Source: an uncultured Burkholderiales bacterium
Lineage (GTDB): Bacteria > Pseudomonadota > Gammaproteobacteria > Burkholderiales > Burkholderiaceae_C
DNA length: 64,000 nucleotides
Direction: 5' to 3'
Assembly: GCA_937871935.1 (NCBI GenBank)
Contig: CALMQI010000097.1
Coordinates: 1-64,000 of the forward strand
The notes below the pieces were generated by a model, which saw only the letters and a list, made by a program, of their open reading frames with translations, was not told the origin of the DNA and did not search any database. Positions 1 to 64,000 of the stretch are shown one piece after another (within the stretch, counting starts at the first letter, position 1; every line of letters starts with the position of its first letter). Position numbers and translations under genes: made by a program.

Positions 1-1110
1 GCCGGTGCATTCGACGCAATGATCGACGCGTACGTCGAGACGGGGGAAAAGGAGTGGCTGGAGGTCGAGGTCATCATCGACGGGAACAACTATCGCCAGG
101 TCGGCATCCGCCTGAAGGGGAACTCGTCCCTGGCAGGCTTGGGTGGTGCAGGCGGGCAGTTTCCGGGAGCTGGCCAAACCGGCCAGACCGGCCAGACCGA
201 CCCAACTGGGGACACCGGCGCCAACATTCCAGTTGCAGGCGGGCCCGGCGGCTTCGGTGGCATCGCGTCAGCATCAGCCGATGAACCCGAAGGGCTCCCG
301 TGGTTGATCCGGCTCGACGAGTACGTCGAGGATCAGAACCACCACGGTATGACGGAGTTCGTGGTCAGGAGCAACTCCAGCGCGACAGCGATGAACGAGG
401 CGGTGTCGGTCGGGCTGCTGGATGCTGCCGGGTTGCCCACACAACTCGCGAGTGCTGTCGAGTTCACGGTGAACGATCGCACCCCCCGATTGCGTCTCGT
501 GCTCGAGAACCCGAACCAGGTGTGGACGTCCGACCGCCTCGGCGACGGGAAGCTGTACAAAGCCGATGCGTCAGGCGACTACAGCTACCGCGGCGACGAT
601 CCTGCGAGCTACACCGAGGCATGGGAGCAGGAGGCCGGCGAGGACGACCTCACACCGCTCATCGAGTTCCTCGACTTCGTAAACAACGCCGACGACGTCA
701 CGTTCCTGGCGGAACTCGATGGCCACCTCGATGTCGACGCCTTCGCCACCTACATGGCCATCGAGGACCTCCTCCAGAACTTCGACGACATCTCCGGCCC
801 GGGCAACAACTCGTACCTGTACCTCGACGAGGCCACTGGCCAGTTCACGGTCGTTGCGTGGGATCACAACCTCGCGCTCTCCAGCCTCGGCGCTGCTGGT
901 CGGAGCGGGTTCGACCCGTCGCAACTGCCGGGTGGCGCGCCCCCGGACGGCTTCGACCCATCGCAGTTTCCGGGTGGTGCGCCTCCGGAGGGCTTCGATC
1001 CGTCGCAACTGCCGGGTGGAGGGCCCCCGGAGGGCTTCGACCCGTCGCAGTTCACCGGCTTCGAGGACATCTTCAGCGGGCTCGGCGATATTTTCGGCTT
1101 TGGCGGCGGC
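1..1110 (+). CDS. CotH-family protein, partial at both ends
   Basis: The frame is open from base 1, so the true start lies outside the window. The protein resembles the CotH family of kinase-like proteins first known from spore coats and widespread in secreted bacterial proteins. Visible hallmarks are VGIRLKGNSSL near residues 26-36, VVRSNSSATAMNEA near 115-128, and YLYLDEATGQFTVVAWDHNLA near 270-290, which matches the conserved Asp-containing segment of the family. A low-complexity stretch rich in G, Q, T and P interrupts the N-terminal part, and four 14-residue GFDPSQ repeats sit near the C-terminus. After about base 1105 the frame degenerates into a Cys/Arg-rich string to a stop at 1258-1260. 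That string has no family resemblance, so I end the gene there. Codon choice and the repeats look unlike the neighbouring genes. It could be a foreign or misjoined fragment. The family call is fairly secure; the ends are not. Confidence 0.6.
907..1059 (+). repeat. Four tandem 42-bp units encoding GFDPSQ(L/F)PGG(A/G)PP(D/E)
   Basis: Units begin at about 907, 949, 991 and 1033. Each encodes 14 residues beginning GFDPSQ and ending PP plus D or E; the last unit is cut short and turns into GFDPSQFTGFED. The repeat keeps the CotH reading frame and looks like a flexible Pro/Gly linker. Such near-identical DNA repeats are also places where short-read assemblies collapse or misjoin. Confidence 0.85.
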
Positions 1111-1197
1111 GCTCGCTGCGGCCGGTGCGGCCAGCGCGAGGCCGGCCAGTGCGGTGGCGAGGGTTGTGGTCAGCATCGAACGTCGTGTCGAGGTCAT
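1105..1197 (-). pseudogene. N-terminal fragment of a secreted protein (signal peptide only)
   Basis: Read on the minus strand from the ATG at 1197, the sequence begins MTSTRRSMLTTTLATALAG and continues through a hydrophobic Ala/Leu core to an APAAASA-type cleavage site. This is a textbook export signal with an arginine pair before the core. Downstream of it the frame runs antisense into the CotH repeats and no longer looks like a protein. Only the first 30 or so codons of a gene therefore seem to be present, joined head-on to the CotH fragment. A GAGA sequence 9-12 nt before the ATG could be a ribosome site. This may be coincidence in GC-rich antisense, but the signal-peptide pattern is unusually clean. 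Confidence 0.4.
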
Positions 1198-1217
1198 GGT
1201 CAGGTCTCGTGGTGTTG

Positions 1218-1545
1218 TCAGTGGCCGAGCTGGCGCAACAGGTCTACAGCATCGAGCTGATCGACGAGCTGGCCGCGCAGGCGCGCCGGCGGCTGGCATC
1301 GCAGGGTTACAGCAACATCGAGATCAGGATCGGCAACGGCTGCGTCGGCTGGCCCGAACAAGCGCCGTTCGACAAGGTGATCGTCACGGCCGCGCCGGAG
1401 TTGATCCCGCCGGCGCTGCTCTACCAGCTCAAACCCGGCGGCACGATGGTGATCCCGGCGGGTTTGCCGGATTCGCAGCAGCTGATGCGGGTCGACAAAG
1501 ATGCGAGCGGCAAGCTGGCCACGAAGGACGTCATGCCGGTGCTGT
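1218..1545 (+). pseudogene. pcm: C-terminal half of protein-L-isoaspartate O-methyltransferase
   Basis: From about VAELAQQVYSIELIDELAAQ to TKDVMPVLF the frame closely follows Pcm, which uses S-adenosylmethionine to repair isoaspartyl residues. Recognisable family segments are VYSIE, IRIGNGCVGWPEQAPFD, VTAAPELIPPALLYQLKPGG and MVIPAGLPDSQQLM. The N-terminal half is absent, including the substrate loop and the Gly-rich SAM motif (normally just before VAELA), so the fragment cannot be active. No start codon with a ribosome site precedes it, and the sequence directly upstream belongs to an unrelated opposite-strand fragment. At its 3' end it runs in frame into a DNA-binding-protein tail. Full-length family members have about 210-220 residues; about 108 are present. 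Confidence 0.7.
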
Positions 1546-2018
1546 TTTCGCTGCTGCGCGCGCTCGCCGAGGCCTGGCCCGGTGACGCCGGTCGCGATGC
1601 ACTGATCGAGCGCGCATTCCGCACCCGGCGCCCGGACGACACCCATCGGGCCCGGCTGCGCGTGGAGATCGGCCGCCTGCGCGCGCTGGTCGCGCCGCTG
1701 ACCGGCATCGAGGCCACGCCCGCCGGCTTCGCGCTCAGGCCACGCCACGAACACCCCGTGGTCCTGCTGTTGCCGCCGATCGACGGCGAGCAGGCCTCGC
1801 TGCTGGCGCTGCTGGCCGACGGCGCGGCCTGGTCGACCTCGGCTCTCGCGCTGGCGCTCGATGCCAGCCAGCGCACCGTGCAACGCGCGCTCGTCGACCT
1901 CGAGCAGGCCGCTCGCGTGCGCTCGATCGGGCGCGCCCGTGCGCAACGCTGGCTGGCGCCACCGCTGACCGGATTCACGACGATCTTGTTACTCCCGGCC
2001 GCGCTGCCGCTTGAGTAG
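1546..2018 (+). pseudogene. C-terminal part of a winged-helix transcriptional regulator
   Basis: The frame continues from the Pcm fragment without a stop but changes family after PVLF. What follows begins SLLRALAEAWPGD and contains RTRRPDDTHRARLRVEIGRL, which resembles the recognition-helix segment of winged-helix transcription-activation domains. A second helix-turn-helix-like stretch, ALALDASQRTVQRALVDLE, lies near 1855-1910. Base composition matches the rest of the window, so this is probably the real chromosomal side of a junction at about 1545. The regulator's N-terminus is missing. Position and strand suggest it once preceded, and perhaps was co-transcribed with, the beta-propeller gene that starts 48 bp later. 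The target is unknown. Confidence 0.5.
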
Positions 2019-2065
2019 ATTGCGGTCCATGGCGCCGATGTCCGCGCGCCGGAAAGGAAACCGCG

Positions 2066-2743
2066 ATGACTCTCCCCCAAGGCAAGACCAACCCGGCGCA
2101 AGCCGTATCACCGGTGCACCGCGCCGAGATCGTGCGCGAGTACGGCCCGTTCGACGGCGCCGAGCGCGTGCACGGTGTCACGCACGACGGCCAGCGCGTC
2201 TGGGCCGCCGTGGGCGCTGCGATCGTCGCGTTCGATCCGGCCAGCGGCGAGGTTGACCGCACGCTCGACTGCGCCGGCGACGCCGGCACCGCATTCGACG
2301 GCAAGCACCTCTATCAGATCGCCGAGGCGCGCATCGACAAGATCGATCCGGCCAGCGGCCGCGTGGTGGCGTCGATCCCCGCGCCCGGCAAGGGCGGCGA
2401 CTCGGGCCTGGCCTGGGCCGAGGGCAGCCTGTGGGTCGGGCAGTACCGCGATCGCCGGATCCACCAGGTGGATCCGGCCACCGGCGCGGTGCTGCGCACC
2501 ATCGAGTCCAACCGCTTCGTCACCGGCGTCACCTGGGTCGACGGCGAGCTGTGGCACGGCACCTGGGAGGGCGACGAGAGCGACATCCGCCGCATCGACC
2601 CGGCCAGCGGCGCCGTGCTGCAGCGCCTGCAGATGCCGCCGGGCACCGGCGTCAGCGGCATGGAGTCCGACGGCGCCGACCTGTTCTATTGCGGCGGCGG
2701 ATCGAGCGGTACGGTCCGCGCGGTGCGCCGCACGAAGGCCTGA
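2066..2743 (+). CDS. Beta-propeller (NHL/YncE-like) protein
   Basis: This 225-residue protein is built from repeated blades with the signature (F/I)DPA(S/T)G, seen at VAFDPASGEV, KIDPASGRVV, QVDPATGAVL and RIDPASGAVL. Each is preceded by a (V/L)WVG or LWHG-type strand. The pattern is that of YncE/Vgb-like and glutaminyl-cyclase-like propellers, which act as binding or lyase scaffolds. There is no signal peptide, so the protein is presumably cytoplasmic. The ATG at 2066 is well supported by GGAAAGGAAA 6-15 nt upstream. It follows the regulator fragment by 47 bp and precedes a DUF899 remnant. The biochemical role cannot be read from sequence; the fold call is good. Confidence 0.7.
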   Translation: MTLPQGKTNPAQAVSPVHRAEIVREYGPFDGAERVHGVTHDGQRVWAAVGAAIVAFDPASGEVDRTLDCAGDAGTAFDGKHLYQIAEARIDKIDPASGRVVASIPAPGKGGDSGLAWAEGSLWVGQYRDRRIHQVDPATGAVLRTIESNRFVTGVTWVDGELWHGTWEGDESDIRRIDPASGAVLQRLQMPPGTGVSGMESDGADLFYCGGGSSGTVRAVRRTKA

Positions 2744-2753
2744 CCCCCACCCT

Positions 2754-2897
2754 CGAGAAGCCCACGCGCCGCTGGGCGAGATCGAGCGCTTTCGGCGGCG
2801 CATGGGCTGGCAGTTCACCTGGGTCTCGGCCTATGGCAGCGACTTCAACCGCGACTTCCACGTGAACTTCACGCCAGAAGAGCGCAACCAGGGCAAG
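2754..2897 (+). pseudogene. DUF899 (thioredoxin-like) protein remnant
   Basis: The short stretch containing PLGEIERFRRRMGWQF, VSAYGSDFNRDFHVNF and TPEERNQG matches the conserved C-terminal third of DUF899 proteins, where an RRMGW motif and a GSDFNRDF motif occur in this order and spacing. No start codon, N-terminal WHxDEFP segment or C-terminal end is present. The remnant begins 10 bp after the beta-propeller stop and its frame decays after about 2897. It fills the otherwise empty interval 2744-2967. It is best read as a deletion relic of a DUF899 gene that once followed the propeller gene. Confidence 0.7.
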
Positions 2898-2967
2898 GGT
2901 GGCGGTGCGCTAGACGCAACGGGCCTGCCATGCCGAATGCCGGTTCACCGCGTCGTCCGCCGTCCAC

Positions 2968-3954
2968 TCACTCGATCACCTCGTCCGCACTCACCAGCAC
3001 GCTTTGCGGAATCGTGATGCCGAGCGCCCGAGCGGCCCTGAGGTTGACGGCGAGGTTGAACTTGGTCGATTGCTCGAACGCGATGTCGCCCGGCTTGGTG
3101 CCCTTGAGGATCTTGTCGACCAGCGCGGCCGAGCGCCTGAACATGGCGGCGAAATCGCCCTGGTAGGAGACCAGCCCGCCACCCTCGAGATAGTCCTTGT
3201 GGCCCCACACAGACGGCAGGCGCTGCTTCTGGCACAGCTCGCCGAGCCGCATGCGGTGGGTGAACAAGGTGGGATCGGCGAGGATCGAGACGGCGTCGAC
3301 GTGGTCCTTCGCCATCGCGGCGAACGCAGAGTCGAAATCCTGCGGGCCGCGCGCCTCGAGCACCAGCACCGGCGCCGCGAGCGTGCGTTCGATCTCGGCA
3401 ATGCCGCCGACCAGGTCCGCTCGTGATGCGGTGTTGGGGTTGAACAGCAGGGCGAACTTTCGCGCCGACGGCACGATGTCCTTCAGCAACTGGAAACGCC
3501 TGGAGAGCAGACCGGAGAACGCCCCGGAGATGCCGGTGATGTTGCCGCCGGGGCGCGAGATGCTGGTGGCGAGACCCATCTGCACCGGATCATCGATCGC
3601 GACTGCGACGATCGGCAGCGTGCGCGTCGCCTGCTTGGCCAGCATCGGCGGGCGCGTGCCCGTGGTGACGAGCACATCGGGCTCGAGCCGGATCAGTTCT
3701 GTCAGCAGCCCGGGCAGGCGCTCCGGCTGTCCCTCGGCCCAGCGGAGGTCGATGACCAGGTTCTGGCCTTCGACGTAGCCCAGCTCCCGCATGCCGAGCC
3801 GGAAAGGATCGACCATGCCGCGCGTCGTGCTGGGGCCCGCGGCGGTGCCGCTGAGAAAGCCGATCCTGACCTTGCGCGCCACGGGCTGTGCCGGGCCGAC
3901 ATGGGGGCAGGTGATCAGCGCGAGCCCGGCTCCGAACAGTCTGCGCCTTCTCAT
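2968..3954 (-). CDS. ABC-type substrate-binding protein (ABC_sub_bind family)
   Basis: This predicted exported solute-binding protein has 328 residues. The N-terminus (MRRRRLFGAGLALITCPHVG followed by AQP) is a basic signal peptide. The mature part carries family segments of ABC_sub_bind proteins: VRIGFLSGTAAGPS, FRLGMRELGYVEGQNL, the D-(V/I)-L-V-T block, RPGGNITGIS, KFALLFNP and ADEVIE at the C-terminus. I chose the ATG at 3954 because GGAGGG lies 8 nt upstream; an in-frame ATG at 3996 has no such support. No permease or ATPase gene is adjacent, so it is an orphan binding protein, as is common for this family in Burkholderiales. The ligand is unknown. Confidence 0.8.
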   Translation of the reverse strand: MRRRRLFGAGLALITCPHVGPAQPVARKVRIGFLSGTAAGPSTTRGMVDPFRLGMRELGYVEGQNLVIDLRWAEGQPERLPGLLTELIRLEPDVLVTTGTRPPMLAKQATRTLPIVAVAIDDPVQMGLATSISRPGGNITGISGAFSGLLSRRFQLLKDIVPSARKFALLFNPNTASRADLVGGIAEIERTLAAPVLVLEARGPQDFDSAFAAMAKDHVDAVSILADPTLFTHRMRLGELCQKQRLPSVWGHKDYLEGGGLVSYQGDFAAMFRRSAALVDKILKGTKPGDIAFEQSTKFNLAVNLRAARALGITIPQSVLVSADEVIE

Positions 3955-4092
3955 CGCGTACCCTCCGCCACGCGGCATCGGTTCGTGGGAGGACAAGCCT
4001 ACCTGGAATCAACCCGCTGCGCGAGCGCGCTGCGGGTGAGCACAGCGAAGACACGCCGCCGATCGGCGCAGATCTCGACCGCCGCGACGCCC

Positions 4093-6795
4093 TCAGTCGA
4101 GCGAACGCTTCAGCGCATGGACCCCACCCTCGAGCCCGGGCTCGACCGAGAACCCACTCGTACGCGCCAGTGCCACCATGCCGTGGTTCTCCAGCAGCGT
4201 CTCGCCCCACACCTCGCGCACGCCACGGCTGCGCAGGTGGCGCAGCAGCTTGTCCATCAGCGCGCGGCCGAGCCCCTGGCGCTGCATCGTCGTGGCGACC
4301 TGGATCGCGAACTCGGCGCGCTGGTTGTCGGGGTCGCACACCGCACGCGCCTCGCCGAGCAGGCCGTCATCGCCGTTGCCCGATGCCAGGGCGACGAATG
4401 TCATCTCGCGGTCGTAGTCGATCTGGCTGTAGCGCGCCAGCTCGCTGTGCGGCACCTCGCGCCGCGACATAAAGAAGCGCAGCCGCATGTCGGCCGGCGA
4501 CGCGTGCTCGTAGAACGCGTGGAGCAAGGGCTCGTCCTCGGGCCGGATCGGCCGCAGCAGCACCGTGCGATCGTCGCGCAGCCGCACGGTCTCCTCCAGC
4601 AGCGCCGGGTACGGCAGGATCGCCAGCCGGTCGCTCGCCTTGCCGACCACCACGCTCGCGCGCAGCTTCACGCGCGCGTCGAGCGCGAGCACGCCGCGCT
4701 CGTCGGCCAGCAGCGGGTTGATGTCGAGCTCTTCCAGCTCGGGCAGCTCGCACACCATCTGCGATACCTGGATCAGGCAGGTGGTGAGCGCCTCGAGGTC
4801 CACCGCCGCGCGGTCGCGATAACCGGCCAACAGCTGCGCCACGCGGGTGCGCGAGATCAGGTCGCGCGCCAGCACGCTGTTCAGCGGCGGCAGCGCGGTA
4901 GCGTTGTCGTTCAGCACCTCGACCGCCGTGCCGCCCTGGCCGAACATGATGACCGGGCCGAACACCGGGTCGGTGGCCACGCCGACGATCAGCTCGTGTG
5001 CACGCGGCCGGCTCACCATCGCCTGCACCGTGAAACCCTGCTGCAGCGCGTCGGGCCGCAACTCGGCCGCGCGGCGCAGGATGGCCGCCGCCGCGCCGCG
5101 CAGCTCGGCCTCGTTGGCCAGACCCAGGGCGACACCGCCGACGTCGCTCTTGTGCGAGATCTGCGGCGACAGGATCTTCAGCACCACCGGGTAGCCGATC
5201 TGCGCCGCCGCGGCAGCGGCCTCGTCGGCATCGCGCACCGTGCGTGTGTGCACCACCGGAATCGCATACGCCTCGAGCAGCGCCTTGGCCTGCACCTCGT
5301 CGAGCAGCGTGCGGCGCTGCGCGATCGCCTCATCGATGACCTGGCGCGCGCGGGCATGGTCGGGCGCGGCCGACGGCGCCACCTCCTGCGGGGTCTGCAT
5401 CAGCGCGGCCTGGTTGCGCCAGTACTGCACGCGGCGCACGAAGGCCTCGACCGCGCGCTCGGGCGTTGCGTACACCGGAATGCCGGCCGACGCGCAGGCC
5501 TGCATGGCCTGCTGCACGACCGCCGCGCCGAGCCAGCAGCTGAGCACCGGCTTGGCCGCCTCGCGCATCAGCGGCAGGCAGGCCTGCGCGATGTCCAGGC
5601 TCGGCACCACCGCGGTGGGTGCATGCATGAAGAGCACCGCGTCCACCTCGTCGGCACGCAGCAGCACACGCAGCGCGGCGACGTAACGCTCGATCGGTGC
5701 ATCACCGATCAGGTCCACCGGATTGGCGCGCGACCAGGTCGCCGGCAGGTGTGCGTCGAGTGCAGCCAGCGTGGCGTCGCCCAGGCGTGCCAGCGTGCCG
5801 CCGAAGCGCGACATCGCATCGGCCGCCAGCACGCCGGCGCCGCCGCCGTTGGTAACGATGGCCAGCCGCTCGCCGCGCAAGGGCCGCGCGCGCGCCACCG
5901 TCTCGGCGGCATCGAACAGATCGGCCAGCGTGTCGACGCGCAGCATGCCGGCGCGGCGGAACGCCGCGTCGTACACCGCATCCGACCCGGCCAGCGCGCC
6001 GGTGTGCGACGCGGCGGCCTTGGCCCCTTCGGGCGCCCGACCGGCCTTGACGACGATGAGCGGCTTGTTGCGCGCCGCCGCGCGCGCCGCCGACATGAAC
6101 TTGCGCGCGTGGCGCACGGCCTCCAGGTACATCAGCACTGCCGACGTGCCGGGGTCGCTGGCCAGGTAGTCGATCACGTCACCGATGTCGACGTCGGCGC
6201 TGTCGCCGAGCGTGACGAAGTGCGAGAAGCCGATCGAACGCGAGTTGGCCCAGTCGAGCAGCGCGGTGGCCAGTGCGCCCGACTGCGACACGAAGGCCAG
6301 CCGCCCCGGCAGCGCCTGCGCCTGCGCGAAGCTGGCGTTGAGCTTCAAGCCGGGCACCAGCAGGCCCAGGCAGTTGGGGCCGAGGATGCGCAGCAGATGC
6401 GGCCGCGCGGCGTCGAGCATGGTCTGCTGCAGCGTGCGCCCGTCGGTGCCCTTCACCGACAGGCCGGCCGTCAGCACGATCGCGGCGCGCGTGCCCTTGC
6501 GCCCGAGCGCCCCGATTAGCTCGGGCACCGTGGCGGCCGGGGTGCACAGCACGGCGAGGTCGGGCACCTCGGGCAACGCCGCCACGTCGGGCCAGGCCTT
6601 CAGGCCCGCCACCTGATCGTGCCGCGGGTTGACCGGCCACACCGGCCCGGCGAAACCCGCACGCAACAGGTTGCCCATCACCAGGCTGCCGAGGCTGCGC
6701 TCGCGGTCGGAGGCGCCGATGACGGCGATCGAGCCGGGTTGGAAGAGATGTTCGAGGTTGCGGATGCTCACGGCAGGGTCCGGGTATCGGCGCAA
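4093..6795 (-). CDS. Acyl-CoA synthetase (NDP-forming)/GNAT fusion, PatZ-like
   Basis: This 900-residue fusion has, in order, a CoA-binding Rossmann domain (about 10-140, with GSIAVIGAS), a succinyl-CoA-synthetase-like flavodoxin fold (150-300), an ATP-grasp domain (about 480-700, with GYPVVLKILSPQISHKSDVGG) and a C-terminal GNAT acetyltransferase domain (about 730-890, with QRQGLGRALMDKLL). This order matches the protein lysine acetyltransferases PatZ/YfiQ, in which the synthetase-like part is regulatory. His264 in ASHTGALAGSD aligns with the phospho-histidine of true NDP-forming acetyl-CoA synthetases, so residual ligase activity is possible. An alternative GTG start at 6771 would match family N-termini (SIRNLEHLF) better. 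A probable role is acetyl-CoA-dependent inactivation of AMP-forming synthetases. Confidence 0.85.
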   Translation of the reverse strand: MRRYPDPAVSIRNLEHLFQPGSIAVIGASDRERSLGSLVMGNLLRAGFAGPVWPVNPRHDQVAGLKAWPDVAALPEVPDLAVLCTPAATVPELIGALGRKGTRAAIVLTAGLSVKGTDGRTLQQTMLDAARPHLLRILGPNCLGLLVPGLKLNASFAQAQALPGRLAFVSQSGALATALLDWANSRSIGFSHFVTLGDSADVDIGDVIDYLASDPGTSAVLMYLEAVRHARKFMSAARAAARNKPLIVVKAGRAPEGAKAAASHTGALAGSDAVYDAAFRRAGMLRVDTLADLFDAAETVARARPLRGERLAIVTNGGGAGVLAADAMSRFGGTLARLGDATLAALDAHLPATWSRANPVDLIGDAPIERYVAALRVLLRADEVDAVLFMHAPTAVVPSLDIAQACLPLMREAAKPVLSCWLGAAVVQQAMQACASAGIPVYATPERAVEAFVRRVQYWRNQAALMQTPQEVAPSAAPDHARARQVIDEAIAQRRTLLDEVQAKALLEAYAIPVVHTRTVRDADEAAAAAAQIGYPVVLKILSPQISHKSDVGGVALGLANEAELRGAAAAILRRAAELRPDALQQGFTVQAMVSRPRAHELIVGVATDPVFGPVIMFGQGGTAVEVLNDNATALPPLNSVLARDLISRTRVAQLLAGYRDRAAVDLEALTTCLIQVSQMVCELPELEELDINPLLADERGVLALDARVKLRASVVVGKASDRLAILPYPALLEETVRLRDDRTVLLRPIRPEDEPLLHAFYEHASPADMRLRFFMSRREVPHSELARYSQIDYDREMTFVALASGNGDDGLLGEARAVCDPDNQRAEFAIQVATTMQRQGLGRALMDKLLRHLRSRGVREVWGETLLENHGMVALARTSGFSVEPGLEGGVHALKRSLD

Positions 6796-6820
6796 GGCGC
6801 CAGTCGACGAAGGGGATTAT

Positions 6821-8353
6821 TCAGCCCGCACCGGGTCGGCGCTCGACGCGTAGCCACGCGGCCGCCAGTGCACCCGCCGACCACGGCTCGCGCGCCTCGA
6901 CCCGGATCGCGCAGGCCTGCTCGTCCGACTGCAACGGCTCCTCGCTGGCGCGCAGCAGGTCGAGCACCGCCTCGTCGGCCTCCGACGGGTCGACGCCGGC
7001 GGCCTTGCGCGCACGCAGCCGCTCGCGCAGAAGCGCCTCGTCGGCCTGGCAGTCGAGGATGGCGAACGCCGCGCCCTGCTCGGCCGCGAGCGCGCGCAGT
7101 GCGTCGCGCTGCGCACGCCGCAGGAAGGCCGCGTCGACGATCGCCGGGAACCCGGCCGCGAGCACCGCGCGCGCCGCGTCGACCAACCGAGCGTAGACCT
7201 GCTCGGTGTCGACCGCGCGATAGCGTCCGCCGCCGAGCAGCCGCCGCCGCTCGACGTCGGAGCGCACGCGCACTGCGCCGCTGCAGGCTGCCAGCCGCTC
7301 CGACACGTAGCTCTTGCCCGAGCCGGGCAGCCCGTGGGTGATCAGCAGGCGCGGGTCGGACTGCCGCGTGATGCGCAGGGCCAGGCCGAGATAGCTGCTG
7401 CCGCGCAGCGCCGCAGCCGGCCGCACGCCCTGCTGCTCGCGCAGCGACGCCACCAGCGCGCGCACGCCGGCGCGGTAGACCATGTAGAAGCGCAGCACGG
7501 GCAGCCCGGCATAGTCGCCGCTGTCTTCGAGGTAGGCGTTGAGGAACACGACGGCCAGGTCGGGTCGACGGTGGGCGTGCAGGTCCATCACCAGGAAGGC
7601 CACGTCGTTGAGCACGTCGATGAAGCGCAAGCCCTCGTCGAACTCGATGCAATCGAACGCGGTGAGCGCATCGTGCCAGCGCAGCACGTTGTCCAGATGC
7701 AAGTCGCCATGGCCTTCACGCACGAAACCATCGTCGCGCCGTGCCTGCCACAGCGGCGTCAGCTGCGGGGCCTGCGCCTCGAGCCAGCGCGCGAGGTCGG
7801 CGCCCTGTGCGGCCGCCGCACCGTCCGGCAGCGCGGCAAACGGCTGCAGCGCGTCGGCGGTGATGCGCGCAGGCGTGGCGTACGGCGATGTCGGCGCAGC
7901 CACGGCCGCCTGGCGATGGAAAGTCGCCAGGCGCCGGGCGAAGGCGGCCAGATCGTCGACAGCCAGGCGGCCTTGTTCCAGTTGCACACTGGCCAGCGCG
8001 TCGGCCGGAAAGCGCTGCAGCTTGACGGCGTAGTCGACCACGGGTCCGTCGCCGCCCAGGCGCGCCGAGCCGCCGGCATCGACGACAGGCTCGACGCCGA
8101 TGTACAGCCCGTCGGCAAGCCGGCGATTCAGCCGCAGCTCCTCGGTGCAGTAGTGATGCCGCGCCTGCAGCGTCGTGAAATCGAGAAAGCCGAAGCGCAC
8201 CGGCTTCTTCAGCTTGTAGGCCCACTCGCCGGCGAGCAAGACCCAGGAGATGTGTGTCTCGATCAGCTGCGGCTGCGCGCCCGCGGCCTCGAACTGCCGC
8301 AACAGCGCACGCACTCGCTCGGTCGCCGCCGCCAGGATGTCGGCGTCACTCAT
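6821..8353 (-). CDS. Bifunctional aminoglycoside phosphotransferase-like / P-loop ATPase protein
   Basis: The 510-residue protein has two parts. Residues 1-330 look like an APH/ChoK-type kinase fold, including the brace motif HGDLHLDNVLRW and the metal site FDCIEFDEGLRFIDVLNDVAF. Residues 335-510 form an AAA/zeta-toxin-like P-loop kinase with Walker A GLPGSGKS near 341-348. This architecture is a recognised family in Proteobacteria whose substrate is unknown; the phosphotransferase label does not imply antibiotic resistance. It lies 25 bp downstream of, and on the same strand as, the PatZ-like gene only in genomic order: transcription runs from this gene into that one, so they may form a pair. 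The start MSDADIL is the only reasonable ATG. Confidence 0.8.
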   Translation of the reverse strand: MSDADILAAATERVRALLRQFEAAGAQPQLIETHISWVLLAGEWAYKLKKPVRFGFLDFTTLQARHHYCTEELRLNRRLADGLYIGVEPVVDAGGSARLGGDGPVVDYAVKLQRFPADALASVQLEQGRLAVDDLAAFARRLATFHRQAAVAAPTSPYATPARITADALQPFAALPDGAAAAQGADLARWLEAQAPQLTPLWQARRDDGFVREGHGDLHLDNVLRWHDALTAFDCIEFDEGLRFIDVLNDVAFLVMDLHAHRRPDLAVVFLNAYLEDSGDYAGLPVLRFYMVYRAGVRALVASLREQQGVRPAAALRGSSYLGLALRITRQSDPRLLITHGLPGSGKSYVSERLAACSGAVRVRSDVERRRLLGGGRYRAVDTEQVYARLVDAARAVLAAGFPAIVDAAFLRRAQRDALRALAAEQGAAFAILDCQADEALLRERLRARKAAGVDPSEADEAVLDLLRASEEPLQSDEQACAIRVEAREPWSAGALAAAWLRVERRPGAG

Positions 8354-8382
8354 GGCGATTGCATCCGCCCGCGGCGACGCGG

Positions 8383-10179
8383 TCAGCTCTCGTGCACGTA
8401 GCGTCCGGGCGCGTCATCCAGGGGCTCGAGCCGGCGTGCGCCGGTGCCGCCGAACGCCGGCGCGTGGACCTTGCGGCCCGAACGCGCGGCCAGCCAGTCG
8501 GCCCAGTCGGTCCACCACGATCCGCGCTGCGGCGTCGTGCTGTCGAACCAGGCTTCGGGATCGCGGTAGCCGGCATGGGCGCGTCGGTCGGCGGCGCGAA
8601 ACGTGGCCTGCGCACTGGCGCCGGGACCGGACGGCGGGTTGACGATGCCCACATTGTGGCCGCCGGAGGTGAGCACGAAGCGCAAGGCCCCATCGGTGAG
8701 CAGGTGCATCTTGTAGACCGAGCGCCACGGCGACACGTGGTCGCGTTCGGTCGCCACCACGTACATCGGCTGCGCGATGTCGCGCACGGCCACCGGGTGC
8801 TCGCCGACCGGGAAACGCCCCTCGGCCAGATCGTTGTGCAGGTACAGGCGCCGCAGGTATTCGCCGTGCATGCGCGCGGGCATGCGGGTGGCGTCGGCGT
8901 TCCAGGCCCGCAGGTCGGTCAGCGGCGTCTGCGCGCCCATCAGGTACTCGCGCACGAGCTTCGACCACACCAGGTCCTTCGAGTTGATCAGCGCGAAGGC
9001 GCCGGCCATCTGCCGGCCGTCGAGGTAACCGCGCTCGGCCATCACGTCGTCGAGGAAGGCGATCTGGCTCTCGTCGATGAACAGGCCCAGCTCGCCGGGA
9101 TCCTCGAAGTCGATCTGTGCGGCCAGCAGCGACACCGTCTTCAGCGGCGAGCGGCCGTCGCGCGCCAGCGCGGCGGCGGCGATCGCCAGCAACGTGCCGC
9201 CCAGGCAGTAGCCCATCGCGTGCACCGGCGCACGCGGCAGGATCCGGCGCACTGCCGCCAGCGCGGCGAACACGCCGAGTTGCACGTAGTCCTCCATCGC
9301 CAGGTCGCGTTGCTCGGCGCCCGGGTTGCGCCACGACATCATGAACACCGTGTGACCGCGCTCGACGAGGTATTTCACCATCGAGTTGTGCGGCGACAGG
9401 TCGAGGATGTAGTACTTCATGATCCACGACGGCACGACCAGCACCGGCTCGGGATGGACCTGCCGGTGCGCCGGTGCGTACTGGATCAGCTCGATCAGCC
9501 GGTTGCGGAACACCACCTTGCCCGGCGTGGTCGCCACCGCCCGGCCGGGCGCGAACTGCTCGGCGTCCTTGGGCCGGCCGTCGGTGGCCACTGCCATCGC
9601 ATCGCGCCACCAATTGGCGGCGCCGCGCAGCAGGTTCTGCCCGCCGCTGGCGAGCGTCTCCTGCAGCACCTCGGGGTTGCTGGTCACGTAGTTCGACGGC
9701 GAGCTGATGTCGACCGCCTGGCGCAGCACGTAGGACGCCACCTCCTCGTGGTGGTGGGTCACGCCGCGCACGCCGGTGCCGGCCTCGTGCCACCACTGCT
9801 CCCACAGCAGGAAGGCCTGCGACCACTCGCGGTAGGGCCATTGCTGCCACTGCGGGCGTGCGAAGCGTTTGTCGTGCGGCGCCGGCGTCACGCAGGGCGA
9901 ACAATCGCCCAGCGCGGCCTGTTGCACGAACAACCCCCAGCGCAGCGTCTTCTGCACCGCGCTCTCGGCCAGCGCGACCTGCTTGCCGGGCGACGCCAGC
10001 AGGTGTGACCACCAGTCGAGCATCGCCGCCGACACGGCCGCCGGCGAGATGCCGTGCGTGGCCCGCGCCAGCGCCGACTTCAGCGGCACGTCGAGCGCCG
10101 GATAACTGTCCGCCTGTGGCGCCGGCGCTGCGTCCAGCGATTCGCCCGGCCCGGATTCGCGTGCTGCCATGCGTGGCAT
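8383..10179 (-). CDS. phaC: Class I poly(3-hydroxyalkanoate) synthase
   Basis: The enzyme polymerises 3-hydroxyacyl-CoA into intracellular PHA granules. The 598-residue length and the PhaC N-terminal domain (about 95-265) fit class I. The catalytic triad is visible: the lipase-box Cys in MGYCLGGTLLA near residue 321, Asp in ATERDHVSPW near 479 and His in TSGGHNVGIVNPP near 506. The conserved WRNPG motif and MKYYILDLSPHNS, a family hallmark, are also present. An ATG at 10170 (MAARES) is an equally plausible start, since neither has a clear ribosome site. The gene is divergent from a phasin gene, a classic PHA arrangement, but no phaA/phaB lies nearby, so this may be a second, stand-alone synthase. 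Confidence 0.9.
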   Translation of the reverse strand: MPRMAARESGPGESLDAAPAPQADSYPALDVPLKSALARATHGISPAAVSAAMLDWWSHLLASPGKQVALAESAVQKTLRWGLFVQQAALGDCSPCVTPAPHDKRFARPQWQQWPYREWSQAFLLWEQWWHEAGTGVRGVTHHHEEVASYVLRQAVDISSPSNYVTSNPEVLQETLASGGQNLLRGAANWWRDAMAVATDGRPKDAEQFAPGRAVATTPGKVVFRNRLIELIQYAPAHRQVHPEPVLVVPSWIMKYYILDLSPHNSMVKYLVERGHTVFMMSWRNPGAEQRDLAMEDYVQLGVFAALAAVRRILPRAPVHAMGYCLGGTLLAIAAAALARDGRSPLKTVSLLAAQIDFEDPGELGLFIDESQIAFLDDVMAERGYLDGRQMAGAFALINSKDLVWSKLVREYLMGAQTPLTDLRAWNADATRMPARMHGEYLRRLYLHNDLAEGRFPVGEHPVAVRDIAQPMYVVATERDHVSPWRSVYKMHLLTDGALRFVLTSGGHNVGIVNPPSGPGASAQATFRAADRRAHAGYRDPEAWFDSTTPQRGSWWTDWADWLAARSGRKVHAPAFGGTGARRLEPLDDAPGRYVHES

Positions 10180-10345
10180 CGTCGCGCTTGCCGGGGCGGG
10201 CTTCGTTGCGCCGAGTCAATCGCCGCGTGCATCGAACGACGCGGCACTGAGAAAACGCATTGATGCCGCACCAGGTCGGGACTAGTCTTCATCGACGCAG
10301 CGCTGCCAGCACCTTTCGGTGTTGGAACGCCGCCCGGAGACAGCC

Positions 10346-10888
10346 ATGGCCACTCAACGACGGAAGACCAGCGGCCGCACCATCAAGGCCGGCAGGCGCG
10401 AACCCGCAGCAACCGCTGCGGCGTTGCCCGGCATACCGGCGCCCGAAGGCTGGGTCGGCCTCACACGCGACCAGCTCGAGTTGTCGCTGCAGTCGGCGAC
10501 GACCTGCCTGCGCGGGCTCGAGGCCGTGCGCAAGGTTCAGTGGGACATGACGCACCTGGCGCTCAAACGCTTCGAGGAACTGCAGCAACGGCTGCAGCAA
10601 GCCACCGAGTATTCCGACCTGATGGCCTTGCAGGTCGAGCTGATGCGCTTCGATTCGGCGCTGGCCATCAAATCGGCTCGTGATCTCTACGACGCGGCGG
10701 TCGAGGGTGCCACCGAGGCCTTGAACCAGGCACGGGCGAACATCGACTCGAGCCAGAGCGACGGCATCAAGACCTGGCTGCAGTCGATGCAGACGGTGAT
10801 GCACACCGGTGTGCGCCCGCTCGACGACGTGTTCGACCATTCGCTGCTGCGCGACCTGATGATTCCTCCCGGCAGCCGCGTTGTGTAA
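10346..10888 (+). CDS. Phasin family protein
   Basis: Phasins coat PHA granules and control their size. This 180-residue protein has an N-terminal Arg/Lys-rich tail and then a long amphipathic alpha-helical region (about 45-160) with the phasin-like segments QLELSLQSATTCLRGLE, LKRFEELQQRLQQATEYSDL and SARDLYDAAVEGATEALNQA. There are no membrane segments. I chose ATG 10346 because GGAGA lies 7 nt upstream; an in-frame ATG at 10319 lacks this. It is transcribed away from phaC across a 166-bp intergenic region that must hold both promoters. Family assignment rests on the helical pattern and the context. Confidence 0.8.
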   Translation: MATQRRKTSGRTIKAGRREPAATAAALPGIPAPEGWVGLTRDQLELSLQSATTCLRGLEAVRKVQWDMTHLALKRFEELQQRLQQATEYSDLMALQVELMRFDSALAIKSARDLYDAAVEGATEALNQARANIDSSQSDGIKTWLQSMQTVMHTGVRPLDDVFDHSLLRDLMIPPGSRVV

Positions 10889-10973
10889 AGCTACGTTGCC
10901 GTTGTCATCGCAGCGTCGCGGCCGGTGGTTAACCGGCGAGCGACATCATCCAGATGGCGCACAGGGGATCTCG

Positions 10974-11315
10974 ATGACCCGCATCCGCATGGCGCTGTCG
11001 GCGCTGGCGCTGCTCGGCCTGTCGGCCTGCGTGGTGGCGCCGTACTACCCGTCTCAGAGCTACGGCGCCGCCGGCGAGCAGCCGCTCGCAGTGGCCGACG
11101 GCGCGCCGCCGGCGCCCTATGCTGAGGTGGTGCCGGTGGCACCGTTCATCGGCGCGGTCTGGCTCGGCGGCTACTGGGGCTGGCGCAGCGGACGCCACCA
11201 CTGGGTACCCGGCCGCTGGGACCAGCCGCGGCCCGGCTATCAGTGGCGGCCGCATCGCTGGCAGCCGATGGGCGGCCGCTGGCACCTGCACGGTGGCGGC
11301 TGGATGCGGCGCTGA
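10974..11315 (+). CDS. YXWGXW repeat-containing lipoprotein
   Basis: This small protein (113 residues) starts with a lipoprotein signal peptide ending in the lipobox LGLSAC, which predicts lipid attachment at Cys19. The mature part is rich in Trp, Gly, Arg and His and carries GGYWGWRSGRHHWVPGRW followed by QWRPHRW and a Gly/Trp tail, the pattern of YXWGXW proteins. These are predicted envelope proteins without an assigned function. AGGGGAT ends 4 nt before the ATG at 10974. The gene sits between the phasin and a P-type ATPase on the same strand, with only 63 bp to the ATPase. Confidence 0.8.
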   Translation: MTRIRMALSALALLGLSACVVAPYYPSQSYGAAGEQPLAVADGAPPAPYAEVVPVAPFIGAVWLGGYWGWRSGRHHWVPGRWDQPRPGYQWRPHRWQPMGGRWHLHGGGWMRR

Positions 11316-11378
11316 CCCGCATCAACGCGGCGTCACCCGGCGCGTCGGCGGGCGGCGGCGGGCCGCGATACTGCGGCC

Positions 11379-14036
11379 ATGCCGTGGTCTGACGTTTCCT
11401 GGCATGCGCTCGAGATCGAGCCCGCGCTGCAGCGGCTGGACAGCGACGCTGCCGCCGGCCTGAGCGGGGCGGCCTGCCGCGCGCGGCAGGCCGAGCACGG
11501 CCCCAATGCGCTGCCGCAACCGCCGCGGCCGTCGGCCCTGCGCCTGCTGCTGCGCCAGTTCGCCAGCCCGCTGGTGCTGATCCTGTGCGTCGCCGCGGTG
11601 CTCGCGGTGGCGCTCGGCCATCTGGCCGATGCCGTGGTGATCCTGGTCGTCGTGATCGTCAACGCGATCGTCGGCATGGTGCAGGAAGGCCGCGCCGAGC
11701 GCTCGATGACGGCGCTGCAGCGGCTGTCGGCGCTGCAGGTGCGCGTGCAGCGCGACGCCCGCGAGCAGCGCGTGCCCGCGCACGAACTGGTGCCGGGCGA
11801 TGTGCTGCTGCTGGCTGCCGGCGACGCGGTGGCTGCCGATGCGCGCCTCGTCGAGGCCAGCGCGTTGCAGGTGGCCGAGGCCGCGCTCACTGGCGAGTCG
11901 GTGCCGGTGGCGAAGACCACGCGTACGCTGCACGAGGCCGCCGCGCTGGCCGACCGGCACAACATGGTGTTCTCGGGCACTTACGTCACCGCCGGCCGCG
12001 CCCGCGCCGTGGTGGTGGCCACCGGCGTGCACACCGAGGTCGGCCAGATCGCGCGGCTGACGGCGCAGGCGGTGGAACCGCCGACCCCGCTGCAGCGCCG
12101 GATCGATCGCTTCGGCCGCTGGCTGCTCGGCGTGGCACTGGCGCTGTTCGTCGCGGTGGTGCTGCTCGGACTCGCGCGCGAGCTGCCGCTGGCCGAGGTG
12201 CTGATGGTGGCGATCAGCCAGATGGTGTCGATGGTGCCCGAAGGCCTGCCGGTGGCGATGACGATCGCGCTGGCCGTCGGCATGCAGCGCATGGCCGCGC
12301 GCGGTGCGATCATCCGCCGCCTGTCGGCGGTGGAGACGCTCGGCTCGACCACGGTGATCTGCACCGACAAGACCGGCACGCTGACGCGCAACGAGATGAC
12401 GGTGGCCGCGCTGTGGTTGCCCGATGACCGCCGGATCGAGATCACCGGCTCCGGCTATGCCCCGCAGGGTGAACTGCGCCACGACGGCGCCACCCTCGGC
12501 GACGACGCGGCGGCCCGCGCGCTGCTGCAGGCGGCCGCGCTGTGCAACGACGCGCTGCTGCTGGCGCCGAGCGCCGAACGGGCCGGCTGGTCGGTGCAGG
12601 GCGACCCGACCGAGGGCGCGCTGCTGGTGGCCGCCGCCAAGGCCGGGCTCGACGTGGCCGCGCTGCGCGAAGCCGCGCCGCGCGAGGCCGAGCTGCCGTT
12701 CGACTCCGACCTGCGCTTGATGATCACGCGCCACGGTGGCGCCGGCGCGCCGGGCCGCGTGCTGCTGAAAGGCGCGCCCGAGGCGGTGCTGCCGCTGTGC
12801 GCCGCGCAGCCGGCGCTGCGCGACGCCACGCGGGCGGCGGCCGAGGCGATGGCGCAGCAGGCGCTGCGCGTGCTGGCGGTCGCAGCCACCGACGACGCGA
12901 CCTGGCACGGCGGTGATGACGTCGCATCGCTCGGCGGTCGCACGCGGCTGCTCGGCCTGGTCGGGCAGATCGACCCGCCGCGCGACGAGGTGAAGCGTGC
13001 GGTGACCGACTGCCGCGCCGCCGGCATCCGGCCGGTGATGGTGACCGGCGACCACCGGCTCACCGGCCTGGCCATCGCGCGGCAGCTCGGCATCGCAGGC
13101 GAGCACGACGCGGCGATCGACGGCGTCGAGCTCGCGCGCCTGGGCGAGGCCGAGCTGCTCGACCGGCTGGACCACATCGCGGTCTTCGCACGCGTGCAGC
13201 CGGCGCAGAAGCTGCGCATCGTCGAGGCGTTGCAAGCCCGCGGCGACGTGGTGGCGATGACCGGCGACGGCGTCAACGATGCGCCCGCGCTGGCGCGCGC
13301 CGACGTGGGCGTGGCGATGGGCATCACCGGGACCGACGTGGCCAAGAGCGCGGCGCGCATCGTGATCACCGACGACAACTTCGCCACGCTGGTCGGTGCG
13401 GTCGAGCAGGGCCGCGTGGTCTACGCCAACCTGAAGAAGGTGATCCTGTACCTCTTCGCCACCTCGCTCGACGAAGTCGTGCTGCTGCTGCTCGCGCTGC
13501 TGGCCGGTCTGCCGTTGCCGCTGGCCGCGGTGCAGATCCTGTGGATCAACATCGTCACCGAGGGCACGTTGACGATCAACCTGGTGATGGACCCGCCCGA
13601 GGGCGACGAGATGCGGCGCCCGCCGGTGCCGCGCGACGATGCGCTGCTCGACCGCACGATGCGCTGGCGCATCGCGCTGATGGCCTCGTGCGCGGTTGCC
13701 GTGTGCTTCGGCTGGTTCGCCTGGCGCCTGGCCCGTGGCGTGGCGATCGAGCAGGTGCGCACCGAGGTCTTCACGCTGCTTGCGGTGTGCCAGTGGTTCA
13801 ACGTGCTCAACTGCCAGTCGGCCACCCGCTCGGCACTGCGACTGGGCGTGCTGCGCAACCGCTGGCTGCTCGGCGGCCTGGCGGCGAGCGTGGCGCTGCA
13901 GGCCGCGGTGCTGTATGCGCCGCCGCTGAACGCGATGTTCCACACCGTGCCGCTGCCGCTGGCCACGCTGCTGCCGATCGTCGCGCTGGCCAGCGTGGTG
14001 CTGTGGGCCGAGGAGTTGCGCAAGCGCTTGATGTGA
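11379..14036 (+). CDS. P2-type cation-transporting ATPase
   Basis: This 885-residue inner-membrane pump shows all P-type hallmarks: TGES of the actuator domain near residue 171, PEGLP in transmembrane helix 4 near 287, the phosphorylation site DKTGTLTR with Asp near 329, and the hinge GDGVNDAPAL near 628. The N-terminus matches the cation-ATPase N domain (LSGAACRARQAEHGPNALPQ). The C-terminal six helices include LWINIVTEGTLTINLVMDPPEGDEM, typical of the Ca2+/Na+/K+-type P2 branch. No heavy-metal CPx motif or N-terminal metal-binding domain is present, so a divalent-cation or Ca2+-like substrate is more likely than copper. Substrate identity cannot be settled from sequence. Confidence 0.85.
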   Translation: MPWSDVSWHALEIEPALQRLDSDAAAGLSGAACRARQAEHGPNALPQPPRPSALRLLLRQFASPLVLILCVAAVLAVALGHLADAVVILVVVIVNAIVGMVQEGRAERSMTALQRLSALQVRVQRDAREQRVPAHELVPGDVLLLAAGDAVAADARLVEASALQVAEAALTGESVPVAKTTRTLHEAAALADRHNMVFSGTYVTAGRARAVVVATGVHTEVGQIARLTAQAVEPPTPLQRRIDRFGRWLLGVALALFVAVVLLGLARELPLAEVLMVAISQMVSMVPEGLPVAMTIALAVGMQRMAARGAIIRRLSAVETLGSTTVICTDKTGTLTRNEMTVAALWLPDDRRIEITGSGYAPQGELRHDGATLGDDAAARALLQAAALCNDALLLAPSAERAGWSVQGDPTEGALLVAAAKAGLDVAALREAAPREAELPFDSDLRLMITRHGGAGAPGRVLLKGAPEAVLPLCAAQPALRDATRAAAEAMAQQALRVLAVAATDDATWHGGDDVASLGGRTRLLGLVGQIDPPRDEVKRAVTDCRAAGIRPVMVTGDHRLTGLAIARQLGIAGEHDAAIDGVELARLGEAELLDRLDHIAVFARVQPAQKLRIVEALQARGDVVAMTGDGVNDAPALARADVGVAMGITGTDVAKSAARIVITDDNFATLVGAVEQGRVVYANLKKVILYLFATSLDEVVLLLLALLAGLPLPLAAVQILWINIVTEGTLTINLVMDPPEGDEMRRPPVPRDDALLDRTMRWRIALMASCAVAVCFGWFAWRLARGVAIEQVRTEVFTLLAVCQWFNVLNCQSATRSALRLGVLRNRWLLGGLAASVALQAAVLYAPPLNAMFHTVPLPLATLLPIVALASVVLWAEELRKRLM

Positions 14037-14079
14037 TCCCCCCGGAGCGCCTTCGGCGCCTCCCCCCAGGGGGCGCCGC

Positions 14080-14107
14080 CCACGGACCGGCAAAGCCGGA
14101 TCCGTGG
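14080..14107 (+). terminator. Strong hairpin after the P-type ATPase gene
   Basis: CCACGGA pairs with TCCGTGG and CCGGC with GCCGG around an AAA loop, with two small irregularities. A second GC-rich imperfect hairpin precedes it at about 14041-14062. The pair lies 43-70 bp after the ATPase stop. No U-run follows, so it may be a dispersed intergenic repeat, common in Burkholderiales, acting as a 3' border rather than a canonical terminator. Confidence 0.5.
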
Positions 14108-14123
14108 CGGCCGCTGGCCTACG

Positions 14124-15305
14124 ATGGCGCGCATGAGAGCGTCGATGTCCCCGCCGGCCGCCTGGCGGATTGCCGCGATCGGCCTGCTCGGGCTGGCGGC
14201 GGCGATGGGCATCGGCCGCTTCGCCTTCACGCCGCTGCTGCCGCTGATGCAGCAGCAACTGGGCCTCACGCTCACCGAAGGCGGCTGGCTCGCCAGCGCC
14301 AACTACCTGGGCTACCTGGTCGGCGCGCTGGTCAGCGCCGCGCTCACGCCCGCGCCCCATCGGGCCGCGCGCTGGGGCCTGGCCGGCGTGGCCGTGCTCA
14401 CTGTGGCGACCGGCGTCACGCACTCGTTCAGCGCCTGGCTGCTGCTGCGCTTCGGCGCTGGCGTGGCCAGCGCGTTCGTGCTGGTGGGCATTGCAGCGTG
14501 GGCGCTGGCGGCGCTGGCTCGATTGCAGCGCGACGCGCTGGCCGGCGTGGTGTTCGCCGGCGTCGGCGTCGGCATCGTGCTGGCCGGCATGGTCGGCCTG
14601 GCTGCCGGCGTGTGGCAGGTCGCGTCGGACCGGGCCTGGATCGCGCTGGGCGTCATCGCGGCCATCGTGTGCGCCATCGGCTGGCCGGCGTTGCAGCCGG
14701 CCGGCACGACGTCGTCGGGTCCGCAGGCGACCGCCGCAGCCGATCGCGGGGCCGGACTGCAATGGCGGCTCATCCTGTGCTACGGCGCGTTCGGCTACGG
14801 CTACATCGTGCCAGCGACGTTCCTGCCGGCGTTCGCGCGGCAGCTGATCGACAATGCCGCGGTGTTCGGTTGGGTCTGGCCCGCCTTCGGTGCGGCGGCG
14901 GCGCTGTCGACCTGGCTGTCCACGCGATGGGCGGGTCAGGTCGCGCCGCATCGGCTGTGGGCCGGCAGCCAGCTGGTGATGGCCGTCGGCGTGCTTGCGC
15001 CGGCGCTTGCGCCCAGCCTGGCCAGTACGCTGCTGAGCGCGTTGTGCATCGGCGGTACCTTCATGGTTGCCACCATGGCCGGCCTGCAGCACGCACGCGC
15101 CAGCGCGGGCGCCGCCGCGCCGCGGCTGATCGCGGCCATGACCGCGGCCTTCGCGATCGGCCAGTTGATCGGACCCCTGACCATCCGCGGCAGCGCCACC
15201 GGCGCCACCATCGTGGGGCCGAGCGTGCTGGCCGCGCTGGTGCTGCTGGCCAGTTCGGCCGCGTTGTGGCGCTTGCCGTCACCCAGCGCGCCGGCTACCG
15301 TGTGA
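14124..15305 (+). CDS. YbfB/YjiJ-family MFS transporter
   Basis: The 393-residue protein has about twelve hydrophobic segments and the family's opening signature GIGRFAFTPLLPLMQQQLGL, with the second-helix block GGWLASANYLGYLVGAL. These mark the YbfB/YjiJ branch of the major facilitator superfamily, whose substrates are not established. Later helices include FGYGYIVPATFLPAFARQL, also conserved in that branch. Three in-frame ATGs (14124, 14133, 14145) precede the first helix and none has a clear ribosome site, so the start is uncertain by seven codons. The next gene, a CMD-family protein, follows by 23 bp and is probably co-transcribed. Confidence 0.8.
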   Translation: MARMRASMSPPAAWRIAAIGLLGLAAAMGIGRFAFTPLLPLMQQQLGLTLTEGGWLASANYLGYLVGALVSAALTPAPHRAARWGLAGVAVLTVATGVTHSFSAWLLLRFGAGVASAFVLVGIAAWALAALARLQRDALAGVVFAGVGVGIVLAGMVGLAAGVWQVASDRAWIALGVIAAIVCAIGWPALQPAGTTSSGPQATAAADRGAGLQWRLILCYGAFGYGYIVPATFLPAFARQLIDNAAVFGWVWPAFGAAAALSTWLSTRWAGQVAPHRLWAGSQLVMAVGVLAPALAPSLASTLLSALCIGGTFMVATMAGLQHARASAGAAAPRLIAAMTAAFAIGQLIGPLTIRGSATGATIVGPSVLAALVLLASSAALWRLPSPSAPATV

Positions 15306-15328
15306 GGCCTGTCCATGAGGAGCCGACG

Positions 15329-15919
15329 ATGACCGCCGATGCCGCCCCGCACGCCGCCATGCGGATGCCGCCGCTGGCCAGCGAACAGATGAACGACGCG
15401 CAGCGCGCGGCGGCGGCCGCGCTGATCGCCGGCCCGCGCAAGGGCGTGAAGGGGCCGTTCATCGCGCTGCTGCGCAGCCCCGAGCTGATGGACCGGCTGC
15501 AGAAGGTGGGCGAATACCTGCGCTTCGACAGCGTGCTGCCGGCCCATGTGTCGGAGTTCGCGACGCTGCTCGTCGCGCGGCAGTGGACCCAGCAGTTCGA
15601 ATGGGCGGTGCACGTGCCGCTGGCGCTGAAGGCCGGCACCGCGCCGGCGGCGATCGACGCGGTGCGCGACGGCCGGCGACCCGACACGCTGAACGCCGAC
15701 GAACAGCTCGTCTACGATTTCGCGACCGAACTCGCCGCCCATCATGGCGTGTGCGATGCCACCTATGCCGCCGTGCGCGCACGCTTCGGCGAACAGGGCT
15801 GCATCGACCTGACCGCGCTGATCGGCTACTTCGCGCTGGTGTCGATGGTGCTCAACGTGGCGCACATCCCGGCCGAACCGAACAACGGTGTCGCCGCGCT
15901 GCCGCCGCTGCCGCGCTGA
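15329..15919 (+). CDS. Carboxymuconolactone decarboxylase (CMD/AhpD-like) family protein
   Basis: The 196-residue protein has the all-helical CMD fold. Family-typical segments are GPFIALLRSPELMDRLQKVG, RFDSVLPAHVSEFATLL, and QQFEWAVHVPLALKAG, in which His and Glu occupy the usual active-site helix. The CxxC pair of AhpD-type peroxidase partners is absent, so a decarboxylase-like or unknown role is more likely than peroxide reduction. GAGGAG lies 7-12 nt before the ATG at 15329. It follows the MFS gene closely and converges with the GNAT gene, whose stop lies 6 bp away. Confidence 0.75.
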   Translation: MTADAAPHAAMRMPPLASEQMNDAQRAAAAALIAGPRKGVKGPFIALLRSPELMDRLQKVGEYLRFDSVLPAHVSEFATLLVARQWTQQFEWAVHVPLALKAGTAPAAIDAVRDGRRPDTLNADEQLVYDFATELAAHHGVCDATYAAVRARFGEQGCIDLTALIGYFALVSMVLNVAHIPAEPNNGVAALPPLPR

Positions 15920-15924
15920 CGCGA

Positions 15925-16464
15925 TCAGCGGCCGGGGTGAACGTACACCCAGGTGTCGCCGCCGAGGAAGTCGATGCGCCCGCCCGGCACAGCGCCGAGC
16001 CGCTCGGCCAGGCGCAGCGAGCGTTCGTTGGCGGGCCGGATCAGGCTGATCAAGCGGCCGACACCGAGCGCACGCCGGCCGTGGTCGCGCGCCGCGCCGG
16101 CGGCCTCGAGCGCGTAACCGCGGCCCCAGAACTCGCGCCCGAGCAGCCAGCCGAGCTCGCAGTCGGGCCAGTCCGGCGGATGCAGGAAACCGGCTCGACC
16201 GACCAGGCGGCCGCTGGCCCGCTCCTCGATCGCCCACATGCCGTAGCCGAGCAGCGCCCACGAGCCGATGAAGATGGCCATCTGCCGCCACGCGTTGTCG
16301 CGCCCGACCGGGCCGCCGGCGCCGATGTGGCGCATCACCTCGGCGTCGGCGCACATCGCCGCATAGGCGTCGAGGTCGTCGGGGCGAAAGCCGCGCAGAC
16401 ACAGGCGCGGCGTGTCGACCCGCGGTGCCGACGGCGAGAGCGCCGGGTTCGCTGCTTCAGTCAT
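15925..16464 (-). CDS. GNAT-family N-acetyltransferase (RimJ/RimL-like)
   Basis: This 179-residue enzyme belongs to the Acetyltransf_3 group, which transfers acetyl from acetyl-CoA to an amine. Visible features are TPRLCLRGFRPDDLDAYAAM at the N-terminus, GYGMWAIEERASGRLVGRAG, ELGWLLGREFWGRGYALEAA (acetyl-CoA-binding region), and ANERSLRLAERLGAVPGG near the end. Its ATG overlaps the last codons of the upstream ornithine cyclodeaminase gene by 8 nt, so the two are translationally coupled. The shared operon suggests a role in amino-acid or imine metabolism, but no substrate can be named. Confidence 0.8.
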   Translation of the reverse strand: MTEAANPALSPSAPRVDTPRLCLRGFRPDDLDAYAAMCADAEVMRHIGAGGPVGRDNAWRQMAIFIGSWALLGYGMWAIEERASGRLVGRAGFLHPPDWPDCELGWLLGREFWGRGYALEAAGAARDHGRRALGVGRLISLIRPANERSLRLAERLGAVPGGRIDFLGGDTWVYVHPGR

Positions 16465-17401
16465 CGTCGTCGACGACCAGCTGCGCGGCGGCCAGGTCTT
16501 CCAGCGCGCTGCCCACCGACTTGAACAGCGTGATCTCGTGCTCGCTGTCGCGCCCACGCCGTTCGCCGCGGCACAGGTCGGCCAGCGTGCCCTGCAGCCG
16601 TTCGCTGGAAAAGGCGCCCTCGGCGATCGCCTGCAGCACGTCGCCCGACTTGGCCAGTGCCTCGCGAGTGTCGACATAGACGCGGCTGCGCGCAAAGCAG
16701 GCAGCGTCGGCCTCGCGCATGTCGGGCGCGAAACTGCCGATCAGGTCGACATGCGTGCCCGGCTGCAGCCACGCGCCCTGTACCAGCGGCAGCGACGACA
16801 GCGTGGCGCAGCTGATCACGTCGGCTTCACCCGCGGCGGCACGCAGGTCGGTCACCGCCTCCGCGGCGAAGCCCTTCTCGACCAGGCGATCGGCCAGCGT
16901 GCGGGCCGAGGCAGGCGTGCGGTTCCACACCTGCACGCGGCGGATCGGCCGTACCGCGGCGTGGGCCTCGGCCGCCAGCGCCGCCACCCGGCCAGCGCCG
17001 ACGACGAGCAATCGCGACGCATCGCCGCGCGCCAGGTACGACGCCGCCAGCGCCGACGCCGCCGCCGTGCGGCGCGACGTGATCTGGTCACCGTCCATCT
17101 GGGCCAGCGGCTCGCCGGTGGCCGCGTCGTACAAGGTGTAGATCGAATGCAGCCCAGGCTTGCCGAGCACGCCATTGCCCGGAAAGATGGTCACCGTCTT
17201 GATGCCAAGCCGGCGGCCCGGTTGCCAGGCCGGCATCAACAGCACGGTGCCGGCGATGGTGCCGGGATGGTGGGCATCGGCGATGCGATGGCTGTGGCGC
17301 TGCGGCACCTCGCAGCCGGCGACGAACATGTTGCGCAGGGCATCGATCAACGCCGGAAACGCCAGCCGGTCGCGCGTGGTGTGGGCATCGAAGTGCTGCA
17401 C
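16457..17401 (-). CDS. Ornithine cyclodeaminase / mu-crystallin family protein
   Basis: Members use NAD(P)H for imine reduction or for cyclodeamination of amino acids. The protein carries GIKTVTIFPGN, the dimer and substrate region LGKPGLHSIYTLYDAATGEP, TSRRTAAASALAASYLA, the Rossmann motif LLVVGAGRVAALAAEAH and HVDLIGSFAPDMREAD, all family signatures. I start it at the GTG at 17401 because family members begin (M/V)QHFDA. A longer in-frame ATG at 17449 would add 16 residues without resemblance. It is followed, with an 8-nt overlap, by a GNAT gene. True ornithine cyclodeaminase activity is only one of several possibilities. Confidence 0.8.
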   Translation of the reverse strand: MQHFDAHTTRDRLAFPALIDALRNMFVAGCEVPQRHSHRIADAHHPGTIAGTVLLMPAWQPGRRLGIKTVTIFPGNGVLGKPGLHSIYTLYDAATGEPLAQMDGDQITSRRTAAASALAASYLARGDASRLLVVGAGRVAALAAEAHAAVRPIRRVQVWNRTPASARTLADRLVEKGFAAEAVTDLRAAAGEADVISCATLSSLPLVQGAWLQPGTHVDLIGSFAPDMREADAACFARSRVYVDTREALAKSGDVLQAIAEGAFSSERLQGTLADLCRGERRGRDSEHEITLFKSVGSALEDLAAAQLVVDDDD

Positions 17402-17592
17402 GCGGGCAGTATCGCGGCGAGCGCCCCGGTTACAAAACGACCCCCTCAATCAGGGTGTTGTCGGCCGAACTAGGGGGGTGCACGCAGCGTGTTGGCAGCC
17501 GATCCGTCGCAAAATGCAACTGCTGTCGTTCGGACCCCGCGTCCCTGCTGTACCGACAGTCGTTCAACAACGGATCTACGCAAGGAAATGTC

Positions 17593-18132
17593 GTGAGCAA
17601 CGAGTCGACCGGCCTGAATGCCAAGGGCAGCGCGCGCCGCAAGCTCATTCGAGGTTCATTCGCCGTGCCGGCCGTGCTGACGCTGTACAACGGCGGCGCG
17701 ATGGCGGCCACGTCGATCAACAACAGCCTCAAGCGACAGAACAACCACCCGGTGACCAAGTACACGTCCAGCTCGGATGACCTGTGGTTCCGTGATCGGT
17801 TGTGGGGCTGGGTGAAGAACGGCGACGTCAAGTACGGCGCTGGACTCTGGATCAAGGGCTCCGGCCTGGTCAGATTCAGGGTTCAAGGCAATTCGGTTTG
17901 GCTCCCGAGCAATGGCTTTCAGCGATTCGACCGCATGACGAACTCGCTGGTCGGGAATGTGGTTTATGACATCCCGAGCGGCCCTCCTGAGTACAAGCTT
18001 GTTCAAGTCAATCACTGGGTCTCCCTGCGCGTCGACGCCAACGGCAACCTGACCGGCGCCGGCAGCACCGGCAGCGGCTCCGCGGTGGCCGACTCCTGCT
18101 GGAACTCGTTCGCGGCCGGCGTGCAGAGCTGA
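17593..18132 (+). CDS. Exported protein of unknown function heading the HPr-rel-A cassette
   Basis: The start is a GTG at 17593 with AAGGAA 7 nt upstream; the nearer ATG at 17588 hits a stop at once. The 179-residue product opens with SARRKLIRGSFAVPAVLTLY and AMAATS, a signal-like segment with an arginine pair and an AMA-A cleavage site. The mature part is Ser/Asn/Gly/Trp-rich, has no recognised domain, and ends with an isolated Cys in ADSCWNSF. The stop overlaps the start of the PqqD-like gene (TGATG), so the two are coupled. Position at the head of a cassette holding a peptide-chaperone-like protein and two nucleotide-using enzymes makes it the likely client or substrate of that system. No function is known to me. 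Confidence 0.6.
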   Translation: MSNESTGLNAKGSARRKLIRGSFAVPAVLTLYNGGAMAATSINNSLKRQNNHPVTKYTSSSDDLWFRDRLWGWVKNGDVKYGAGLWIKGSGLVRFRVQGNSVWLPSNGFQRFDRMTNSLVGNVVYDIPSGPPEYKLVQVNHWVSLRVDANGNLTGAGSTGSGSAVADSCWNSFAAGVQS

Positions 18133-18398
18133 TGCGGTTCGTCTGCAGCGCCGGGCTGCGGATCGAGCCTTTCGGTGACAGCTGGGCCGCCTATTGCGCC
18201 CGGTCGGGCGAATCGCTGCAACTCAACACTGAAGCCGCGGCAGTACTGGAAGTGCTGGCCGAAGGCCCGCAGGACGCCGATGCGGTGCACCGCATCCTGG
18301 CAAGCGACAGCGAGACGCCGCTCGAGATCGTGCGCGAACGCATGCACGATGTCTGGTCTGAACTGCTCGCCAACGGTCTGGTCGTCGAGGTCGCCTGA
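18132..18398 (+). CDS. PqqD-family protein, HPr-rel-A type
   Basis: This 88-residue protein has the PqqD fold pattern: an N-terminal strand-rich part (RIEPFGDSWAAYCARSGES), then LQLNTEAAAVLEVLAEGP and a helical C-terminus ending LLANGLVVEVA. PqqD proteins bind a precursor peptide and present it to a modifying enzyme. This branch is annotated in TIGRFAMs as belonging to the 'HPr-rel-A system' because it always sits beside an HprK-related kinase and a nucleotidyltransferase, exactly as here. It overlaps the upstream exported protein by 1 nt and is followed 34 bp later by the kinase gene. No radical-SAM enzyme is present. Confidence 0.8.
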   Translation: MRFVCSAGLRIEPFGDSWAAYCARSGESLQLNTEAAAVLEVLAEGPQDADAVHRILASDSETPLEIVRERMHDVWSELLANGLVVEVA

Positions 18399-18432
18399 CT
18401 AGAATCCGGCGATAGCCGGGGAGGCCGCGCCG

Positions 18433-19446
18433 TTGGCGCCTTCAAGCGATTCGCCCCAAAGTCTGGTCCAGACCGACCTGTCCACGATCCGGACCGCACT
18501 GAGCGATGCCGGCCTCTGGCTGGACTTCGGCGCCGCCATCCTGCGATTGCAGTCGGACTCACCCGCGCTCGCTGCGCAGGTGCAGAGCGTCTATCGGCAC
18601 TTTCCGCTGGTCACGCAGGCGCCCTGGGCCGACATCCACGTGCGCATCGGCCGGCAAGGCGGGATTCGCCGCTGGCTGCGCCCGCAGGTCACCTTCTCGT
18701 GCGACGGCAGCCGACCGTTCGATCCGTTTCCCGCGTCTGCACCGCTGCCATTGCTCGAGTGGGGCACCAACTGGGTCTTCGGCAGGCGGATGAACGACCT
18801 GCTGTTGTTCCATGCCGGGGCGGTGGAGCGCGACGGCCTGACGCTGCTGCTGCCCGCGCTGCCCGGATCAGGCAAGAGCACATTGACGGCCGCACTGGCG
18901 AGCAGCGGTTGGCGGCTGCTGTCCGACGAATTCGGCGCCTGGGATCCGCTTCGTCAGGAGTTTCGCGCCGTCCTGAAGCCGGTGGCGCTGAAGAACGAGT
19001 CGATCGCGGTCATCCGCCGATTCGCGCCGCAGGCGCATCTGGGGCCGGAGTTCCCGAACACGCGCAAGGGCACCGTCGTGCATCTGAGTGCCGATGCAGT
19101 GTCGGTTGCGCGGCGGCACCAGCCGGCCTCGCCGGGCGCGGTCGTGCTGCCCCAATGGAGCGAGGGCAGCGCCACGGTGCTGCAGCCGCTGTCGCCGGAC
19201 CGGGTGTTTGCGCTGCTCGCGTTCAACTCCTTCAACTACTCGGTACTGGCCGAAGTCGGCTTCGACGCCGTGGTGCAGCTCGTCCGCCGCTGTCCGGCCT
19301 GGCAGCTGACCTACAGTCGGCTGGACGAGGCGGTGGCCGCATTGAATGATCTGTGGACCGACGGGCGGGTCCGCCGGCGCAGCGGGCCGGCCGACGCCGA
19401 GGCCGAGGCCGATTCGATCGACCGGCACACCCATGACAGTGCCTGA
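18433..19446 (+). CDS. HprK-related kinase A
   Basis: This 337-residue protein is related to HPr kinase/phosphorylase, a P-loop enzyme that phosphorylates a serine of HPr. Walker A is GSGKST at residues 145-150 (Lys148) within LLLPALPGSGKSTLTAAL, and the acidic segment LLSDEFGAWD at 162-171 matches the HprK Walker-B-like region. The start is TTG at 18433: GGGGAGG lies about 8 nt upstream and no in-frame ATG occurs before residue 120. The canonical HPr target is not encoded nearby, so the phospho-acceptor is probably another member of the cassette. The 3' end overlaps the nucleotidyltransferase gene by 14 nt. The chemistry beyond NTP binding is inference. Confidence 0.85.
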   Translation: MAPSSDSPQSLVQTDLSTIRTALSDAGLWLDFGAAILRLQSDSPALAAQVQSVYRHFPLVTQAPWADIHVRIGRQGGIRRWLRPQVTFSCDGSRPFDPFPASAPLPLLEWGTNWVFGRRMNDLLLFHAGAVERDGLTLLLPALPGSGKSTLTAALASSGWRLLSDEFGAWDPLRQEFRAVLKPVALKNESIAVIRRFAPQAHLGPEFPNTRKGTVVHLSADAVSVARRHQPASPGAVVLPQWSEGSATVLQPLSPDRVFALLAFNSFNYSVLAEVGFDAVVQLVRRCPAWQLTYSRLDEAVAALNDLWTDGRVRRRSGPADAEAEADSIDRHTHDSA

Positions 19447-20572
19447 GCCGCTGCGGTTTCTCGCCGCCATCCGCGAGCCCGGGCGTGCGCTCGACTGGAC
19501 GATCGAGGATTGGCAGCGCATCGTGCGCTTGAGCCGGCGGTTGCGACTGCTCTCGCGGCTGGCTGCGGGGCTGCAAGCACAGGCCTTGCTGGACGCCGTG
19601 CCGGCGCCCGCCCGCCGGCATCTGGTGGCCGAGCTGCAACTGTCGCGCTGGCGCGTGACGGCCATGCGCTGGGCCCTCGAGCGGGTCGGCGCGGCGCTCG
19701 CGGACTGCCACCACCCGATCGTCCTGCTCAAGGGCGCGGCTTACATCGGGCAGGACCTGTCGATCGCGCGGGGGCGCATGCCGGCCGACGTGGACATCCT
19801 GGTGCCGCGCGAGCACATCGCCGTCGCCCAGGATCGCCTGAGACAAGCCGGCTGGCAGGAGGTGGAACTCGACGCGCACGACCAGCGTTACTACCGCGAA
19901 TGGAGTCACGAGGTACCCCCGATGCGGCACCCGGTGCATCGCATCGAGCTCGACCTGCACCACAACGTGCTGCCGCCGGTGGCGAAGATCCATGTCGACG
20001 CAGCCCGGCTGCTCGGGCGCATCCGGCCGTCCCGGCTGCCGGGCTGGTCAGTCTTCGACCCGGTCGATCAGTTCCTGCATGCCGCTGCCCATCTCTTCTG
20101 CGACTCCGAACTGCGCGACCGCATCCGCGACCTGGTCGACCTCGACGAACTCGCCCGACATTTCGCGGACGCGGACGCGAGGTTCTGGCCGTCACTGGGC
20201 GAGCGCGCCGCGGAACTCGGCCTGTCGGAGCCGCTAGCGCTGGCCGCACACCTTCTGGTGACCTGGTTCAACACCCCGATCCCGGCGCAGACGCTGAATC
20301 AGGTGCGTCAGGCCGGCCCCGGCACCTGGCACCGCTGGTGGCTGCTGCCTGTCATGACGCGCGTGCTGATGCCGGTGGAACCCGATCGCGAGGCGGGCTG
20401 GCCGGTGCGCCTGGCCGACGCCCTGGTGCTGGCGCGCTACCACCGCAATCGCATGCCGCTGAAGTTGCTGGCGCCCCATCTGCTGCACAAGGCGTTCGGC
20501 CAGCGCCCGACGCCGCCCTTGCCGCAGGCGCCCCTGGGCGTGACCGAGCGACCCCGACCGCCCGACGCCTGA
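19433..20572 (+). CDS. NTP_transf_5 nucleotidyltransferase-family protein
   Basis: The 379-residue protein matches the 'putative nucleotidyltransferase' family found with HprK-related kinases. The nucleotidyltransferase core is visible as LLKGAAYIGQDL near 98-109 and RMPADVDILVPRE near 115-127, where Asp119 and Asp121 form the metal-binding DxD. Further conserved blocks are HRIELDLHHNVLPP and FDPVDQFLHAAAHLF. The ATG at 19433 lies inside the upstream kinase gene (14-nt overlap). Such enzymes transfer a nucleotide to a protein, sugar or antibiotic; the target here is unknown, with the co-encoded exported protein an obvious candidate. It ends the plus-strand run, and a convergent GNAT gene follows. 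Confidence 0.8.
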   Translation: MTVPEPLRFLAAIREPGRALDWTIEDWQRIVRLSRRLRLLSRLAAGLQAQALLDAVPAPARRHLVAELQLSRWRVTAMRWALERVGAALADCHHPIVLLKGAAYIGQDLSIARGRMPADVDILVPREHIAVAQDRLRQAGWQEVELDAHDQRYYREWSHEVPPMRHPVHRIELDLHHNVLPPVAKIHVDAARLLGRIRPSRLPGWSVFDPVDQFLHAAAHLFCDSELRDRIRDLVDLDELARHFADADARFWPSLGERAAELGLSEPLALAAHLLVTWFNTPIPAQTLNQVRQAGPGTWHRWWLLPVMTRVLMPVEPDREAGWPVRLADALVLARYHRNRMPLKLLAPHLLHKAFGQRPTPPLPQAPLGVTERPRPPDA

Positions 20573-20653
20573 CGGCACACACCGGGGAGACTTCAGCGCA
20601 GGCCCGGCAGGGGCTCGCACGCGGCGCGAGCGATCGGCATTGCCGCGACGCGT

Positions 20654-21181
20654 TCAGTCGTCGCGCGCGGCACCGGCGCCGTCGAGGCATCGCTGCACGA
20701 AGACCAGGTCGAGCCAGCGGCCGAACTTGCGCCCCACCTCCCGGAAGTGCGCCACACGCTCGAAGCCGAGTGCCTCGTGCAAGCGCAGCGACGCGGCGTT
20801 GTCGGCATCGACACCGCCGACCATCACGTGCTTGCCCATCGCCAGCGCCCTGGGCAACAGCGATTGCAGCAACCCGCGGCCAACGCCGCGGCGGCGGCTG
20901 TCGGCGCGCACGTGCACCGAGTGCTCCACCGAGTAGCGATAACCCGGCCAGGTGCCCCGGAAATCGCCGAACGATGCGAAGCCGCACACCGCGCCGCCCT
21001 GCTCGGCCACCAGCACCGGGAAACCCGCCGCGCGACGGGCGTCGAACCAGGCGCTGCGCTCGGCCAGCGTGGTCGGCTGCAGCGAATAGACCGCGGTGGA
21101 CGTGGCGATCACGTCGTTGAAGATGTCCAGGACCGCGCCCAGGTCGTCGGGCGTGGCGTCGCGGATGTGCAGGGCGGGCAT
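20654..21181 (-). CDS. GNAT-family N-acetyltransferase (phosphinothricin acetyltransferase-like)
   Basis: The 175-residue protein follows the Pat/Bar-like GNAT pattern: IRDATPDDLGAVLDIFND at the N-terminus, YSVEHSVHVRADSRRRGVG with the RRRGVGRGLL acetyl-CoA loop, then GGVDADNAASLRLHEALGFE and HFREVGRKFGRWLDLVFVQ. The C-terminal block is typical of phosphinothricin or L-methionine sulfoximine/sulfone acetyltransferases, which in most soil bacteria acetylate unintended or housekeeping substrates. It is monocistronic. It starts on the minus strand about 70 bp from the -35-like element of the divergent Ser/Thr-kinase gene. Confidence 0.8.
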   Translation of the reverse strand: MPALHIRDATPDDLGAVLDIFNDVIATSTAVYSLQPTTLAERSAWFDARRAAGFPVLVAEQGGAVCGFASFGDFRGTWPGYRYSVEHSVHVRADSRRRGVGRGLLQSLLPRALAMGKHVMVGGVDADNAASLRLHEALGFERVAHFREVGRKFGRWLDLVFVQRCLDGAGAARDD

Positions 21182-21252
21182 CGATATCTCCAGTCAGGCC
21201 GTGCGGATTGACTATACGTACTCCGGCCGCGCTCTCGCCGCCCGAAGTTCGC

Positions 21253-21280
21253 TTGAACCGACTGGCCGCCGGCCGCAACC
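21253..21280 (+). promoter_or_regulatory. Shared motif TTGAAC-N16-GCAACC upstream of the Ser/Thr kinase gene
   Basis: TTGAAC at 21253-21258 and GCAACC at 21275-21280 are separated by 16 nt, 70 nt before the kinase start. The same two boxes with the same spacing precede peptide genes 1 and 2 and, on the minus strand, the outer-membrane-factor gene. The left half resembles a -35 (sigma-70 TTGACA or ECF GAAC). The right half is not a TATAAT-like box, so an alternative sigma factor or an activator is likely. Confidence 0.6.
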
Positions 21281-21349
21281 CACTGCCAACCTGCCGCCCG
21301 CGCACCGGCGACACCGCGGCCCGGCCCCCCCTTTGCTTGAGGAGACACC

Positions 21350-23236
21350 ATGAGCGTAGCGAACTGGACGACGCGGTTGCTGGCCGATGGTGCGACGGGT
21401 GGCACCATGCGACGTCCGCTGCCCGTGGCGCGGCTCGATCCCACCTTCTCGGACGACAAGGCGCCAGCCGAGGCCGCAGCGCACCCGCTGATCGGCAGCC
21501 GCGTCGGCGCCTACCTGATCACCAAGCGGCTCGGCGCCGGCGGCGTCGGCGAGGTGTTCAAGGGCGTCGACGTGATGCTCAAGCGCGACGTGGCGATCAA
21601 GGTCCTGCGCGACGAACTGGCCGCCGACCCGTTGTTCCTCAAGCGCTTCAGCAACGAGGCCCAGCTGCAGGCCAAGCTGAGCCACCCCAACGTCGCGGCG
21701 CTGCATGCCTTCGTGCAGGAGGGCGACAAGCCGTTGATGGTGATGGAGTTCGTGGCCGGCGTCGCGCTGGACGAGTTCGTCCTGGCCGGCGGCCCGGTGC
21801 CGGTCGAACGGGCGCTGAACATCTTCCGCCGGGTGCTCGACGGCATCGAGCATGCGCACGGCTGCGGCATCGTGCACCGCGACATCAAGCCGGCCAACAT
21901 CATGCTGGCCGACAACGGCCAGGTGAAGGTGATGGACTTCGGCATCGCCCGGGCCATCGACAGCCAGGAGCACCTGACGCGCATCGGGCAGGTGGCCGGC
22001 ACCGCCAAGGCGATGTCGCCCGAGCAGATCCGCGGCGGCCAGGCCGATGCACGCTCCGACATCTACTCGCTCGGCATCGTGCTGTACACGCTGCTGGCCG
22101 GGCGCGCGCCCTTCGACGGCGACAACGACCACGCGCTGATGATGGCGCAGCTGCAGCACGCACCGCCGCCGCTGCGCGACGCGGTCGACGGCCTGTCGCC
22201 GGCCCTGGAGAGCGCGGTCATGCGCGCAATGGAAAAAGACCCGGCCGCGCGCTTCCAGACCGTGCGCGAGTTCGCCCGCGCCATCGACGCCTGCATGGCG
22301 GCGCCGAAGGTCCAGCCGTCCGATGCCACCGCGCACCCGTTCGGGACGCAGACGGACGCGCGAACCGTCATCAACCCCGTCCTGCAGGGTGTTCAGCGCC
22401 TGCCCGCCAGCGATGCCGGCGGGCCGCCGGCCACCGGGCCGAGCCGCGCGGCCCGTGTCTGGCCGCCCGTGAACAAGCGCGTGATCGCCGCAACCTTGAC
22501 CTTGCCCGCGCTCATCACCGGTGCGGTGCTGTCGTGGCCGCTGCTGTGGACGCCCGACGCGCCGCCGCCGGCCGCCGCCGCGCTGTCCTCAGCCGAGGTC
22601 GACTCGACGCCCGCCGTGCAACCGGCGCCAATCGCGCCGGCCCCGATCCAGACCCGCGCGACCGCCACGCCAGCGGACATGCCGCTGGCGGCCGACTCAC
22701 CGAGCCCGGTGCCTCCGACCCCACCCGCCACGGACCGTGCCACGCCGGCGCGCACCCTGGCGATCCTGCGCCTGGCTGCCGACGGCCGCGTCGATCCGGC
22801 GCGGGCCGCCGCCGGCCCGGCAACCGCGGCGACGAGTGACGACGACGTGCACCGCTTCGAGCCGGGCGAGCAGATCCGGCTGCTGGTCGCGCCGAGCAGC
22901 GACACCCATGTCTACTGCTATCTGCAGGACGAGGCCCGGCGCATCCTGCGCTTCTATCCCAATCGCTTCCACAAGAGCGCTCTGGTGAAGGCCGGCGCTG
23001 CACAGGAGATCCCGGGCAAGATGCGCTTCGAGCTGGTGGCCAACACCCTGGGCGTGCCGGAGACCGTCGCCTGCTTCGCCAGCGCGCGCGACGTGATGGC
23101 CGAGCTGCCACCGGCCGTGGTCGGCACCGACCTCACGCCGCTTCCGGTGGGCTCGCTGGACGAAGTCCGGGCGGCGTTCTCCGGCGTGGCCTCGCAGCCC
23201 CTGTCCGAAGGACGCTTCCGCATCGAGGTCCGTTGA
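21350..23236 (+). CDS. Membrane Ser/Thr protein kinase with DUF4384-like C-terminal domain
   Basis: The 628-residue protein carries a complete Hanks-type kinase domain (about 54-315): Gly-rich loop LGAGGVGEVF at 61-70, VAIK with Lys84, catalytic HRDIKPAN at 176-183, DFG at 196-198 and MSPEQ at 222-226. A Pro/Ala-rich linker with one transmembrane helix (about 377-401) leads to a periplasmic part whose end (about 500-590) resembles DUF4384: EQIRLLVAPSSDTHVYCYLQ and RILRFYPN. It is followed by four double-glycine peptides and a PP2C phosphatase on the same strand, and shares an upstream motif with the exporter operon. By analogy with the PpkA-PppA-Fha pathway of type VI secretion, it probably phosphorylates a component read by the FHA protein encoded at 37927-40431. 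That link is inference. Confidence 0.9.
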   Translation: MSVANWTTRLLADGATGGTMRRPLPVARLDPTFSDDKAPAEAAAHPLIGSRVGAYLITKRLGAGGVGEVFKGVDVMLKRDVAIKVLRDELAADPLFLKRFSNEAQLQAKLSHPNVAALHAFVQEGDKPLMVMEFVAGVALDEFVLAGGPVPVERALNIFRRVLDGIEHAHGCGIVHRDIKPANIMLADNGQVKVMDFGIARAIDSQEHLTRIGQVAGTAKAMSPEQIRGGQADARSDIYSLGIVLYTLLAGRAPFDGDNDHALMMAQLQHAPPPLRDAVDGLSPALESAVMRAMEKDPAARFQTVREFARAIDACMAAPKVQPSDATAHPFGTQTDARTVINPVLQGVQRLPASDAGGPPATGPSRAARVWPPVNKRVIAATLTLPALITGAVLSWPLLWTPDAPPPAAAALSSAEVDSTPAVQPAPIAPAPIQTRATATPADMPLAADSPSPVPPTPPATDRATPARTLAILRLAADGRVDPARAAAGPATAATSDDDVHRFEPGEQIRLLVAPSSDTHVYCYLQDEARRILRFYPNRFHKSALVKAGAAQEIPGKMRFELVANTLGVPETVACFASARDVMAELPPAVVGTDLTPLPVGSLDEVRAAFSGVASQPLSEGRFRIEVR

Positions 23237-23262
23237 TCGCCGCGCCCGGCGACCATATTTCT

Positions 23263-23290
23263 TTGAACCGTCGGACGGCCGGGCGCAACT
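23263..23290 (+). promoter_or_regulatory. Shared motif TTGAAC-N16-GCAACT upstream of peptide 1
   Basis: TTGAAC (23263-23268) and GCAACT (23285-23290) flank a 16-nt spacer, as at the kinase gene. The ATG of peptide 1 follows 64 nt later. The sequence after the right box, CAAG, is also shared with the peptide 2 copy. Confidence 0.6.
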
Positions 23291-23353
23291 CAAGTATCGA
23301 GCAGCAGTGCTCAAGTCCCCAACCCAGCCCCTTTCACCAATTGGAGAATTGAA

Positions 23354-23629
23354 ATGCAAGTCAAAGACCTGTCTGTCGAACTCGATGCCAAGGCCATGAC
23401 CGCTGTGCACGGTGGCGGCGACGTCAACCAGGCCATCGGCCAGTACAACGTGGCGGGCGGCGCGGCTCAAGTGGTCGCCCCCGGCCTGAGCTTCGGCAGC
23501 ACGAACCTGAACGTGAATGCGCCGACGCAGACCAACCTGGCGTCGAACACCGCGTTCAACAGCGAAGTGGACCTGACCAAGTTCGACCTGGACGTGACCA
23601 AGGTTGCCATCGGCGGCATCGTCGGCTGA
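23354..23629 (+). CDS. Double-glycine-leader small protein 1
   Basis: This 91-residue protein starts with a leader of the C39-peptidase type, KDLSVELDAKAMTAVHGG, with Gly20-Gly21 as the expected cleavage site. Charged residues sit early in the leader and hydrophobic ones at the -4, -7 and -12 region. The predicted mature part (70 residues) is rich in Asn, Gln, Val, Ala and Gly, contains NQAIGQYNVAGGAAQVV, and has no Cys, so it is not a lanthipeptide or disulfide bacteriocin precursor. GGAG lies about 9 nt before the ATG. It is probably a substrate of the peptidase-containing exporter at 32691-35747. What the secreted product does is unknown: signal, bacteriocin-like or structural (amyloid- or adhesin-like) roles are all open. 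Confidence 0.8.
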   Translation: MQVKDLSVELDAKAMTAVHGGGDVNQAIGQYNVAGGAAQVVAPGLSFGSTNLNVNAPTQTNLASNTAFNSEVDLTKFDLDVTKVAIGGIVG

Positions 23630-23652
23630 AAGCAGCCCCGGTGATGCCACGA

Positions 23653-23670
23653 CACGGCCCCCGGGCCGTG
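23653..23670 (+). terminator. GC hairpin after peptide 1
   Basis: CACGGCCC and GGGCCGTG form a perfect inverted repeat around CC, 24 bp after the stop of peptide 1. There is no U-run. It could be a terminator or an mRNA-stabilising 3' end for an abundant short transcript. Confidence 0.45.
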
Positions 23671-23840
23671 CCGCTGGTCGATCGAAGCGAGGCCGCGCCC
23701 ACCGGAATCCCCGGCGAGCGCGGCCTTCGCACTCTCTCAAGCAAATGTGGCTCCGCCACTTTGCTTGCCCCCGCCGGGGGGCGGGCCGGGCTGGCCCAGC
23801 CCTGGGGGCGCTCAACACCGCCACCGCGAAACGCTGAAAT
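23671..23840. other. Structured intergenic spacer between peptides 1 and 2
   Basis: No gene is supported between the two peptide genes. The spacer holds GGCCGCGC (23691-23698) pairing with GCGCGGCC (23718-23725). It also holds a second inverted repeat, CAAGCAAA plus GTGG (23738-23750) pairing with CCAC plus TTTGCTTG (23756-23767), around CTCCG. A G/C-only run follows at about 23768-23815. The style suggests a dispersed intergenic repeat rather than peptide-specific regulation. Confidence 0.5.
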
Positions 23841-23844
23841 CAGT

Positions 23845-23872
23845 TTGAACGCGCGACGCGCAGGCCGCAACT
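23845..23872 (+). promoter_or_regulatory. Shared motif TTGAAC-N16-GCAACT upstream of peptide 2
   Basis: TTGAAC (23845-23850) and GCAACT (23867-23872) are again 16 nt apart, with the start codon 76 nt downstream. The spacer sequence differs strongly from the peptide 1 copy while both boxes are intact, which argues that the boxes are under selection. Confidence 0.6.
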
Positions 23873-23947
23873 CAAGATTCGAGCAGCAACACAGTTGCTC
23901 AGATCCAAGCCCCACACCCTCACCCCCTACCTACCCGGAGATTCCAA

Positions 23948-24223
23948 ATGCTGATCAAAGACCTGTCCATCGAACTCGACGCCAAGGCCATGACCGCTGT
24001 GCACGGCGGCGGCGACATCAACCAAGCCATCGGCCAGTACAACGTGGCGGGCGGCGCGGCTCAAGTGGTCGCCCCCGGCCTGAGCTTCGGCAGCACGAAC
24101 CTGAACGTCAACGCCCCCACGCAAACCAACGCCGCCTCGAACACGGCATTCAACAGCGATGTGGACGTCGACCTGTTCAAGCTCGACATCACCAAGGTTG
24201 CCATCGGCGGCATCGTCCTCTAA
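23948..24223 (+). CDS. Double-glycine-leader small protein 2
   Basis: This 91-residue paralogue of protein 1 has the leader KDLSIELDAKAMTAVHGG, Gly20-Gly21 cleavage site and no Cys. Its mature part is almost identical to that of protein 1 through residue 69, then differs in the acidic stretch (SDVDVDLFKLDI against SEVDLTKFDLDV) before the shared end TKVAIGGIV. CGGAGA precedes the ATG by about 8 nt. It has its own copy of the shared promoter-like motif and is followed by a strong hairpin. Retention of two near-identical copies suggests gene dosage matters or the products co-assemble. Confidence 0.8.
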   Translation: MLIKDLSIELDAKAMTAVHGGGDINQAIGQYNVAGGAAQVVAPGLSFGSTNLNVNAPTQTNAASNTAFNSDVDVDLFKLDITKVAIGGIVL

Positions 24224-24231
24224 GACAAGCC

Positions 24232-24263
24232 GGCCCCGGCACGGCGAAAGCCCTGCCGGGGCC
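24232..24263 (+). terminator. Perfect long hairpin with GAAA tetraloop after peptide 2
   Basis: GGCCCCGGCA (24232-24241) pairs with TGCCGGGGCC (24254-24263); inside it GGC and GCC close a GAAA tetraloop, with one C/C mismatch. It starts 8 bp after the stop. No U-run follows. Because peptide 3 has no copy of the shared motif, this hairpin may set how much transcription reaches peptides 3 and 4 and the phosphatase. Confidence 0.6.
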
Positions 24264-24294
24264 CCGTCGAAGCACACACTCCAGGAGCACTCTC

Positions 24295-24570
24295 ATGATG
24301 ATCAAGGACCTCGAAGTGGCGCGCGAAATGAGCCACGAAGAGCAGGCTGCCGTTCACGGCGGTACCGGCCCGTCGCTGACGCAACTGACCCAGGGCGTCA
24401 ACGTCAACGGCGATGCGACACTGATCGCTGAACAGTTCGGCATCGGCAACGTCGCCGTGCTGGTCGACGCACCCGTGCAGCTGAACCTCGGCGTGAACGT
24501 GGGCGCGAACATCGCCCCGGCCGTGAACGTGTCGCCCAAGATCGAAACCAACGGCGGCATCTTCTTCTGA
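24295..24570 (+). CDS. Double-glycine-leader small protein 3
   Basis: This protein also has exactly 91 residues. Its leader IKDLEVAREMSHEEQAAVHGG ends at Gly22-Gly23, aligning with proteins 1 and 2 in KDL and AVHGG. The predicted mature part (68 residues) is unrelated in detail but similar in style: Val/Asn/Ala-rich with alternating patterns such as VQLNLGVNVGANIAP, no Cys, and an end in GGIFF. CCAGGAG lies 7 nt before the tandem ATG ATG at 24295. It lacks its own shared motif and lies 71 bp after peptide 2 behind a hairpin. It is a probable substrate of the same exporter. Confidence 0.75.
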   Translation: MMIKDLEVAREMSHEEQAAVHGGTGPSLTQLTQGVNVNGDATLIAEQFGIGNVAVLVDAPVQLNLGVNVGANIAPAVNVSPKIETNGGIFF

Positions 24571-24578
24571 AGCCCGCC

Positions 24579-24597
24579 ACGGCACAGCCCGTGCCGT
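24579..24597 (+). terminator. Hairpin after peptide 3
   Basis: ACGGCAC (24579-24585) pairs perfectly with GTGCCGT (24591-24597) around AGCCC, 8 bp after the stop of peptide 3. The short distance matches the hairpin after peptide 2. Confidence 0.45.
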
Positions 24598-24618
24598 CGT
24601 CCCTGAGAAGACTTGCGA

Positions 24619-24654
24619 GGCCGCACCCAAAGCACGAAGCTGGCGGGTGCGGCC
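24619..24654 (+). terminator. Second hairpin between peptides 3 and 4
   Basis: GGCCGCACCC (24619-24628) and GGGTGCGGCC (24645-24654) form a perfect 10-bp inverted repeat with a 16-nt loop, 44 bp before the start of peptide 4. It could be a terminator, a processing site or part of the leader of peptide 4. Confidence 0.45.
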
Positions 24655-24698
24655 CTCGTTCGACGAATCCTCGAACCTCCAACCCGGGAGACCCAGAC

Positions 24699-24983
24699 AT
24701 GATCGCCATTTCCGACCTGCCCGTCAGCCGCGCTCTGGACATCAGGGCCATGGGGTCCCTGCGCGGGGGCCTCGGCAGCGGCCTGTGGACGCTGGGTGCC
24801 TTCCAGCCCTACTCCGAGCCCGTGGTCAGCCAGATGCCCGGCGGCATCAACTTCTTCTCGATCACCAACAACACCACCTACATCGGCCAGGTCGTCAACA
24901 ACTACACGGTGTTCGACGTCGACAACTCCGGCGACGGCGCCAACGTCACCGCCCTGCTGATCGGCAACAGCCAGGGCGGCTGA
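24699..24983 (+). CDS. Double-glycine-leader small protein 4
   Basis: This 94-residue protein has the leader ISDLPVSRALDIRAMGSLRGG, with Gly23-Gly24 as cleavage site; DL, the LD-x-x-AM block and (V/L)xGG align with the other leaders. The mature part begins LGSGLWTLGAFQPYSEP, is rich in Asn, Thr, Gly and Val, contains NNTTYIGQVVNNYTVFDVDN, and ends NSQGG. It has no Cys. Its core is unrelated to proteins 1-3, so the cluster supplies at least three kinds of exported product. GGGAG lies about 9 nt before the ATG. The phosphatase gene follows after about 40 bp. Confidence 0.75.
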   Translation: MIAISDLPVSRALDIRAMGSLRGGLGSGLWTLGAFQPYSEPVVSQMPGGINFFSITNNTTYIGQVVNNYTVFDVDNSGDGANVTALLIGNSQGG

Positions 24984-25022
24984 GCCCGCTTTCGAACGCA
25001 ACGCGCGGTGAAGCAAGCGGCC

Positions 25023-25832
25023 ATGGGTTCCGGCGGAACACCCGGCGCGACAGCGCGCGAGACGAGCGAGGTCTGCTGGACCTCGGCGTCGCGCTCGCAT
25101 CCCGGCCGGGTGCGTGAAGTCAACGAGGATGCCTGCCTCGAACAGCCTCTGTGCGGCGTATGGGCCGTGGCCGACGGCATGGGCGGCCACTCGCTGGGCG
25201 AATTCGCCAGCCGCCTGGCCATCCGCAGCCTGATGGATCTGCCGCCCTCGGGCACGCTGGAACAGCGCGCGGCGCTGGTCGAAGCGCGCCTGCTGGAGGC
25301 TAACCGCCGGCTGCGCGCCGAAGCGGCGCGGCGCGACGTGCCGGTGATCGGCACCACGATCGCGGCCCTGCTGGTGGCGCAACGCCGCTTCGCCTGCGTG
25401 TGGGCCGGCGACAGCCGGGTCTACCTCTATCGCGAAGGACGGCTGTGGCAGCTGACGCGCGACCACAGCCAGCTCGAAGCGGTGCGCTCGGTACACGTGG
25501 CGTCGTCCGACGACACGCTCGACCGGCCCGCGGCCAATGTGATCACGCGCGCCCTCGGCGGCGGCGACAGCCTCGAACTCGACGCCGTGGGCGCCGATCT
25601 GGCCGACGGCGATGTCTTCCTGTTGTGCAGCGACGGCCTGACCAACGAGGTCGGCGACGTGGCCATCATGCAGGCGCTGATGCCGGGCAACTGCCGCCTG
25701 GCGGCCGACGCGCTGGTGGAGCTCGCGCTGGAGCGCGGCGGCCACGACAACATCACCGTCGTGGTGGCGCGTGCCGAAGACCTGTCGAGCCCGGACCGCA
25801 CCGTGCTGCATCCGGTGATGAAGGCGGACTGA
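25023..25832 (+). CDS. PP2C-family Ser/Thr protein phosphatase
   Basis: The 269-residue protein carries all PP2C metal-site motifs: VREVNEDA (Asp near residue 38), VADGMGGHSLGE, AGDSRVYLYR, LLCSDGLTNEV and GGHDNITVVV. No signal peptide or membrane helix is present, so it acts in the cytoplasm on the same side as the kinase domain of the 21350-23236 product. It closes the plus-strand cluster and is the natural antagonist of that kinase, as PppA is to PpkA in type VI secretion. A GTG at 25008 in the same frame is an alternative start; neither has a convincing ribosome site. A 79-bp GC-rich spacer separates it from the convergent histidine-kinase gene. Confidence 0.85.
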   Translation: MGSGGTPGATARETSEVCWTSASRSHPGRVREVNEDACLEQPLCGVWAVADGMGGHSLGEFASRLAIRSLMDLPPSGTLEQRAALVEARLLEANRRLRAEAARRDVPVIGTTIAALLVAQRRFACVWAGDSRVYLYREGRLWQLTRDHSQLEAVRSVHVASSDDTLDRPAANVITRALGGGDSLELDAVGADLADGDVFLLCSDGLTNEVGDVAIMQALMPGNCRLAADALVELALERGGHDNITVVVARAEDLSSPDRTVLHPVMKAD

Positions 25833-25911
25833 GGTCACTGCCTGTCGCGCGGCCTCCTGGCCGCTCGGGGGCCCCCGCCGCAGCAGTGTTTCGGGTGGCC
25901 CGCGAGGCGAG

Positions 25912-26955
25912 TCACCTCGCCCGCGGCAGCTGCAGGATCGCGCGCAGACCTCCGCTGCGCCTGTTTTCCAGGACGACGGTTCCGCCGTGGTAGGCCGCCG
26001 CGTCGCGCACGATCGCCAGACCCAGGCCCACGCCGCCGGTGTCCAGCCTGCGCGACGCGTCGAGGCGGACAAAGGGCTCGGTCACCCGGGTGAGGTCGCC
26101 TTGCGGGATCCCCGGCCCGTCGTCCTCGATGATCACGCGCAGGCAAGCCGCGCTGTCTTCGATCCGTACGGTCACGTTCTTGCCGTGCGCCACCGCGTTG
26201 TCGATCAGGTTGGTCACCGCACGCTTGAGGATCGACAGCTTGCCGGCATAGGGCGCGGGCATCTGCGGGCCCGGTGCCACGCCCTCCAGGCGCACCTGGC
26301 GCCCGAGGGCCCTCTCGTCCTCGACGATGCTGGACACCAGGGCCTCGATGTTGATCGGCTGCACCGGCTCGGCGTCCTCGATGCCGCGCAGGTAGGACAG
26401 CACGCTGTCGACCATGCCCTGCATGGCGTCGATGTCGGCGTTGAGCTTGGCCTGCAGTGCCGCGTCGTCCACCAGTTCGGCACGCAGGCGCATGCGCGTG
26501 AGCGGCGTGCGCAGGTCGTGCGAGACGGCGGCAAGAGCCCTGCCGCGCTCCACCACCAGCCGGCGCAGGCGCTGCTGCATGAAGTTGAACGCCTCGGCCG
26601 CACGCATCACTTCGGTCGGTCCGCTCACGGGCAGCGGCGCAGCGTCCAGGTCGTGGGCAAACGCGGTTGCGGCCGAGGCCATCTGCTGCAAGGGCTTCGT
26701 CGCCCAGCGCACGGCCACCAGCGCGACGACGATGACCGCCCCGAGCGTCAGCGAGACATGCCAGATGAAGCGCAGCGGCAGCGCGTCGAAGCCCGGCATG
26801 CCGGGGTGCACATGGCCGCCGGCCATCATCGCCGCGCGCTCCTGCAGGTGCAGCAGCAGGCTGGCGAACTGCGCCGCCAGCAGGCCCAGCACCAGGATCA
26901 GCGTCATGCGGCCCGACAGCGAGCGCGGCAGCAGTTTCACGAGCTTCAGTCGCAT
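25912..26955 (-). CDS. EnvZ-like sensor histidine kinase
   Basis: The 347-residue inner-membrane kinase has two transmembrane helices (about 17-36 and 63-84) flanking a short periplasmic loop, then a HAMP domain (85-138), the H-box AVSHDLRTPLTRMR with His146, N-box LIDNAVAHGKNV, and the G boxes DDGPGIP and GVGLGLAIV. The loop of about 26 residues is His/Met-rich (MMAGGHVHPGMPGF), which could bind a metal, though this is only suggestive. Its ATG overlaps the response-regulator stop by 10 nt. The pair is divergent from the DUF4395/LolCDE-like operon, a likely target. No link to the peptide exporter is visible in sequence. Confidence 0.85.
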   Translation of the reverse strand: MRLKLVKLLPRSLSGRMTLILVLGLLAAQFASLLLHLQERAAMMAGGHVHPGMPGFDALPLRFIWHVSLTLGAVIVVALVAVRWATKPLQQMASAATAFAHDLDAAPLPVSGPTEVMRAAEAFNFMQQRLRRLVVERGRALAAVSHDLRTPLTRMRLRAELVDDAALQAKLNADIDAMQGMVDSVLSYLRGIEDAEPVQPINIEALVSSIVEDERALGRQVRLEGVAPGPQMPAPYAGKLSILKRAVTNLIDNAVAHGKNVTVRIEDSAACLRVIIEDDGPGIPQGDLTRVTEPFVRLDASRRLDTGGVGLGLAIVRDAAAYHGGTVVLENRRSGGLRAILQLPRAR

Positions 26956-27677
26956 GAGGGCAGGCCCTCCACGGCGGCAGCCAGCACGTAGCCTTCGCCA
27001 CGCACGGTCTTGATCAGGCCCGACTCGCGCCCCGTATCCTGCAGGCGCTGGCGCAAGCGGCTGATCTGCACGTCGATCGCGCGGTCGTAGGGCTCGGCCT
27101 CGCGGCCATGGATCAGCTCGACCAGCTGGTCGCGGTTGAGCACGCGATTCGGGTGATCGAGCAGGATGCGCAGCAAGCGGTACTCGGCGCCCGACAGCGG
27201 TGTGGCCACACCGTCGGCACCGGTGAGCACGCGGGTGGCCGTGTCCAGTTTCCAGCCCGCAAAGGCCAGGCAGCGCTGGCTGTCCGGCTTCAGGTTGGGC
27301 GGCAGCGAGCGGGTGCGGCGCAGGATGCTCTTGATGCGCGCCAGCAGCTCGCGCGGACTGAAGGGCTTGACGAGATAGTCGTCGGCGCCCATCTCGATGC
27401 CGAGAATGCGGTCGGTCTCCTCGCCGCGTGCCGTGAGCATCAGCACCGGCAGGTTGGACTTCGCACGCAGGTCGCGGCACAGCGTCAGGCCGTCGGCGTC
27501 GGGCAGCATCAGGTCGAGCACCACCAGGTCGACGGCGTGTTTGTCCAGCATCTGCCACATGTCGCGGCCGCTGCCCGCCGGCACGGGGTCGAAGCCGTTG
27601 CGCGCCAGGTAGTCCACCAGCAACTGGCGGATCTCGGGATCGTCGTCGACGATCAGGATGCTGTCTTTGCGGTCCAT
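26946..27677 (-). CDS. OmpR-family response regulator
   Basis: The 243-residue regulator has a receiver domain (acidic pocket DDD near 11-13, phospho-acceptor Asp55 in VLDLMLPD, MLTARG, and Lys in YLVKPFSP) and a winged-helix DNA-binding domain with LSGAEYRLLRILLDHPNRVL, YDRAIDVQISRLRQRL and IKTVRGEGYVL. I start it at the ATG at 27677 (MDRKDSIL); the frame is open further upstream but without resemblance. It is co-transcribed with the histidine kinase and lies back to back with the DUF4395 gene, 172 bp apart, so it may control that operon. Confidence 0.9.
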   Translation of the reverse strand: MDRKDSILIVDDDPEIRQLLVDYLARNGFDPVPAGSGRDMWQMLDKHAVDLVVLDLMLPDADGLTLCRDLRAKSNLPVLMLTARGEETDRILGIEMGADDYLVKPFSPRELLARIKSILRRTRSLPPNLKPDSQRCLAFAGWKLDTATRVLTGADGVATPLSGAEYRLLRILLDHPNRVLNRDQLVELIHGREAEPYDRAIDVQISRLRQRLQDTGRESGLIKTVRGEGYVLAAAVEGLPSCD

Positions 27678-27849
27678 GGCGCTAGCGTCGCCGAGCGCGG
27701 TGCCCGGTTGCGGCGAGTTTTGTATCGCAGTGTTGCATGTGCCGGAATCGCAGGCTGGCGATGCAAATCGCCTAACTGCCGTCAACCTCGCCGGTGGCTT
27801 CTGCAGGTTCAATGCGTGTTGTCGCGACTCGGCCTCAGGCCCATCGAAC

Positions 27850-28605
27850 ATGTCGAACGTCTTTTCATTCGGAGAACGCCTCGACGGCTATGCCGTGCCG
27901 GTGTTGAACGAACGGGCCGTGCGCGCCGCCGCCGGCATCGTGTTCTTCTTCGCGATCGTCGCATTCATGAACGCCTGGCTGACCGGCAACTTCCAGCCGA
28001 CGCGGGTGTTCGTGGTCGCCTTCCTGGTCGACTTCACGATCCGCATCTTCGTCAACCCGAAGTTCGCGCCCAGCCTGATCCTCGGGCAATGGATGGTGCG
28101 CAAGCAGCAGCCCGAGTGGGTGGGCGCACCGCAGAAGCGCTTCGCGTGGGCGATCGGCTTCGTGCTCGCGCTGGTGATGCTGTACCTCATCGTCATCAAG
28201 CACGTGATCGGGCCGATCAACCTGATCGTCTGCGCAGCCTGCCTGGTGCTGCTGTTCTTCGAGACCGCCTTCGGCATCTGCATCGGCTGCAAGGTCTACA
28301 ACGTGTTCAACAAGAACCAGGCGCAGCTGTGCCCCGGCGGCGTCTGCGAGTTCGTACCTGCGCAAGGCGCCGGCGGCGGCTGGGCGCATGCGGCGGTGGT
28401 GCTCGCCTTCGTCGGCGTCGTCGGCGCGTGGACGAGCCACGTGGCGGCCAACGATCCCTATGTCCGGCGGGTCATGCCAGCCACGGCGCCGGCTGCGGCC
28501 TCGCCAGCGGTCGATGCGGCCGAGGCCGAGCGCTGCAAGGTACCCGACTTCGCCAAGGCCATCGGCCATGAAGAAAAGTGGAAGCTCCACAACAACTGCC
28601 AGTGA
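27850..28605 (+). CDS. DUF4395 membrane protein
   Basis: The 251-residue protein has about five hydrophobic segments: VRAAAGIVFFFAIVAFMNAW, TRVFVVAFLVDFTIRIFV, AIGFVLALVMLYLIVI, LIVCAACLVLLFFETAF and a C-terminal one near 180-200. The family signature FGICIGCKVYN contains a CxxC-like Cys pair, and VNPKFAPSLILG is also conserved. DUF4395 proteins have no assigned function. A thiol- or metal-related role is suggested by the cysteines. The extra C-terminal tail (about 205-251) has one further Cys. It starts a run of five plus-strand genes spaced or overlapping by only a few bases, ending at 32657. Confidence 0.75.
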   Translation: MSNVFSFGERLDGYAVPVLNERAVRAAAGIVFFFAIVAFMNAWLTGNFQPTRVFVVAFLVDFTIRIFVNPKFAPSLILGQWMVRKQQPEWVGAPQKRFAWAIGFVLALVMLYLIVIKHVIGPINLIVCAACLVLLFFETAFGICIGCKVYNVFNKNQAQLCPGGVCEFVPAQGAGGGWAHAAVVLAFVGVVGAWTSHVAANDPYVRRVMPATAPAAASPAVDAAEAERCKVPDFAKAIGHEEKWKLHNNCQ

Positions 28606-28612
28606 GACGCCC

Positions 28613-29317
28613 ATGAGTCTTGTCATTGCGGAAGGCCTGACCAAGACCTATCGCGCCGGCGACGTGGAGGTGCCCGCCATCAAGGGCGCCGATTTCGTCA
28701 TCGCGCCGGCGTCCTTCGTCGCCTTCGTCGGCCCATCGGGCAGCGGCAAGAGCACGCTGCTGAACATGATCGGCTGCCTCGACCATCCGACCGCCGGCAA
28801 GCTGAGCGTTCTGGGCACCGACATCGCCACGCTGGACCGCCGCGCCGCGGCCGACTTCCGCGGCAAGAACATCGGCTTCATCTTCCAGGACTTCAACCTG
28901 GTGCCGGTGCTCACCGCCTACGAGAACATCGAGTACCCGTTGATCATGGTGCAGGAGTGGCCCGCGGCGAAGCGCCGCGAGCAGGTGATGCGCCTGCTCA
29001 AGGCCGTGGGCATGGAGTCCCAGGCCGACAAGCGCCCCGACCAGATGTCGGGCGGGCAGAAGCAGCGTGTCGCGGTGGCGCGGGCCTTGGTGAGCAACGC
29101 CAAGATGGTGCTGGCCGACGAGCCCACCGCCAACCTCGACCACGATACGGCCCATCACGTGATCGACCTGATGAAGCAGATGCGTGACGAGTTCGGCACC
29201 ACTTTCATCTTCTCGACCCACGACCCGAAGATCATGGCCGAGGCCGAGACCACCTACACGCTGGAAGACGGCCACGTGCTGTCACGCGTCCATCACGCGC
29301 AGGCCGCCCATGCTTGA
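28613..29317 (+). CDS. LolD/MacB-type ABC transporter ATP-binding protein
   Basis: The 234-residue ATPase carries Walker A GPSGSGKST at about 41-49, the Q-loop region IFQDFNLVPVLTAYENIEYP, signature MSGGQKQRVAVARAL, Walker B MVLADEPTANLD and the H-loop STHDPKIM. The sequence around ENIEYPL fits the MacB/LolD/FtsE branch, which energises FtsX-like permeases. It starts 7 bp after the DUF4395 stop and overlaps the permease gene by 8 nt. The partner permease is a single protein, so a homodimer is expected. Confidence 0.9.
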   Translation: MSLVIAEGLTKTYRAGDVEVPAIKGADFVIAPASFVAFVGPSGSGKSTLLNMIGCLDHPTAGKLSVLGTDIATLDRRAAADFRGKNIGFIFQDFNLVPVLTAYENIEYPLIMVQEWPAAKRREQVMRLLKAVGMESQADKRPDQMSGGQKQRVAVARALVSNAKMVLADEPTANLDHDTAHHVIDLMKQMRDEFGTTFIFSTHDPKIMAEAETTYTLEDGHVLSRVHHAQAAHA

Positions 29318-30617
29318 CGTGCTCAAGATCGCGGGGCGCAACCTCTCGCGCTACCGCCGCCGCACGATGCTGACGCTGCTGCTGATCATCATCGGCATGG
29401 TGGCGGTGCTGCTGTTCATCTCGGTCACCGGCTCCTTCAAGGCCATGATGGTGGGCCAGATCACCGACTCGGTGCTCGGGCACCTGCAGGTGCACCGCAG
29501 AGGCTACGTGGCCTCGATCGACACGCTGCCGCTGAACCTCAACATGAGGCCGATGGCCGTGGCCAACGTGGAGGCGGCGTTGAAGCAGGACCCGGCGGTC
29601 GAGACCTGGTCGCCGCGGATCAAGTTCGGTGGCATGTTCAGCAACTTCACCGAGACGACCAGCATCCGCATCAACGGCGTGGACCCGGTGCGCGAGGCGG
29701 CCACGGCGCCGCTGCTGCCGGGCCGCATGGCCGAAGGGCCGAAGGGTGGCGCACTGGTCGAGAAGGGGCAGATCGTGATCCCGCTGCTGCTGGCCCGCGG
29801 CATGAAGGTCAAGGTCGGCGACACCGCGGTGATCGTCGCGACCAACCGCGACGGCTCGGTCAATGGCAAGACCTTCGTCATCCGCAGCGTCACCGAGGCC
29901 ATCTCCGGCCCCGGCGGACGCGATGGCTACATGCACATCGACGATGCGCGCGAATTGCTGCGCATGAAGGACGCCGAGGTCAGCGAGATCGCGATCCGCC
30001 TGCGGGATCCGGCGCAGCTGGATCGCGTCACGGCCGCGCTCAGCGAAGCGCTGGGCTCCATGAAGGGCAAGTCGCCGAGTTCGCCTTCCGGCGCCTCGAG
30101 TGCGGGCACCGTCAACGTTGTGGGGCCGGGCAGCGGCCAGCCGCAACTGGAAGTGCACACCTGGGCCGATCTGTCGCCCTTTGCCAGCCTGGCGCGGATG
30201 ATCGATCTGATGACGGTGTTCATCAAGGTGGTGCTGGTGTCCATCGTGCTGGTCAGCGTGATGAACGTGATGGTCATGGCGGTGTACGAGCGCATCCGCG
30301 AGATCGGCACCATCGCGGCCATCGGCACCCGGCCCTCGCGCATCCTGTCGCTGTTACTCGCCGAAGGTCTGCTGCTGGGCCTCATCGGCACGGTGCTGGG
30401 CACGCTTGTCAGCCTGGCGGCGATCTATGCCATCAACCTGTGGCAGCCGCACTTCGCCTTCGGCCAGCAGTCCGACCTGGTGATGGCGCCGACCATCGCC
30501 GTCGCCCAGGTGGTCACGGTGGCGCTGCTCGTCGTGACGGTGGCGATCCTGGCCAGCCTGCAGCCGGCCTGGAAGGCCTCGCGACTCGACCCGATCAACG
30601 CGCTGCGCCATGTCTGA
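29310..30617 (+). CDS. FtsX/LolCE-type ABC transporter permease
   Basis: The 435-residue protein has one N-terminal membrane helix (about 19-42, MLTLLLIIIGMVAVLLFISV), a periplasmic MacB-PCD-like domain (about 45-285) and three C-terminal helices (about 300-430) including VYERIREIGTIAAIGTRPSR, the coupling-helix motif of the family. Together with the ATPase it would form a mechanotransmission-type transporter that extracts or moves a lipid or lipoprotein cargo. A Ser/Pro/Gly-rich insert near 255-275 is unusual. It overlaps the next gene's first possible ATG by 8 nt. Confidence 0.85.
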   Translation: MLDVLKIAGRNLSRYRRRTMLTLLLIIIGMVAVLLFISVTGSFKAMMVGQITDSVLGHLQVHRRGYVASIDTLPLNLNMRPMAVANVEAALKQDPAVETWSPRIKFGGMFSNFTETTSIRINGVDPVREAATAPLLPGRMAEGPKGGALVEKGQIVIPLLLARGMKVKVGDTAVIVATNRDGSVNGKTFVIRSVTEAISGPGGRDGYMHIDDARELLRMKDAEVSEIAIRLRDPAQLDRVTAALSEALGSMKGKSPSSPSGASSAGTVNVVGPGSGQPQLEVHTWADLSPFASLARMIDLMTVFIKVVLVSIVLVSVMNVMVMAVYERIREIGTIAAIGTRPSRILSLLLAEGLLLGLIGTVLGTLVSLAAIYAINLWQPHFAFGQQSDLVMAPTIAVAQVVTVALLVVTVAILASLQPAWKASRLDPINALRHV

Positions 30618-30636
30618 TCACAGCCTGGAGAACAAG

Positions 30637-31371
30637 ATGCGCAAGCTGTTGTCCCTGATCGCGCTGGCCTGGCTGCTGCTGGCCGCGCCCGCCTTCGCCG
30701 TCGACGGCACGGCGCTGCTGCAGCAGCTCGACCGCAAGCTGGAACCCGAGAGCTACGAGATGGTGCGCAAGCTCGTCAACATCGAGCCCGACGGTTCGCG
30801 CAAGGAGTTCGTGCTGTATTCGGTGAAGAAGGGCAAGGACAAAATCGCCGCGCTGTTCCTCGACCCGGCCAGCGAACGCGATCGCGCCACGCTGCGGCTG
30901 GGCGAGAACATGTGGCTGTACATCCCCAACGTCGGCAAGCCGCTGCGCATCACCAGCCTGCAATCGGTGACGGGCGGCATCTTCAACAACGCCGACATCC
31001 TGGCGCTGGAGTTCTCGGTCGAGTACACGGTGGAGAAGGTGGTCGAAGAAGCCACCAGCTACACGCTCTCGCTGAAGGCGCGCACCGGTGACGTGGCCTA
31101 CGACCGCCTGACGATGAGGGTCGACAGGAAGACCACGCTGCCACTCTCGATCGAGGCCTACGCGGCCAGCGGGCTGCTGATCAAGACGCTGACCTACAAG
31201 GACATCAAGGACTTCGGCGGCGGCATCAGGCGCCCGGCGACGCTGGAGACCGAGAGCCCGCTGCACAAGGGCTACAAGTCGTTGATGCTTTACGGCTCGA
31301 TCAAGGCACGCAAGGTGGCCGACGAAGTCTTCACGCTGGAGTACCTGCCGCGGTTGAAGGAACTGCGGTGA
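30637..31371 (+). CDS. LolA-like outer-membrane lipoprotein-sorting protein
   Basis: The product (244 residues from the ATG at 30637) has a signal peptide ending APAFA-V and then the LolA-like fold pattern: FVLYSVKKGKDKIAALFLDP, GENMWLYIPNVGKPLRIT and LTMRVDRKTTLPLSIEAYA. Such proteins carry lipids or lipoproteins across the periplasm. I prefer 30637 because GGAG lies about 8 nt upstream and the signal peptide then starts MRKLL; an ATG at 30610 overlapping the permease gene is possible. Its place between an FtsX-like transporter and an outer-membrane protein makes an ABC transporter, carrier and outer-membrane receiver pathway likely. Confidence 0.8.
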   Translation: MRKLLSLIALAWLLLAAPAFAVDGTALLQQLDRKLEPESYEMVRKLVNIEPDGSRKEFVLYSVKKGKDKIAALFLDPASERDRATLRLGENMWLYIPNVGKPLRITSLQSVTGGIFNNADILALEFSVEYTVEKVVEEATSYTLSLKARTGDVAYDRLTMRVDRKTTLPLSIEAYAASGLLIKTLTYKDIKDFGGGIRRPATLETESPLHKGYKSLMLYGSIKARKVADEVFTLEYLPRLKELR

Positions 31372-32657
31372 GGCTCTGCGCGGCCGGCGCGCTGGCTGCC
31401 CTGACCGCGCTGCTGGCCTTGCCGGCGGCGGCCGCCGACGAGAGCTTCGACGCGTCGGCCTACGACAAGAAGGTGTTCGAGTGGACGGGCCTCGTCGAGG
31501 TGCGGCCCGAGCACCAGTGGTTGCGGCCCGGCTCTGCCGGCTATGTGCTGCAGTACCCGGCGCAGATGCGGCACAGCGCCGACCGGCTGGGCGCAGCGGC
31601 CGAGTTGTCGGCCGTGCTGCGCCACCAGTCGCTCAGCTTCGCTTACACCGGACATGCGAGCGCGATCGACGAACCCCGTGGCTCCGACAGCGACTACCGC
31701 CACTACGAGGCCTACGGTGCCTGGCAGATCGACGCGGGCATTCACGTGCTGGTCGGCAAGCGGGCGCTGCGCTGGGGCAAGGGTTACGCCTGGGCTCCGG
31801 TGGCCTTCCTGGAGCGTGCCAGGGATCCGACCGACCCGGAACTTGCACGCGAAGGCTTCGTGATGGCCACCGCTGCCTGGGTGCGCAGCTTCGACGGGCC
31901 GCTGCAGACGTTGTCGATGACCGCGGCCGCCGTGCCCACCACGTCGGGCCTGAATGAGGACTATGGCGGTGGCACCGGCAGCGCCGGGCACACCAATGCG
32001 GCCCTCAAGCTGTACGGTCTGGTCCTCGACACCGACGTCGACCTGATTTGGGCCGCCGCTGGCAGCCTGGGCCCGCGTTTGGGCATCGACTTCTCGCGCA
32101 ACGTCGGCAGCAATCTGGAGATCCACGGCGAGTGGGCACGTGTGCGCGATGCCGCTCGCGTGACGCTGACGTCCGCCAACGCGCTGCAGACGACGAGCCG
32201 GACCCACACCGCTGCGTTGATCGGCGCACGCTATCTGAACGAGCGCGACACCACGGTCATCGTCGAGTTCTACCGCAACGGCGGTGGCTACACGACGGAC
32301 GAGCTCGGCGCGTTCTACGACCTGGTGCACGCGGCAGCGACCGATCCGACACTCATGCCAGCGGCCGGCCGCGCCGCGGCCCAGGGCTACAACCGGCCGA
32401 ACGCCGCACAGCGCTACGCGTACCTGCGCGTGAGCCAGAAGGAGCCGTTCGACATCCTGGATTTCACGCCCTCGCTGAGCCTGATCGCCAACACCGGCGA
32501 CCACAGCTGGTCGCTGATTCCCGAGGTGCTGTACACGGGCGTCAAGAACATCGAATTGCGGGCGCGGCTGGCGCTGAACCGAGGCGACGCCGGCACCGAA
32601 TACGGCGAGCGCGCCGTGCGCTCGCGCCTGGAGCTGCGTGCACGCTGGTTCTTCTGA
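31368..32657 (+). CDS. Predicted outer-membrane beta-barrel protein
   Basis: A GTG start at 31368 overlaps the LolA-like stop by 4 nt. The 429-residue protein has a signal peptide (MRLCAAGALAALTALLALPA to AAA-D) and a mature part with alternating strands ending ELRARWFF; a terminal aromatic residue is the usual signal for outer-membrane barrel insertion. Segments such as HVLVGKRALRWGKGYAW and LTSANALQTTSRTHTAALIG look like barrel strands. I do not recognise a specific family. Operon context suggests it receives or anchors the cargo moved by the preceding ABC transporter and LolA-like carrier. Confidence 0.7.
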   Translation: MRLCAAGALAALTALLALPAAAADESFDASAYDKKVFEWTGLVEVRPEHQWLRPGSAGYVLQYPAQMRHSADRLGAAAELSAVLRHQSLSFAYTGHASAIDEPRGSDSDYRHYEAYGAWQIDAGIHVLVGKRALRWGKGYAWAPVAFLERARDPTDPELAREGFVMATAAWVRSFDGPLQTLSMTAAAVPTTSGLNEDYGGGTGSAGHTNAALKLYGLVLDTDVDLIWAAAGSLGPRLGIDFSRNVGSNLEIHGEWARVRDAARVTLTSANALQTTSRTHTAALIGARYLNERDTTVIVEFYRNGGGYTTDELGAFYDLVHAAATDPTLMPAAGRAAAQGYNRPNAAQRYAYLRVSQKEPFDILDFTPSLSLIANTGDHSWSLIPEVLYTGVKNIELRARLALNRGDAGTEYGERAVRSRLELRARWFF

Positions 32658-32690
32658 CCGCGTCGCGGCCGAGCCGCACGCGAGCCGCTC

Positions 32691-35600
32691 TCAGGCCGCG
32701 CTCAGCTGCTTGTGCACCAGCTCGTAGTACATGCCGCGGCGCTGCACCAGCTCGTCGTGCTTGCCCTGCTCCACGACCTTGCCTTCGTACAGCACGAGGA
32801 TCTTGTCGGCCCGCATGATGGTGCTCAGGCGGTGCGCGATGATCACCGCGGTGCGCCCCTGCAGGATGTCGTTCATGCTGGCGATGATGTTGCTCTCCGA
32901 CTGGGTGTCCAGCGCCGAGGTCGCCTCGTCGAACACCAGCAGCCGCGGGTCGTGGTACAGCGCCCGCGCGATGCACAGGCGCTGGATCTGTCCACCGGAC
33001 AGCCCGGTGCCGCGCTCGCCCACCGTCTGCTCGTAGCCACGCGGCATCTTGCTGATGAAGCCGTGCGCGTCGGCGCGGCGGGCCACCTCTTCGATGCGGC
33101 GCCGGTCCGGCGTGTCGTCGCCGCAGGCGATGTTCTCGGCGATCGTGCCCGAGAACAGCAGGTTGGTCTGCATCACGTAGCCCACCTGTGCCCGGTAGTA
33201 CTCCTTGTCGATCACGTTGATGTCGTAGCCGTCGACCATCAGCTTGCCCTCGGTGGGCGTATAGAAGCCCACCAGCAGCTTGGCCAGCGTGGTCTTGCCC
33301 GAGCCGCTGCGCCCGACGATGGCCACCAGCTCGCCGGGCTTGATCTCGAGGTTGATGTTCTCCAGCACGTAGGGCGTGTCGGCACCGCCATATCGGAAGT
33401 ACACGCCGTCGAACTTGACCTCGCCGCGCAGGTCCGGCAGCGCGACGCGGGTGGCCAGGTCCTCGGGCTTCTGCTCGGGCTCGAGGTCGAGCACATCACC
33501 CAGGCGCTCCATCGCGACCGCGGCGTCGTTGAGCCGGCTCCACAAGCCCACCAGGCCCATCAGCGGCGCGAGCACGCTGCCCATCAGGGCATTGAAGGCC
33601 ATCAGCTGGCCGATGGTCAGCTCGCGCGAGAGCACCAGGCTGGCGCCGGCCCACAGAATGGCGATCGTGGTGGCGGCATTGAGCAGTTGCCCGGCCAGGC
33701 CGACCCAGTTGTTGAACGACTGCGCGCGGTACTGCACCTCGAGCGCCTTGGCGTACTTCATCTCCCACTTCAGCCGCACCGGCCGCTCGATGCCCATGCC
33801 CTTGACGGTCTCGGCGCCGCCCAGAGTTTCCATCAAGTACGACTTGGCGTCGGTCGACGCGCTGAACATCTCGCGCGCGTAGGCCTTGATCTTCGGCGTC
33901 ACCAGCACCGTCAGCACCATGATCGGGATCACGAAGGCGATCAGCAGCAACGTGAGCTTGACGTTGTAGAGGAACATCACCGAGAAGTAGATGAACACCA
34001 TCAACAGGTTCAGCACCGTGGTGACCGTCGACTCGGTGAGAAACGCGCGGATCGTCTGGTTCTCCTGGAAGCGCGCGAAGATATCGCCCGTCTGGCGCTT
34101 GGCGAAGAACGAATACGGCAGCGACAACGTGTGCCTGAAGAACTGCGACATCATCGTGAAGTCGAGCTTGCGCACCATGAAGTTCGACAACGCGGCGCGG
34201 ATCGTCGCCATCACCTGCGTGAACACGCTGGAGATCACCAGCCCGGCAATCAGCAGGTGCAGCAGGTTCACGTTCTGATGCACGATCACGCCGTCCAGGA
34301 TGTTCTGGATGATCATCGGCGGCACGATGCCGAGCACCTGGATCACGAAGGTCGCCAGCATCAGGTGCAGCAGGATCTTGCGGTGCGGAATCAGGTAGCG
34401 CGCGAAGCGCACCCAGGGCGAACGTGAGGCGGTTTCCTCGGCCAGGTTGCTGCGCGGCGTGAACGTCAGGCAGGTGCCGCTCCAGCCGCGCTCGAACTCC
34501 TCCAGGCTCAGCTTCTTGAAGCCGGTGGCCGGGTCGGCCAGCCACACGTGCCGCGCCGACACGCCGTACACCACGACGTAGTGGTAACCCTCCCAGTGGA
34601 CGATGAATGGCAGGTCGAAGCCGCGCAGCGCGTCGAAGGTGCACTGCACGCCGCGCGTGGTGAAGCCGAGCGACTCGCCGGTGCGCGCCAGGCTGTCGAG
34701 CGTGGCGCCCGACGTCGTCACGTTGGCCAGCTCGCGCAGCTTGCCCAGCGTCATGTTGATGCCGTAGTGCTTGCAGATCATGGCCAGGCAGGCCGCACCG
34801 CAGTCCATCTGCTCGGCCTGCTGGATCCAGGCAAAACGCTTGAGCACACGCTCGCCGAGCTCGGCCTTGGACTTCAGGTCGAGCAGCGACGCCGGCTTGC
34901 GTCGCTCGGCCAGGCGCTTCTGCCGCTGCAGTTCACGATCGAGCACCCGCACGCGCTCGGCCAGCACCTCGCGCAGCTTCGGGTTGCGCTCCAGGATGAA
35001 CGTCACCGTCTTTTCCGGGATCACCAGCAGCGCGGTCTCGGTGTGGGCGACCACCGCGGCATCGTGCTCCTGGCGCATCAGGCAGGCCCGCTCGCCGAAG
35101 GTGTCGCCATCGCGCAGCGTGGCCAGCGGGTAGTCGTTACCCTCCTCCTGCCGCACGATGCGCACTTCGCCGTGGCGCACCACGTACAGGCGCCGGTCGT
35201 CGCGCGAGCCCTGCTTGACGATCTCCTTGCCGGCGTCGACCTGCTTGACGCCGACGCTGCGGATGATCTCCTCGAGCTCGTCCTTGTCGACCTTGCCGCG
35301 CAGGTCGAACAGCTGGCTGATCAAGCCACCCGCCGAACCGATGGCGACCCGGCTCGCGACGAACGCACGCGCCGCCGGGTTGGCAGCGATGATCGGCGCC
35401 ACCACCGCGCGTGGGATGATCAGCAGCTCGGTCTTCGCCGACGCGCGCGCCGACACCTCGTGGCGGTGCTCGCGCAGCACCACCATCTCGCCGAACACGT
35501 CGCCGGCCTTGCGCACGCCCTGGCTGACCTCCTTGCCGGCCTCCTCGGCAAAGATGCGCACGGTGCCCGACTTGATCACGCAAAGACCGTCGGCCACGTC

Positions 35601-35747
35601 ACCCGCCTTGCAGGCGGTGTCGCCGAACGCCAGCCAGCGCGACTGCGCCGCCTCGGCGAGGCGCTCGATGTCCTTGCGCGTCAGCGCCGACAGCAGGTCG
35701 ACAGTGGCCAGGAAATCGGCGCGTGACTTCAGCTCTTGCGGGTCCAT
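32691..35747 (-). CDS. Peptidase-containing ABC exporter with two cyclic-nucleotide-binding domains
   Basis: The 1018-residue protein has an unusual domain order: cNMP-binding-like domain 1 (about 18-125), cNMP-binding-like domain 2 (about 150-265), C39 peptidase (about 305-430) with Cys316 in QMDCGAAC, His389 in GYHYVVVYG and Asp405 in LADPATG, a six-helix ABC membrane domain (about 455-740), and an ATPase with Walker A GRSGSGKT (about 811-818), LSGGQ, LLVFDEATSALD and HRLSTI. C39 domains cut leaders after Gly-Gly during export, which fits the four leader peptides at 23354-24983. Cyanobacterial HetC-type exporters have a similar cNMP plus C39 plan. It is the last gene of the five-gene minus-strand operon, 22 bp after the PPIase gene. 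The cNMP domains suggest gating by a nucleotide, or are degenerate. Confidence 0.9.
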   Translation of the reverse strand: MDPQELKSRADFLATVDLLSALTRKDIERLAEAAQSRWLAFGDTACKAGDVADGLCVIKSGTVRIFAEEAGKEVSQGVRKAGDVFGEMVVLREHRHEVSARASAKTELLIIPRAVVAPIIAANPAARAFVASRVAIGSAGGLISQLFDLRGKVDKDELEEIIRSVGVKQVDAGKEIVKQGSRDDRRLYVVRHGEVRIVRQEEGNDYPLATLRDGDTFGERACLMRQEHDAAVVAHTETALLVIPEKTVTFILERNPKLREVLAERVRVLDRELQRQKRLAERRKPASLLDLKSKAELGERVLKRFAWIQQAEQMDCGAACLAMICKHYGINMTLGKLRELANVTTSGATLDSLARTGESLGFTTRGVQCTFDALRGFDLPFIVHWEGYHYVVVYGVSARHVWLADPATGFKKLSLEEFERGWSGTCLTFTPRSNLAEETASRSPWVRFARYLIPHRKILLHLMLATFVIQVLGIVPPMIIQNILDGVIVHQNVNLLHLLIAGLVISSVFTQVMATIRAALSNFMVRKLDFTMMSQFFRHTLSLPYSFFAKRQTGDIFARFQENQTIRAFLTESTVTTVLNLLMVFIYFSVMFLYNVKLTLLLIAFVIPIMVLTVLVTPKIKAYAREMFSASTDAKSYLMETLGGAETVKGMGIERPVRLKWEMKYAKALEVQYRAQSFNNWVGLAGQLLNAATTIAILWAGASLVLSRELTIGQLMAFNALMGSVLAPLMGLVGLWSRLNDAAVAMERLGDVLDLEPEQKPEDLATRVALPDLRGEVKFDGVYFRYGGADTPYVLENINLEIKPGELVAIVGRSGSGKTTLAKLLVGFYTPTEGKLMVDGYDINVIDKEYYRAQVGYVMQTNLLFSGTIAENIACGDDTPDRRRIEEVARRADAHGFISKMPRGYEQTVGERGTGLSGGQIQRLCIARALYHDPRLLVFDEATSALDTQSESNIIASMNDILQGRTAVIIAHRLSTIMRADKILVLYEGKVVEQGKHDELVQRRGMYYELVHKQLSAA

Positions 35748-35769
35748 GTCGTTGACGCCGGTGCGCCTT

Positions 35770-36522
35770 TCAGCAGGTCTCGATCAGGTGTTCCTGGGCC
35801 CGGGCGCGCAGCCACCCTTCGCGCAGCACACGCTGGACTTCGGCGCGCGTGGCGTCGTCGAGCTGTGCCGGTTGCCGCGCGTCGACGCGAAAGATCTCGA
35901 ACACCGAGCGATCCGGCGAGACGAACGGCCCGAGCACCTCGCCGACGGCAGCATTGAACACCTTGGCCTCGACATCGCCGCGCAGCGCGCCACGCAGCAC
36001 CTTGCCGATGCGCCCGCCGTTGTCGCGCGTGGCGCCGATCGAATGCTCGCGTGCCATCTCCTCGAAACTGTCGGGGTCGTCGCTCAGCACCGAGATCATC
36101 TCCTTGGCCTTGCCTTCGGAGTCGAGCACCATGTGGCTGACCTCGATGCCGTCGAACTTGGGCGAATTGAGCTTGAAGTACGACTCCACCGCCTGATCGC
36201 TGCACACCTGCTGCAGCATCCTCTCCTGGTACAGGCTGTCGGAGATGAAGGCCTCGAACTCGTCCAGGCTGATGTGCAACGCGTCCAGGTACTTGTTGGT
36301 GTCGGCGGCACGGTGCAGGCCGCGCGCGCGGCGGAACTGGTCGGCTCGTTCCTGGACGTCCTGCTCGGACACGGAAATGCCCACCTTGCGGGCGGCCTGC
36401 ACGGTGAGCCGGTCGCGCACGATCTGCTCGATCAACGCGTCGTACTGGCCACTGAGCCTCAGCGTGCGGATGAAGTCGGTGACGGTGATCGCCTGACCGT
36501 CGATCTTGACGAGAGGGTCCAT
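35770..36522 (-). CDS. Parvulin-type peptidyl-prolyl isomerase
   Basis: The 250-residue protein follows the PpiC/SurA layout: an N-terminal helical domain (about 1-110, DFIRTLRLSGQYDALIEQIV), then a parvulin domain (about 120-215) with EVSHMVLDSEGKAKEMISVL, FEEMAREHSIGATRDNGG and VGEVLGPF, and a helical tail. There is no signal peptide, so it acts in the cytoplasm or is exported by an unknown route. Parvulins encoded beside HlyD and C39-exporter genes recur in bacteriocin-type export loci. It lies 22 bp before the exporter gene and 34 bp after the HlyD gene. It may keep the leader peptides export-competent, although peptides 1-3 contain few prolines. Confidence 0.85.
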   Translation of the reverse strand: MDPLVKIDGQAITVTDFIRTLRLSGQYDALIEQIVRDRLTVQAARKVGISVSEQDVQERADQFRRARGLHRAADTNKYLDALHISLDEFEAFISDSLYQERMLQQVCSDQAVESYFKLNSPKFDGIEVSHMVLDSEGKAKEMISVLSDDPDSFEEMAREHSIGATRDNGGRIGKVLRGALRGDVEAKVFNAAVGEVLGPFVSPDRSVFEIFRVDARQPAQLDDATRAEVQRVLREGWLRARAQEHLIETC

Positions 36523-36556
36523 CTGAAATGCTCCGTGTCGTTGTGGTGTGTGTGTC

Positions 36557-37930
36557 TCAACCGCCGATTTCGCGGAACGGATCGAGCGCCAGGTCGATCA
36601 GGCGCCGCTCGCGCACGACCACCTCGGCGCTGGCCGTCATGCCGTAGCGCAGCGGCACCTTGGTGTCGGCCACCTTGTAGTGGTCGCGCGCCAGCGCCAC
36701 GCGCCCTTCGTACACCGGCAGCTTGGTCTGCGCCGATGGCTTGGTGGCCGGCGAGATGTACTCCAGCGTGCCCTGGATGACGCCGTAGCGCTGATACGGG
36801 AACGCCGCGAACTTCAGCTTGGCCGTCTGGCCCTCGCGCAGGAAGGCGCGGTCGTGTTCGGCGATCTCGATCCTGACCACCGCCTTGGCGCCGGCCGGCG
36901 CGATGCCGCCGAGCGGCATGTTGGCCTGGATCTTGTCGCCGGGCTGGGTCGAGGTGACATCGGTGACGATGCCCGACACCGGCGCCACGATCAGCAGGAA
37001 GTTGTCCTTGTCGATGTTCTCGAAGCGGATGCGCGCCGCCGCCTCGGCGGCCACACGCGCCGCGCTGAGCTGCAGGCGCAGCTTTTCTTCGGCGGTGGTC
37101 AGTTCGTTGGTCGCCGCCTCGTACTCCAGGCGCAGTCGCTTCAGCTCCTCGCCGCTCGATTCGATGCGCGCCTGCGCCTGCGTCAGGTCCTGGCTCTGCA
37201 GCGCGCTCAACTCGCCGACCCGCGACTGGGCCACGCGCAGCGCGTTCTCGGCGGCTTGCAGCGCGCTGCGTTTGCTGTCGACTTGCTGCTGCGACACACC
37301 GCCACCGCCGGTGGCCGAGAACACGCGCTCGAAGCGCTCCAACTCGGCGCGGGCGGCATCCCGCGCGCGGCGTGCGTCCTCGACGTTGGCACGCGCGCCG
37401 GACTCCTGCGCGCGTTGCGCCTCGACCAGCCGGGAGGTGCCGATCGACGTGCGCTTGGCATGCTGCTGTTCCTCGAGCTCCATCGCCTGGCGCAGGGTGG
37501 CCGCCTTGCGTTCGAGCAGCGCCTTCTTCTCGGGGAACTGGCGCCACTCGCGCTCGGCGTTCTCGAGTCGGAGCTGCGCCTGCAGCGAGTTGGCCGCGGC
37601 CTCGACGGCACCGCGCGCATTCAGCCGCGCCAGCACGTCGCCCTTGGACACCGGCTGGCCTTCGGCGATGTACAGGTTGGCCAGCTCGCCGTCGACCGGC
37701 GCGTAGAAGCGCCTGAGTTCGGAGTCCGGCATCAGCGCGCCTTGCGTGGTGACGATCACATCGGCGCGGCCGATGATCGACCAGCCCAGCCCCGCGACCA
37801 CCAGCGCGATCATCGTGTAGACCACGGCGTGCAGCACGCGCCAGGGCTCCGCGGTCAGGATCGCGATGCCTTCGGTGCTGTGGTCGCCGAGCGCCTCGGT
37901 CAGCGGCTTGAGTCGGTAGATGGTCGTCAT
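36557..37930 (-). CDS. HlyD-family periplasmic adaptor of the peptide exporter
   Basis: The 457-residue adaptor has a cytoplasmic N-terminus, one membrane helix (about 33-53, LHAVVYTMIALVVAGLGWSI), a biotinyl-lipoyl-like half-motif (FYAPVDGELANLYIAEGQPV), a long coiled-coil hairpin (about 105-300) and the C-terminal HlyD block LLIVAPVSGIVTDVTSTQPG. This matches type I secretion adaptors that bridge the ABC exporter and an outer-membrane factor. Its ATG overlaps the FHA gene's stop by 4 nt (ATGA). Together with the flanking genes it forms a complete trans-envelope conduit. Confidence 0.9.
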   Translation of the reverse strand: MTTIYRLKPLTEALGDHSTEGIAILTAEPWRVLHAVVYTMIALVVAGLGWSIIGRADVIVTTQGALMPDSELRRFYAPVDGELANLYIAEGQPVSKGDVLARLNARGAVEAAANSLQAQLRLENAEREWRQFPEKKALLERKAATLRQAMELEEQQHAKRTSIGTSRLVEAQRAQESGARANVEDARRARDAARAELERFERVFSATGGGGVSQQQVDSKRSALQAAENALRVAQSRVGELSALQSQDLTQAQARIESSGEELKRLRLEYEAATNELTTAEEKLRLQLSAARVAAEAAARIRFENIDKDNFLLIVAPVSGIVTDVTSTQPGDKIQANMPLGGIAPAGAKAVVRIEIAEHDRAFLREGQTAKLKFAAFPYQRYGVIQGTLEYISPATKPSAQTKLPVYEGRVALARDHYKVADTKVPLRYGMTASAEVVVRERRLIDLALDPFREIGG

Positions 37931-40431
37931 TCGTTGCGCTCTCCCAGCAGCGCCAGCTTGTCCTTCACGAGCTGCGGATCGAGCACGTTGCGCAGGTCCT
38001 GCAGCGCCGTGCGCTGGGCCTGGGCTTCGGCCTGGATCTCGTCGCGGACCACGGCCGACGGGTCGGCCGCCGCCGCACCGAGCAGCGCGTGGATGCGGGC
38101 CGCCCGCTGCGCATTCTGGCGCGCGTCGGACAACAACCGGGCCTGGGCGCGGAAGCCGTTGGAGATCGTGGTCTCGATGCGCTGCCCCGCGGTGATGGCG
38201 CCATTGCCGCGGTAGTCCTGCCACAGCGCGCGTGCACGGCTCATCAGGCCGTCCGCGCGCGCAGCCACCTTGTCCCTGTTCTGCTCGAGCTCGGTCTGGG
38301 TCGCGCGCAGGAAGAAGGCATCCTCGTCGGCGTCGAGCGATTCGCGAAAGGCGATCAGCGTGTCGGCGTAGCCGCTGCCCGTGCGCGCCTGCTGCAGCGA
38401 CGCGTGCTGCGCGAGCACCGCCTGCTTGCGCTGCAGCTCGGTGGCGGCCGCCTCGGCCCACGGTCCGGTCACCAGCGCCTGCAGTCCGCTCAGCGCCTGC
38501 GCGGTGTGGCCGTCCTGCCAGGCCTTGACCGTGGCTTCGTAGGCGCGCATCACGTCGGCCGGCGGCAGCTGCCCGCTGGCCGTCATGGCCTGGATGCTGT
38601 CGCGAAACGGCGGCGTCACGATGTGCGCCTTGCGCAACAGGGCCAGCAGGCGCCCCGGCTTGCGCGCGCCGGCCTCGCGCTTGATCTCGATATAACGGGC
38701 CAGGTCCTGGCGCACACTGTCCAGGCCGCCCAGGCCGGGGTACTTTTCCGCGGTCTCCTTCAGCAGCGGTTGCAGGTCTTCGGCGCGATCGCGCGCCACC
38801 TCGGCCACCAGGCTGGCCTTCAGCCGGTCGATGGCCGCCAGGTACACGGTGGCATCGCTCTGCAGCTTGCGCAGGTGCGTCAGGGCCGCGGCATAGGGCG
38901 CGTTGAACTCGGGCACGAACGACGCGATGCGCCCGAGCGAGCGCTGGTGCTCGCGAGTCTCGCGGTTCCAGCGCTCGATCACCGCGGCGATGCGGTCCTC
39001 GTCGGCGTAGATGCGGATCGGTGCATCCGGCCCGCGGCTGCTCACCAGCTGCTCGAGCTGGCCCAGCCACTCGAGTTCGCTGACCAGCGGGCCCAGCTCG
39101 GGGTTGCGCCCGGCCAGGTCGCCCAGGTCGGCGAGCACGCCACGCACGCCGTCGAAGTCGCGCGCCGCCACCTTGGCCAGCCAGACGGGCACGTGGGCCT
39201 TCAGGGCCGCTTCGGTGGCGAGCGACTTGAGTTCGCTGTCGTCCGGGCTGCGCTGCAGGGCCTGGTCGGCCAAACGCGCGGCCTGCGCGTACTCGCCGCG
39301 TTCGAGCAGGTCCTTCAACTCGCGCTCCGAGCGCACCCACCACGACAGCCCGAGCGCCGCCACGGTCAGCCCGGCGATCAGTGCGGCCACCATCCACATC
39401 GTCCGTCGCACGCGTTCGCGCTGGCCACCGGCGGCCACCGCAGCCAGCTCGGCAACCATCGTCGCAACGCGGCCACGGCTGCGTGCCTTGCGGGCCGGTT
39501 CCGGTGCCGCCGCGGCAGCCGCCGCCGGCGCCGCGGCGTCGGGCAGTGCCTTGTCGGGCGCCTCGGCGTCGGCGCAGAAGATTTCCAGGAACGAGTCGGG
39601 CGCCGCGACGAAGGTGGTCTTGCCCGCGTTCACGCTCGGCGCCGCAGCCGGCGCGGCAGTGCGGGTCCCGCCGGCTTCGAACGAGGCCGCGCCCTTCTGG
39701 ATGCCGACCCGGTAGACGAAGTGATCACCTGCGAACGCCAGCAGCATGCCGTCCTGCAGCGGCACCGCGTGCTCCTGCAGGCGTTCGCCATCGAGGAAGG
39801 TGCCGTTGGCACTGGCCAGGTCTTCGATGTGCGCGTGGCCGCCCTTGAGGAAGATGTGCGCCTGGCGCCGTGACAGGAAGTCGAGCTGCTTGGGATGGAC
39901 GCCGCGATAGCGCGCGAACGCTGCATCGGCCTTGCTGATCAGGAACGGAAATCGTGCGATGACCAGCGGCTCCAGGCCCGAACCCTCGGCCGCGGGCGTC
40001 AAGGTCAGCGTGTAGCCTTGCGGGCGCTCTGCCGCCGCGCGCGAGGTGATCTGCACACGGTACGACAGCACGCCGCCGAAGCAGACCTCGTCGCCGTCGG
40101 CCAGGCGCGCCGGCTTGTGCTGCACGTTGGCGCGATTGACCGTGGTGCCGTTGCGGCTCTCCAGGTCGGCCAGATAGACGGCGCCGCCTTCGATGAAGAT
40201 GCGCGCGTGTCGGCGCGACAGCATCACCTGGATGTCGGGGGCATAGGAGGCGAAAGGCTGTTCGTTGCGGCCGACCGGGAACACGCTGTCGGTGATGCGG
40301 ATCTCGCCCAGCTCGGGCTGCGACAGCGGCTTGAGCACGACCTCGAGGTCGTGGCCCGGCGTCACCGGCACGGCGGCGGCCTTGGTTTCGTCGTGCACCA
40401 GCTGCGCGCGCCGACTGTCAACGGCCTGCAT
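37927..40431 (-). CDS. Double-FHA membrane protein with large periplasmic helical domain
   Basis: The 834-residue protein has two forkhead-associated (FHA) domains, which bind phosphothreonine. The first has VGRNEQ, LSRRHARIF and LESRNGTTVN (about 50-120). The second has LSRRQAHIFLKGGHAHIEDL and SANGTFLDGERL (about 185-235). An Ala-rich linker and one membrane helix (about 345-367, MWMVAALIAGLTVAALGLSW) follow, then roughly 460 periplasmic residues of alpha-helical, partly coiled-coil or TPR-like sequence (about 375-834) with no recognised family. I use the ATG at 40431 (MQAVDS), which overlaps the tolC-like stop by 14 nt; an ATG at 40458 is possible. It is the probable reader of phosphorylation by the kinase at 21350-23236 and could couple that signal to the exporter across the membrane. 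Confidence 0.85.
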   Translation of the reverse strand: MQAVDSRRAQLVHDETKAAAVPVTPGHDLEVVLKPLSQPELGEIRITDSVFPVGRNEQPFASYAPDIQVMLSRRHARIFIEGGAVYLADLESRNGTTVNRANVQHKPARLADGDEVCFGGVLSYRVQITSRAAAERPQGYTLTLTPAAEGSGLEPLVIARFPFLISKADAAFARYRGVHPKQLDFLSRRQAHIFLKGGHAHIEDLASANGTFLDGERLQEHAVPLQDGMLLAFAGDHFVYRVGIQKGAASFEAGGTRTAAPAAAPSVNAGKTTFVAAPDSFLEIFCADAEAPDKALPDAAAPAAAAAAAPEPARKARSRGRVATMVAELAAVAAGGQRERVRRTMWMVAALIAGLTVAALGLSWWVRSERELKDLLERGEYAQAARLADQALQRSPDDSELKSLATEAALKAHVPVWLAKVAARDFDGVRGVLADLGDLAGRNPELGPLVSELEWLGQLEQLVSSRGPDAPIRIYADEDRIAAVIERWNRETREHQRSLGRIASFVPEFNAPYAAALTHLRKLQSDATVYLAAIDRLKASLVAEVARDRAEDLQPLLKETAEKYPGLGGLDSVRQDLARYIEIKREAGARKPGRLLALLRKAHIVTPPFRDSIQAMTASGQLPPADVMRAYEATVKAWQDGHTAQALSGLQALVTGPWAEAAATELQRKQAVLAQHASLQQARTGSGYADTLIAFRESLDADEDAFFLRATQTELEQNRDKVAARADGLMSRARALWQDYRGNGAITAGQRIETTISNGFRAQARLLSDARQNAQRAARIHALLGAAAADPSAVVRDEIQAEAQAQRTALQDLRNVLDPQLVKDKLALLGERNE

Positions 40432-41815
40432 TCGCGACTTCGACGGGCGCCCAGCCACCGCCGAGCGCCTTGTAGAGGGTGACCGTATCGGACAGCACCT
40501 GCTGGTGGCTCGCCAGCAGTTCCAGCTGCGCCGCCAGCAGCGACCGTTCGGTCTCGAACACCTCGAGCTGCGAAATCAGGCCGGCGGCAAGCTGCACCTG
40601 CGTCTGCGCTGCCACCCGTTCGAGCTGTTCGACCTGCTGGCGCAGCTCGACGTTCTGCTGGCGATGGGCATCCAGGTTGACCAGCGCGTTCTCGACTTCC
40701 TCGTACGCGGCGATCACCGTGCGCTTGTAGTCGTTCTCGAACACCTTCACCTGGGCTTCGGTGGTCACGACGCGCGCCTTGATGCCCGGGTTGAAGATCG
40801 GCAGGTTGATGCTCGGCAGCAGCCCGAAGGTGAACGATTTCAGCAGATCCCCCAGCGAGAAGGCCGCGGTGCCGCCACGGCCGGTGAGGCCGATCGACGG
40901 CAGCTGCGCCAGCTTGGCCTGACCGACCAGGTTGTGCGACTCGAGCACCCGGTATTCGGCGGCCACCACGTCGGGCCGCCGCGCCAGCAGATCCAGCGGC
41001 AGGCCGGCCGGCACCACCGGCGCCTGCACGTTGCCCTGCAGGCGGCCGGGCGGGACCTTCAGCTCGCCGGCCGGCACGCCCACCAGCGTGGCGAGCGCGT
41101 GCTCGGACACCAAACGCGCGCGCCGCAGCTCCAGCTCTTCCTTGGTCAGCCGGTTGATCTCGGCCCGCTGGCGCAGCACCTGGGTATCGGGCGCCAGGCC
41201 GTTGCGGTGCATCGTCTCGTAGATGGCAAGGATCTGCCGGTTCTTGACCAGCGCGCGCTGCTGCCGCTCGAGCTGTTCGTCGAGCTGCAGGATCTGGAAG
41301 TAGGTGGTCGACACGCCGGCCACGAGAGTCAGGTAGCCGGCGCGCCAGTCGGCCTCGCTGGCCCGGAACTCGGCCGTCTGCGCCTGCACACCCTTGGCCG
41401 TCTGGCCCCAGACGTCCAGATCCCAGCTCACCTGGGTGCCCAGACTGAACTGCTTGGAGAACCGCTGCCGGGTGGTCTTGTCGAAGTTGCCGCCGGCGCC
41501 GATGTCCACCGATGGCAGCGCCCCGGCACGTACCTCGGCGATCTGGGCGCCGGCCACGTCGATGCGCGAGGCCAGCACCTTGAGGTCGAAGTTACCGGCG
41601 ACGGCGCGCGTCACCAGCGCATCGAGCTGGGGATCGCGGAACTCCTGCCACCAGCTCGGCGAGATCGTGCCGACGGCCGACACCGCGGGATCCGCGGGCC
41701 GCGACCAGGCTGTCTTGGCCGGCGAGTCGGGCCGCTTGTAGTCGGTGGTCTGCACGTTGGCACAGCCGCCCAGCAGGGCGGCAAGCAGACCGGTCAGGAC
41801 AATCGGGTTCTTCAT
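40418..41815 (-). CDS. NodT/CusC-type outer-membrane factor lipoprotein (TolC superfamily)
   Basis: The 465-residue protein has a lipoprotein signal with lipobox LLGGC (Cys18) and two OEP repeats: PSWWQEFRDPQLDALVTRAV and NFDLKVLASRIDVAGAQIAE in the first, VGQAKLAQLPSIGLTGRGG and TVIAAYEEVENALVNLDAHR in the second. This is the NodT/CusC lipoprotein branch more often paired with RND pumps. Here it heads an operon with FHA, HlyD, PPIase and ABC exporter genes, so it likely serves as their outer-membrane channel. The ATG at 41815 follows GGGGG by about 6 nt. A copy of the shared TTGAAC-N16-GCAACC motif lies 111 nt upstream. Confidence 0.9.
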   Translation of the reverse strand: MKNPIVLTGLLAALLGGCANVQTTDYKRPDSPAKTAWSRPADPAVSAVGTISPSWWQEFRDPQLDALVTRAVAGNFDLKVLASRIDVAGAQIAEVRAGALPSVDIGAGGNFDKTTRQRFSKQFSLGTQVSWDLDVWGQTAKGVQAQTAEFRASEADWRAGYLTLVAGVSTTYFQILQLDEQLERQQRALVKNRQILAIYETMHRNGLAPDTQVLRQRAEINRLTKEELELRRARLVSEHALATLVGVPAGELKVPPGRLQGNVQAPVVPAGLPLDLLARRPDVVAAEYRVLESHNLVGQAKLAQLPSIGLTGRGGTAAFSLGDLLKSFTFGLLPSINLPIFNPGIKARVVTTEAQVKVFENDYKRTVIAAYEEVENALVNLDAHRQQNVELRQQVEQLERVAAQTQVQLAAGLISQLEVFETERSLLAAQLELLASHQQVLSDTVTLYKALGGGWAPVEVANAGR

Positions 41816-41925
41816 GTCGCCCCCAGCTGAAGGAACGGATCCGCCGACGGCCGATTCTTGCGCGGGAACCGCGGGCTGTCCGCCCCTAGTTACGCCAACC
41901 CGCCGCCGGGCATTTCCAGGGCTTG

Positions 41926-41953
41926 GGTTGCCTGGGTGGGCCAATCGGTTCAA
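41926..41953 (-). promoter_or_regulatory. Shared motif TTGAAC-N16-GCAACC upstream of the exporter operon
   Basis: On the minus strand TTGAAC occupies 41953-41948 and GCAACC 41931-41926, separated by 16 nt. The extended boxes TTGAACCG and GCAACCCA are shared with the kinase copy, and GCAACCCAAG parallels GCAACTCAAG of the peptide copies. No coding gene overlaps it: it sits in the 217-bp gap between the outer-membrane-factor start and the next upstream gene. Confidence 0.6.
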
Positions 41954-42032
41954 GGAACCGTCAGCCGGGTGCCTAAGCTGGATGTGCGACCAGGGTCAGC
42001 GCCGGGAAGCAGGCGCCAGGCCGCCGCCGGCG

Positions 42033-42638
42033 TCAGCCTTTGCAGCGGGCGTTGTAGTTGGCCTCGAAGCGCTGCAGGTCGCCCTGCTCGCCCTCGGTCA
42101 TCGACCCCATGCGCTGACGCTTGCCGTGCAGGATGCGCAGCATCTCGTGGCATTGCTCGCGTTCGCGCTGCGTCAGGGCCTTCGCGCTCGCTCGCGCCTC
42201 GCGCTCCTTACGCTGCCCTTCGCGCTCGGCCGTTTGCGCATTCGCCAACTGCTGGCGAGCGTAGCGATCGTCCTCTCCGCACTTGTTCTGATACTCGAGC
42301 TGGAGATCACGCTGGACGGCATGGCCAACACCGCGCGTCGACGCGGTGCGCAGGGCATCATTGAGCTGGGCGCACTCCGGGCTCAGGTAGCCCAGGTGGT
42401 CTGGTGCACGGACCACCGAGCCCGTGTAGCCACCCTGGCGGCCGGGCACGTAGTCGCGCTGTGTCGGTCCGAACGCGCTCAGCTTCGTGCCGGCTCCCCC
42501 GCTGCAAGGTCTGTCGGAAAGTACCTGGCGACCATTGACGATGCAGCGATAGCTCGACTGCGCGTGGGCCGGCGACGCGGGCCACGCCGCGAGAACCAAA
42601 CAACAAGCCAGGAAGGTCGATGCAGATCGGATGTTCAT
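42033..42638 (-). CDS. DUF4124-like periplasmic protein
   Basis: The 201-residue protein has a signal peptide (MNIRSASTFLACCLVLAAWP, cleaved after AHA) and then SSYRCIVNGRQVLSDRPC, a short Cys-containing beta motif of the DUF4124 type common in Burkholderiales envelope proteins. The rest is a Lys/Arg/Glu-rich helical segment (REGQRKEREARASAKALTQR) and a short tail with EQCHEMLRILHGKRQRMG. Function is unknown. It lies upstream of the exporter operon on the same strand but behind a separate promoter-like motif, so co-regulation is not implied. Confidence 0.7.
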   Translation of the reverse strand: MNIRSASTFLACCLVLAAWPASPAHAQSSYRCIVNGRQVLSDRPCSGGAGTKLSAFGPTQRDYVPGRQGGYTGSVVRAPDHLGYLSPECAQLNDALRTASTRGVGHAVQRDLQLEYQNKCGEDDRYARQQLANAQTAEREGQRKEREARASAKALTQREREQCHEMLRILHGKRQRMGSMTEGEQGDLQRFEANYNARCKG

Positions 42639-42806
42639 GTCGACGATGCGGTGCAAGGATGGGGTTCGAATCGGACTATCCGCCAGATCGAGCGGACACC
42701 GTCCGCCGCGAACACCGACCGGCGTGGAGGACTCCGCAGCCGGCACGGCCTTGATGCGACTGGACTCGCGACGAGTGGAGAGGCGTCGAATAATGCGCCC
42801 AATCCC

Positions 42807-43307
42807 ATGCCAAACCTGCGCTTGCCGGCTCGCGCCGCCGGATTCACGCTGATCGAGATCGTCGTCGTGCTGGCCGTCGTCGCCATCCTGGCCACGCTGG
42901 CTCTGCCGAGCTTCCAGGGGCCGTACGTGCGGCAACAGGTGGTGGACTCGGCCGCGCTGATCAACGTGGCCAAGACCGCCGTGAGCGGCCGGTGGTCGGC
43001 GAGCGGCACGCTGCCGGCCGACAACGACGAAGCCGCATTGCCGCCGGCCGACAAGCTGGTCGGCAGCTATGTCACCTCGGTCACGGTCGAGGCCGGCGCG
43101 TTGCACGTGGTGTTCGGCAACCAGGTCAACGGCGTCATCAAGGGCAAGACGCTGAGCTTTCGCCCGGCCGTGGTGGACAGTGCGCCGGTGGTGCCGATCG
43201 CCTGGGTCTGCGGGCACGCCGCCACGCCGGAGAAGATGAGCGTCAAGGGCGCCAACCGCACCGACATCGAGGCCAAGTACCTGCCGCTGAACTGTCGCGG
43301 CAGCTGA
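42807..43307 (+). CDS. Type IV prepilin-like protein
   Basis: The 166-residue protein has a class III signal: a short basic leader ending at Gly12, then FTLIEIVVVLAVVAILATLA with Glu at +5 of the mature protein, as PilD-processed pilins and pseudopilins require. The C-terminal domain ends with VCG and NC, suggesting the disulfide loop seen in major-pilin-like proteins. No other pilus or type II secretion gene is adjacent, so it is an orphan minor pilin or pilin. The start at 42807 gives the best-length leader but lacks a strong ribosome site. It lies divergently from the DUF4124-like gene. Confidence 0.8.
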   Translation: MPNLRLPARAAGFTLIEIVVVLAVVAILATLALPSFQGPYVRQQVVDSAALINVAKTAVSGRWSASGTLPADNDEAALPPADKLVGSYVTSVTVEAGALHVVFGNQVNGVIKGKTLSFRPAVVDSAPVVPIAWVCGHAATPEKMSVKGANRTDIEAKYLPLNCRGS

Positions 43308-43322
43308 TCGCGCCCGGACCTC

Positions 43323-45797
43323 TCAGCCGCGCTGGCCGGCGCGACGCTGCAAGACCGGTTCGTCCCAGGCCGTGCCGGCAACAGGTTCACCCCACAGGTC
43401 GATCGTCACCGGCGTGCCGCGATGCGCACGCTGGGCCGCGGCACCGCGCACGTAAGCCAGCGCAACGCAGGCGCCGGCGTGCGGGCTCCAGCCGGCGGAG
43501 CCGAGCTCACCCACGCCTTCGCCGTTGATGGCCATCGACTCGCCGCCCCAGATCCACACCGCCGGGTCGTCGAGCACGATCGACACCAGCTTCTTGCGCA
43601 GCGGCTGGCCTTGCGCCTTGAGCAGTGCCTCGCGGCCGACGAAGGCAGCGGGTTTGTCGAGCTTCACGGCGAACGCCAGGCCCGCCTCCCACGGCGTCTC
43701 GTCGGGGCCGAGTTCGGCGCCCCAGGCGCGCCGGCCGGCCTCGATGCGCAGCGCGTCGATCGCGTAGTAGCCGGCGTCGACCGGGCCGCACGGCCGGCCA
43801 GCCGGATCTGTCAGATCGACGCCGGCTTCGTGCAGCGCCAGGTAGACGTGGCGCGCCATCTCGATCGGCACGTAGAGCTCGTAACCCGGCCCGCCCACGT
43901 AGCTGATGCGCGCGGCGCGCACGCGGGCCAGGCCGAGATCGATCTCGCGCGTCCAGCTGAACTTCAGGCCCTGCGGCGTCAGGTCGTCGGGCGACAGGCG
44001 GCGCATCAGCTCGGGCGCGCGCGGACCCATCACCGAGATCACCGAGCTCATCGCGCTGACGTCGGTGACCACCACGTGCTCGTGCGGCTCGACGTGGCGC
44101 AGGGTCCAGTCGCGGTCGCGCTGCGGCTGTGCCGAGCCGGTGATGATCTGGAAGCGCTCGTCGGCCAGGCGCATCACGGTCAGGTCGCTCTCGAAACCGC
44201 CGCGTGCATTGAGCATCGCGGTGTAGACCATCTTGCCCACCGGCACGTCGATCTCGTTGGCGCACAGCCGCTGCAGCAACGGCAAGGCGTCGCGGCCCTG
44301 CACCAGCAGCTTGCCGAACGAGGTCTGGTCGTAGATCGCGACGCCTTCGCGCGTGGCGCGTTGTTCGGCCTGCACCCACGGCAGCCAGCCCGGCGTGTCC
44401 AGGCCGTATGAAGGCCGCGCTTGCCCCGCCGGCTTGAAGTAGTTCGCCCGCTCCCAGCCGTTCTTGCTGCCCCACTCGGCGCCCTTGGCCGCCAGCAGGT
44501 CGTACAGCGGCGAGGTGCGCAGCGGGCGCACCGACTGAAGCTCCTGCCGCGGCCAGCGCATCGCGTAGTGCAGGCCCAGCGTCTCGGCCGTGCGCTCGGC
44601 GAGTTGGCGGCGGTTGGCGGTAAACGGGCCGAAGCGCCGCAGGTCCACGTCCCACAGGTCGCTGGGTGCCTCGCCGTCGGCGATCCACTGCGCGATCAGC
44701 CGCCCGGCGCCGCCGGAGTTGGCGATGCCGGCCGAGTTGAAGCCGGCGCAGACGAAGTACTGGCGCAACCCCGGCGCCTCGCCGATCATGAAGTTACCGT
44801 CGGGCGTGAAGCTCTCCGGCCCGTTGAGCAGCATCTTGATCTCGGCGGTCTCCAGGCACGGCGTGCGGTGGATCGCGTTGATCATCAGCGGCTCGAACTG
44901 CTGCCAGTCCTCGTCGAGCAGCTGGAACTGGAAGGTGCTGGGGATCGGGTCGACCCGCCACGGCTTGGCCACCGGCTCGAAGCCGCCCATCACCAGGCCG
45001 CCCACTTCCTCCTTGTAGTAGATGAAGCCGTCGGGGTCGCGCACCACCGGCGTCATCGGGTGCACGCCGGGGATCTTGCCGGTCACGATGTAGAAGTGTT
45101 CGGCCGAATACAGCGGCACGTTCACGCCGGCCGAGCCCGAGATGGCGCCGAACTGCCGCGCCCACTGGCCCGCGCAGTTGACGATCACCTCGCAGCGCAC
45201 GTCGCCCTCCTTCGTGCGCACGCCGGCCACCCGTTCGCCCGGGCCGGCACGCTCGGTGAGCACGCCGGTGACCTCGACGCCCTCGATGACCTTCACGCCG
45301 CGATTGCGCGCGCCCTTGGCCAGGCTCATGCACAGGTCGGCCGGGTTGGCCTTGCCGTCGCCGGGAATCCATTGCGCGCCCTGCAGGTCGTCGGTGCGCA
45401 TCACTTCGAACTTGTCGCCCGCCTCTTGCGGCGAGATGAGATGCACCTCGACGCCGAAGCCACGCGCCAGCGCGGCCTGCTTCTTCAGCAGCTGCCAGCG
45501 CTCGGGCGTGCGCGCGACGTTGACGCTGCCGCATTGTTTCCAGCCGGTGGCCAGGCCCGTCTCGGCTTCGAGCGAAGAATAAAGCTCGATGCCGTAGCGG
45601 CTCATCGCCGTCATGTTGCGGTTGGGCCGCATCTGGCCGACCAGCCCGGCCGCGTGCCAGGTCGTGCCGCTGGTGAGCTTGCCCTGCTCGAGCAGCAGCA
45701 CGTCGGTGATGCCTAAGCGGGCCAGGTGGTAGGCCGTGGAGCAGCCGGCGATGCCGCCGCCGACGATGACGACGCGGGCCTGGGTGGGTAGCGACAT
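43323..45797 (-). CDS. FAD-dependent oxidoreductase / GcvT-domain dehydrogenase (dimethylglycine/sarcosine dehydrogenase-like)
   Basis: The 824-residue protein fuses a DAO-type FAD domain (about 8-370, opening VVIVGGGIAGCSTAYHLARL and with the motif SGTTWHAAGLVGQ, whose His usually anchors flavin covalently), an FAO_M linker (about 375-430), a GcvT folate domain (about 435-710, with YDQTSFGKLLVQG and SYVGGPGYELYVP) and a GcvT C-terminal barrel (about 720-815). Such enzymes demethylate dimethylglycine, sarcosine or related N-methyl compounds and pass the one-carbon unit to tetrahydrofolate. The NTF2-like gene 11 bp upstream is probably in the same operon. The exact substrate is not deducible. 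Confidence 0.85.
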   Translation of the reverse strand: MSLPTQARVVIVGGGIAGCSTAYHLARLGITDVLLLEQGKLTSGTTWHAAGLVGQMRPNRNMTAMSRYGIELYSSLEAETGLATGWKQCGSVNVARTPERWQLLKKQAALARGFGVEVHLISPQEAGDKFEVMRTDDLQGAQWIPGDGKANPADLCMSLAKGARNRGVKVIEGVEVTGVLTERAGPGERVAGVRTKEGDVRCEVIVNCAGQWARQFGAISGSAGVNVPLYSAEHFYIVTGKIPGVHPMTPVVRDPDGFIYYKEEVGGLVMGGFEPVAKPWRVDPIPSTFQFQLLDEDWQQFEPLMINAIHRTPCLETAEIKMLLNGPESFTPDGNFMIGEAPGLRQYFVCAGFNSAGIANSGGAGRLIAQWIADGEAPSDLWDVDLRRFGPFTANRRQLAERTAETLGLHYAMRWPRQELQSVRPLRTSPLYDLLAAKGAEWGSKNGWERANYFKPAGQARPSYGLDTPGWLPWVQAEQRATREGVAIYDQTSFGKLLVQGRDALPLLQRLCANEIDVPVGKMVYTAMLNARGGFESDLTVMRLADERFQIITGSAQPQRDRDWTLRHVEPHEHVVVTDVSAMSSVISVMGPRAPELMRRLSPDDLTPQGLKFSWTREIDLGLARVRAARISYVGGPGYELYVPIEMARHVYLALHEAGVDLTDPAGRPCGPVDAGYYAIDALRIEAGRRAWGAELGPDETPWEAGLAFAVKLDKPAAFVGREALLKAQGQPLRKKLVSIVLDDPAVWIWGGESMAINGEGVGELGSAGWSPHAGACVALAYVRGAAAQRAHRGTPVTIDLWGEPVAGTAWDEPVLQRRAGQRG

Positions 45798-45808
45798 CGC
45801 GGCCCGCT

Positions 45809-46438
45809 CTAGCGGTGCAGCTCGCCGCCGGCGAGCCACGCCGCGCCGCGCCGATAGAGCTCTTCGACCACGGGACCCTTCAACATCGGCATGTCCAGCT
45901 TGACCTTGTAGCCGATGCGCGTCTGGATGTAGGCCAGGTGCCGGTAGCCCTCGGGGAAGGTGGCGAGCAGCTCGGCGTCGAGCTTCAAGGTGGCCGACGG
46001 GTCGAGCGGGTCGATGCGGTCCTTCTCGTAGATGGGCTGGCGGTGCAGCAGCTTCCACTGCCCGTGGTGGCGCACGACGAAGTCGTAGAAGCGGCCGGTG
46101 CACACCACGTCGCACGGCACACCGTCGACCGGGCCACGCTGCGAGATCGTCATCTTGGTCTGCGCGACCGCGCGGTCGCCGACGAGCTCGATCGCCGAGC
46201 CGCCCAGGAAGTGCAGGATGTTGACGCCGCGCGCCCAGCCTTCCTGCGTGACGCGGATGAAGTCCTCGAACGGGCCCTGGAACCAGGTGGCCATCATCAC
46301 GCCCTCGGGATGCCACAGGCTGCGAAAGCGCGCCCAGTCGCCGGCGTCGCGCCACACCGCCCAACGCTCGACCAGGCGGCGGATGCGCTGCTCGTCGCGC
46401 AGCAGCGTCTCGTCAGCAGCAGCGGATGCGTCGCTCAT
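45809..46438 (-). CDS. NTF2-like (SnoaL) superfamily protein
   Basis: The 209-residue protein begins with EQRIRRLVERWAVWRDAGDW and FRSLWHPEGVMMATWFQGPF, then VAQTKMTISQRGPVDGVPCD and VVRHHGQWKLLHRQPIYEKD. This is the alpha-plus-beta cone pattern of nuclear-transport-factor-2-like proteins, often ring-hydroxylating-dioxygenase beta-like or ketosteroid-isomerase-like. No oxygenase alpha subunit is nearby. The gene ends 11 bp before the GcvT-type dehydrogenase start, so it probably works on the same substrate pathway. Catalytic residues cannot be assigned. Confidence 0.7.
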   Translation of the reverse strand: MSDASAAADETLLRDEQRIRRLVERWAVWRDAGDWARFRSLWHPEGVMMATWFQGPFEDFIRVTQEGWARGVNILHFLGGSAIELVGDRAVAQTKMTISQRGPVDGVPCDVVCTGRFYDFVVRHHGQWKLLHRQPIYEKDRIDPLDPSATLKLDAELLATFPEGYRHLAYIQTRIGYKVKLDMPMLKGPVVEELYRRGAAWLAGGELHR

Positions 46439-46671
46439 CGGGGCTCCCTCCCATCGTCGATCGTCCGATCGTCGGCTGTCGGCCAGCGTGCATGGTATCG
46501 ACAGCCGACGCGCAGGCCCATTGGCGCAAGCCCGTGCAGGACCCGCATTGTCGTCGTGGGCACTGTCTCGCGACCGCGACCGCGGCGCTACAGTGGCCGC
46601 GATGGGCGCGCACGCTCGCCCACGACGATGTGGCATTCGCACACGCGGCAGCGGGCCACGAGGAGTACGTC

Positions 46672-46923
46672 ATGCCCTTTCGCGAACGAGCGCCGATCGA
46701 TCCGATCGCGCTGGCCTATCCCGGGTTCTATCGGGTGCGCCCCGGCACGCTGGTCGAAGTGGGCGACCAGGTCGTCGACGACGCAGGTCGCACCCGGCAT
46801 TGCACGCTCGATCAGGTGGGCCGACTGGTCTCCGCCGAGCAGGTGGTGCTGCGCGCCGATCGCCGGCGGCCCGGCGACGAAGTCGCGCCGCCGCCGCGGC
46901 CACGTGGCGTGCCCGGTCCCTAG
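46672..46923 (+). CDS. Small hypothetical protein
   Basis: The 83-residue frame starts MPFRERAPIDPIALAYPGFY, is preceded by GAGGAG 7-12 nt before the ATG, and has normal codon usage for the window. It reads as a compact domain (YRVRPGTLVEVGDQVVDDAG) with a Pro/Arg-rich tail. I do not recognise it. It is upstream of and on the same strand as the cupin gene (36-bp gap) and may be co-transcribed with it. The ribosome site is the main support; it could still be spurious. Confidence 0.5.
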   Translation: MPFRERAPIDPIALAYPGFYRVRPGTLVEVGDQVVDDAGRTRHCTLDQVGRLVSAEQVVLRADRRRPGDEVAPPPRPRGVPGP

Positions 46924-46959
46924 AATGCGGCGACCGCACGCATCGCGATCGAAAACGCC

Positions 46960-47370
46960 ATGTCGCCGCAGGAGCAGCCTTCCGTCGTCCAACCCACGGT
47001 CCGCGCCATCCGGCCCTCGCGCGAGGTGCAGACGCTGCAGCGCCTGCCCTACTTCGTCGGCGTGTCGGGCGAGACGGTGGGTGCACGCGGGATGTCGATG
47101 CACCTGGTGGTCATTCCGCCCGGTGCGCGGTCCGACCCGCACGCGCACCGCGGCTACGAGACCTCGATCTATGTGCTGCAGGGCCGTGTCGAAACGCGGT
47201 ATGGCGAGGGCCTGGCGCAGTCGGTGGTGTCCGAGACGGGTGACTTCCTGTTCATCCCCGCCGGCGTGGCGCACGAGGCGATCAACCTGAGCGCCACCGA
47301 GCCGGCGCGCGCGATCGTCGCGCGCAACGACCCGGCGGAGCAGGACAACGTGGTGCCGTACCGGCCCTGA
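46960..47370 (+). CDS. Cupin-domain protein
   Basis: The 136-residue single-domain cupin shows both metal motifs: the first, DPHAHRGYETSIYVLQGRVE, with two His and a Glu, and the second, GDFLFIPAGVAHEAINLS. The fold and length fit small dioxygenase-, isomerase- or sensor-type cupins. It lies convergent to the PhnY-like dehydrogenase gene, whose stop is 23 bp away. The substrate is unknown. Confidence 0.8.
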   Translation: MSPQEQPSVVQPTVRAIRPSREVQTLQRLPYFVGVSGETVGARGMSMHLVVIPPGARSDPHAHRGYETSIYVLQGRVETRYGEGLAQSVVSETGDFLFIPAGVAHEAINLSATEPARAIVARNDPAEQDNVVPYRP

Positions 47371-47392
47371 CGGCGGGCGCCACAAGCACGGG

Positions 47393-48841
47393 CTACCAGG
47401 GCAGCGAATAGGTCTTCACGTTGGTGAAGGCCTTGCAGCACTCCTGCACGCCCTCTTTCACGCCGGTGCCGGAGTCCTTGATGCCACCGAACGGCGTCAC
47501 CTCGAGCCGGTATCCCGGCACTTCCCAGACGTTGACCGAGCCGACGTGGAGCTGCTTCACGAAGCGCATGATGTCGTCGAGCCGGTTGGTGCACACGCCC
47601 GAGCTCAGGCCGTAGGCGGTGGAGTTGACCTGCGCGATCGCGTCGTCCACGTCCTTGAACGTGATCACCGGCGACACCGGGCCGAAGGTCTCCTGCTTCA
47701 CCACCTCCATCTCGCCGCGCACGCGGTCGATCAGCGTCGGCGAGTACGACGCACCCTCGCGCTGGTTGCCGTGCAGCAGCCGCGCGCCCTGCGCCACCGC
47801 GTCGTTGACGCGGCGCTCGAACAGCTTGGCGGCCTGCACGTCGATCACCGTGCCCATGTCCACCTTCGGGTCCAGCGGGTCGCCGTAGGTCCAGGATCGT
47901 GTCTTGGCCAGCAGCGCCTCGGTGAAGTCAGCCGCGACTCTCTCGTGCGCGAAGATGCGCTTCACAGCCGTGCAGCGCTGGCCGGAGTTCTTGTACGAGC
48001 CGTTGGCGGCCAGGTCGGCGGCCTTCGCCACGTCGGCGTCGTCCATCACCACGATCGGATCGTTGCCGCCGAGTTCGAGCACCTGCCGCTTGTAGACCGC
48101 CTTGCCGGCGATGTACTTGCCGACGGCCACGCCACCGGTGAAGGTGACGACGTCGACCATCGGATTGGTCAGCATCTCGTCGGCGATCTCCTTGGGGTCG
48201 CCGGTGATCACGCTCAACATCTCGGGCGGCAGACCCGCCTCGTACAGCACGTCGGCCAGCGCGATCGCGGCCAGCGGCGTCTTCTCGGTGGGTTTGAGCA
48301 CCATGCGGTTGTTGGTGGCGATCGACGGCGCCACCTTGTGGATCACCTGGTTCAGCGGGTGGTTGAACGGCGTGATGGCACTGATGACGCCCATCATTGG
48401 CTCACGCATGGTGTGCACGCGGCGCTGCTTGCCGTGGTGCGTGAGATCACACGCGAAGGTCTGCCCGTCGTCGACCAGCGCCTGCTGCGCCGAGAACAGC
48501 AACACGTCGCTGGCGCGCCCCACCTCGTACAGTGTGTCCTTGATGCACAGGCCCGACTCGAGCGTGATCAGCCGTGCCAGTTCGTCGCGGCGCGACGCGA
48601 TGATGTCGCCGGCCTTCATCAGGATCCTGTAGCGCTCGTGGCGCGTGAGCTTGGGCTTGTACTGGTGCGCGATCTTGAACGCGCGCCGGACGTCCTCGAC
48701 CGAGGCCTTGGGCACGGTGGCCACCACCTCGCCGGTGTAGGGGTAGCGGATCTCGATCACGCGGTCGGTGTGGACCTTCTCGCCGGCGATGCGCATGGCC
48801 TCGCGCTGGGGGGCGTCGACGACGGGGACTCGGGCGTTCAT
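47393..48841 (-). CDS. phnY: Aldehyde dehydrogenase, phosphonoacetaldehyde dehydrogenase (PhnY)-like
   Basis: The 482-residue NAD(P)-dependent dehydrogenase has the active-site Cys in SGQRCTAVKR (about 290), the general-base Glu in VLELGGNDPIVV, the nucleotide loop VTFTGGVAVGKYIAG, and ITPFNHPLNQVIHKVAPSIA. The phosphonoacetaldehyde dehydrogenase call rests on overall similarity in KRRVHTMREPMMGVISAITP and VTPFGGIKDSGTG, and on the phosphonate-type permease directly upstream. That enzyme oxidises phosphonoacetaldehyde to phosphonoacetate. Neither PhnW nor PhnA is present in the window, so the pathway is incomplete here. I start at MNARVP (48841); MPMNA at 48847 is possible. Confidence 0.75.
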   Translation of the reverse strand: MNARVPVVDAPQREAMRIAGEKVHTDRVIEIRYPYTGEVVATVPKASVEDVRRAFKIAHQYKPKLTRHERYRILMKAGDIIASRRDELARLITLESGLCIKDTLYEVGRASDVLLFSAQQALVDDGQTFACDLTHHGKQRRVHTMREPMMGVISAITPFNHPLNQVIHKVAPSIATNNRMVLKPTEKTPLAAIALADVLYEAGLPPEMLSVITGDPKEIADEMLTNPMVDVVTFTGGVAVGKYIAGKAVYKRQVLELGGNDPIVVMDDADVAKAADLAANGSYKNSGQRCTAVKRIFAHERVAADFTEALLAKTRSWTYGDPLDPKVDMGTVIDVQAAKLFERRVNDAVAQGARLLHGNQREGASYSPTLIDRVRGEMEVVKQETFGPVSPVITFKDVDDAIAQVNSTAYGLSSGVCTNRLDDIMRFVKQLHVGSVNVWEVPGYRLEVTPFGGIKDSGTGVKEGVQECCKAFTNVKTYSLPW

Positions 48842-48878
48842 AGGCAACCTCGATGGAATGGAGACAACTGCGAGCAGA

Positions 48879-49706
48879 CTAGGCGACCGCCTTGGCGATT
48901 CTGGACCTGGCCCAAGCCGACAACAACTCGGCGACGATGACGATGACCACGATGGTCAGGATGATCGCGCTGACCTGGCGCGACTCGACCTTCTGCACGC
49001 TCTCGCGCAGGTAGTGGCCCATGCCGCCGGCGCCGAAGAAGCCGACCACGGTGGAAGCGCGGAACACAACGTCCCAGGTGTAGATGGCAATGCCGGCCCA
49101 GGCCACGCGCACCTGCGGCAGCACGGCGAAGACAAAGGTCTGCAGGTGCCCGGCCCCAGTGGCGCGGATGGCCTCGACCGGCCCCTTGCGGATGGACTCG
49201 ATGGCCTCGGACATCAGCTTGCCGCCGAAGCCGATGCAGAACAGCGTCATCGCCAGCGTGCCGGGCAGCATGCCGAAGCCGACGATGGCCACCAGCACGA
49301 TGGTCCAGATCATCTCGTGCACTGAGCGGCAGGCCATCACGAACAGCCGGCACACGGGGTAGAGGAAGCGCCGGCTCGGTGTCATGTTGAACGAAGCAAA
49401 CCAAGCGAGCGGAATCGCCAGCAGCAGCCCGACCACCGTGGCCACGTACGACATCTGGAAGGTGTCGACTATGGCGTCGACGAAGTCGGGCTTCAGCACA
49501 TGCGCCACATCGGGCGGCCAATAGCGGTTGGCCAGCACGCTGGCGATGCGCTCGAACAGGCCAGGCAGCCGATCGACGTCGATGCGCAGCACCTCGAGCG
49601 ACCAGCTGACGAACCATATCGCCGCCAGCAGCGCGCCCCACTTGTACAGGCTTTGCGGGAAGCGGAAGCGCTTCCATGTGGGCAAGGGAGTGGCGGCGCG
49701 GGTCAT
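48879..49706 (-). CDS. phnE: PhnE-type phosphonate ABC transporter permease, orphan
   Basis: The 275-residue inner-membrane protein has about six helices and the permease loop EAIRATGAGHLQTFVFAVLP that contacts the ATPase, plus FRASTVVGFFGAGGMGHYL, a PhnE hallmark. PhnE works with PhnC (ATPase) and PhnD (binding protein), which normally precede it, but the 475 bp upstream hold no gene and the next gene points the other way. It is therefore either a remnant of a phnCDE operon or served by components encoded elsewhere. The gene ends 37 bp before the PhnY-like gene and is probably co-transcribed with it. The start is ATG 49706 (MTRAAT); ATG 49730 is an alternative. Confidence 0.85.
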   Translation of the reverse strand: MTRAATPLPTWKRFRFPQSLYKWGALLAAIWFVSWSLEVLRIDVDRLPGLFERIASVLANRYWPPDVAHVLKPDFVDAIVDTFQMSYVATVVGLLLAIPLAWFASFNMTPSRRFLYPVCRLFVMACRSVHEMIWTIVLVAIVGFGMLPGTLAMTLFCIGFGGKLMSEAIESIRKGPVEAIRATGAGHLQTFVFAVLPQVRVAWAGIAIYTWDVVFRASTVVGFFGAGGMGHYLRESVQKVESRQVSAIILTIVVIVIVAELLSAWARSRIAKAVA

Positions 49707-49842
49707 CTGCTCAGAGGGTCGATGAGCCATTCAGGACGAGCACCCGCTGTCGGCCCGTTGCGGGCGTTCGCGAGAGGCCCTTGGACCGAGTACTGCGCAT
49801 CGCGCCAGGCGGCTTGACGATTCAACCCACTCGGTGCGGCCG

Positions 49843-50105
49843 GCAAGGCTGTGGGCGGGCATGTCCTGGCGCGAATGGCCGGCGCCGAGAAGCGCAGCCG
49901 CGCGAGGGTTGCCCGCCGCCCCAAGGCGGCGGGACGGCGAGGACTGTTCGAGTTCGAGCGCAAGCGGCGGGCGACAGCCCGACGCTGGCCGCGCGAGGAC
50001 GAGGACCGCAGCCGCCCTCGCGCGGCGAGCATCGCAGGGTATCCCGGCCCGCAGGGCCGGGACGCCGGCGGTTGAGCGCCAGGGCGTGCCCGCCCGCAGC
50101 CTTGC
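49843..50105. repeat. 263-bp inverted-repeat element between phnE and the enolase-superfamily gene
   Basis: The interval 49707-50181 holds no supported gene. Its core is bounded by imperfect inverted arms: 49843-49872 begins GCAAGGCTGTGGGCGGGCAT, and the complement of 50105-50076 begins GCAAGGCTGCGGGCGGGCAC, with three mismatches in 30 nt, and a further CGGCG is shared. Inside are two smaller hairpins, GCCCGCCGCC/GGCGGCGGG near 49909-49932 and CCCGGCCC/GGGCCGGG near 50043-50061. The element looks like a non-coding dispersed repeat or a MITE-like element. No target-site duplication is evident. Confidence 0.55.
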
Positions 50106-50181
50106 ACGCTCTGTCATACGAAGGCGCGCACGGCGGACAGCAAACGACCGCAACGAGCCGAAAGGCGTCGCGGACCGATCC

Positions 50182-51288
50182 ATGACCCGCATCTCCGCCA
50201 TCGAGATCCTGCAGGTCGACCTGCCGCCGCCGGTGCCGCGCAGCGACGCGATCCAGGCCTTCGTGACGCAGGAGACGCCCATCGTGCGGCTGACGATGGA
50301 CGACGGCTCCAGCGGCACCGGCTACAGCTACACCATCGGCACCGGCGGCTCGTCGGTGGTGGCGCTGCTGAAGGACCACCTGTGCCCGCGGCTGATCGGC
50401 CGCGACCCGGCGCTGATCGAGTCGATCTGGCACGACCTGTTGTTCGCCACGCATGCCACCACGGTGGGCGCGATCACGAGCCTGGCACTGGCTGCCATCG
50501 ACACCGCGCTGTGGGACTGGCGCTGCCGACGCGACGGCCAGCCGCTGTGGCGTGCGGCCGGCGGCGCCAAGCAGCGCATTCCCGTCTACACCACCGAGGG
50601 CGGCTGGCTGCACCTGTCGCCTGACGACCTGGTGCGCGAGACGCTCGCGGCGCAGCAGGCCGGCTTCAAGGGCGCCAAGATCAAGGTCGGCAAGCCGCAC
50701 GTGAGCGAAGACCTGGCCCGGCTGCGCGCGGTGCGCGAGGCGGTGGGCGATGGCTTCGAGATCATGGTCGACGCCAACCAGTGCTTCACGTTGAGCGAGG
50801 CGTTGCGTCGCGCGCCGCGTTATGCCGAGCTTGGCATCGCCTGGTTCGAGGAGCCGCTGCCGGCCGACGATATCACCGGCCACGCACGCCTGGCCGCGGC
50901 GAGCGCGGTGCCGATCGCGGTCGGTGAGTCGCTGTACTCGCCGGCGCAGTTCGCTGCCTACGTGCAGCAGGGCGCCTGCTCGATCGTGCAGGTCGACGTG
51001 GCGCGCATCGGCGGCATCACGCCGTGGCTGAAGGTGGCGCATCTGGCCGAGACCTTCAACCTCGCGGTGTGTCCGCACTTCCTGATGGAGCTGCACGTCT
51101 CGCTGACCGCCGCCGCGCCGAGCGCCGCATGGGTGGAATACATTCCGCAGCTCGACGCCGTGGCCACCAGCCGCATGGTGATCGAGGACGGCCATGCCGT
51201 GGCGCCCGACCGACCGGGCCTGGGCATCGAGTGGCGCCACGACGAACTGGACCGCCGCGCCCGGGCGCGGCATTGCATCAACGCCTGA
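50182..51288 (+). CDS. Enolase-superfamily sugar-acid dehydratase (mandelate racemase/MLE group)
   Basis: The 368-residue enzyme has an N-terminal capping domain and a TIM barrel with the catalytic set of the mandelate racemase group: Lys166 and Lys168 in KGAKIKVG, metal ligands Asp197 (VDANQ), Glu223 (WFEEPL) and Glu249 (AVGESL), then Asp272 and His299 in CPHF. KxK on one face and His on the other are used for acid-sugar dehydration or racemisation. With the SDR, FAH hydrolase and UxaA-type genes immediately downstream, a sugar-acid dehydratase (for example fuconate-, rhamnonate- or lyxonate-type) is the best inference. The gene is divergent from phnE across the inverted-repeat element. Confidence 0.8.
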   Translation: MTRISAIEILQVDLPPPVPRSDAIQAFVTQETPIVRLTMDDGSSGTGYSYTIGTGGSSVVALLKDHLCPRLIGRDPALIESIWHDLLFATHATTVGAITSLALAAIDTALWDWRCRRDGQPLWRAAGGAKQRIPVYTTEGGWLHLSPDDLVRETLAAQQAGFKGAKIKVGKPHVSEDLARLRAVREAVGDGFEIMVDANQCFTLSEALRRAPRYAELGIAWFEEPLPADDITGHARLAAASAVPIAVGESLYSPAQFAAYVQQGACSIVQVDVARIGGITPWLKVAHLAETFNLAVCPHFLMELHVSLTAAAPSAAWVEYIPQLDAVATSRMVIEDGHAVAPDRPGLGIEWRHDELDRRARARHCINA

Positions 51289-51304
51289 TCTCACTGCACA
51301 CATC

Positions 51305-52060
51305 ATGAGCAATCGACTGGCCGGCAAGACGGCTTTCCTGACCGCCGCTGCGCAGGGCATCGGCCGCGCCACCGCGCTGGCCTTCGCCCGCGAGGGTGCC
51401 CGCGTGATCGCCACCGACGTCGACGAGGGCGGCCTGGCCAGCCTGGCGCGCGAATGCGGCTGCACGGTGCGCCGGCTCGATGCGACCGACGGCGCGGCCA
51501 TCGCGACGGCAGCGCGCGAGGTCGGCGCGATCCAGGTGCTGTTCAACGCCGCCGGCTACGTGCACGCCGGCACCGTGCTCGACTACACCGAGGCCGACTG
51601 GGACCTCGCCTTCGACCTCAACGCGCGCTCGATGGCGCGCACGATCCGCGCCTTCCTGCCGGGCATGCTGGCGGCCGGCGGTGGTTCGATCGTCAACATC
51701 GCGTCGGTCGCCGGCAGCGTCAAGGGCGTGCCCAACCGGTTTGTCTACGCCGCCAGCAAGGCCGCGGTGATCGGCCTGACCAAGGCAGTGGCCGCCGACT
51801 TCGTGACCCGCGGCGTGCGCTGCAACGCCATCTGCCCGGGCACCGTCGATTCACCCTCGCTGGCGGCGCGCATCAAGGCGCAGGCCCTGGCCGGCGGCAA
51901 GACCGAGGCCGAGGTGCGCGCCGCCTTCGTCGCGCGCCAGCCGATGGGGCGGTTGGGCAGCGCCGACGAAATCGCCTCACTGGCCGTATACCTTGCCAGC
52001 GACGAGGCCGCGTTCACCACCGGCAGTGTCATGATTGCCGATGGCGGCATGGCCAACTGA
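51305..52060 (+). CDS. Short-chain dehydrogenase (2-keto-3-deoxy-sugar-acid dehydrogenase-like)
   Basis: The 251-residue SDR has the cofactor motif TAAAQGIG (13-20), Asp at the end of beta-2 (VIATDVD), favouring NAD, NAAG (81-84) and the catalytic Ser134, Tyr148 and Lys152 (YAASK). The C-terminus IADGGMAN is typical of the FabG-like sugar branch, where 2-keto-3-deoxy-L-fuconate dehydrogenase belongs. It starts 16 bp after the dehydratase stop and is followed 38 bp later by the FAH-type gene, matching the non-phosphorylative L-fuconate/L-rhamnonate route. The substrate is inferred from context. Confidence 0.8.
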   Translation: MSNRLAGKTAFLTAAAQGIGRATALAFAREGARVIATDVDEGGLASLARECGCTVRRLDATDGAAIATAAREVGAIQVLFNAAGYVHAGTVLDYTEADWDLAFDLNARSMARTIRAFLPGMLAAGGGSIVNIASVAGSVKGVPNRFVYAASKAAVIGLTKAVAADFVTRGVRCNAICPGTVDSPSLAARIKAQALAGGKTEAEVRAAFVARQPMGRLGSADEIASLAVYLASDEAAFTTGSVMIADGGMAN

Positions 52061-52098
52061 CGGAAAACCTCTTCAACGACGACAACAGGAGCTGACGA

Positions 52099-52965
52099 AT
52101 GAAGCTGATGCGCTACGGTGCCAAGGGTGCCGAGAAACCCGGGCTGGTCGACGCGCAAGGGCGCGTGCGCGCGCTGTCGGGCGTGATCACCGACATCGAT
52201 GCACAGGCGCTGTCGCCGGCGAGTCTGGCCAAGCTGAGCGCGCTCGACCCGGCGACGCTGCCGCTGGTCGACAAACCCGGGCGCATTGCGCCGCCGTGGG
52301 CCTGGTGCGGCAAGTTCCTGTGCATCGGCCTGAACTACGCAGACCATGCTGCCGAAGCGGGTATGCCCTTGCCCAAGGAACCCATCCTCTTCATGAAGCC
52401 GATCAGCGCGCGTGTCGGCCCCGACGACGCGGTGGTGCTGCCGCAGAACTCGGTCAAGGGCGACTGGGAGATCGAGCTCGGCGTGGTGATCGGCACCCGC
52501 GCGCGTTATGTCTCCGAGGCCGACGCGCTCAAGCACGTGGCCGGCTATTGCGTGGTGAACGACGTGTCGGAGCGCGAGTTCCAGCTCGAGCGCGGCGGTC
52601 AATGGGACAAGGGCAAGGGCTGCGACACCTTCGGCCCCGTCGGTCCGTGGCTCGTCACGAGTGAGGAAATTCCCGACCCGCAGGCATTGCCGATGTGGTG
52701 CGAGGTCAACGGCAAGCGCATGCAGAACGGAAACACGCGTACGATGGTATTCGGCGTGAAGCAGCTCGTCAGTTACCTGAGCCGCTTCATGACTCTGGAG
52801 CCGGGGGACTTGATCGCGACGGGCACACCGCCCGGCGTGGGCATGGGCGTCAAGCCGACACCGCAATTCCTGAAGGCCGGCGACACCATGCGCCTGGGCA
52901 TCGAGGGGTTGGGCGTTCAGCAGCAGACCGTGCATGCTTGGAACCCGGCACTCATCGACAACTAG
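52099..52965 (+). CDS. Fumarylacetoacetate hydrolase-family enzyme (2,4-diketo-3-deoxy-sugar-acid hydrolase-like)
   Basis: The 288-residue protein has an N-terminal cap (MKLMRYGAKGAEKPGLVDAQ) and the FAH catalytic fold: FLCIGLNYADHAAEAGMPLP, the metal-binding set EIELGVVIG and NDVSEREFQ, and PGDLIATGTPPGVGMG near the end. The family cleaves C-C bonds of diketo acids. This branch, with GKGCDTFGPVGPWLVTSEEI, includes 2,4-diketo-3-deoxy-L-fuconate hydrolase, which yields pyruvate and lactate. It completes a three-enzyme route with the dehydratase and SDR just upstream. ACAGGAG precedes the ATG by 7 nt. Confidence 0.85.
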   Translation: MKLMRYGAKGAEKPGLVDAQGRVRALSGVITDIDAQALSPASLAKLSALDPATLPLVDKPGRIAPPWAWCGKFLCIGLNYADHAAEAGMPLPKEPILFMKPISARVGPDDAVVLPQNSVKGDWEIELGVVIGTRARYVSEADALKHVAGYCVVNDVSEREFQLERGGQWDKGKGCDTFGPVGPWLVTSEEIPDPQALPMWCEVNGKRMQNGNTRTMVFGVKQLVSYLSRFMTLEPGDLIATGTPPGVGMGVKPTPQFLKAGDTMRLGIEGLGVQQQTVHAWNPALIDN

Positions 52966-52987
52966 GCCAGACAAGGAGTGACCCGGC

Positions 52988-53506
52988 GTGAAGACGCGTG
53001 CAGTCAAGATCTTCACGGGAGCATCGTTTCGAGTCCCAGAACACATACAACGCATCGACTCGTATCACACACACGGCTGGCAACTGCGCTATGGGCAGTC
53101 GAAGATGTTCTCCGACCATAGCAACGACGGCAGCGGCGCTCGCGCGGCACTCAAGCTCGCGATCGTCGAGCTGCGCAAGCGCATCGCCAAGCTGGCGGCG
53201 CCGTCGGGCCTGCGGCGCGGCATCGGCAGCAACAAGACCAGCAACCTGCCGGTGGGCATCTCCGGGCCCATCGTGCGGCAACGTGCCGGGCGCAATACGC
53301 GCGACGCCAGCTTCGGCGTCTCGCTGCCGCGCTTCGGCATGAAGCCGACCACGCGCAACGTGTACATCGCGACCGAGAACACCTACACGGTCGAGAAGTA
53401 CAAGCGCGCGCTGGCCAAGGCGATCGAGCTGCGGCAGGAGGCCGAGCGCGCCTACCAGACCGCCGCCACCAAGGCCAAGCGCGCAGACGCGCGCAAGCTG
53501 AAGTAG
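52988..53506 (+). CDS. Small basic protein of unknown function, AP2-like pattern
   Basis: The gene starts at a GTG (52988) with AAGGAG about 9 nt upstream, 22 bp after the FAH-type stop, and encodes 172 residues with strong net positive charge. The segment THGWQLRYGQSKMFSDHSND followed by ALKLAIVELRKRIAKL resembles AP2/integrase-arm-type DNA-binding folds (three strands plus a helix). A second part has GVSLPRFGMKPTTRNVYIAT, and the C-terminus is a Lys/Ala-rich helix. It could be a DNA-binding protein. Its place inside a metabolic operon is unusual. I do not recognise a characterised family, and the AP2 resemblance is by eye only. Confidence 0.6.
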   Translation: MKTRAVKIFTGASFRVPEHIQRIDSYHTHGWQLRYGQSKMFSDHSNDGSGARAALKLAIVELRKRIAKLAAPSGLRRGIGSNKTSNLPVGISGPIVRQRAGRNTRDASFGVSLPRFGMKPTTRNVYIATENTYTVEKYKRALAKAIELRQEAERAYQTAATKAKRADARKLK

Positions 53507-53518
53507 GCTTGACGCGTC

Positions 53519-55063
53519 ATGAGCGCCGTCGACCTCGCCAACCTGCCCGTCATCCGCATCCATCCGGCCGACGACGTGGTGATCGCGCGGCGGCAGCTGC
53601 TGGGCGGCACGGTGGTCGCCAGCGAAGGGATCACCGTGGCCGGCCTGGTGCCGCCGGGGCACAAGATCGCCGTGCGGCCCATCGCCGCCGGCGCATCGGT
53701 GCGCCGCTACAACCAGATCATCGGCACCGCAACCCAGGCCATCGCGCCGGGGCAGCATGTGCACACGCACAACCTGGCGTTCAGCCACTTCGAGCGCGCG
53801 CACGAGGTCGGCACCGCCGTGCAGCCGACGGCCTACGTGGCGCAGCCGGCTACCTTCCAGGGCATCGTGCGCGCCGACGGCCGGGTGGCCACGCGCAACT
53901 ACATCGGCGTGCTGACCAGCGTGAACTGCTCGGCCACCGCGGCACGCGCGATCGCCGACCACTTTCGCCGCGACGTGCATCCCGAGGCGCTGGCCGACTA
54001 CCCAAATGTCGACGGTGTCGTCGCGCTGACCCATGGCGCCGGCTGCGCCACCGACAGCGAGGGCGAGGAGCTGCAGGTGCTGCGGCGCACGCTCGGCGGC
54101 TACGCGCGGCACCCCAACTTCGCCGCCGTGCTGGTGGTCGGCCTGGGCTGCGAGACCAACCAGATCCAGGGCCTGATGGCGCAGGAGGGTCTGCAAGCCG
54201 GTGCGCGGCTGCACGCCTTCAGCATCCAGGACACCGGCGGCACCGCCAAGACGGTGGCGCGCGGGGTCGAGATCATCGAGGGTCTGCTCAAGGAGGCCAA
54301 CCGCGTGCAGCGCGTGCCGGTGCCGGCGAGCCATCTCACGGTGGGCCTGCAGTGCGGCGGCAGCGACGGCTACTCGGGCATCAGCGCCAACCCGGCGCTC
54401 GGCGCGGCGGTCGACCGGCTGGTACGCCATGGCGGCGCGGCGATCCTGTCGGAGACGCCCGAGATCTACGGCGGCGAGCACCTGCTGACGCGCCGTGCGG
54501 TGTCGCAGGCGGTGGCCGACAAGCTGATCACCCGAATCCGCTGGTGGGAGCAGTATACCGCGCGCAACGGCATGTCGATGGACAACAACCCCTCGGCCGG
54601 CAACAAGGCCGGCGGGCTGACGACGATCCTGGAGAAGTCGCTCGGCGCGATCGCCAAGAGCGGTACCACCAACCTGGTGGACGTGGTCGAGTTCGCGCAA
54701 GCTGTCGGCGCACGCGGCCTGGTCTACATGGACACGCCGGGCTACGACCCGGTGTCGGCCACCGGCCAGGTGGCCGGTGGCGCCAACCTGATCTGCTTCA
54801 CCACCGGTCGCGGTTCGGCCTACGGGTGCGCGCCGAGCCCGTCGCTGAAGCTGTCGACCAACAGCGCGCTGTGGCGTAAGCAGGGCGACGACATCGACAT
54901 CGACTGCGGCGGCATCATCGATGCCGGCGAGACCATCGACGAGGTCGGCGAGCGCATCTTCGCGCTGATGCTGGCTGCCGCATCGGGCCGCAAGACCAAG
55001 AGCGAGCTGCACGGTTATGGGCAGAACGAGTTCGTGCCCTGGCAGCTCGGCGCGGTGATGTAG
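53519..55063 (+). CDS. UxaA-family sugar-acid dehydratase (altronate/galactarate dehydratase-like)
   Basis: The 514-residue protein joins an N-terminal SAF domain (about 10-95, with VVASEGITVAGLVPPGHKIA and GQHVHTHNL) to a UxaA C-terminal catalytic domain with NYIGVLTSVNCSATAARAIA, THGAGCATDSEGEEL, GLGCETNQI and LQCGGSDGYSGISANPALGA. Family members dehydrate D-altronate, galactarate or similar acids with Fe2+. It ends the catabolic run 12 bp after the basic unknown gene. Two dehydratases of different superfamilies in one operon suggest growth on more than one sugar acid, or an epimer pair. Confidence 0.85.
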   Translation: MSAVDLANLPVIRIHPADDVVIARRQLLGGTVVASEGITVAGLVPPGHKIAVRPIAAGASVRRYNQIIGTATQAIAPGQHVHTHNLAFSHFERAHEVGTAVQPTAYVAQPATFQGIVRADGRVATRNYIGVLTSVNCSATAARAIADHFRRDVHPEALADYPNVDGVVALTHGAGCATDSEGEELQVLRRTLGGYARHPNFAAVLVVGLGCETNQIQGLMAQEGLQAGARLHAFSIQDTGGTAKTVARGVEIIEGLLKEANRVQRVPVPASHLTVGLQCGGSDGYSGISANPALGAAVDRLVRHGGAAILSETPEIYGGEHLLTRRAVSQAVADKLITRIRWWEQYTARNGMSMDNNPSAGNKAGGLTTILEKSLGAIAKSGTTNLVDVVEFAQAVGARGLVYMDTPGYDPVSATGQVAGGANLICFTTGRGSAYGCAPSPSLKLSTNSALWRKQGDDIDIDCGGIIDAGETIDEVGERIFALMLAAASGRKTKSELHGYGQNEFVPWQLGAVM

Positions 55064-55235
55064 CCGCCGCCACCGCGGACGATCCGCGGGTATCGGCGAG
55101 CCGTGCCGATACGGCCACATCGGGCCGCCTCGATGACCACTTCTCCCTAGATTGCGGGCACCCAACCATCGTATTGGGGTTGGCACGGGCGTAGGATTTG
55201 CTTATCGCTCGTCGGCATCGCAAGGGGTCGTCAGC

Positions 55236-55424
55236 ATGTTGATTCGATTCACCTGGGCCGTCGTGGCGTCGGTCATCGCGCTGTCGGTGGGCTCGGCGCT
55301 GTTTCGTGTGGCGACAGCACCCGAGCGCATCGCCGAGCGGCGCAATACCGCCAAGGAGGTCTGCGCCAAGTCGGGTGGCGAGTGGGTCCGCGTCGGCCGC
55401 GAAGAGGTGTGCAAGCGCACCTGA
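55236..55424 (+). CDS. Small membrane-anchored hypothetical protein
   Basis: This 62-residue protein has one N-terminal helix (about 4-25, IRFTWAVVASVIALSVGSAL) and a short charged tail with two Cys (EVCAKSGGEW and EEVCKRT) that could form a disulfide in the periplasm. AAGGGG precedes the ATG by 11 nt. It is isolated between the UxaA-type gene and the convergent RND pump gene. Function is unknown. Confidence 0.55.
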   Translation: MLIRFTWAVVASVIALSVGSALFRVATAPERIAERRNTAKEVCAKSGGEWVRVGREEVCKRT

Positions 55425-55444
55425 GCCCGGGCAGGGCCTGACCC

Positions 55445-58400
55445 TCAGGCCGCTCGCGCCCGGCGTTCGCCGGACTTGTCTGCACCACGGACGCGCAGCG
55501 CGAGCCGCCACAGGGTGCGCAGCAGCACCAGCGTGGCAAGTCCTTCCAGCAGCGTCAGCGCGAACGCCAGCGCAACAGGACCACGCAGCGCGCGGCCGCG
55601 GAACTTGGCCACCGCGCGGTCGCGCGCAATCTCGATCGAGTCGTAGAAGCTCGGGATCACCAGCAGCGTCAGCAGCGTCGAGGTGATTGTGCCGCCGATG
55701 ATGGCCACGGCCATGGGGCGATAGAACTCCCCGCCTTCGCCGACGCCGACGGCCACCGGCATCATGCCGGCGATCAATGCAAAGGTCGTCATCAGGATCG
55801 GGCGCAACCGTTTCCGGCCGGCGTACATCAGCGCCTCCTCGCGGTCGACGCCTTCGCGCTCGCGCACTCGCGCCGCGTCGAGCAGCAGGATCGCGTTCTT
55901 GGCGACCAGCCCCATCAGCATGATCACGCCGATGAAGCTCATCAGGTTGAGCGTGCCGCGGGTCAGCAGCAGTGCCACCACCACGCCGATCAGCGACAGC
56001 GGCAACGACAGCATCACCGGCAGCGGCGCCGTGAACGAGCCGAACTGCACCACCAGGATCAGGTACATCAGCGCGACGCCGCTGACCAGCGCCGTGCCCA
56101 TGCTGCGAAACACCTCCTGCTGGTCACGCGAGGCACCGGCCAGCTCGACGCCGAAGCCGGGCGGAAACGGGATCGCCTGCGCCATCTTCAGTGCGTCGGC
56201 GGTCACCTCGCCGGGCGAGCGGCCCTGCGCGTTGGCCGTCACCGAGATCGTGCGCCGCCCTTCCGAATGCTGGATCTGGCTCGGCCCCTTGCCCATCGTG
56301 ATGGTGGCGATCTGCTCGAGCGGCACGATGCGGTTGCTGCCGCTCACCGCGATCGGCAACCGCTCGATGTTGCTCGCGTCCACCCGGTCGGCCGGGTCGA
56401 GCCGCACCGCCACGTCGCGCGTCTCGCCGGCCGGGTCGACCCAGTCGCCGACCTCGACGCCGGCGAACGCGACGCGCAGCGCCTGCGCCGCATCGGCCAC
56501 CGCGATGCCGAGCGCGTTGGCCAGGCCGCGGTCGAGTTCGATCTTCAGCTCGTCCTGCGGGTCCTGCTCCGACAACCCCACGTCGACCGCACCGGGCACC
56601 TGGCGCAGCTCGGCCATGAAGGCGTTGGTGATCTCCAGCAGCTTGCGGGCATCGCTGCCGGTGAAGCGCACCTGCACGGGCTTTTGCGCACCCATGTTGA
56701 GGTCGTCGAGCACGGTGTACTCGGCGCCGACCAGGCGCGCGGTCAGCGTGCGCAACTCGGCGGCGATCTCGGCGGCGGAGCGTTGCCGCTGCGTGCTCTT
56801 GCCGATGTCGACGTAGACACGACCACCGGTCGGGTTCACCGAGGCATTGGTCGCCACCGTCTCGCGGATCGTGCGCGCCAGCGCGGCAGCGCCCTCGACC
56901 TTCATGCGCGAGTACTCCAGGCTCGCCGACGACGGCGAGCGCACGTCGATGACCACCGTGCCGGCGTCGGACGCCGGCAGGAAGCTCGAGCCGCCGAAGC
57001 GCATCTGCAGCGCCATCGCGGCGGCGAAGCTGGCGATCGCGATGACGAACATCCAGCGCCGGTGGTGCAGCGCCCAGGCGATGACGCGGCCATAACGATC
57101 GGCCTGGTGGTCGAACCAGTCGTTGAAGCGCTGCAGCCAGCGGCTCAAGCCCGTGCGCGGCTGCAGGTGATGCCCGGGCGGGTCGCCCCAGTAGGCCGAC
57201 AGCATCGGGTCGAGCGTGAACGAGATGAACAGGCTCACCAGCACCGAGGCCACCACCGTCAGCCCGAACGGACGGAACCACTCGCCCGACACGCCCGGCA
57301 TGAACGCCACCGGCACGAACACCGCGACGATCGAGAAGGTGGTCGCCGCCACCGCCAGCCCGATCTCGGCGGTGCCGTTGAGCGCGGCCACGCGCCGCTC
57401 TTCGCCGGCCTGCATGTGGCGCACGATGTTCTCGCGCACGACGATGGCGTCGTCGATCAGCACGCCGATCGCCAGGCTCAGGCCCAGCAGGCTCATGAAG
57501 TTGAGCGTGAAGCCGCAGGCCCATACCGCGATGAAGGCAGCGATCACGCTGGTCGGCAGGCTCAGCGCGGTGATCAGCGTCGAGCGCCACGAGTTCAGGA
57601 AGATGTAGACCACCAGCACCGTGAGGCCGGCGCCGAAGACCAGCGCATGGATCACGTTGTTCAGGCTGCTCTGCGCGTCCTTGCCGCCGTCCTGCGTGAT
57701 CTCGAGCGTGGTGCCGGCGGGCAGCGTCCGGCGGATGTCGTCGACCAGCTGGCGCGCCTGGTCGGCCACCGCCACCGTGCTGGCGTCGCGCGAGCGGGTG
57801 ATCGACAGGCCCACGTTGGGGTTGCCGTTGCGCAGCGAATAACCCGTCAGCTCGGCAAAGCCGTCGCGCACGGTGGCGAGCTGGCCCAGGCGCACGATCT
57901 CCTCGCCGCGCCGCTTGACGACGATCTGCTCGAACTCGCTCGGCGACTCGATGCGCCCGACCAGGCGGATGCTCTGGTCCTCCAGCCGGCCGCGCACCTT
58001 GCCCACCGGCGCGGTGGTGTTCTGCTTCTGCAGCGCCGCCACCACCTCGGTGACCGAGATCGCGTACTCGCGCAGCTTCTCGGCGCGCAGCAGCACCGAC
58101 AGCTCGCGCCGCAGCGCACCGTTGACGTTGACCACCGCCACGCCGGGAATGCCGCGAAATCGATCGGCCAGGTCGTCCTCGGCCAGCCGCGAGATCGCGG
58201 CGTGACTCAGCGCGGTGCTCGACAGCGCTAGCTGCAGGATCGGCTGCGCCGACGGATCCACCCGGGTCAGCACCGGCTCGCGCATCTCGAGCGGCAATTT
58301 GTGGCGCACGCTGCCGATCGCGTTGCGCACCTCGTCGGCGGCCTCGATCATGTTCTTGTCGAAGTTGAAGATCAGCACGATCTGCGCGCTGCCTTCCTTG

Positions 58401-58651
58401 GCGGTCGAGCGCACCTGGTCGACGCCGCTGATCGTCTGCATCGACTTCTCGATGCGATTGATCAGCTCGCGCTCCACCGTCTCGGGCGACGCGCCGGGGT
58501 AGGTGATGCCGACCACCAGCACCGGCTGCTCGACGTCGGGGATCTGGTTGACGCGCAGCTTGGTCAGCGCGATCAGGCCCGCGCCCATCAGCGCGATGAT
58601 GATCACGATCATCGCGATCGGCCGCTTGATGCTGAAGTCGGAGAGGAACAT
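55445..58651 (-). CDS. RND efflux transporter, inner-membrane pump
   Basis: The 1068-residue protein has the RND plan: helix 1 at the N-terminus (FLSDFSIKRPIAMIVIIIAL), two large periplasmic loops, and twelve helices. The proton-relay helix 4 shows LAIGVLIDDAIVVRENIVRH with the DD pair, and helix 6 has VFVPVAFMPGVSG. PDVEQPVLVVGITYPGASPE near the start and TFALIAGMMPVAVGVGEGGE near the end are typical of the hydrophobe-efflux-1 family rather than metal exporters. The gene lies 21 bp downstream of its adaptor gene. No outer-membrane factor is adjacent, so the pump must use one from elsewhere. Confidence 0.9.
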   Translation of the reverse strand: MFLSDFSIKRPIAMIVIIIALMGAGLIALTKLRVNQIPDVEQPVLVVGITYPGASPETVERELINRIEKSMQTISGVDQVRSTAKEGSAQIVLIFNFDKNMIEAADEVRNAIGSVRHKLPLEMREPVLTRVDPSAQPILQLALSSTALSHAAISRLAEDDLADRFRGIPGVAVVNVNGALRRELSVLLRAEKLREYAISVTEVVAALQKQNTTAPVGKVRGRLEDQSIRLVGRIESPSEFEQIVVKRRGEEIVRLGQLATVRDGFAELTGYSLRNGNPNVGLSITRSRDASTVAVADQARQLVDDIRRTLPAGTTLEITQDGGKDAQSSLNNVIHALVFGAGLTVLVVYIFLNSWRSTLITALSLPTSVIAAFIAVWACGFTLNFMSLLGLSLAIGVLIDDAIVVRENIVRHMQAGEERRVAALNGTAEIGLAVAATTFSIVAVFVPVAFMPGVSGEWFRPFGLTVVASVLVSLFISFTLDPMLSAYWGDPPGHHLQPRTGLSRWLQRFNDWFDHQADRYGRVIAWALHHRRWMFVIAIASFAAAMALQMRFGGSSFLPASDAGTVVIDVRSPSSASLEYSRMKVEGAAALARTIRETVATNASVNPTGGRVYVDIGKSTQRQRSAAEIAAELRTLTARLVGAEYTVLDDLNMGAQKPVQVRFTGSDARKLLEITNAFMAELRQVPGAVDVGLSEQDPQDELKIELDRGLANALGIAVADAAQALRVAFAGVEVGDWVDPAGETRDVAVRLDPADRVDASNIERLPIAVSGSNRIVPLEQIATITMGKGPSQIQHSEGRRTISVTANAQGRSPGEVTADALKMAQAIPFPPGFGVELAGASRDQQEVFRSMGTALVSGVALMYLILVVQFGSFTAPLPVMLSLPLSLIGVVVALLLTRGTLNLMSFIGVIMLMGLVAKNAILLLDAARVREREGVDREEALMYAGRKRLRPILMTTFALIAGMMPVAVGVGEGGEFYRPMAVAIIGGTITSTLLTLLVIPSFYDSIEIARDRAVAKFRGRALRGPVALAFALTLLEGLATLVLLRTLWRLALRVRGADKSGERRARAA

Positions 58652-58672
58652 GGCCCGCTGGCTCCGCCCGGG

Positions 58673-59815
58673 TCAGGGCCTGGCCGGCGTCGCGCCGGTG
58701 GCCAGCGCGGCCGCCAGCTCGACCTGCTGGCCATCGAGCAGCGCGCTCGACGGGTTGCGCAGCACGCGATCCCCCTCGGCCAGCCCCGCGATCACCGGGT
58801 ACTCGCCGCGGCGCGGATCGCGCTCGCCGAGCTGCACCGGTACTTTCTGCAATTTCAGGTCCTGCACCCGCCAGACATGCGTGGCGTCGCCGGCGCGCAC
58901 CACCGACGACTCGCCGACCGTCAGCACACGCGTGGTGGCCGACTCGATGCGGCCCTCGGCATACAGTCCCGCCACCCGCGGCACCTCGCCGCCGGCAAAC
59001 GCCACCAGCACCTCGACCTGCCGGGTCGTGGCGTTGGCCGCCGCGTCGATGCGCCGCACGGTGCCGGCGAACTCGCCTTGCGGGTAGCCGTTGATGCGAA
59101 ACGCCACCTTCTGGCCGACCTTCAGTTCGTGCAGCCGGTCGGCCGACACCAGGCCCTCGAGGCGCATGCTGCGCGGGTCGATCACCTTGACCAGCTCCTT
59201 GCCGACCTGCGCCGTGTCGCCGGCCGACACCAGGCGCCCGCTGACCACGCCGTCGAACGGCGCGCGCACCTCGGTACGCTGCAGCATCTGGCGCGCCGAC
59301 ACCACGCGCGCTCGGGCGGCGACCAGGTCGCTCTGCGCGTTGTTGCGGCGCACTTCGGCATCCTCCAGCGCCTGCAACGAGGTCATGCCCTGCGCCTGCA
59401 GCGTCTTCAGCCGCTGCACCTGGCGTTCGGCCTGGTCGAATGCCTGGTTCAGCGCGCGCACCGACTCGTCGGCCGAGGTGAGGCTGTCGCGGATCGCGGT
59501 GTCGTCCAGGCGCACCAGCAGATCGCCGCGGCGCACCGCCTCGCCGTTGTCCTTGAGCACCGTGAGCACCACCGAAGAGACCTCGGCCCGCAGATCGGCG
59601 CGCCGCTCGGGCTGGATCGAACCAGTGATCACCGGGCCCTGGGCGCGATCGGTCAGCGCGACGGTGCGCAAGTCCTCCGGGGCCAGCAGCAGCGTGGGCG
59701 CGCTTGCCGCGGCGCGCGGCTGGCTTGCCGCCGGGCTGCCGGCGCCGCCGCCCTTGCCGCAGCCCGCCAGCAGCGCAGGCAACAACACGATCAGACAAAG
59801 GGCGTGGCGCGTCAT
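58673..59815 (-). CDS. RND periplasmic adaptor (membrane fusion protein)
   Basis: The 380-residue lipoprotein (lipobox LLAGC, Cys19) has the adaptor layout: beta segment RADLRAEVSSVVLTVLKDNG EAV, a short coiled-coil hairpin (about 110-160), lipoyl-like VRAPFDGVVSGRLVSAGDTA, a beta-barrel domain and a membrane-proximal tail. It is co-transcribed with the RND pump gene, 21 bp downstream of this one on the same strand. There is no adjacent regulator gene, and the 245-bp upstream gap shows nothing I can name. Confidence 0.9.
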   Translation of the reverse strand: MTRHALCLIVLLPALLAGCGKGGGAGSPAASQPRAAASAPTLLLAPEDLRTVALTDRAQGPVITGSIQPERRADLRAEVSSVVLTVLKDNGEAVRRGDLLVRLDDTAIRDSLTSADESVRALNQAFDQAERQVQRLKTLQAQGMTSLQALEDAEVRRNNAQSDLVAARARVVSARQMLQRTEVRAPFDGVVSGRLVSAGDTAQVGKELVKVIDPRSMRLEGLVSADRLHELKVGQKVAFRINGYPQGEFAGTVRRIDAAANATTRQVEVLVAFAGGEVPRVAGLYAEGRIESATTRVLTVGESSVVRAGDATHVWRVQDLKLQKVPVQLGERDPRRGEYPVIAGLAEGDRVLRNPSSALLDGQQVELAAALATGATPARP

Positions 59816-60060
59816 CGGGGCTCGGTCTCCGGAGGGTGTCGGGGAGTCGCACGACCGGCCGGCGCCAAAGGGGCGGCGGTAGCCACCCCGGGGCCGGGCC
59901 GTGCGCGAGGGCGCCAGTCTCGCACCGAACCGGCGTCGGGCGGACGTCGATGCGACGAACTGTCGAATGGCCGGCGCCGAACGGCATCCGCCGGCAGCGC
60001 CCGGACACAGACCGCCTCAGCGGTGGGGTCTCGCAACGCCCGGGTGGCGCCTGGCGGAGG

Positions 60061-60312
60061 TCAGGGCAGGTCGAGTTCGTCGAGCCACTCGGCCGGGATC
60101 GTGTCGGGCGCATCCTCGCGCACCTCGAGCCCGTGCCACAGATCGTAGGACGACTCGCGCCACCAGCGGTCGACCTTGACCGGCCTGAGTTCGTCTCCCG
60201 CCGCGCTGGCTTCGTTGGCTGCTGCCGCGGCCACCGCCGCCGTCGGGGCGGGTTCGACGGGCCTGCGGCCGGCCGCATCGGGCGTTCGATAGGTGAACTT
60301 GATGGTGGCCAT
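60061..60312 (-). CDS. Small hypothetical protein
   Basis: The 83-residue protein starts MATIKFTYRTPDAAGRRPVE and contains a conserved-looking core VDRWWRESSYDLWHGLEVRE followed by an acidic tail. GGAGAAGG lies 5-12 nt before the ATG at 60312, a strong ribosome site. The Ala-rich middle is low complexity. There is no signal peptide or helix. I do not recognise the family; the WWRESSYDLWHG block should be searchable. Confidence 0.6.
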   Translation of the reverse strand: MATIKFTYRTPDAAGRRPVEPAPTAAVAAAAANEASAAGDELRPVKVDRWWRESSYDLWHGLEVREDAPDTIPAEWLDELDLP

Positions 60313-60475
60313 GCGGCCTTCTCCGCTGACGCCGCACCGAGACGCCGGTGCGGCTTGGGTGCATTTATACGCCCGAACGATGCCGCATTGAAGCAGGGTT
60401 GACCAAGGACTCTCCGGCGCCTGCCCGCGACGAGCTGGAGCGCCGGTGGGCGGCCGGCCTGGGCGATGATGTCGC

Positions 60476-61363
60476 ATGTTCGCATGCACGAAACATGCCG
60501 CCCGCGGGGTGCACCGCGAGTCGCGGCGGCGTTCGCAGCTGCGCCGCCTCGTGACCGCGCTGCTGCTGGCGCTGCCGCTGGCGCCGGCAGCGCAGGAGGA
60601 CGTCCCGTTCATCGTCACGCCAGACCATGTGACGCTGGCCATGCTGGAGCTGGCGCGGGTGGGCCCGGGCGACACGGTGCTCGATCTCGGCTCGGGCGAC
60701 GGCCGCATCGTCATCACGGCGGCGCGCCGCTTCGGTGCACGCGGCCTCGGCGTCGAGCTGGTGCCCGAACTGGTGCAACGCAGTCGCGAGTTCGCACGCC
60801 GCGCCGGCGTGGCCGATCGCGCCGAGTTCCGCGAGCAGGATCTGTTCAAGACCGATCTCAGCCAGGCCAGCGTGATCACGATGTACCTGCTGCCGGAGGT
60901 GAACCTGCAGTTGCGGCCGGCGCTGCTGCGACTGGCGCCGGGCACGCGGGTGGTCTCGCACGACTGGGACATGGGCGACTGGCCGCCCGACCGCACACTC
61001 ACGCTCGACGTGCCGGACAAGTCCGTCGGCCTCGAGAAGAAGAGCCGCGTGCACCTGTGGACGGTGCCGGCCCGCGTCGCCGGGCTCTGGTGCGCCGTCG
61101 ACGGCTCGCGGCTGCGGCTGGCGCAGACCTACCAGACGGTGCGTGGCGAGTGGACGCGGGTTGGCGCGCCGGGCGCCACCGGGCACGCGCTCACCGGGCG
61201 GCTCGCCGGGCGTGTGCTGCGCCTCGAGGCTCGCACGCCGGCTGACCGGCTGCAGCTCGATTGGCACGACGCCGGACACCTGCGGGTCGTCGCGGCGCAG
61301 GGCGCATTTGCGTCGCTGGCTGGCACCGGCCTGACCCCCGCACATGAGGGGGCCTGCGCATGA
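60476..61363 (+). CDS. Class I SAM-dependent methyltransferase-like protein with signal peptide
   Basis: The 295-residue protein has an Arg-rich N-terminus and a hydrophobic segment (VTALLLALPLAPAAQ, about 26-40) that looks like a signal peptide, then VPFIVTPDHVTLAMLELARV and the SAM motif DTVLDLGSGDGRIVITAARR, GARGLGVELVPELV and FREQDLF. STMYLLPEV-like TMYLLPEVNLQLRPALLRL is conserved in a group of such proteins in Betaproteobacteria. A C-terminal beta-rich extension (about 195-295) follows. A methyltransferase outside the cytoplasm would lack SAM, so the segment may be a membrane anchor or a signal that is not cleaved. It starts a plus-strand run with the dehydrogenase 22 bp downstream. Confidence 0.7.
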   Translation: MFACTKHAARGVHRESRRRSQLRRLVTALLLALPLAPAAQEDVPFIVTPDHVTLAMLELARVGPGDTVLDLGSGDGRIVITAARRFGARGLGVELVPELVQRSREFARRAGVADRAEFREQDLFKTDLSQASVITMYLLPEVNLQLRPALLRLAPGTRVVSHDWDMGDWPPDRTLTLDVPDKSVGLEKKSRVHLWTVPARVAGLWCAVDGSRLRLAQTYQTVRGEWTRVGAPGATGHALTGRLAGRVLRLEARTPADRLQLDWHDAGHLRVVAAQGAFASLAGTGLTPAHEGACA

Positions 61364-61385
61364 ACCGGCCGTCCACCCGGCAGCC

Positions 61386-62837
61386 ATGAACAACGACCTG
61401 CCCCGGCTTGGCCCCGATGCGCTGGCACGGCTGGACGCCACCATCGAGCGGCCGCGTTATCGCCGCGAATCGCTGCACACCGGCATCGTGCACCTGGGCA
61501 TCGGTGCGTTCGCCCGCGCCCACCTGGCACTGGCCACCGAGCAGGCGATCACGCGCACGCAGGACCTGCGCTGGGGCATCACCGGTGTCTCGATGCGGCA
61601 GCCCGACACCTGCGACGCGCTGGCGCCGCAGGCCGGCCTGTACACGCTGGCCGAGCGTGATGCCGGCGCCGACGGTGCGCCGCGTGAGCGGCTGCAGGTG
61701 ATCGGCTGCCTGCGCGAGCTGCTGGTGGCGCCGCGCGACGCGGCCGTCGTCGTCGAGCGGCTGGCCGATGCCGCCACCCGCATCGTCAGTCTCACCATCA
61801 CCGAGAAGGGCTATGCCTCGCTTGGCGAGGGCAGCGCGGTCGACCTGATCGTGCGTGCGCTCGCGCGGCGGCGCGAGCAGGCCCGCGGCGGCCTCACGTT
61901 GCTGTCGCTCGACAACCTGCCCGGCAACGGCCGCCACCTGCAGCAGCGGGTGCACGAGCGCGCGGCACACGACGCTGCAGCGCTCGCCGCGTGGATCGAC
62001 GCGCAATGCAGCTTTCCGAACTCGATGGTCGATCGCATCGTGCCGCGCACCACGCCAGCCGATGTGGCCGCGGTGTCGCGCCGGCTCGGCCGGCACGACG
62101 CCTGGCCGGTGGTGGCCGAGCCGTTCTTCGACTGGGTGGTCGAGGACCACTTCGTCGCCGGCCGGCCCGGCTGGCAGCTCCCGGTGCGCTTCGCCGACGA
62201 CGCGGCGCCATGGGAGCAGGTGAAGCTGCGCCTCGTCAACGGGGCTCATTCGCAGATTGCCTACAGCGGGGCCATGGCCGGCTGGCCGACGGTGGACGCC
62301 GCGATCGCCCGGCCCGCGCTGGCCGCGCATGTCGAGGCGCTGCTGCGCGACGAGATGGAACCCACGCTGCCCGGGTTGGCCGGCTGGGACCGCGACGCCT
62401 ATCGAGCGGCGCTGCTGCAACGCTGGCGCAATCCGGCCCTGGCGCACCGCTGCCAGCAGATCGCGATGGACGGCTCGCAGAAGATTCCGCAGCGCTGGGT
62501 CGCGCCGCTCGCGCACCGGCTGGCGGCCGGCGCGCCGATCGGCCGGCTGGCCTTCGGCGTCGCGGCCTGGCTCCACTATCTGCGCGGCGTCGATGAGGCG
62601 GGCGCCGCCTACGCCATCGACGACCCGCTCGCCGACCCGCTGCGTGCCGCGCTGCCGGGCCGGGATGCAGCCGCCGATGCCCGTGCAGGGGTCGGGCTGG
62701 CGGCGGTGTTCGGCCCGCTCGCCGGGCATCCGCAGCTGACGGCGGAGGTGGCCGTGCAGCTGCAGCGCCTGCGTGCGGGCGGGGTGGAAGCCGCACTGGC
62801 CGCCCTGGCGGCCGGTGCGATGCGGCCGCGAGCCTGA
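61386..62837 (+). CDS. Mannitol/fructuronate dehydrogenase-family protein
   Basis: The 483-residue NAD-dependent enzyme belongs to the long-chain mannitol dehydrogenase family (UxuB, DalD, MtlK). Visible signatures are IVHLGIGAFARAHLA, the cofactor region GITGVSMRQPDT, LTITEKGYA, FPNSMVDRIVPRTTP, the catalytic Lys region KLRLVNGAHSQIAYSG and MDGSQKIPQRW. Members oxidise D-mannitol or D-arabinitol, or reduce fructuronate and tagaturonate. The last would fit the UxaA-type gene at 53519-55063, which is on the same strand but 6 kb away. ATG 61386 is close behind the methyltransferase-like stop. Confidence 0.85.
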   Translation: MNNDLPRLGPDALARLDATIERPRYRRESLHTGIVHLGIGAFARAHLALATEQAITRTQDLRWGITGVSMRQPDTCDALAPQAGLYTLAERDAGADGAPRERLQVIGCLRELLVAPRDAAVVVERLADAATRIVSLTITEKGYASLGEGSAVDLIVRALARRREQARGGLTLLSLDNLPGNGRHLQQRVHERAAHDAAALAAWIDAQCSFPNSMVDRIVPRTTPADVAAVSRRLGRHDAWPVVAEPFFDWVVEDHFVAGRPGWQLPVRFADDAAPWEQVKLRLVNGAHSQIAYSGAMAGWPTVDAAIARPALAAHVEALLRDEMEPTLPGLAGWDRDAYRAALLQRWRNPALAHRCQQIAMDGSQKIPQRWVAPLAHRLAAGAPIGRLAFGVAAWLHYLRGVDEAGAAYAIDDPLADPLRAALPGRDAAADARAGVGLAAVFGPLAGHPQLTAEVAVQLQRLRAGGVEAALAALAAGAMRPRA

Positions 62838-62866
62838 AGCGCCGCGAGGGCGGCCGGCAGCGCCGC

Positions 62867-62880
62867 TTGACGCAGGTCAT
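62867..62880 (+). promoter_or_regulatory. FNR/DNR-like box TTGACGCAGGTCAT
   Basis: The site has the half-sites TTGAC and GTCAT around N4. Family consensus is TTGAT-N4-ATCAA for FNR, and DNR/NNR sites allow TTGAC-N4-GTCAA. It lies 64 nt before the Crp/Fnr-type gene, a usual place for autoregulation or redox control. Confidence 0.45.
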
Positions 62881-62943
62881 TTCGCGCGCCGCACGCCAAG
62901 CCAAGAATGGCGGCGAACACGATCCTCTGGACGGCGCCAAGAC

Positions 62944-63642
62944 ATGGACCTCGAAAAATTCGATCTGCCGCGCTACCTGTCGGTGCTGCCGCTGTTCAGC
63001 GACCTGGAGCCGACCGAATTGAAGCGCATGGCCGACGGCTGCGCGCTGCGGCGGCTGGCACGCGGCGAGATGGTGTTCCGTGTCGGCACGCCGTGCGAGG
63101 AGTTCCACGTCACCGTGCTCGGGCAAGTCAAGCTGTTCGGCCTGTCGCCCGCCGGGCAGGAGAAGGTGATCGAGCTGGTCGGCCCGGGGCAGAGCTTCGC
63201 CGAGGCGTTGATGTTCACCGGCCGGCCCTACATCGTCAACGCGCAGGCGCTCACCGACACGCTGCTGCTGACGGTGAAGAAGCACGCGGTGTTGACCGAG
63301 ATCGACCACGACTCGAGGTTCGCGCTGCGCATGCTGGCCGGCATCTCGCGCCGGCTGCACGGGCTGGTGCACGACGTGCAGGCCTACGCGCTGCACAGCG
63401 GCGCGCAGCGCGTGATCGGCTACCTGCTGCGCGACCAGGCGGCGGAGGACTGCGTCAGCGGCGAGGTCTTCACCGTGTCGCTGCCGGTCAGCAAGGCGAC
63501 GATCGCCTCGCGGCTGTCGCTCACGCCCGAGTACTTCTCGCGCGTGCTGCACGACCTGGAAGACGCGGGGCTGATCGAGATCGACAAGCGCGACATCCGC
63601 ATCCTCGACGCCAGGCGACTGGCCGAGCACCCGTTGCACTGA
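62944..63642 (+). CDS. Crp/Fnr-family transcriptional regulator
   Basis: The 232-residue regulator has a cNMP-type sensor domain (about 15-125, with FRVGTPCEEFHVTVLGQVKL and GPGQSFAEALMF), a long dimer helix, and a Crp-type helix-turn-helix (about 150-220) with VSKATIASRLSLTPEYFSRV. The N-terminal Cys cluster of oxygen-sensing FNR is absent, so it is closer to the DNR/NnrR type that senses nitrogen oxides through heme, or to Crp. The start ATG 62944 has only a weak upstream purine stretch. It may regulate itself through the box at 62867. No denitrification gene is in the window. Confidence 0.85.
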   Translation: MDLEKFDLPRYLSVLPLFSDLEPTELKRMADGCALRRLARGEMVFRVGTPCEEFHVTVLGQVKLFGLSPAGQEKVIELVGPGQSFAEALMFTGRPYIVNAQALTDTLLLTVKKHAVLTEIDHDSRFALRMLAGISRRLHGLVHDVQAYALHSGAQRVIGYLLRDQAAEDCVSGEVFTVSLPVSKATIASRLSLTPEYFSRVLHDLEDAGLIEIDKRDIRILDARRLAEHPLH

Positions 63643-63691
63643 ATGCCGGCTGCGCGGGCCGCGCAGACCGCTTCGGGCGCGCAGCGGCGGA

Positions 63692-64000
63692 TCAGTCGCG
63701 TGTCGATGCAGCGGCCACGCGCCGCTGAGCCGGCGGGCTCTGAGCGCGGCTTTCGCGCAGTGCGGCATCGATCAGCGCGTCGGCCATCCACAGCGCCGTG
63801 CGTTCCACCTCGCGGTCCGACAGGCCCCAGATGTCCTTGAAGATCACGTAGGGCTCGATGCCGTAGACGACCGACAGCGCGTGATGCAGCCGCTTGTGCA
63901 GATGGGCCGGCAGCTGCTGAGCGAGCGGCGCCAGCGCGTGCCCGAGGATGCGCACGCGGTGGCCGCGCCGGTAGGGCTCCTCCTCCAGCAGGCCGGCGCG
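63692..64000 (-). CDS. TetR/AcrR-family regulator, C-terminal part
   Basis: The frame is open to the window's right edge, so the N-terminal helix-turn-helix lies outside. The visible 102 or so residues end with ALSVVYGIEPYVIFKDIWGL and REVERTALWMADALIDAALR, a helical C-terminal domain common in TetR-like regulators of Burkholderiales (ligand-binding and dimer part). A Ser/Arg/Ala tail follows. It converges with the Crp/Fnr gene. The family call is moderate because the DNA-binding domain is not visible. Confidence 0.6.
   Translation of the reverse strand, partial: RAGLLEEEPYRRGHRVRILGHALAPLAQQLPAHLHKRLHHALSVVYGIEPYVIFKDIWGLSDREVERTALWMADALIDAALRESRAQSPPAQRRVAAASTRD

Follow-up and report, generated by a model that had tools for sequence, protein, structure and literature searches.

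Cyclic-nucleotide-binding (CNB) domains are usually read as sensors of cAMP or cGMP. What, then, do they sense when two of them precede a peptidase-containing secretion pump? We considered this question for a locus in a 64,000-nucleotide stretch of DNA from an uncultured Burkholderiales bacterium (contig CALMQI010000097.1, positions 1 to 64,000; hereafter the window). The initial annotation had described an exporter of this kind, had regarded its CNB tandem as noteworthy in a betaproteobacterium, and had suggested combined control by a nucleotide and by phosphorylation. Judged by the gene set that can be read from the sequence, the locus is a type I secretion system organised around a long-type peptidase exporter (Table 1).

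Table 1. Coordinates of the exporter, its domains and associated genes in the window.
Feature	Position	Strand	Remarks
PknB-like Ser/Thr protein kinase with C-terminal DUF4384	21350..23236	+	
GG-leader precursor 1	23354..23629	+	leader MQVKDLSVELDAKAMTAVHGG; predicted 70-aa mature part
GG-leader precursor 2	23948..24223	+	near-copy of precursor 1
GG-leader precursor 3	24295..24570	+	
GG-leader precursor 4	24699..24983	+	member of the phosphatase-linked precursor family
PP2C-type Ser/Thr phosphatase	25008..25832	+	
C39 peptidase ABC exporter with two N-terminal CNB-fold domains	32691..35747	-	1018 aa; ORF, Pfam, alignment
ABC ATPase domain	32694..33365	-	residues 795-1018; Pfam; D940/E941 and following DEATSALD invariant
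ABC transmembrane domain	33564..34364	-	residues 462-728; Pfam
Peptidase C39 domain	34449..34835	-	residues 305-433; Cys316, His389, Asp405
CNB-fold domain 2	34953..35261	-	residues about 163-265; Gly-Glu kept; phosphate-Arg position = His228 (Gln in 73/75)
CNB-fold domain 1	35343..35642	-	residues about 36-135; phosphate-Arg position = His96, invariant in relatives
PpiC-type peptidyl-prolyl isomerase	35770..36522	-	250 aa; no evident signal peptide; nearest NCBIfam TIGR04500, below cut-off
HlyD-type periplasmic adaptor	36557..37930	-	
Membrane protein with two N-terminal FHA domains, TM helix and large C-terminal part	37927..40458	-	
NodT/TolC-type outer-membrane factor (OMF)	40418..41815	-	

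The exporter and its relatives

The coordinates, strand and length (1018 aa) of the exporter ORF are exact. The protein matches the Pfam family cNMP_binding twice (3.9e-33, above cut-off), followed by Peptidase_C39, ABC_membrane and ABC_tran, which confirms that the ORF encodes two cNMP_binding domains, an intact C39 peptidase, a transmembrane domain (TMD) and a nucleotide-binding domain (NBD). The catalytic triad had also been placed correctly, and it is invariant in 75/75 aligned sequences. The closest NCBIfam model to the exporter core is TIGR01846 (HlyB subfamily), with a score below its cut-off. HlyB/CvaB/PCAT1-type exporters share the C39(-like), TMD and NBD core but have no N-terminal CNB extension, and the peptidase-like domain of HlyB is inactive. 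With its C39 triad, its fused TMD and ATPase and the double-glycine (GG) leader precursors encoded nearby, the protein would be classed by sequence as a PCAT; its N-terminal CNB extension of about 300 residues, and the PpiC-type isomerase and HlyD protein in its cluster, are those of long-type, HetC-like exporters.

A search of one genome per species returned 170 places that encode a relative. The best 80 of these 170 are 92% to 73% identical across nearly the full length and come mostly from Paraburkholderia, Caballeronia, Cupriavidus, Massilia, Noviherbaspirillum and Aromatoleum. Species with an orthologue in this search include Cupriavidus necator and Paraburkholderia xenovorans LB400. We aligned the window protein with 74 Burkholderiales orthologues from the best 80 (n = 75), and both N-terminal domains and the peptidase triad are kept in all 74. 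Occurrence is patchy: when 300 genomes of the order were sampled, 3 of them, counting the window's own, matched the N-terminal part (E <= 1e-20). Tandem cNMP domains were also detected by Pfam in the alphaproteobacterium Skermanella rosea, where the peptidase Cys is replaced, in three further genomes of the window's class, and in the cyanobacterium Leptolyngbya boryana, where the peptidase is degraded. We therefore dropped the view that the tandem is unique to the window, and its presence in a betaproteobacterium is not noteworthy in itself.

HetC of Nostoc PCC 7120 and HetC-like proteins have a similar layout, in which some 300 residues of CNB region precede an active C39 peptidase and an ABC exporter; the HetC-like protein of Nostoc HK-01 shares 43% identity with the window exporter over the C39-ABC part. 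HetC differs in being described with one CNB domain, no HlyD neighbour and no FHA/kinase/PP2C set. HetC-like proteins had been credited with one CNB domain, and those of Nostoc HK-01 and Tolypothrix do contain one clear Pfam domain; alignment, however, reveals a degraded second of similar length, whereas the window exporter has two full domains. The long-type C39 transporters of cyanobacterial bacteriocin gene-cluster groups I, II and VI have in common with the window locus a CAP_ED (CNB) extension, SurA/PpiC, HlyD and nearby GG precursors, but were described with a single CAP_ED domain (PMC3140520). To this cyanobacterial type the Burkholderiales locus adds an OMF, the FHA protein, PP2C, a sigma-54 activator and its own precursor family. 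Since the tandem is widespread, the "long type" with CAP_ED extension, SurA and HlyD was already described in 2011 (PMC3140520), and HetC binds ppGpp, the architecture is a variation on known exporters.

Ligand pockets of the CNB domains

The FGE segment reported for each domain is present in both domains of the window protein (DVFGEMVV, FGE at 85-87, and DTFGERAC, FGE at 217-219). In domain 2 it is invariant (75/75). In domain 1 it is a peculiarity of the window lineage, the segment among the 75 aligned sequences usually being Phe-Ala-Asp (Ala at position 86 in 67/75, Asp at position 87 in 62/75).

The pocket register was taken from a HMMER alignment of the exporter with a cGMP-dependent kinase (PKG), in which a PKG Gln-Arg pair aligns with Arg95-His96 in domain 1 and the Pro-Arg pair with Glu227-His228 in domain 2. 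Position 96 is His in 75/75 and is followed by an invariant Glu97; position 228 is Gln in 73/75 and His in 2/75. The phosphate-binding Arg that the initial annotation had proposed to check is thereby replaced in both CNB domains of all 75 sequences, the CNB folds themselves being complete in the model. It is also missing in the more distant long-type exporters that we aligned. Read by eye, the Skermanella-type group has Trp at this position, and the cyanobacterial proteins, HetC-like ones among them, have Phe, Val or Tyr.

AlphaFold modelled two complete CNB-type folds within residues 1-440 (mean pLDDT 80). The closest PDB structures to this model, in local matches with an overall domain arrangement that differs from PKA/PKG, are tandem-CNB regulatory regions of these kinases, including the cAMP-independent trypanosome PKA-R. 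The model thus suggests a tandem CNB fold in common with PKA regulatory subunits (6FLO, 6HYQ), although the window tandem is fused to an exporter and has no kinase catalytic partner. Trypanosome PKA-R has lost the same Arg, a loss that accompanies purine nucleoside binding with the use of an extra, ribose-binding Glu (PMC10959531). A pocket of that kind is half a fit here: the Arg is lost, but the compensating Glu has no counterpart in the exporter (Ala at 221, mostly Ala at 89).

Two Pfam matches above cut-off, modelled folds that resemble cAMP-bound PKA-R structures, and the Gly-Glu kept in the domain-2 cassette (75/75) would suit true sensors of cAMP, cGMP or c-di-GMP that switch the exporter. 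We consider this very unlikely, given the replaced phosphate-contact Arg in both domains of every orthologue, the unconserved Gly-Glu of domain 1, and the finding that cAMP gave the N-terminal part of HetC no stabilisation (PMC10986499). As all aligned orthologues lack the phosphate Arg, we no longer take cyclic-nucleotide control as the leading view; since the CNB domains do not have the residue that grips a cyclic nucleotide, another signal probably controls the exporter.

The HetC N-terminal CNB region is required in vivo and binds ppGpp (Kd 59 uM), although this binding is weak and its in vivo relevance unproven (PMC10986499). In the window family, further cassette residues are invariant (Arg92, His96, Glu97, Ser99 and Arg101 in domain 1; Arg225 in domain 2), and for this reason the pocket looks re-purposed rather than simply decayed. 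The motif H96-E97-x-S99-x-R101 could alternatively be of a surface type that makes contacts, the canonical pocket is degraded, and the layout persists in Nostoc/Tolypothrix-type proteins where the second domain decays. These points would agree with CNB folds that no longer bind a ligand and instead serve structural or docking purposes, such as dimerisation or contacts made to the peptidase, PpiC, the FHA protein or the leader peptide. However, the invariance of the non-canonical residues suggests a selected site, and guanine nucleotides are bound by HetC (PMC10986499). Trypanosome PKA-R also gained nucleoside binding after the same Arg loss (PMC10959531), albeit with the Glu that is missing here. 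A docking module without ligand binding therefore seems to us rather unlikely. That the CNB cap answers to a non-cyclic ligand or a contact is a reading we hold with moderate confidence, and that the ligand is a guanine nucleotide with low to moderate confidence.

Gene content of the locus

From downstream to upstream, the minus-strand run consists of the exporter, PpiC, HlyD, the two-FHA membrane protein and the OMF, while the kinase, the four GG-leader precursors and PP2C lie on the plus strand about 7 kb from the exporter. What is new is a locus that combines four GG precursors, PpiC, HlyD, an OMF, a two-FHA protein, PP2C and, in this genome, a PknB-like kinase.

Conservation was counted over the 68 relatives' loci that have 9 kb or more of sequence on each side. 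PpiC was found in 68 of these, PP2C in 64, GG precursors in 60, and the FHA protein, HlyD and OMF in 58 each; a sigma-54 activator gene immediately follows the exporter (L007:13057-14382 and equivalents) in 67. A good match to the kinase is limited to the window and its nearest relative (locus L006). In the FHA protein, the phosphothreonine-site residues of the first domain (G63-R64, S81-R82-R83-H84 and N103-G104) are invariant in 59/59 sequences, and the second domain has Ser-Lys instead of Gly-Arg. Residue 199, in this second domain, is Gln in the window and His in 58/59. The suggested dual control is partly supported: its phosphorylation part gains support from the two-FHA protein, PP2C and PknB-like kinase at the locus, and its cyclic-nucleotide part is disfavoured by the Arg replacement in 75/75.

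Several other genes adjoin the system. The block between phosphatase and exporter (25835-32657) encodes a response regulator/histidine kinase, a DUF4395 protein, a MacB/FtsX-type ABC transporter, a LolA-like protein, and a 429-aa protein with no match in Pfam or NCBIfam; it is missing in L006, which has the phosphatase gene immediately after that of the exporter. An HPr-rel-A set (18132-20572, plus strand) adjoins the kinase/precursor block. Its members are a PqqD-family chaperone, for which TIGR04353 scores below cut-off, HprK-related kinase A, for which TIGR04352 scores above it, and a nucleotidyltransferase of the NTP_transf_5 family. Just upstream of the OMF gene is a gene for a pseudopilin-like protein that starts with FTLIEIVVVLAVVAILATLALPS (42992-43528, plus strand) and has no match in Pfam or NCBIfam. 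In relatives, a caspase-like (Peptidase_C14) gene is found beside the operon in 60/68 loci (for example L054:3-1454, minus strand), a DUF4399 gene in 60/68 and an LRAT-domain gene in 48/68 (example coordinates of DUF4399/LRAT-domain neighbours are L022:2106-2528 and L022:15950-16483).

Candidate substrates

A leader-pattern search identified 169 precursors, spread over 69 of the 81 loci; the reversed sequence gave 0. The leader consensus is nearly exceptionless (D-19, L-18, L-12, D-11, M-7, V/I-4, G-2, G-1), and the -4/-7/-12 spacing before GG is that known for C39 substrates. With a stricter pattern, no GG precursors were found in cyanobacterial or alphaproteobacterial loci, where flanks are short. 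One extra precursor with the same leader (MATFSITDLARNEKLDHKAMAIVHGG) is encoded elsewhere in the window's genome (contig C238:13288-13386, minus strand; locus L147), far from any exporter seen. No prior description of GG leaders in Burkholderiales was found in the literature outside subscription journals.

The predicted mature products are mostly 57-71 residues long, contain 13.9% Asn, are rich in Val, Ser, Ala, Gly, Thr and Gln, and have low charge; Cys is absent from 144 of 157. No Pfam or NCBIfam family matches the precursors above cut-off. AlphaFold modelled the leader helix alone (pLDDT 46) and gave the mature part no confident fold, and a profile search of the PDB with the mature product found nothing credible. 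We infer with high confidence from these sequences that the C39 domain cleaves the precursors after GG and that the pump exports the products.

In Synechococcus elongatus, the four GG-leader proteins EbfG1-4 depend on the C39 protein PteB, and three of them, EbfG1-3, form amyloid within the matrix of the biofilm (PMC4997328, PMC9981879). The window system likewise pairs a C39 exporter with several small GG-leader proteins, likened to EbfG by leader, size and style; the matrix or amyloid role is demonstrated for EbfG, whereas for the window products we propose it from their composition and this analogy. By the same analogy, the products may be surface or matrix proteins, a reading to which we give moderate confidence.

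GG leaders with C39 exporters are also the classic pairing of microcins. Precursor 3 weakly resembles the NCBIfam "CTB family bacteriocin" (E 0.065), and comparable clusters in cyanobacteria have been given the name of bacteriocin clusters (PMC3140520), so that class II microcin-like bacteriocins or signal peptides, instead of matrix proteins, are a possible though doubtful identity of the products. They occur as several paralogues per genome with near-identical copies, no immunity gene is evident among the conserved neighbours, and their Asn-rich, low-charge, Cys-poor composition is nearer in style to amyloid-forming EbfG (PMC9981879).

Sigma-54 control

We searched within 250 bp of the precursors for the sigma-54-type promoter pattern TGG[CT][AG]N6TTGC. 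It was found at 36 of 52 phosphatase-linked precursors versus 0 of 117 other precursors (controls 0 and 1), counts that are not independent because the loci are related. A stricter form occurs in 31 of 169 precursor upstream regions, 57-92 bp ahead of the start, and in 0 of 2000 random stretches. The window has no sigma-54-type site at its phosphatase-linked precursor and no activator at the locus; L006 likewise has neither an activator nor a site of this type next to its precursors. A search for the activator in the rest of the window's genome found generic relatives alone (38-59% over parts). The window lineage thus appears to have lost sigma-54 control of the phosphatase-linked precursor.

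Proposed mechanism and significance

We regard it as somewhat probable that the long-type peptidase exporter secretes Asn-rich small proteins under gating by phosphosignalling and by a non-cyclic ligand or contact. The C39 domain would cut the leaders after GG, PpiC would help to hold the products export-competent, and the pump would secrete the Asn/Ser/Val/Gln-rich, nearly Cys-free products of 60-75 residues, which are probably surface or matrix proteins like EbfG. The two CNB domains could form a PKA-R-like cytosolic cap that gates the peptidase or pump, with a non-cyclic ligand (the leading guess being a guanine nucleotide such as ppGpp) or a protein contact as its input, and not cAMP or cGMP. 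Ser/Thr phosphorylation, read by the FHA protein, would be a second level. The kinase, PP2C and the FHA protein would thereby act on the exporter, and we hold phospho-gating through the FHA protein with moderate confidence. A third level in most relatives, lost in the window lineage, would be the control of the phosphatase-linked precursor by sigma-54. Counting against this reading are the distance of about 7 kb between the window precursors and the exporter, across an inserted block, and the restriction of a good kinase match to the window and L006. More tentatively, the locus could represent a widely conserved, undescribed Burkholderiales system for secreting a family of amyloid-like matrix proteins rich in Asn. 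Their secretion would be gated jointly by a re-purposed tandem CNB cap that has a new ligand, by a relay of kinase, phosphatase and FHA protein, and by sigma-54 control.

Here we describe a conserved set of pump-attached CNB domains, all of which have another residue in place of the phosphate-binding Arg. Because this replacement occurs on a secretion pump, the question of the ligand, which HetC and its binding of ppGpp had raised, becomes testable in Burkholderiales that are easy to grow. The locus further points to probable substrates of the pump and connects these with a phosphosignalling set and with a promoter of the sigma-54 type. A previously unassigned type I secretion system thereby becomes experimentally tractable.
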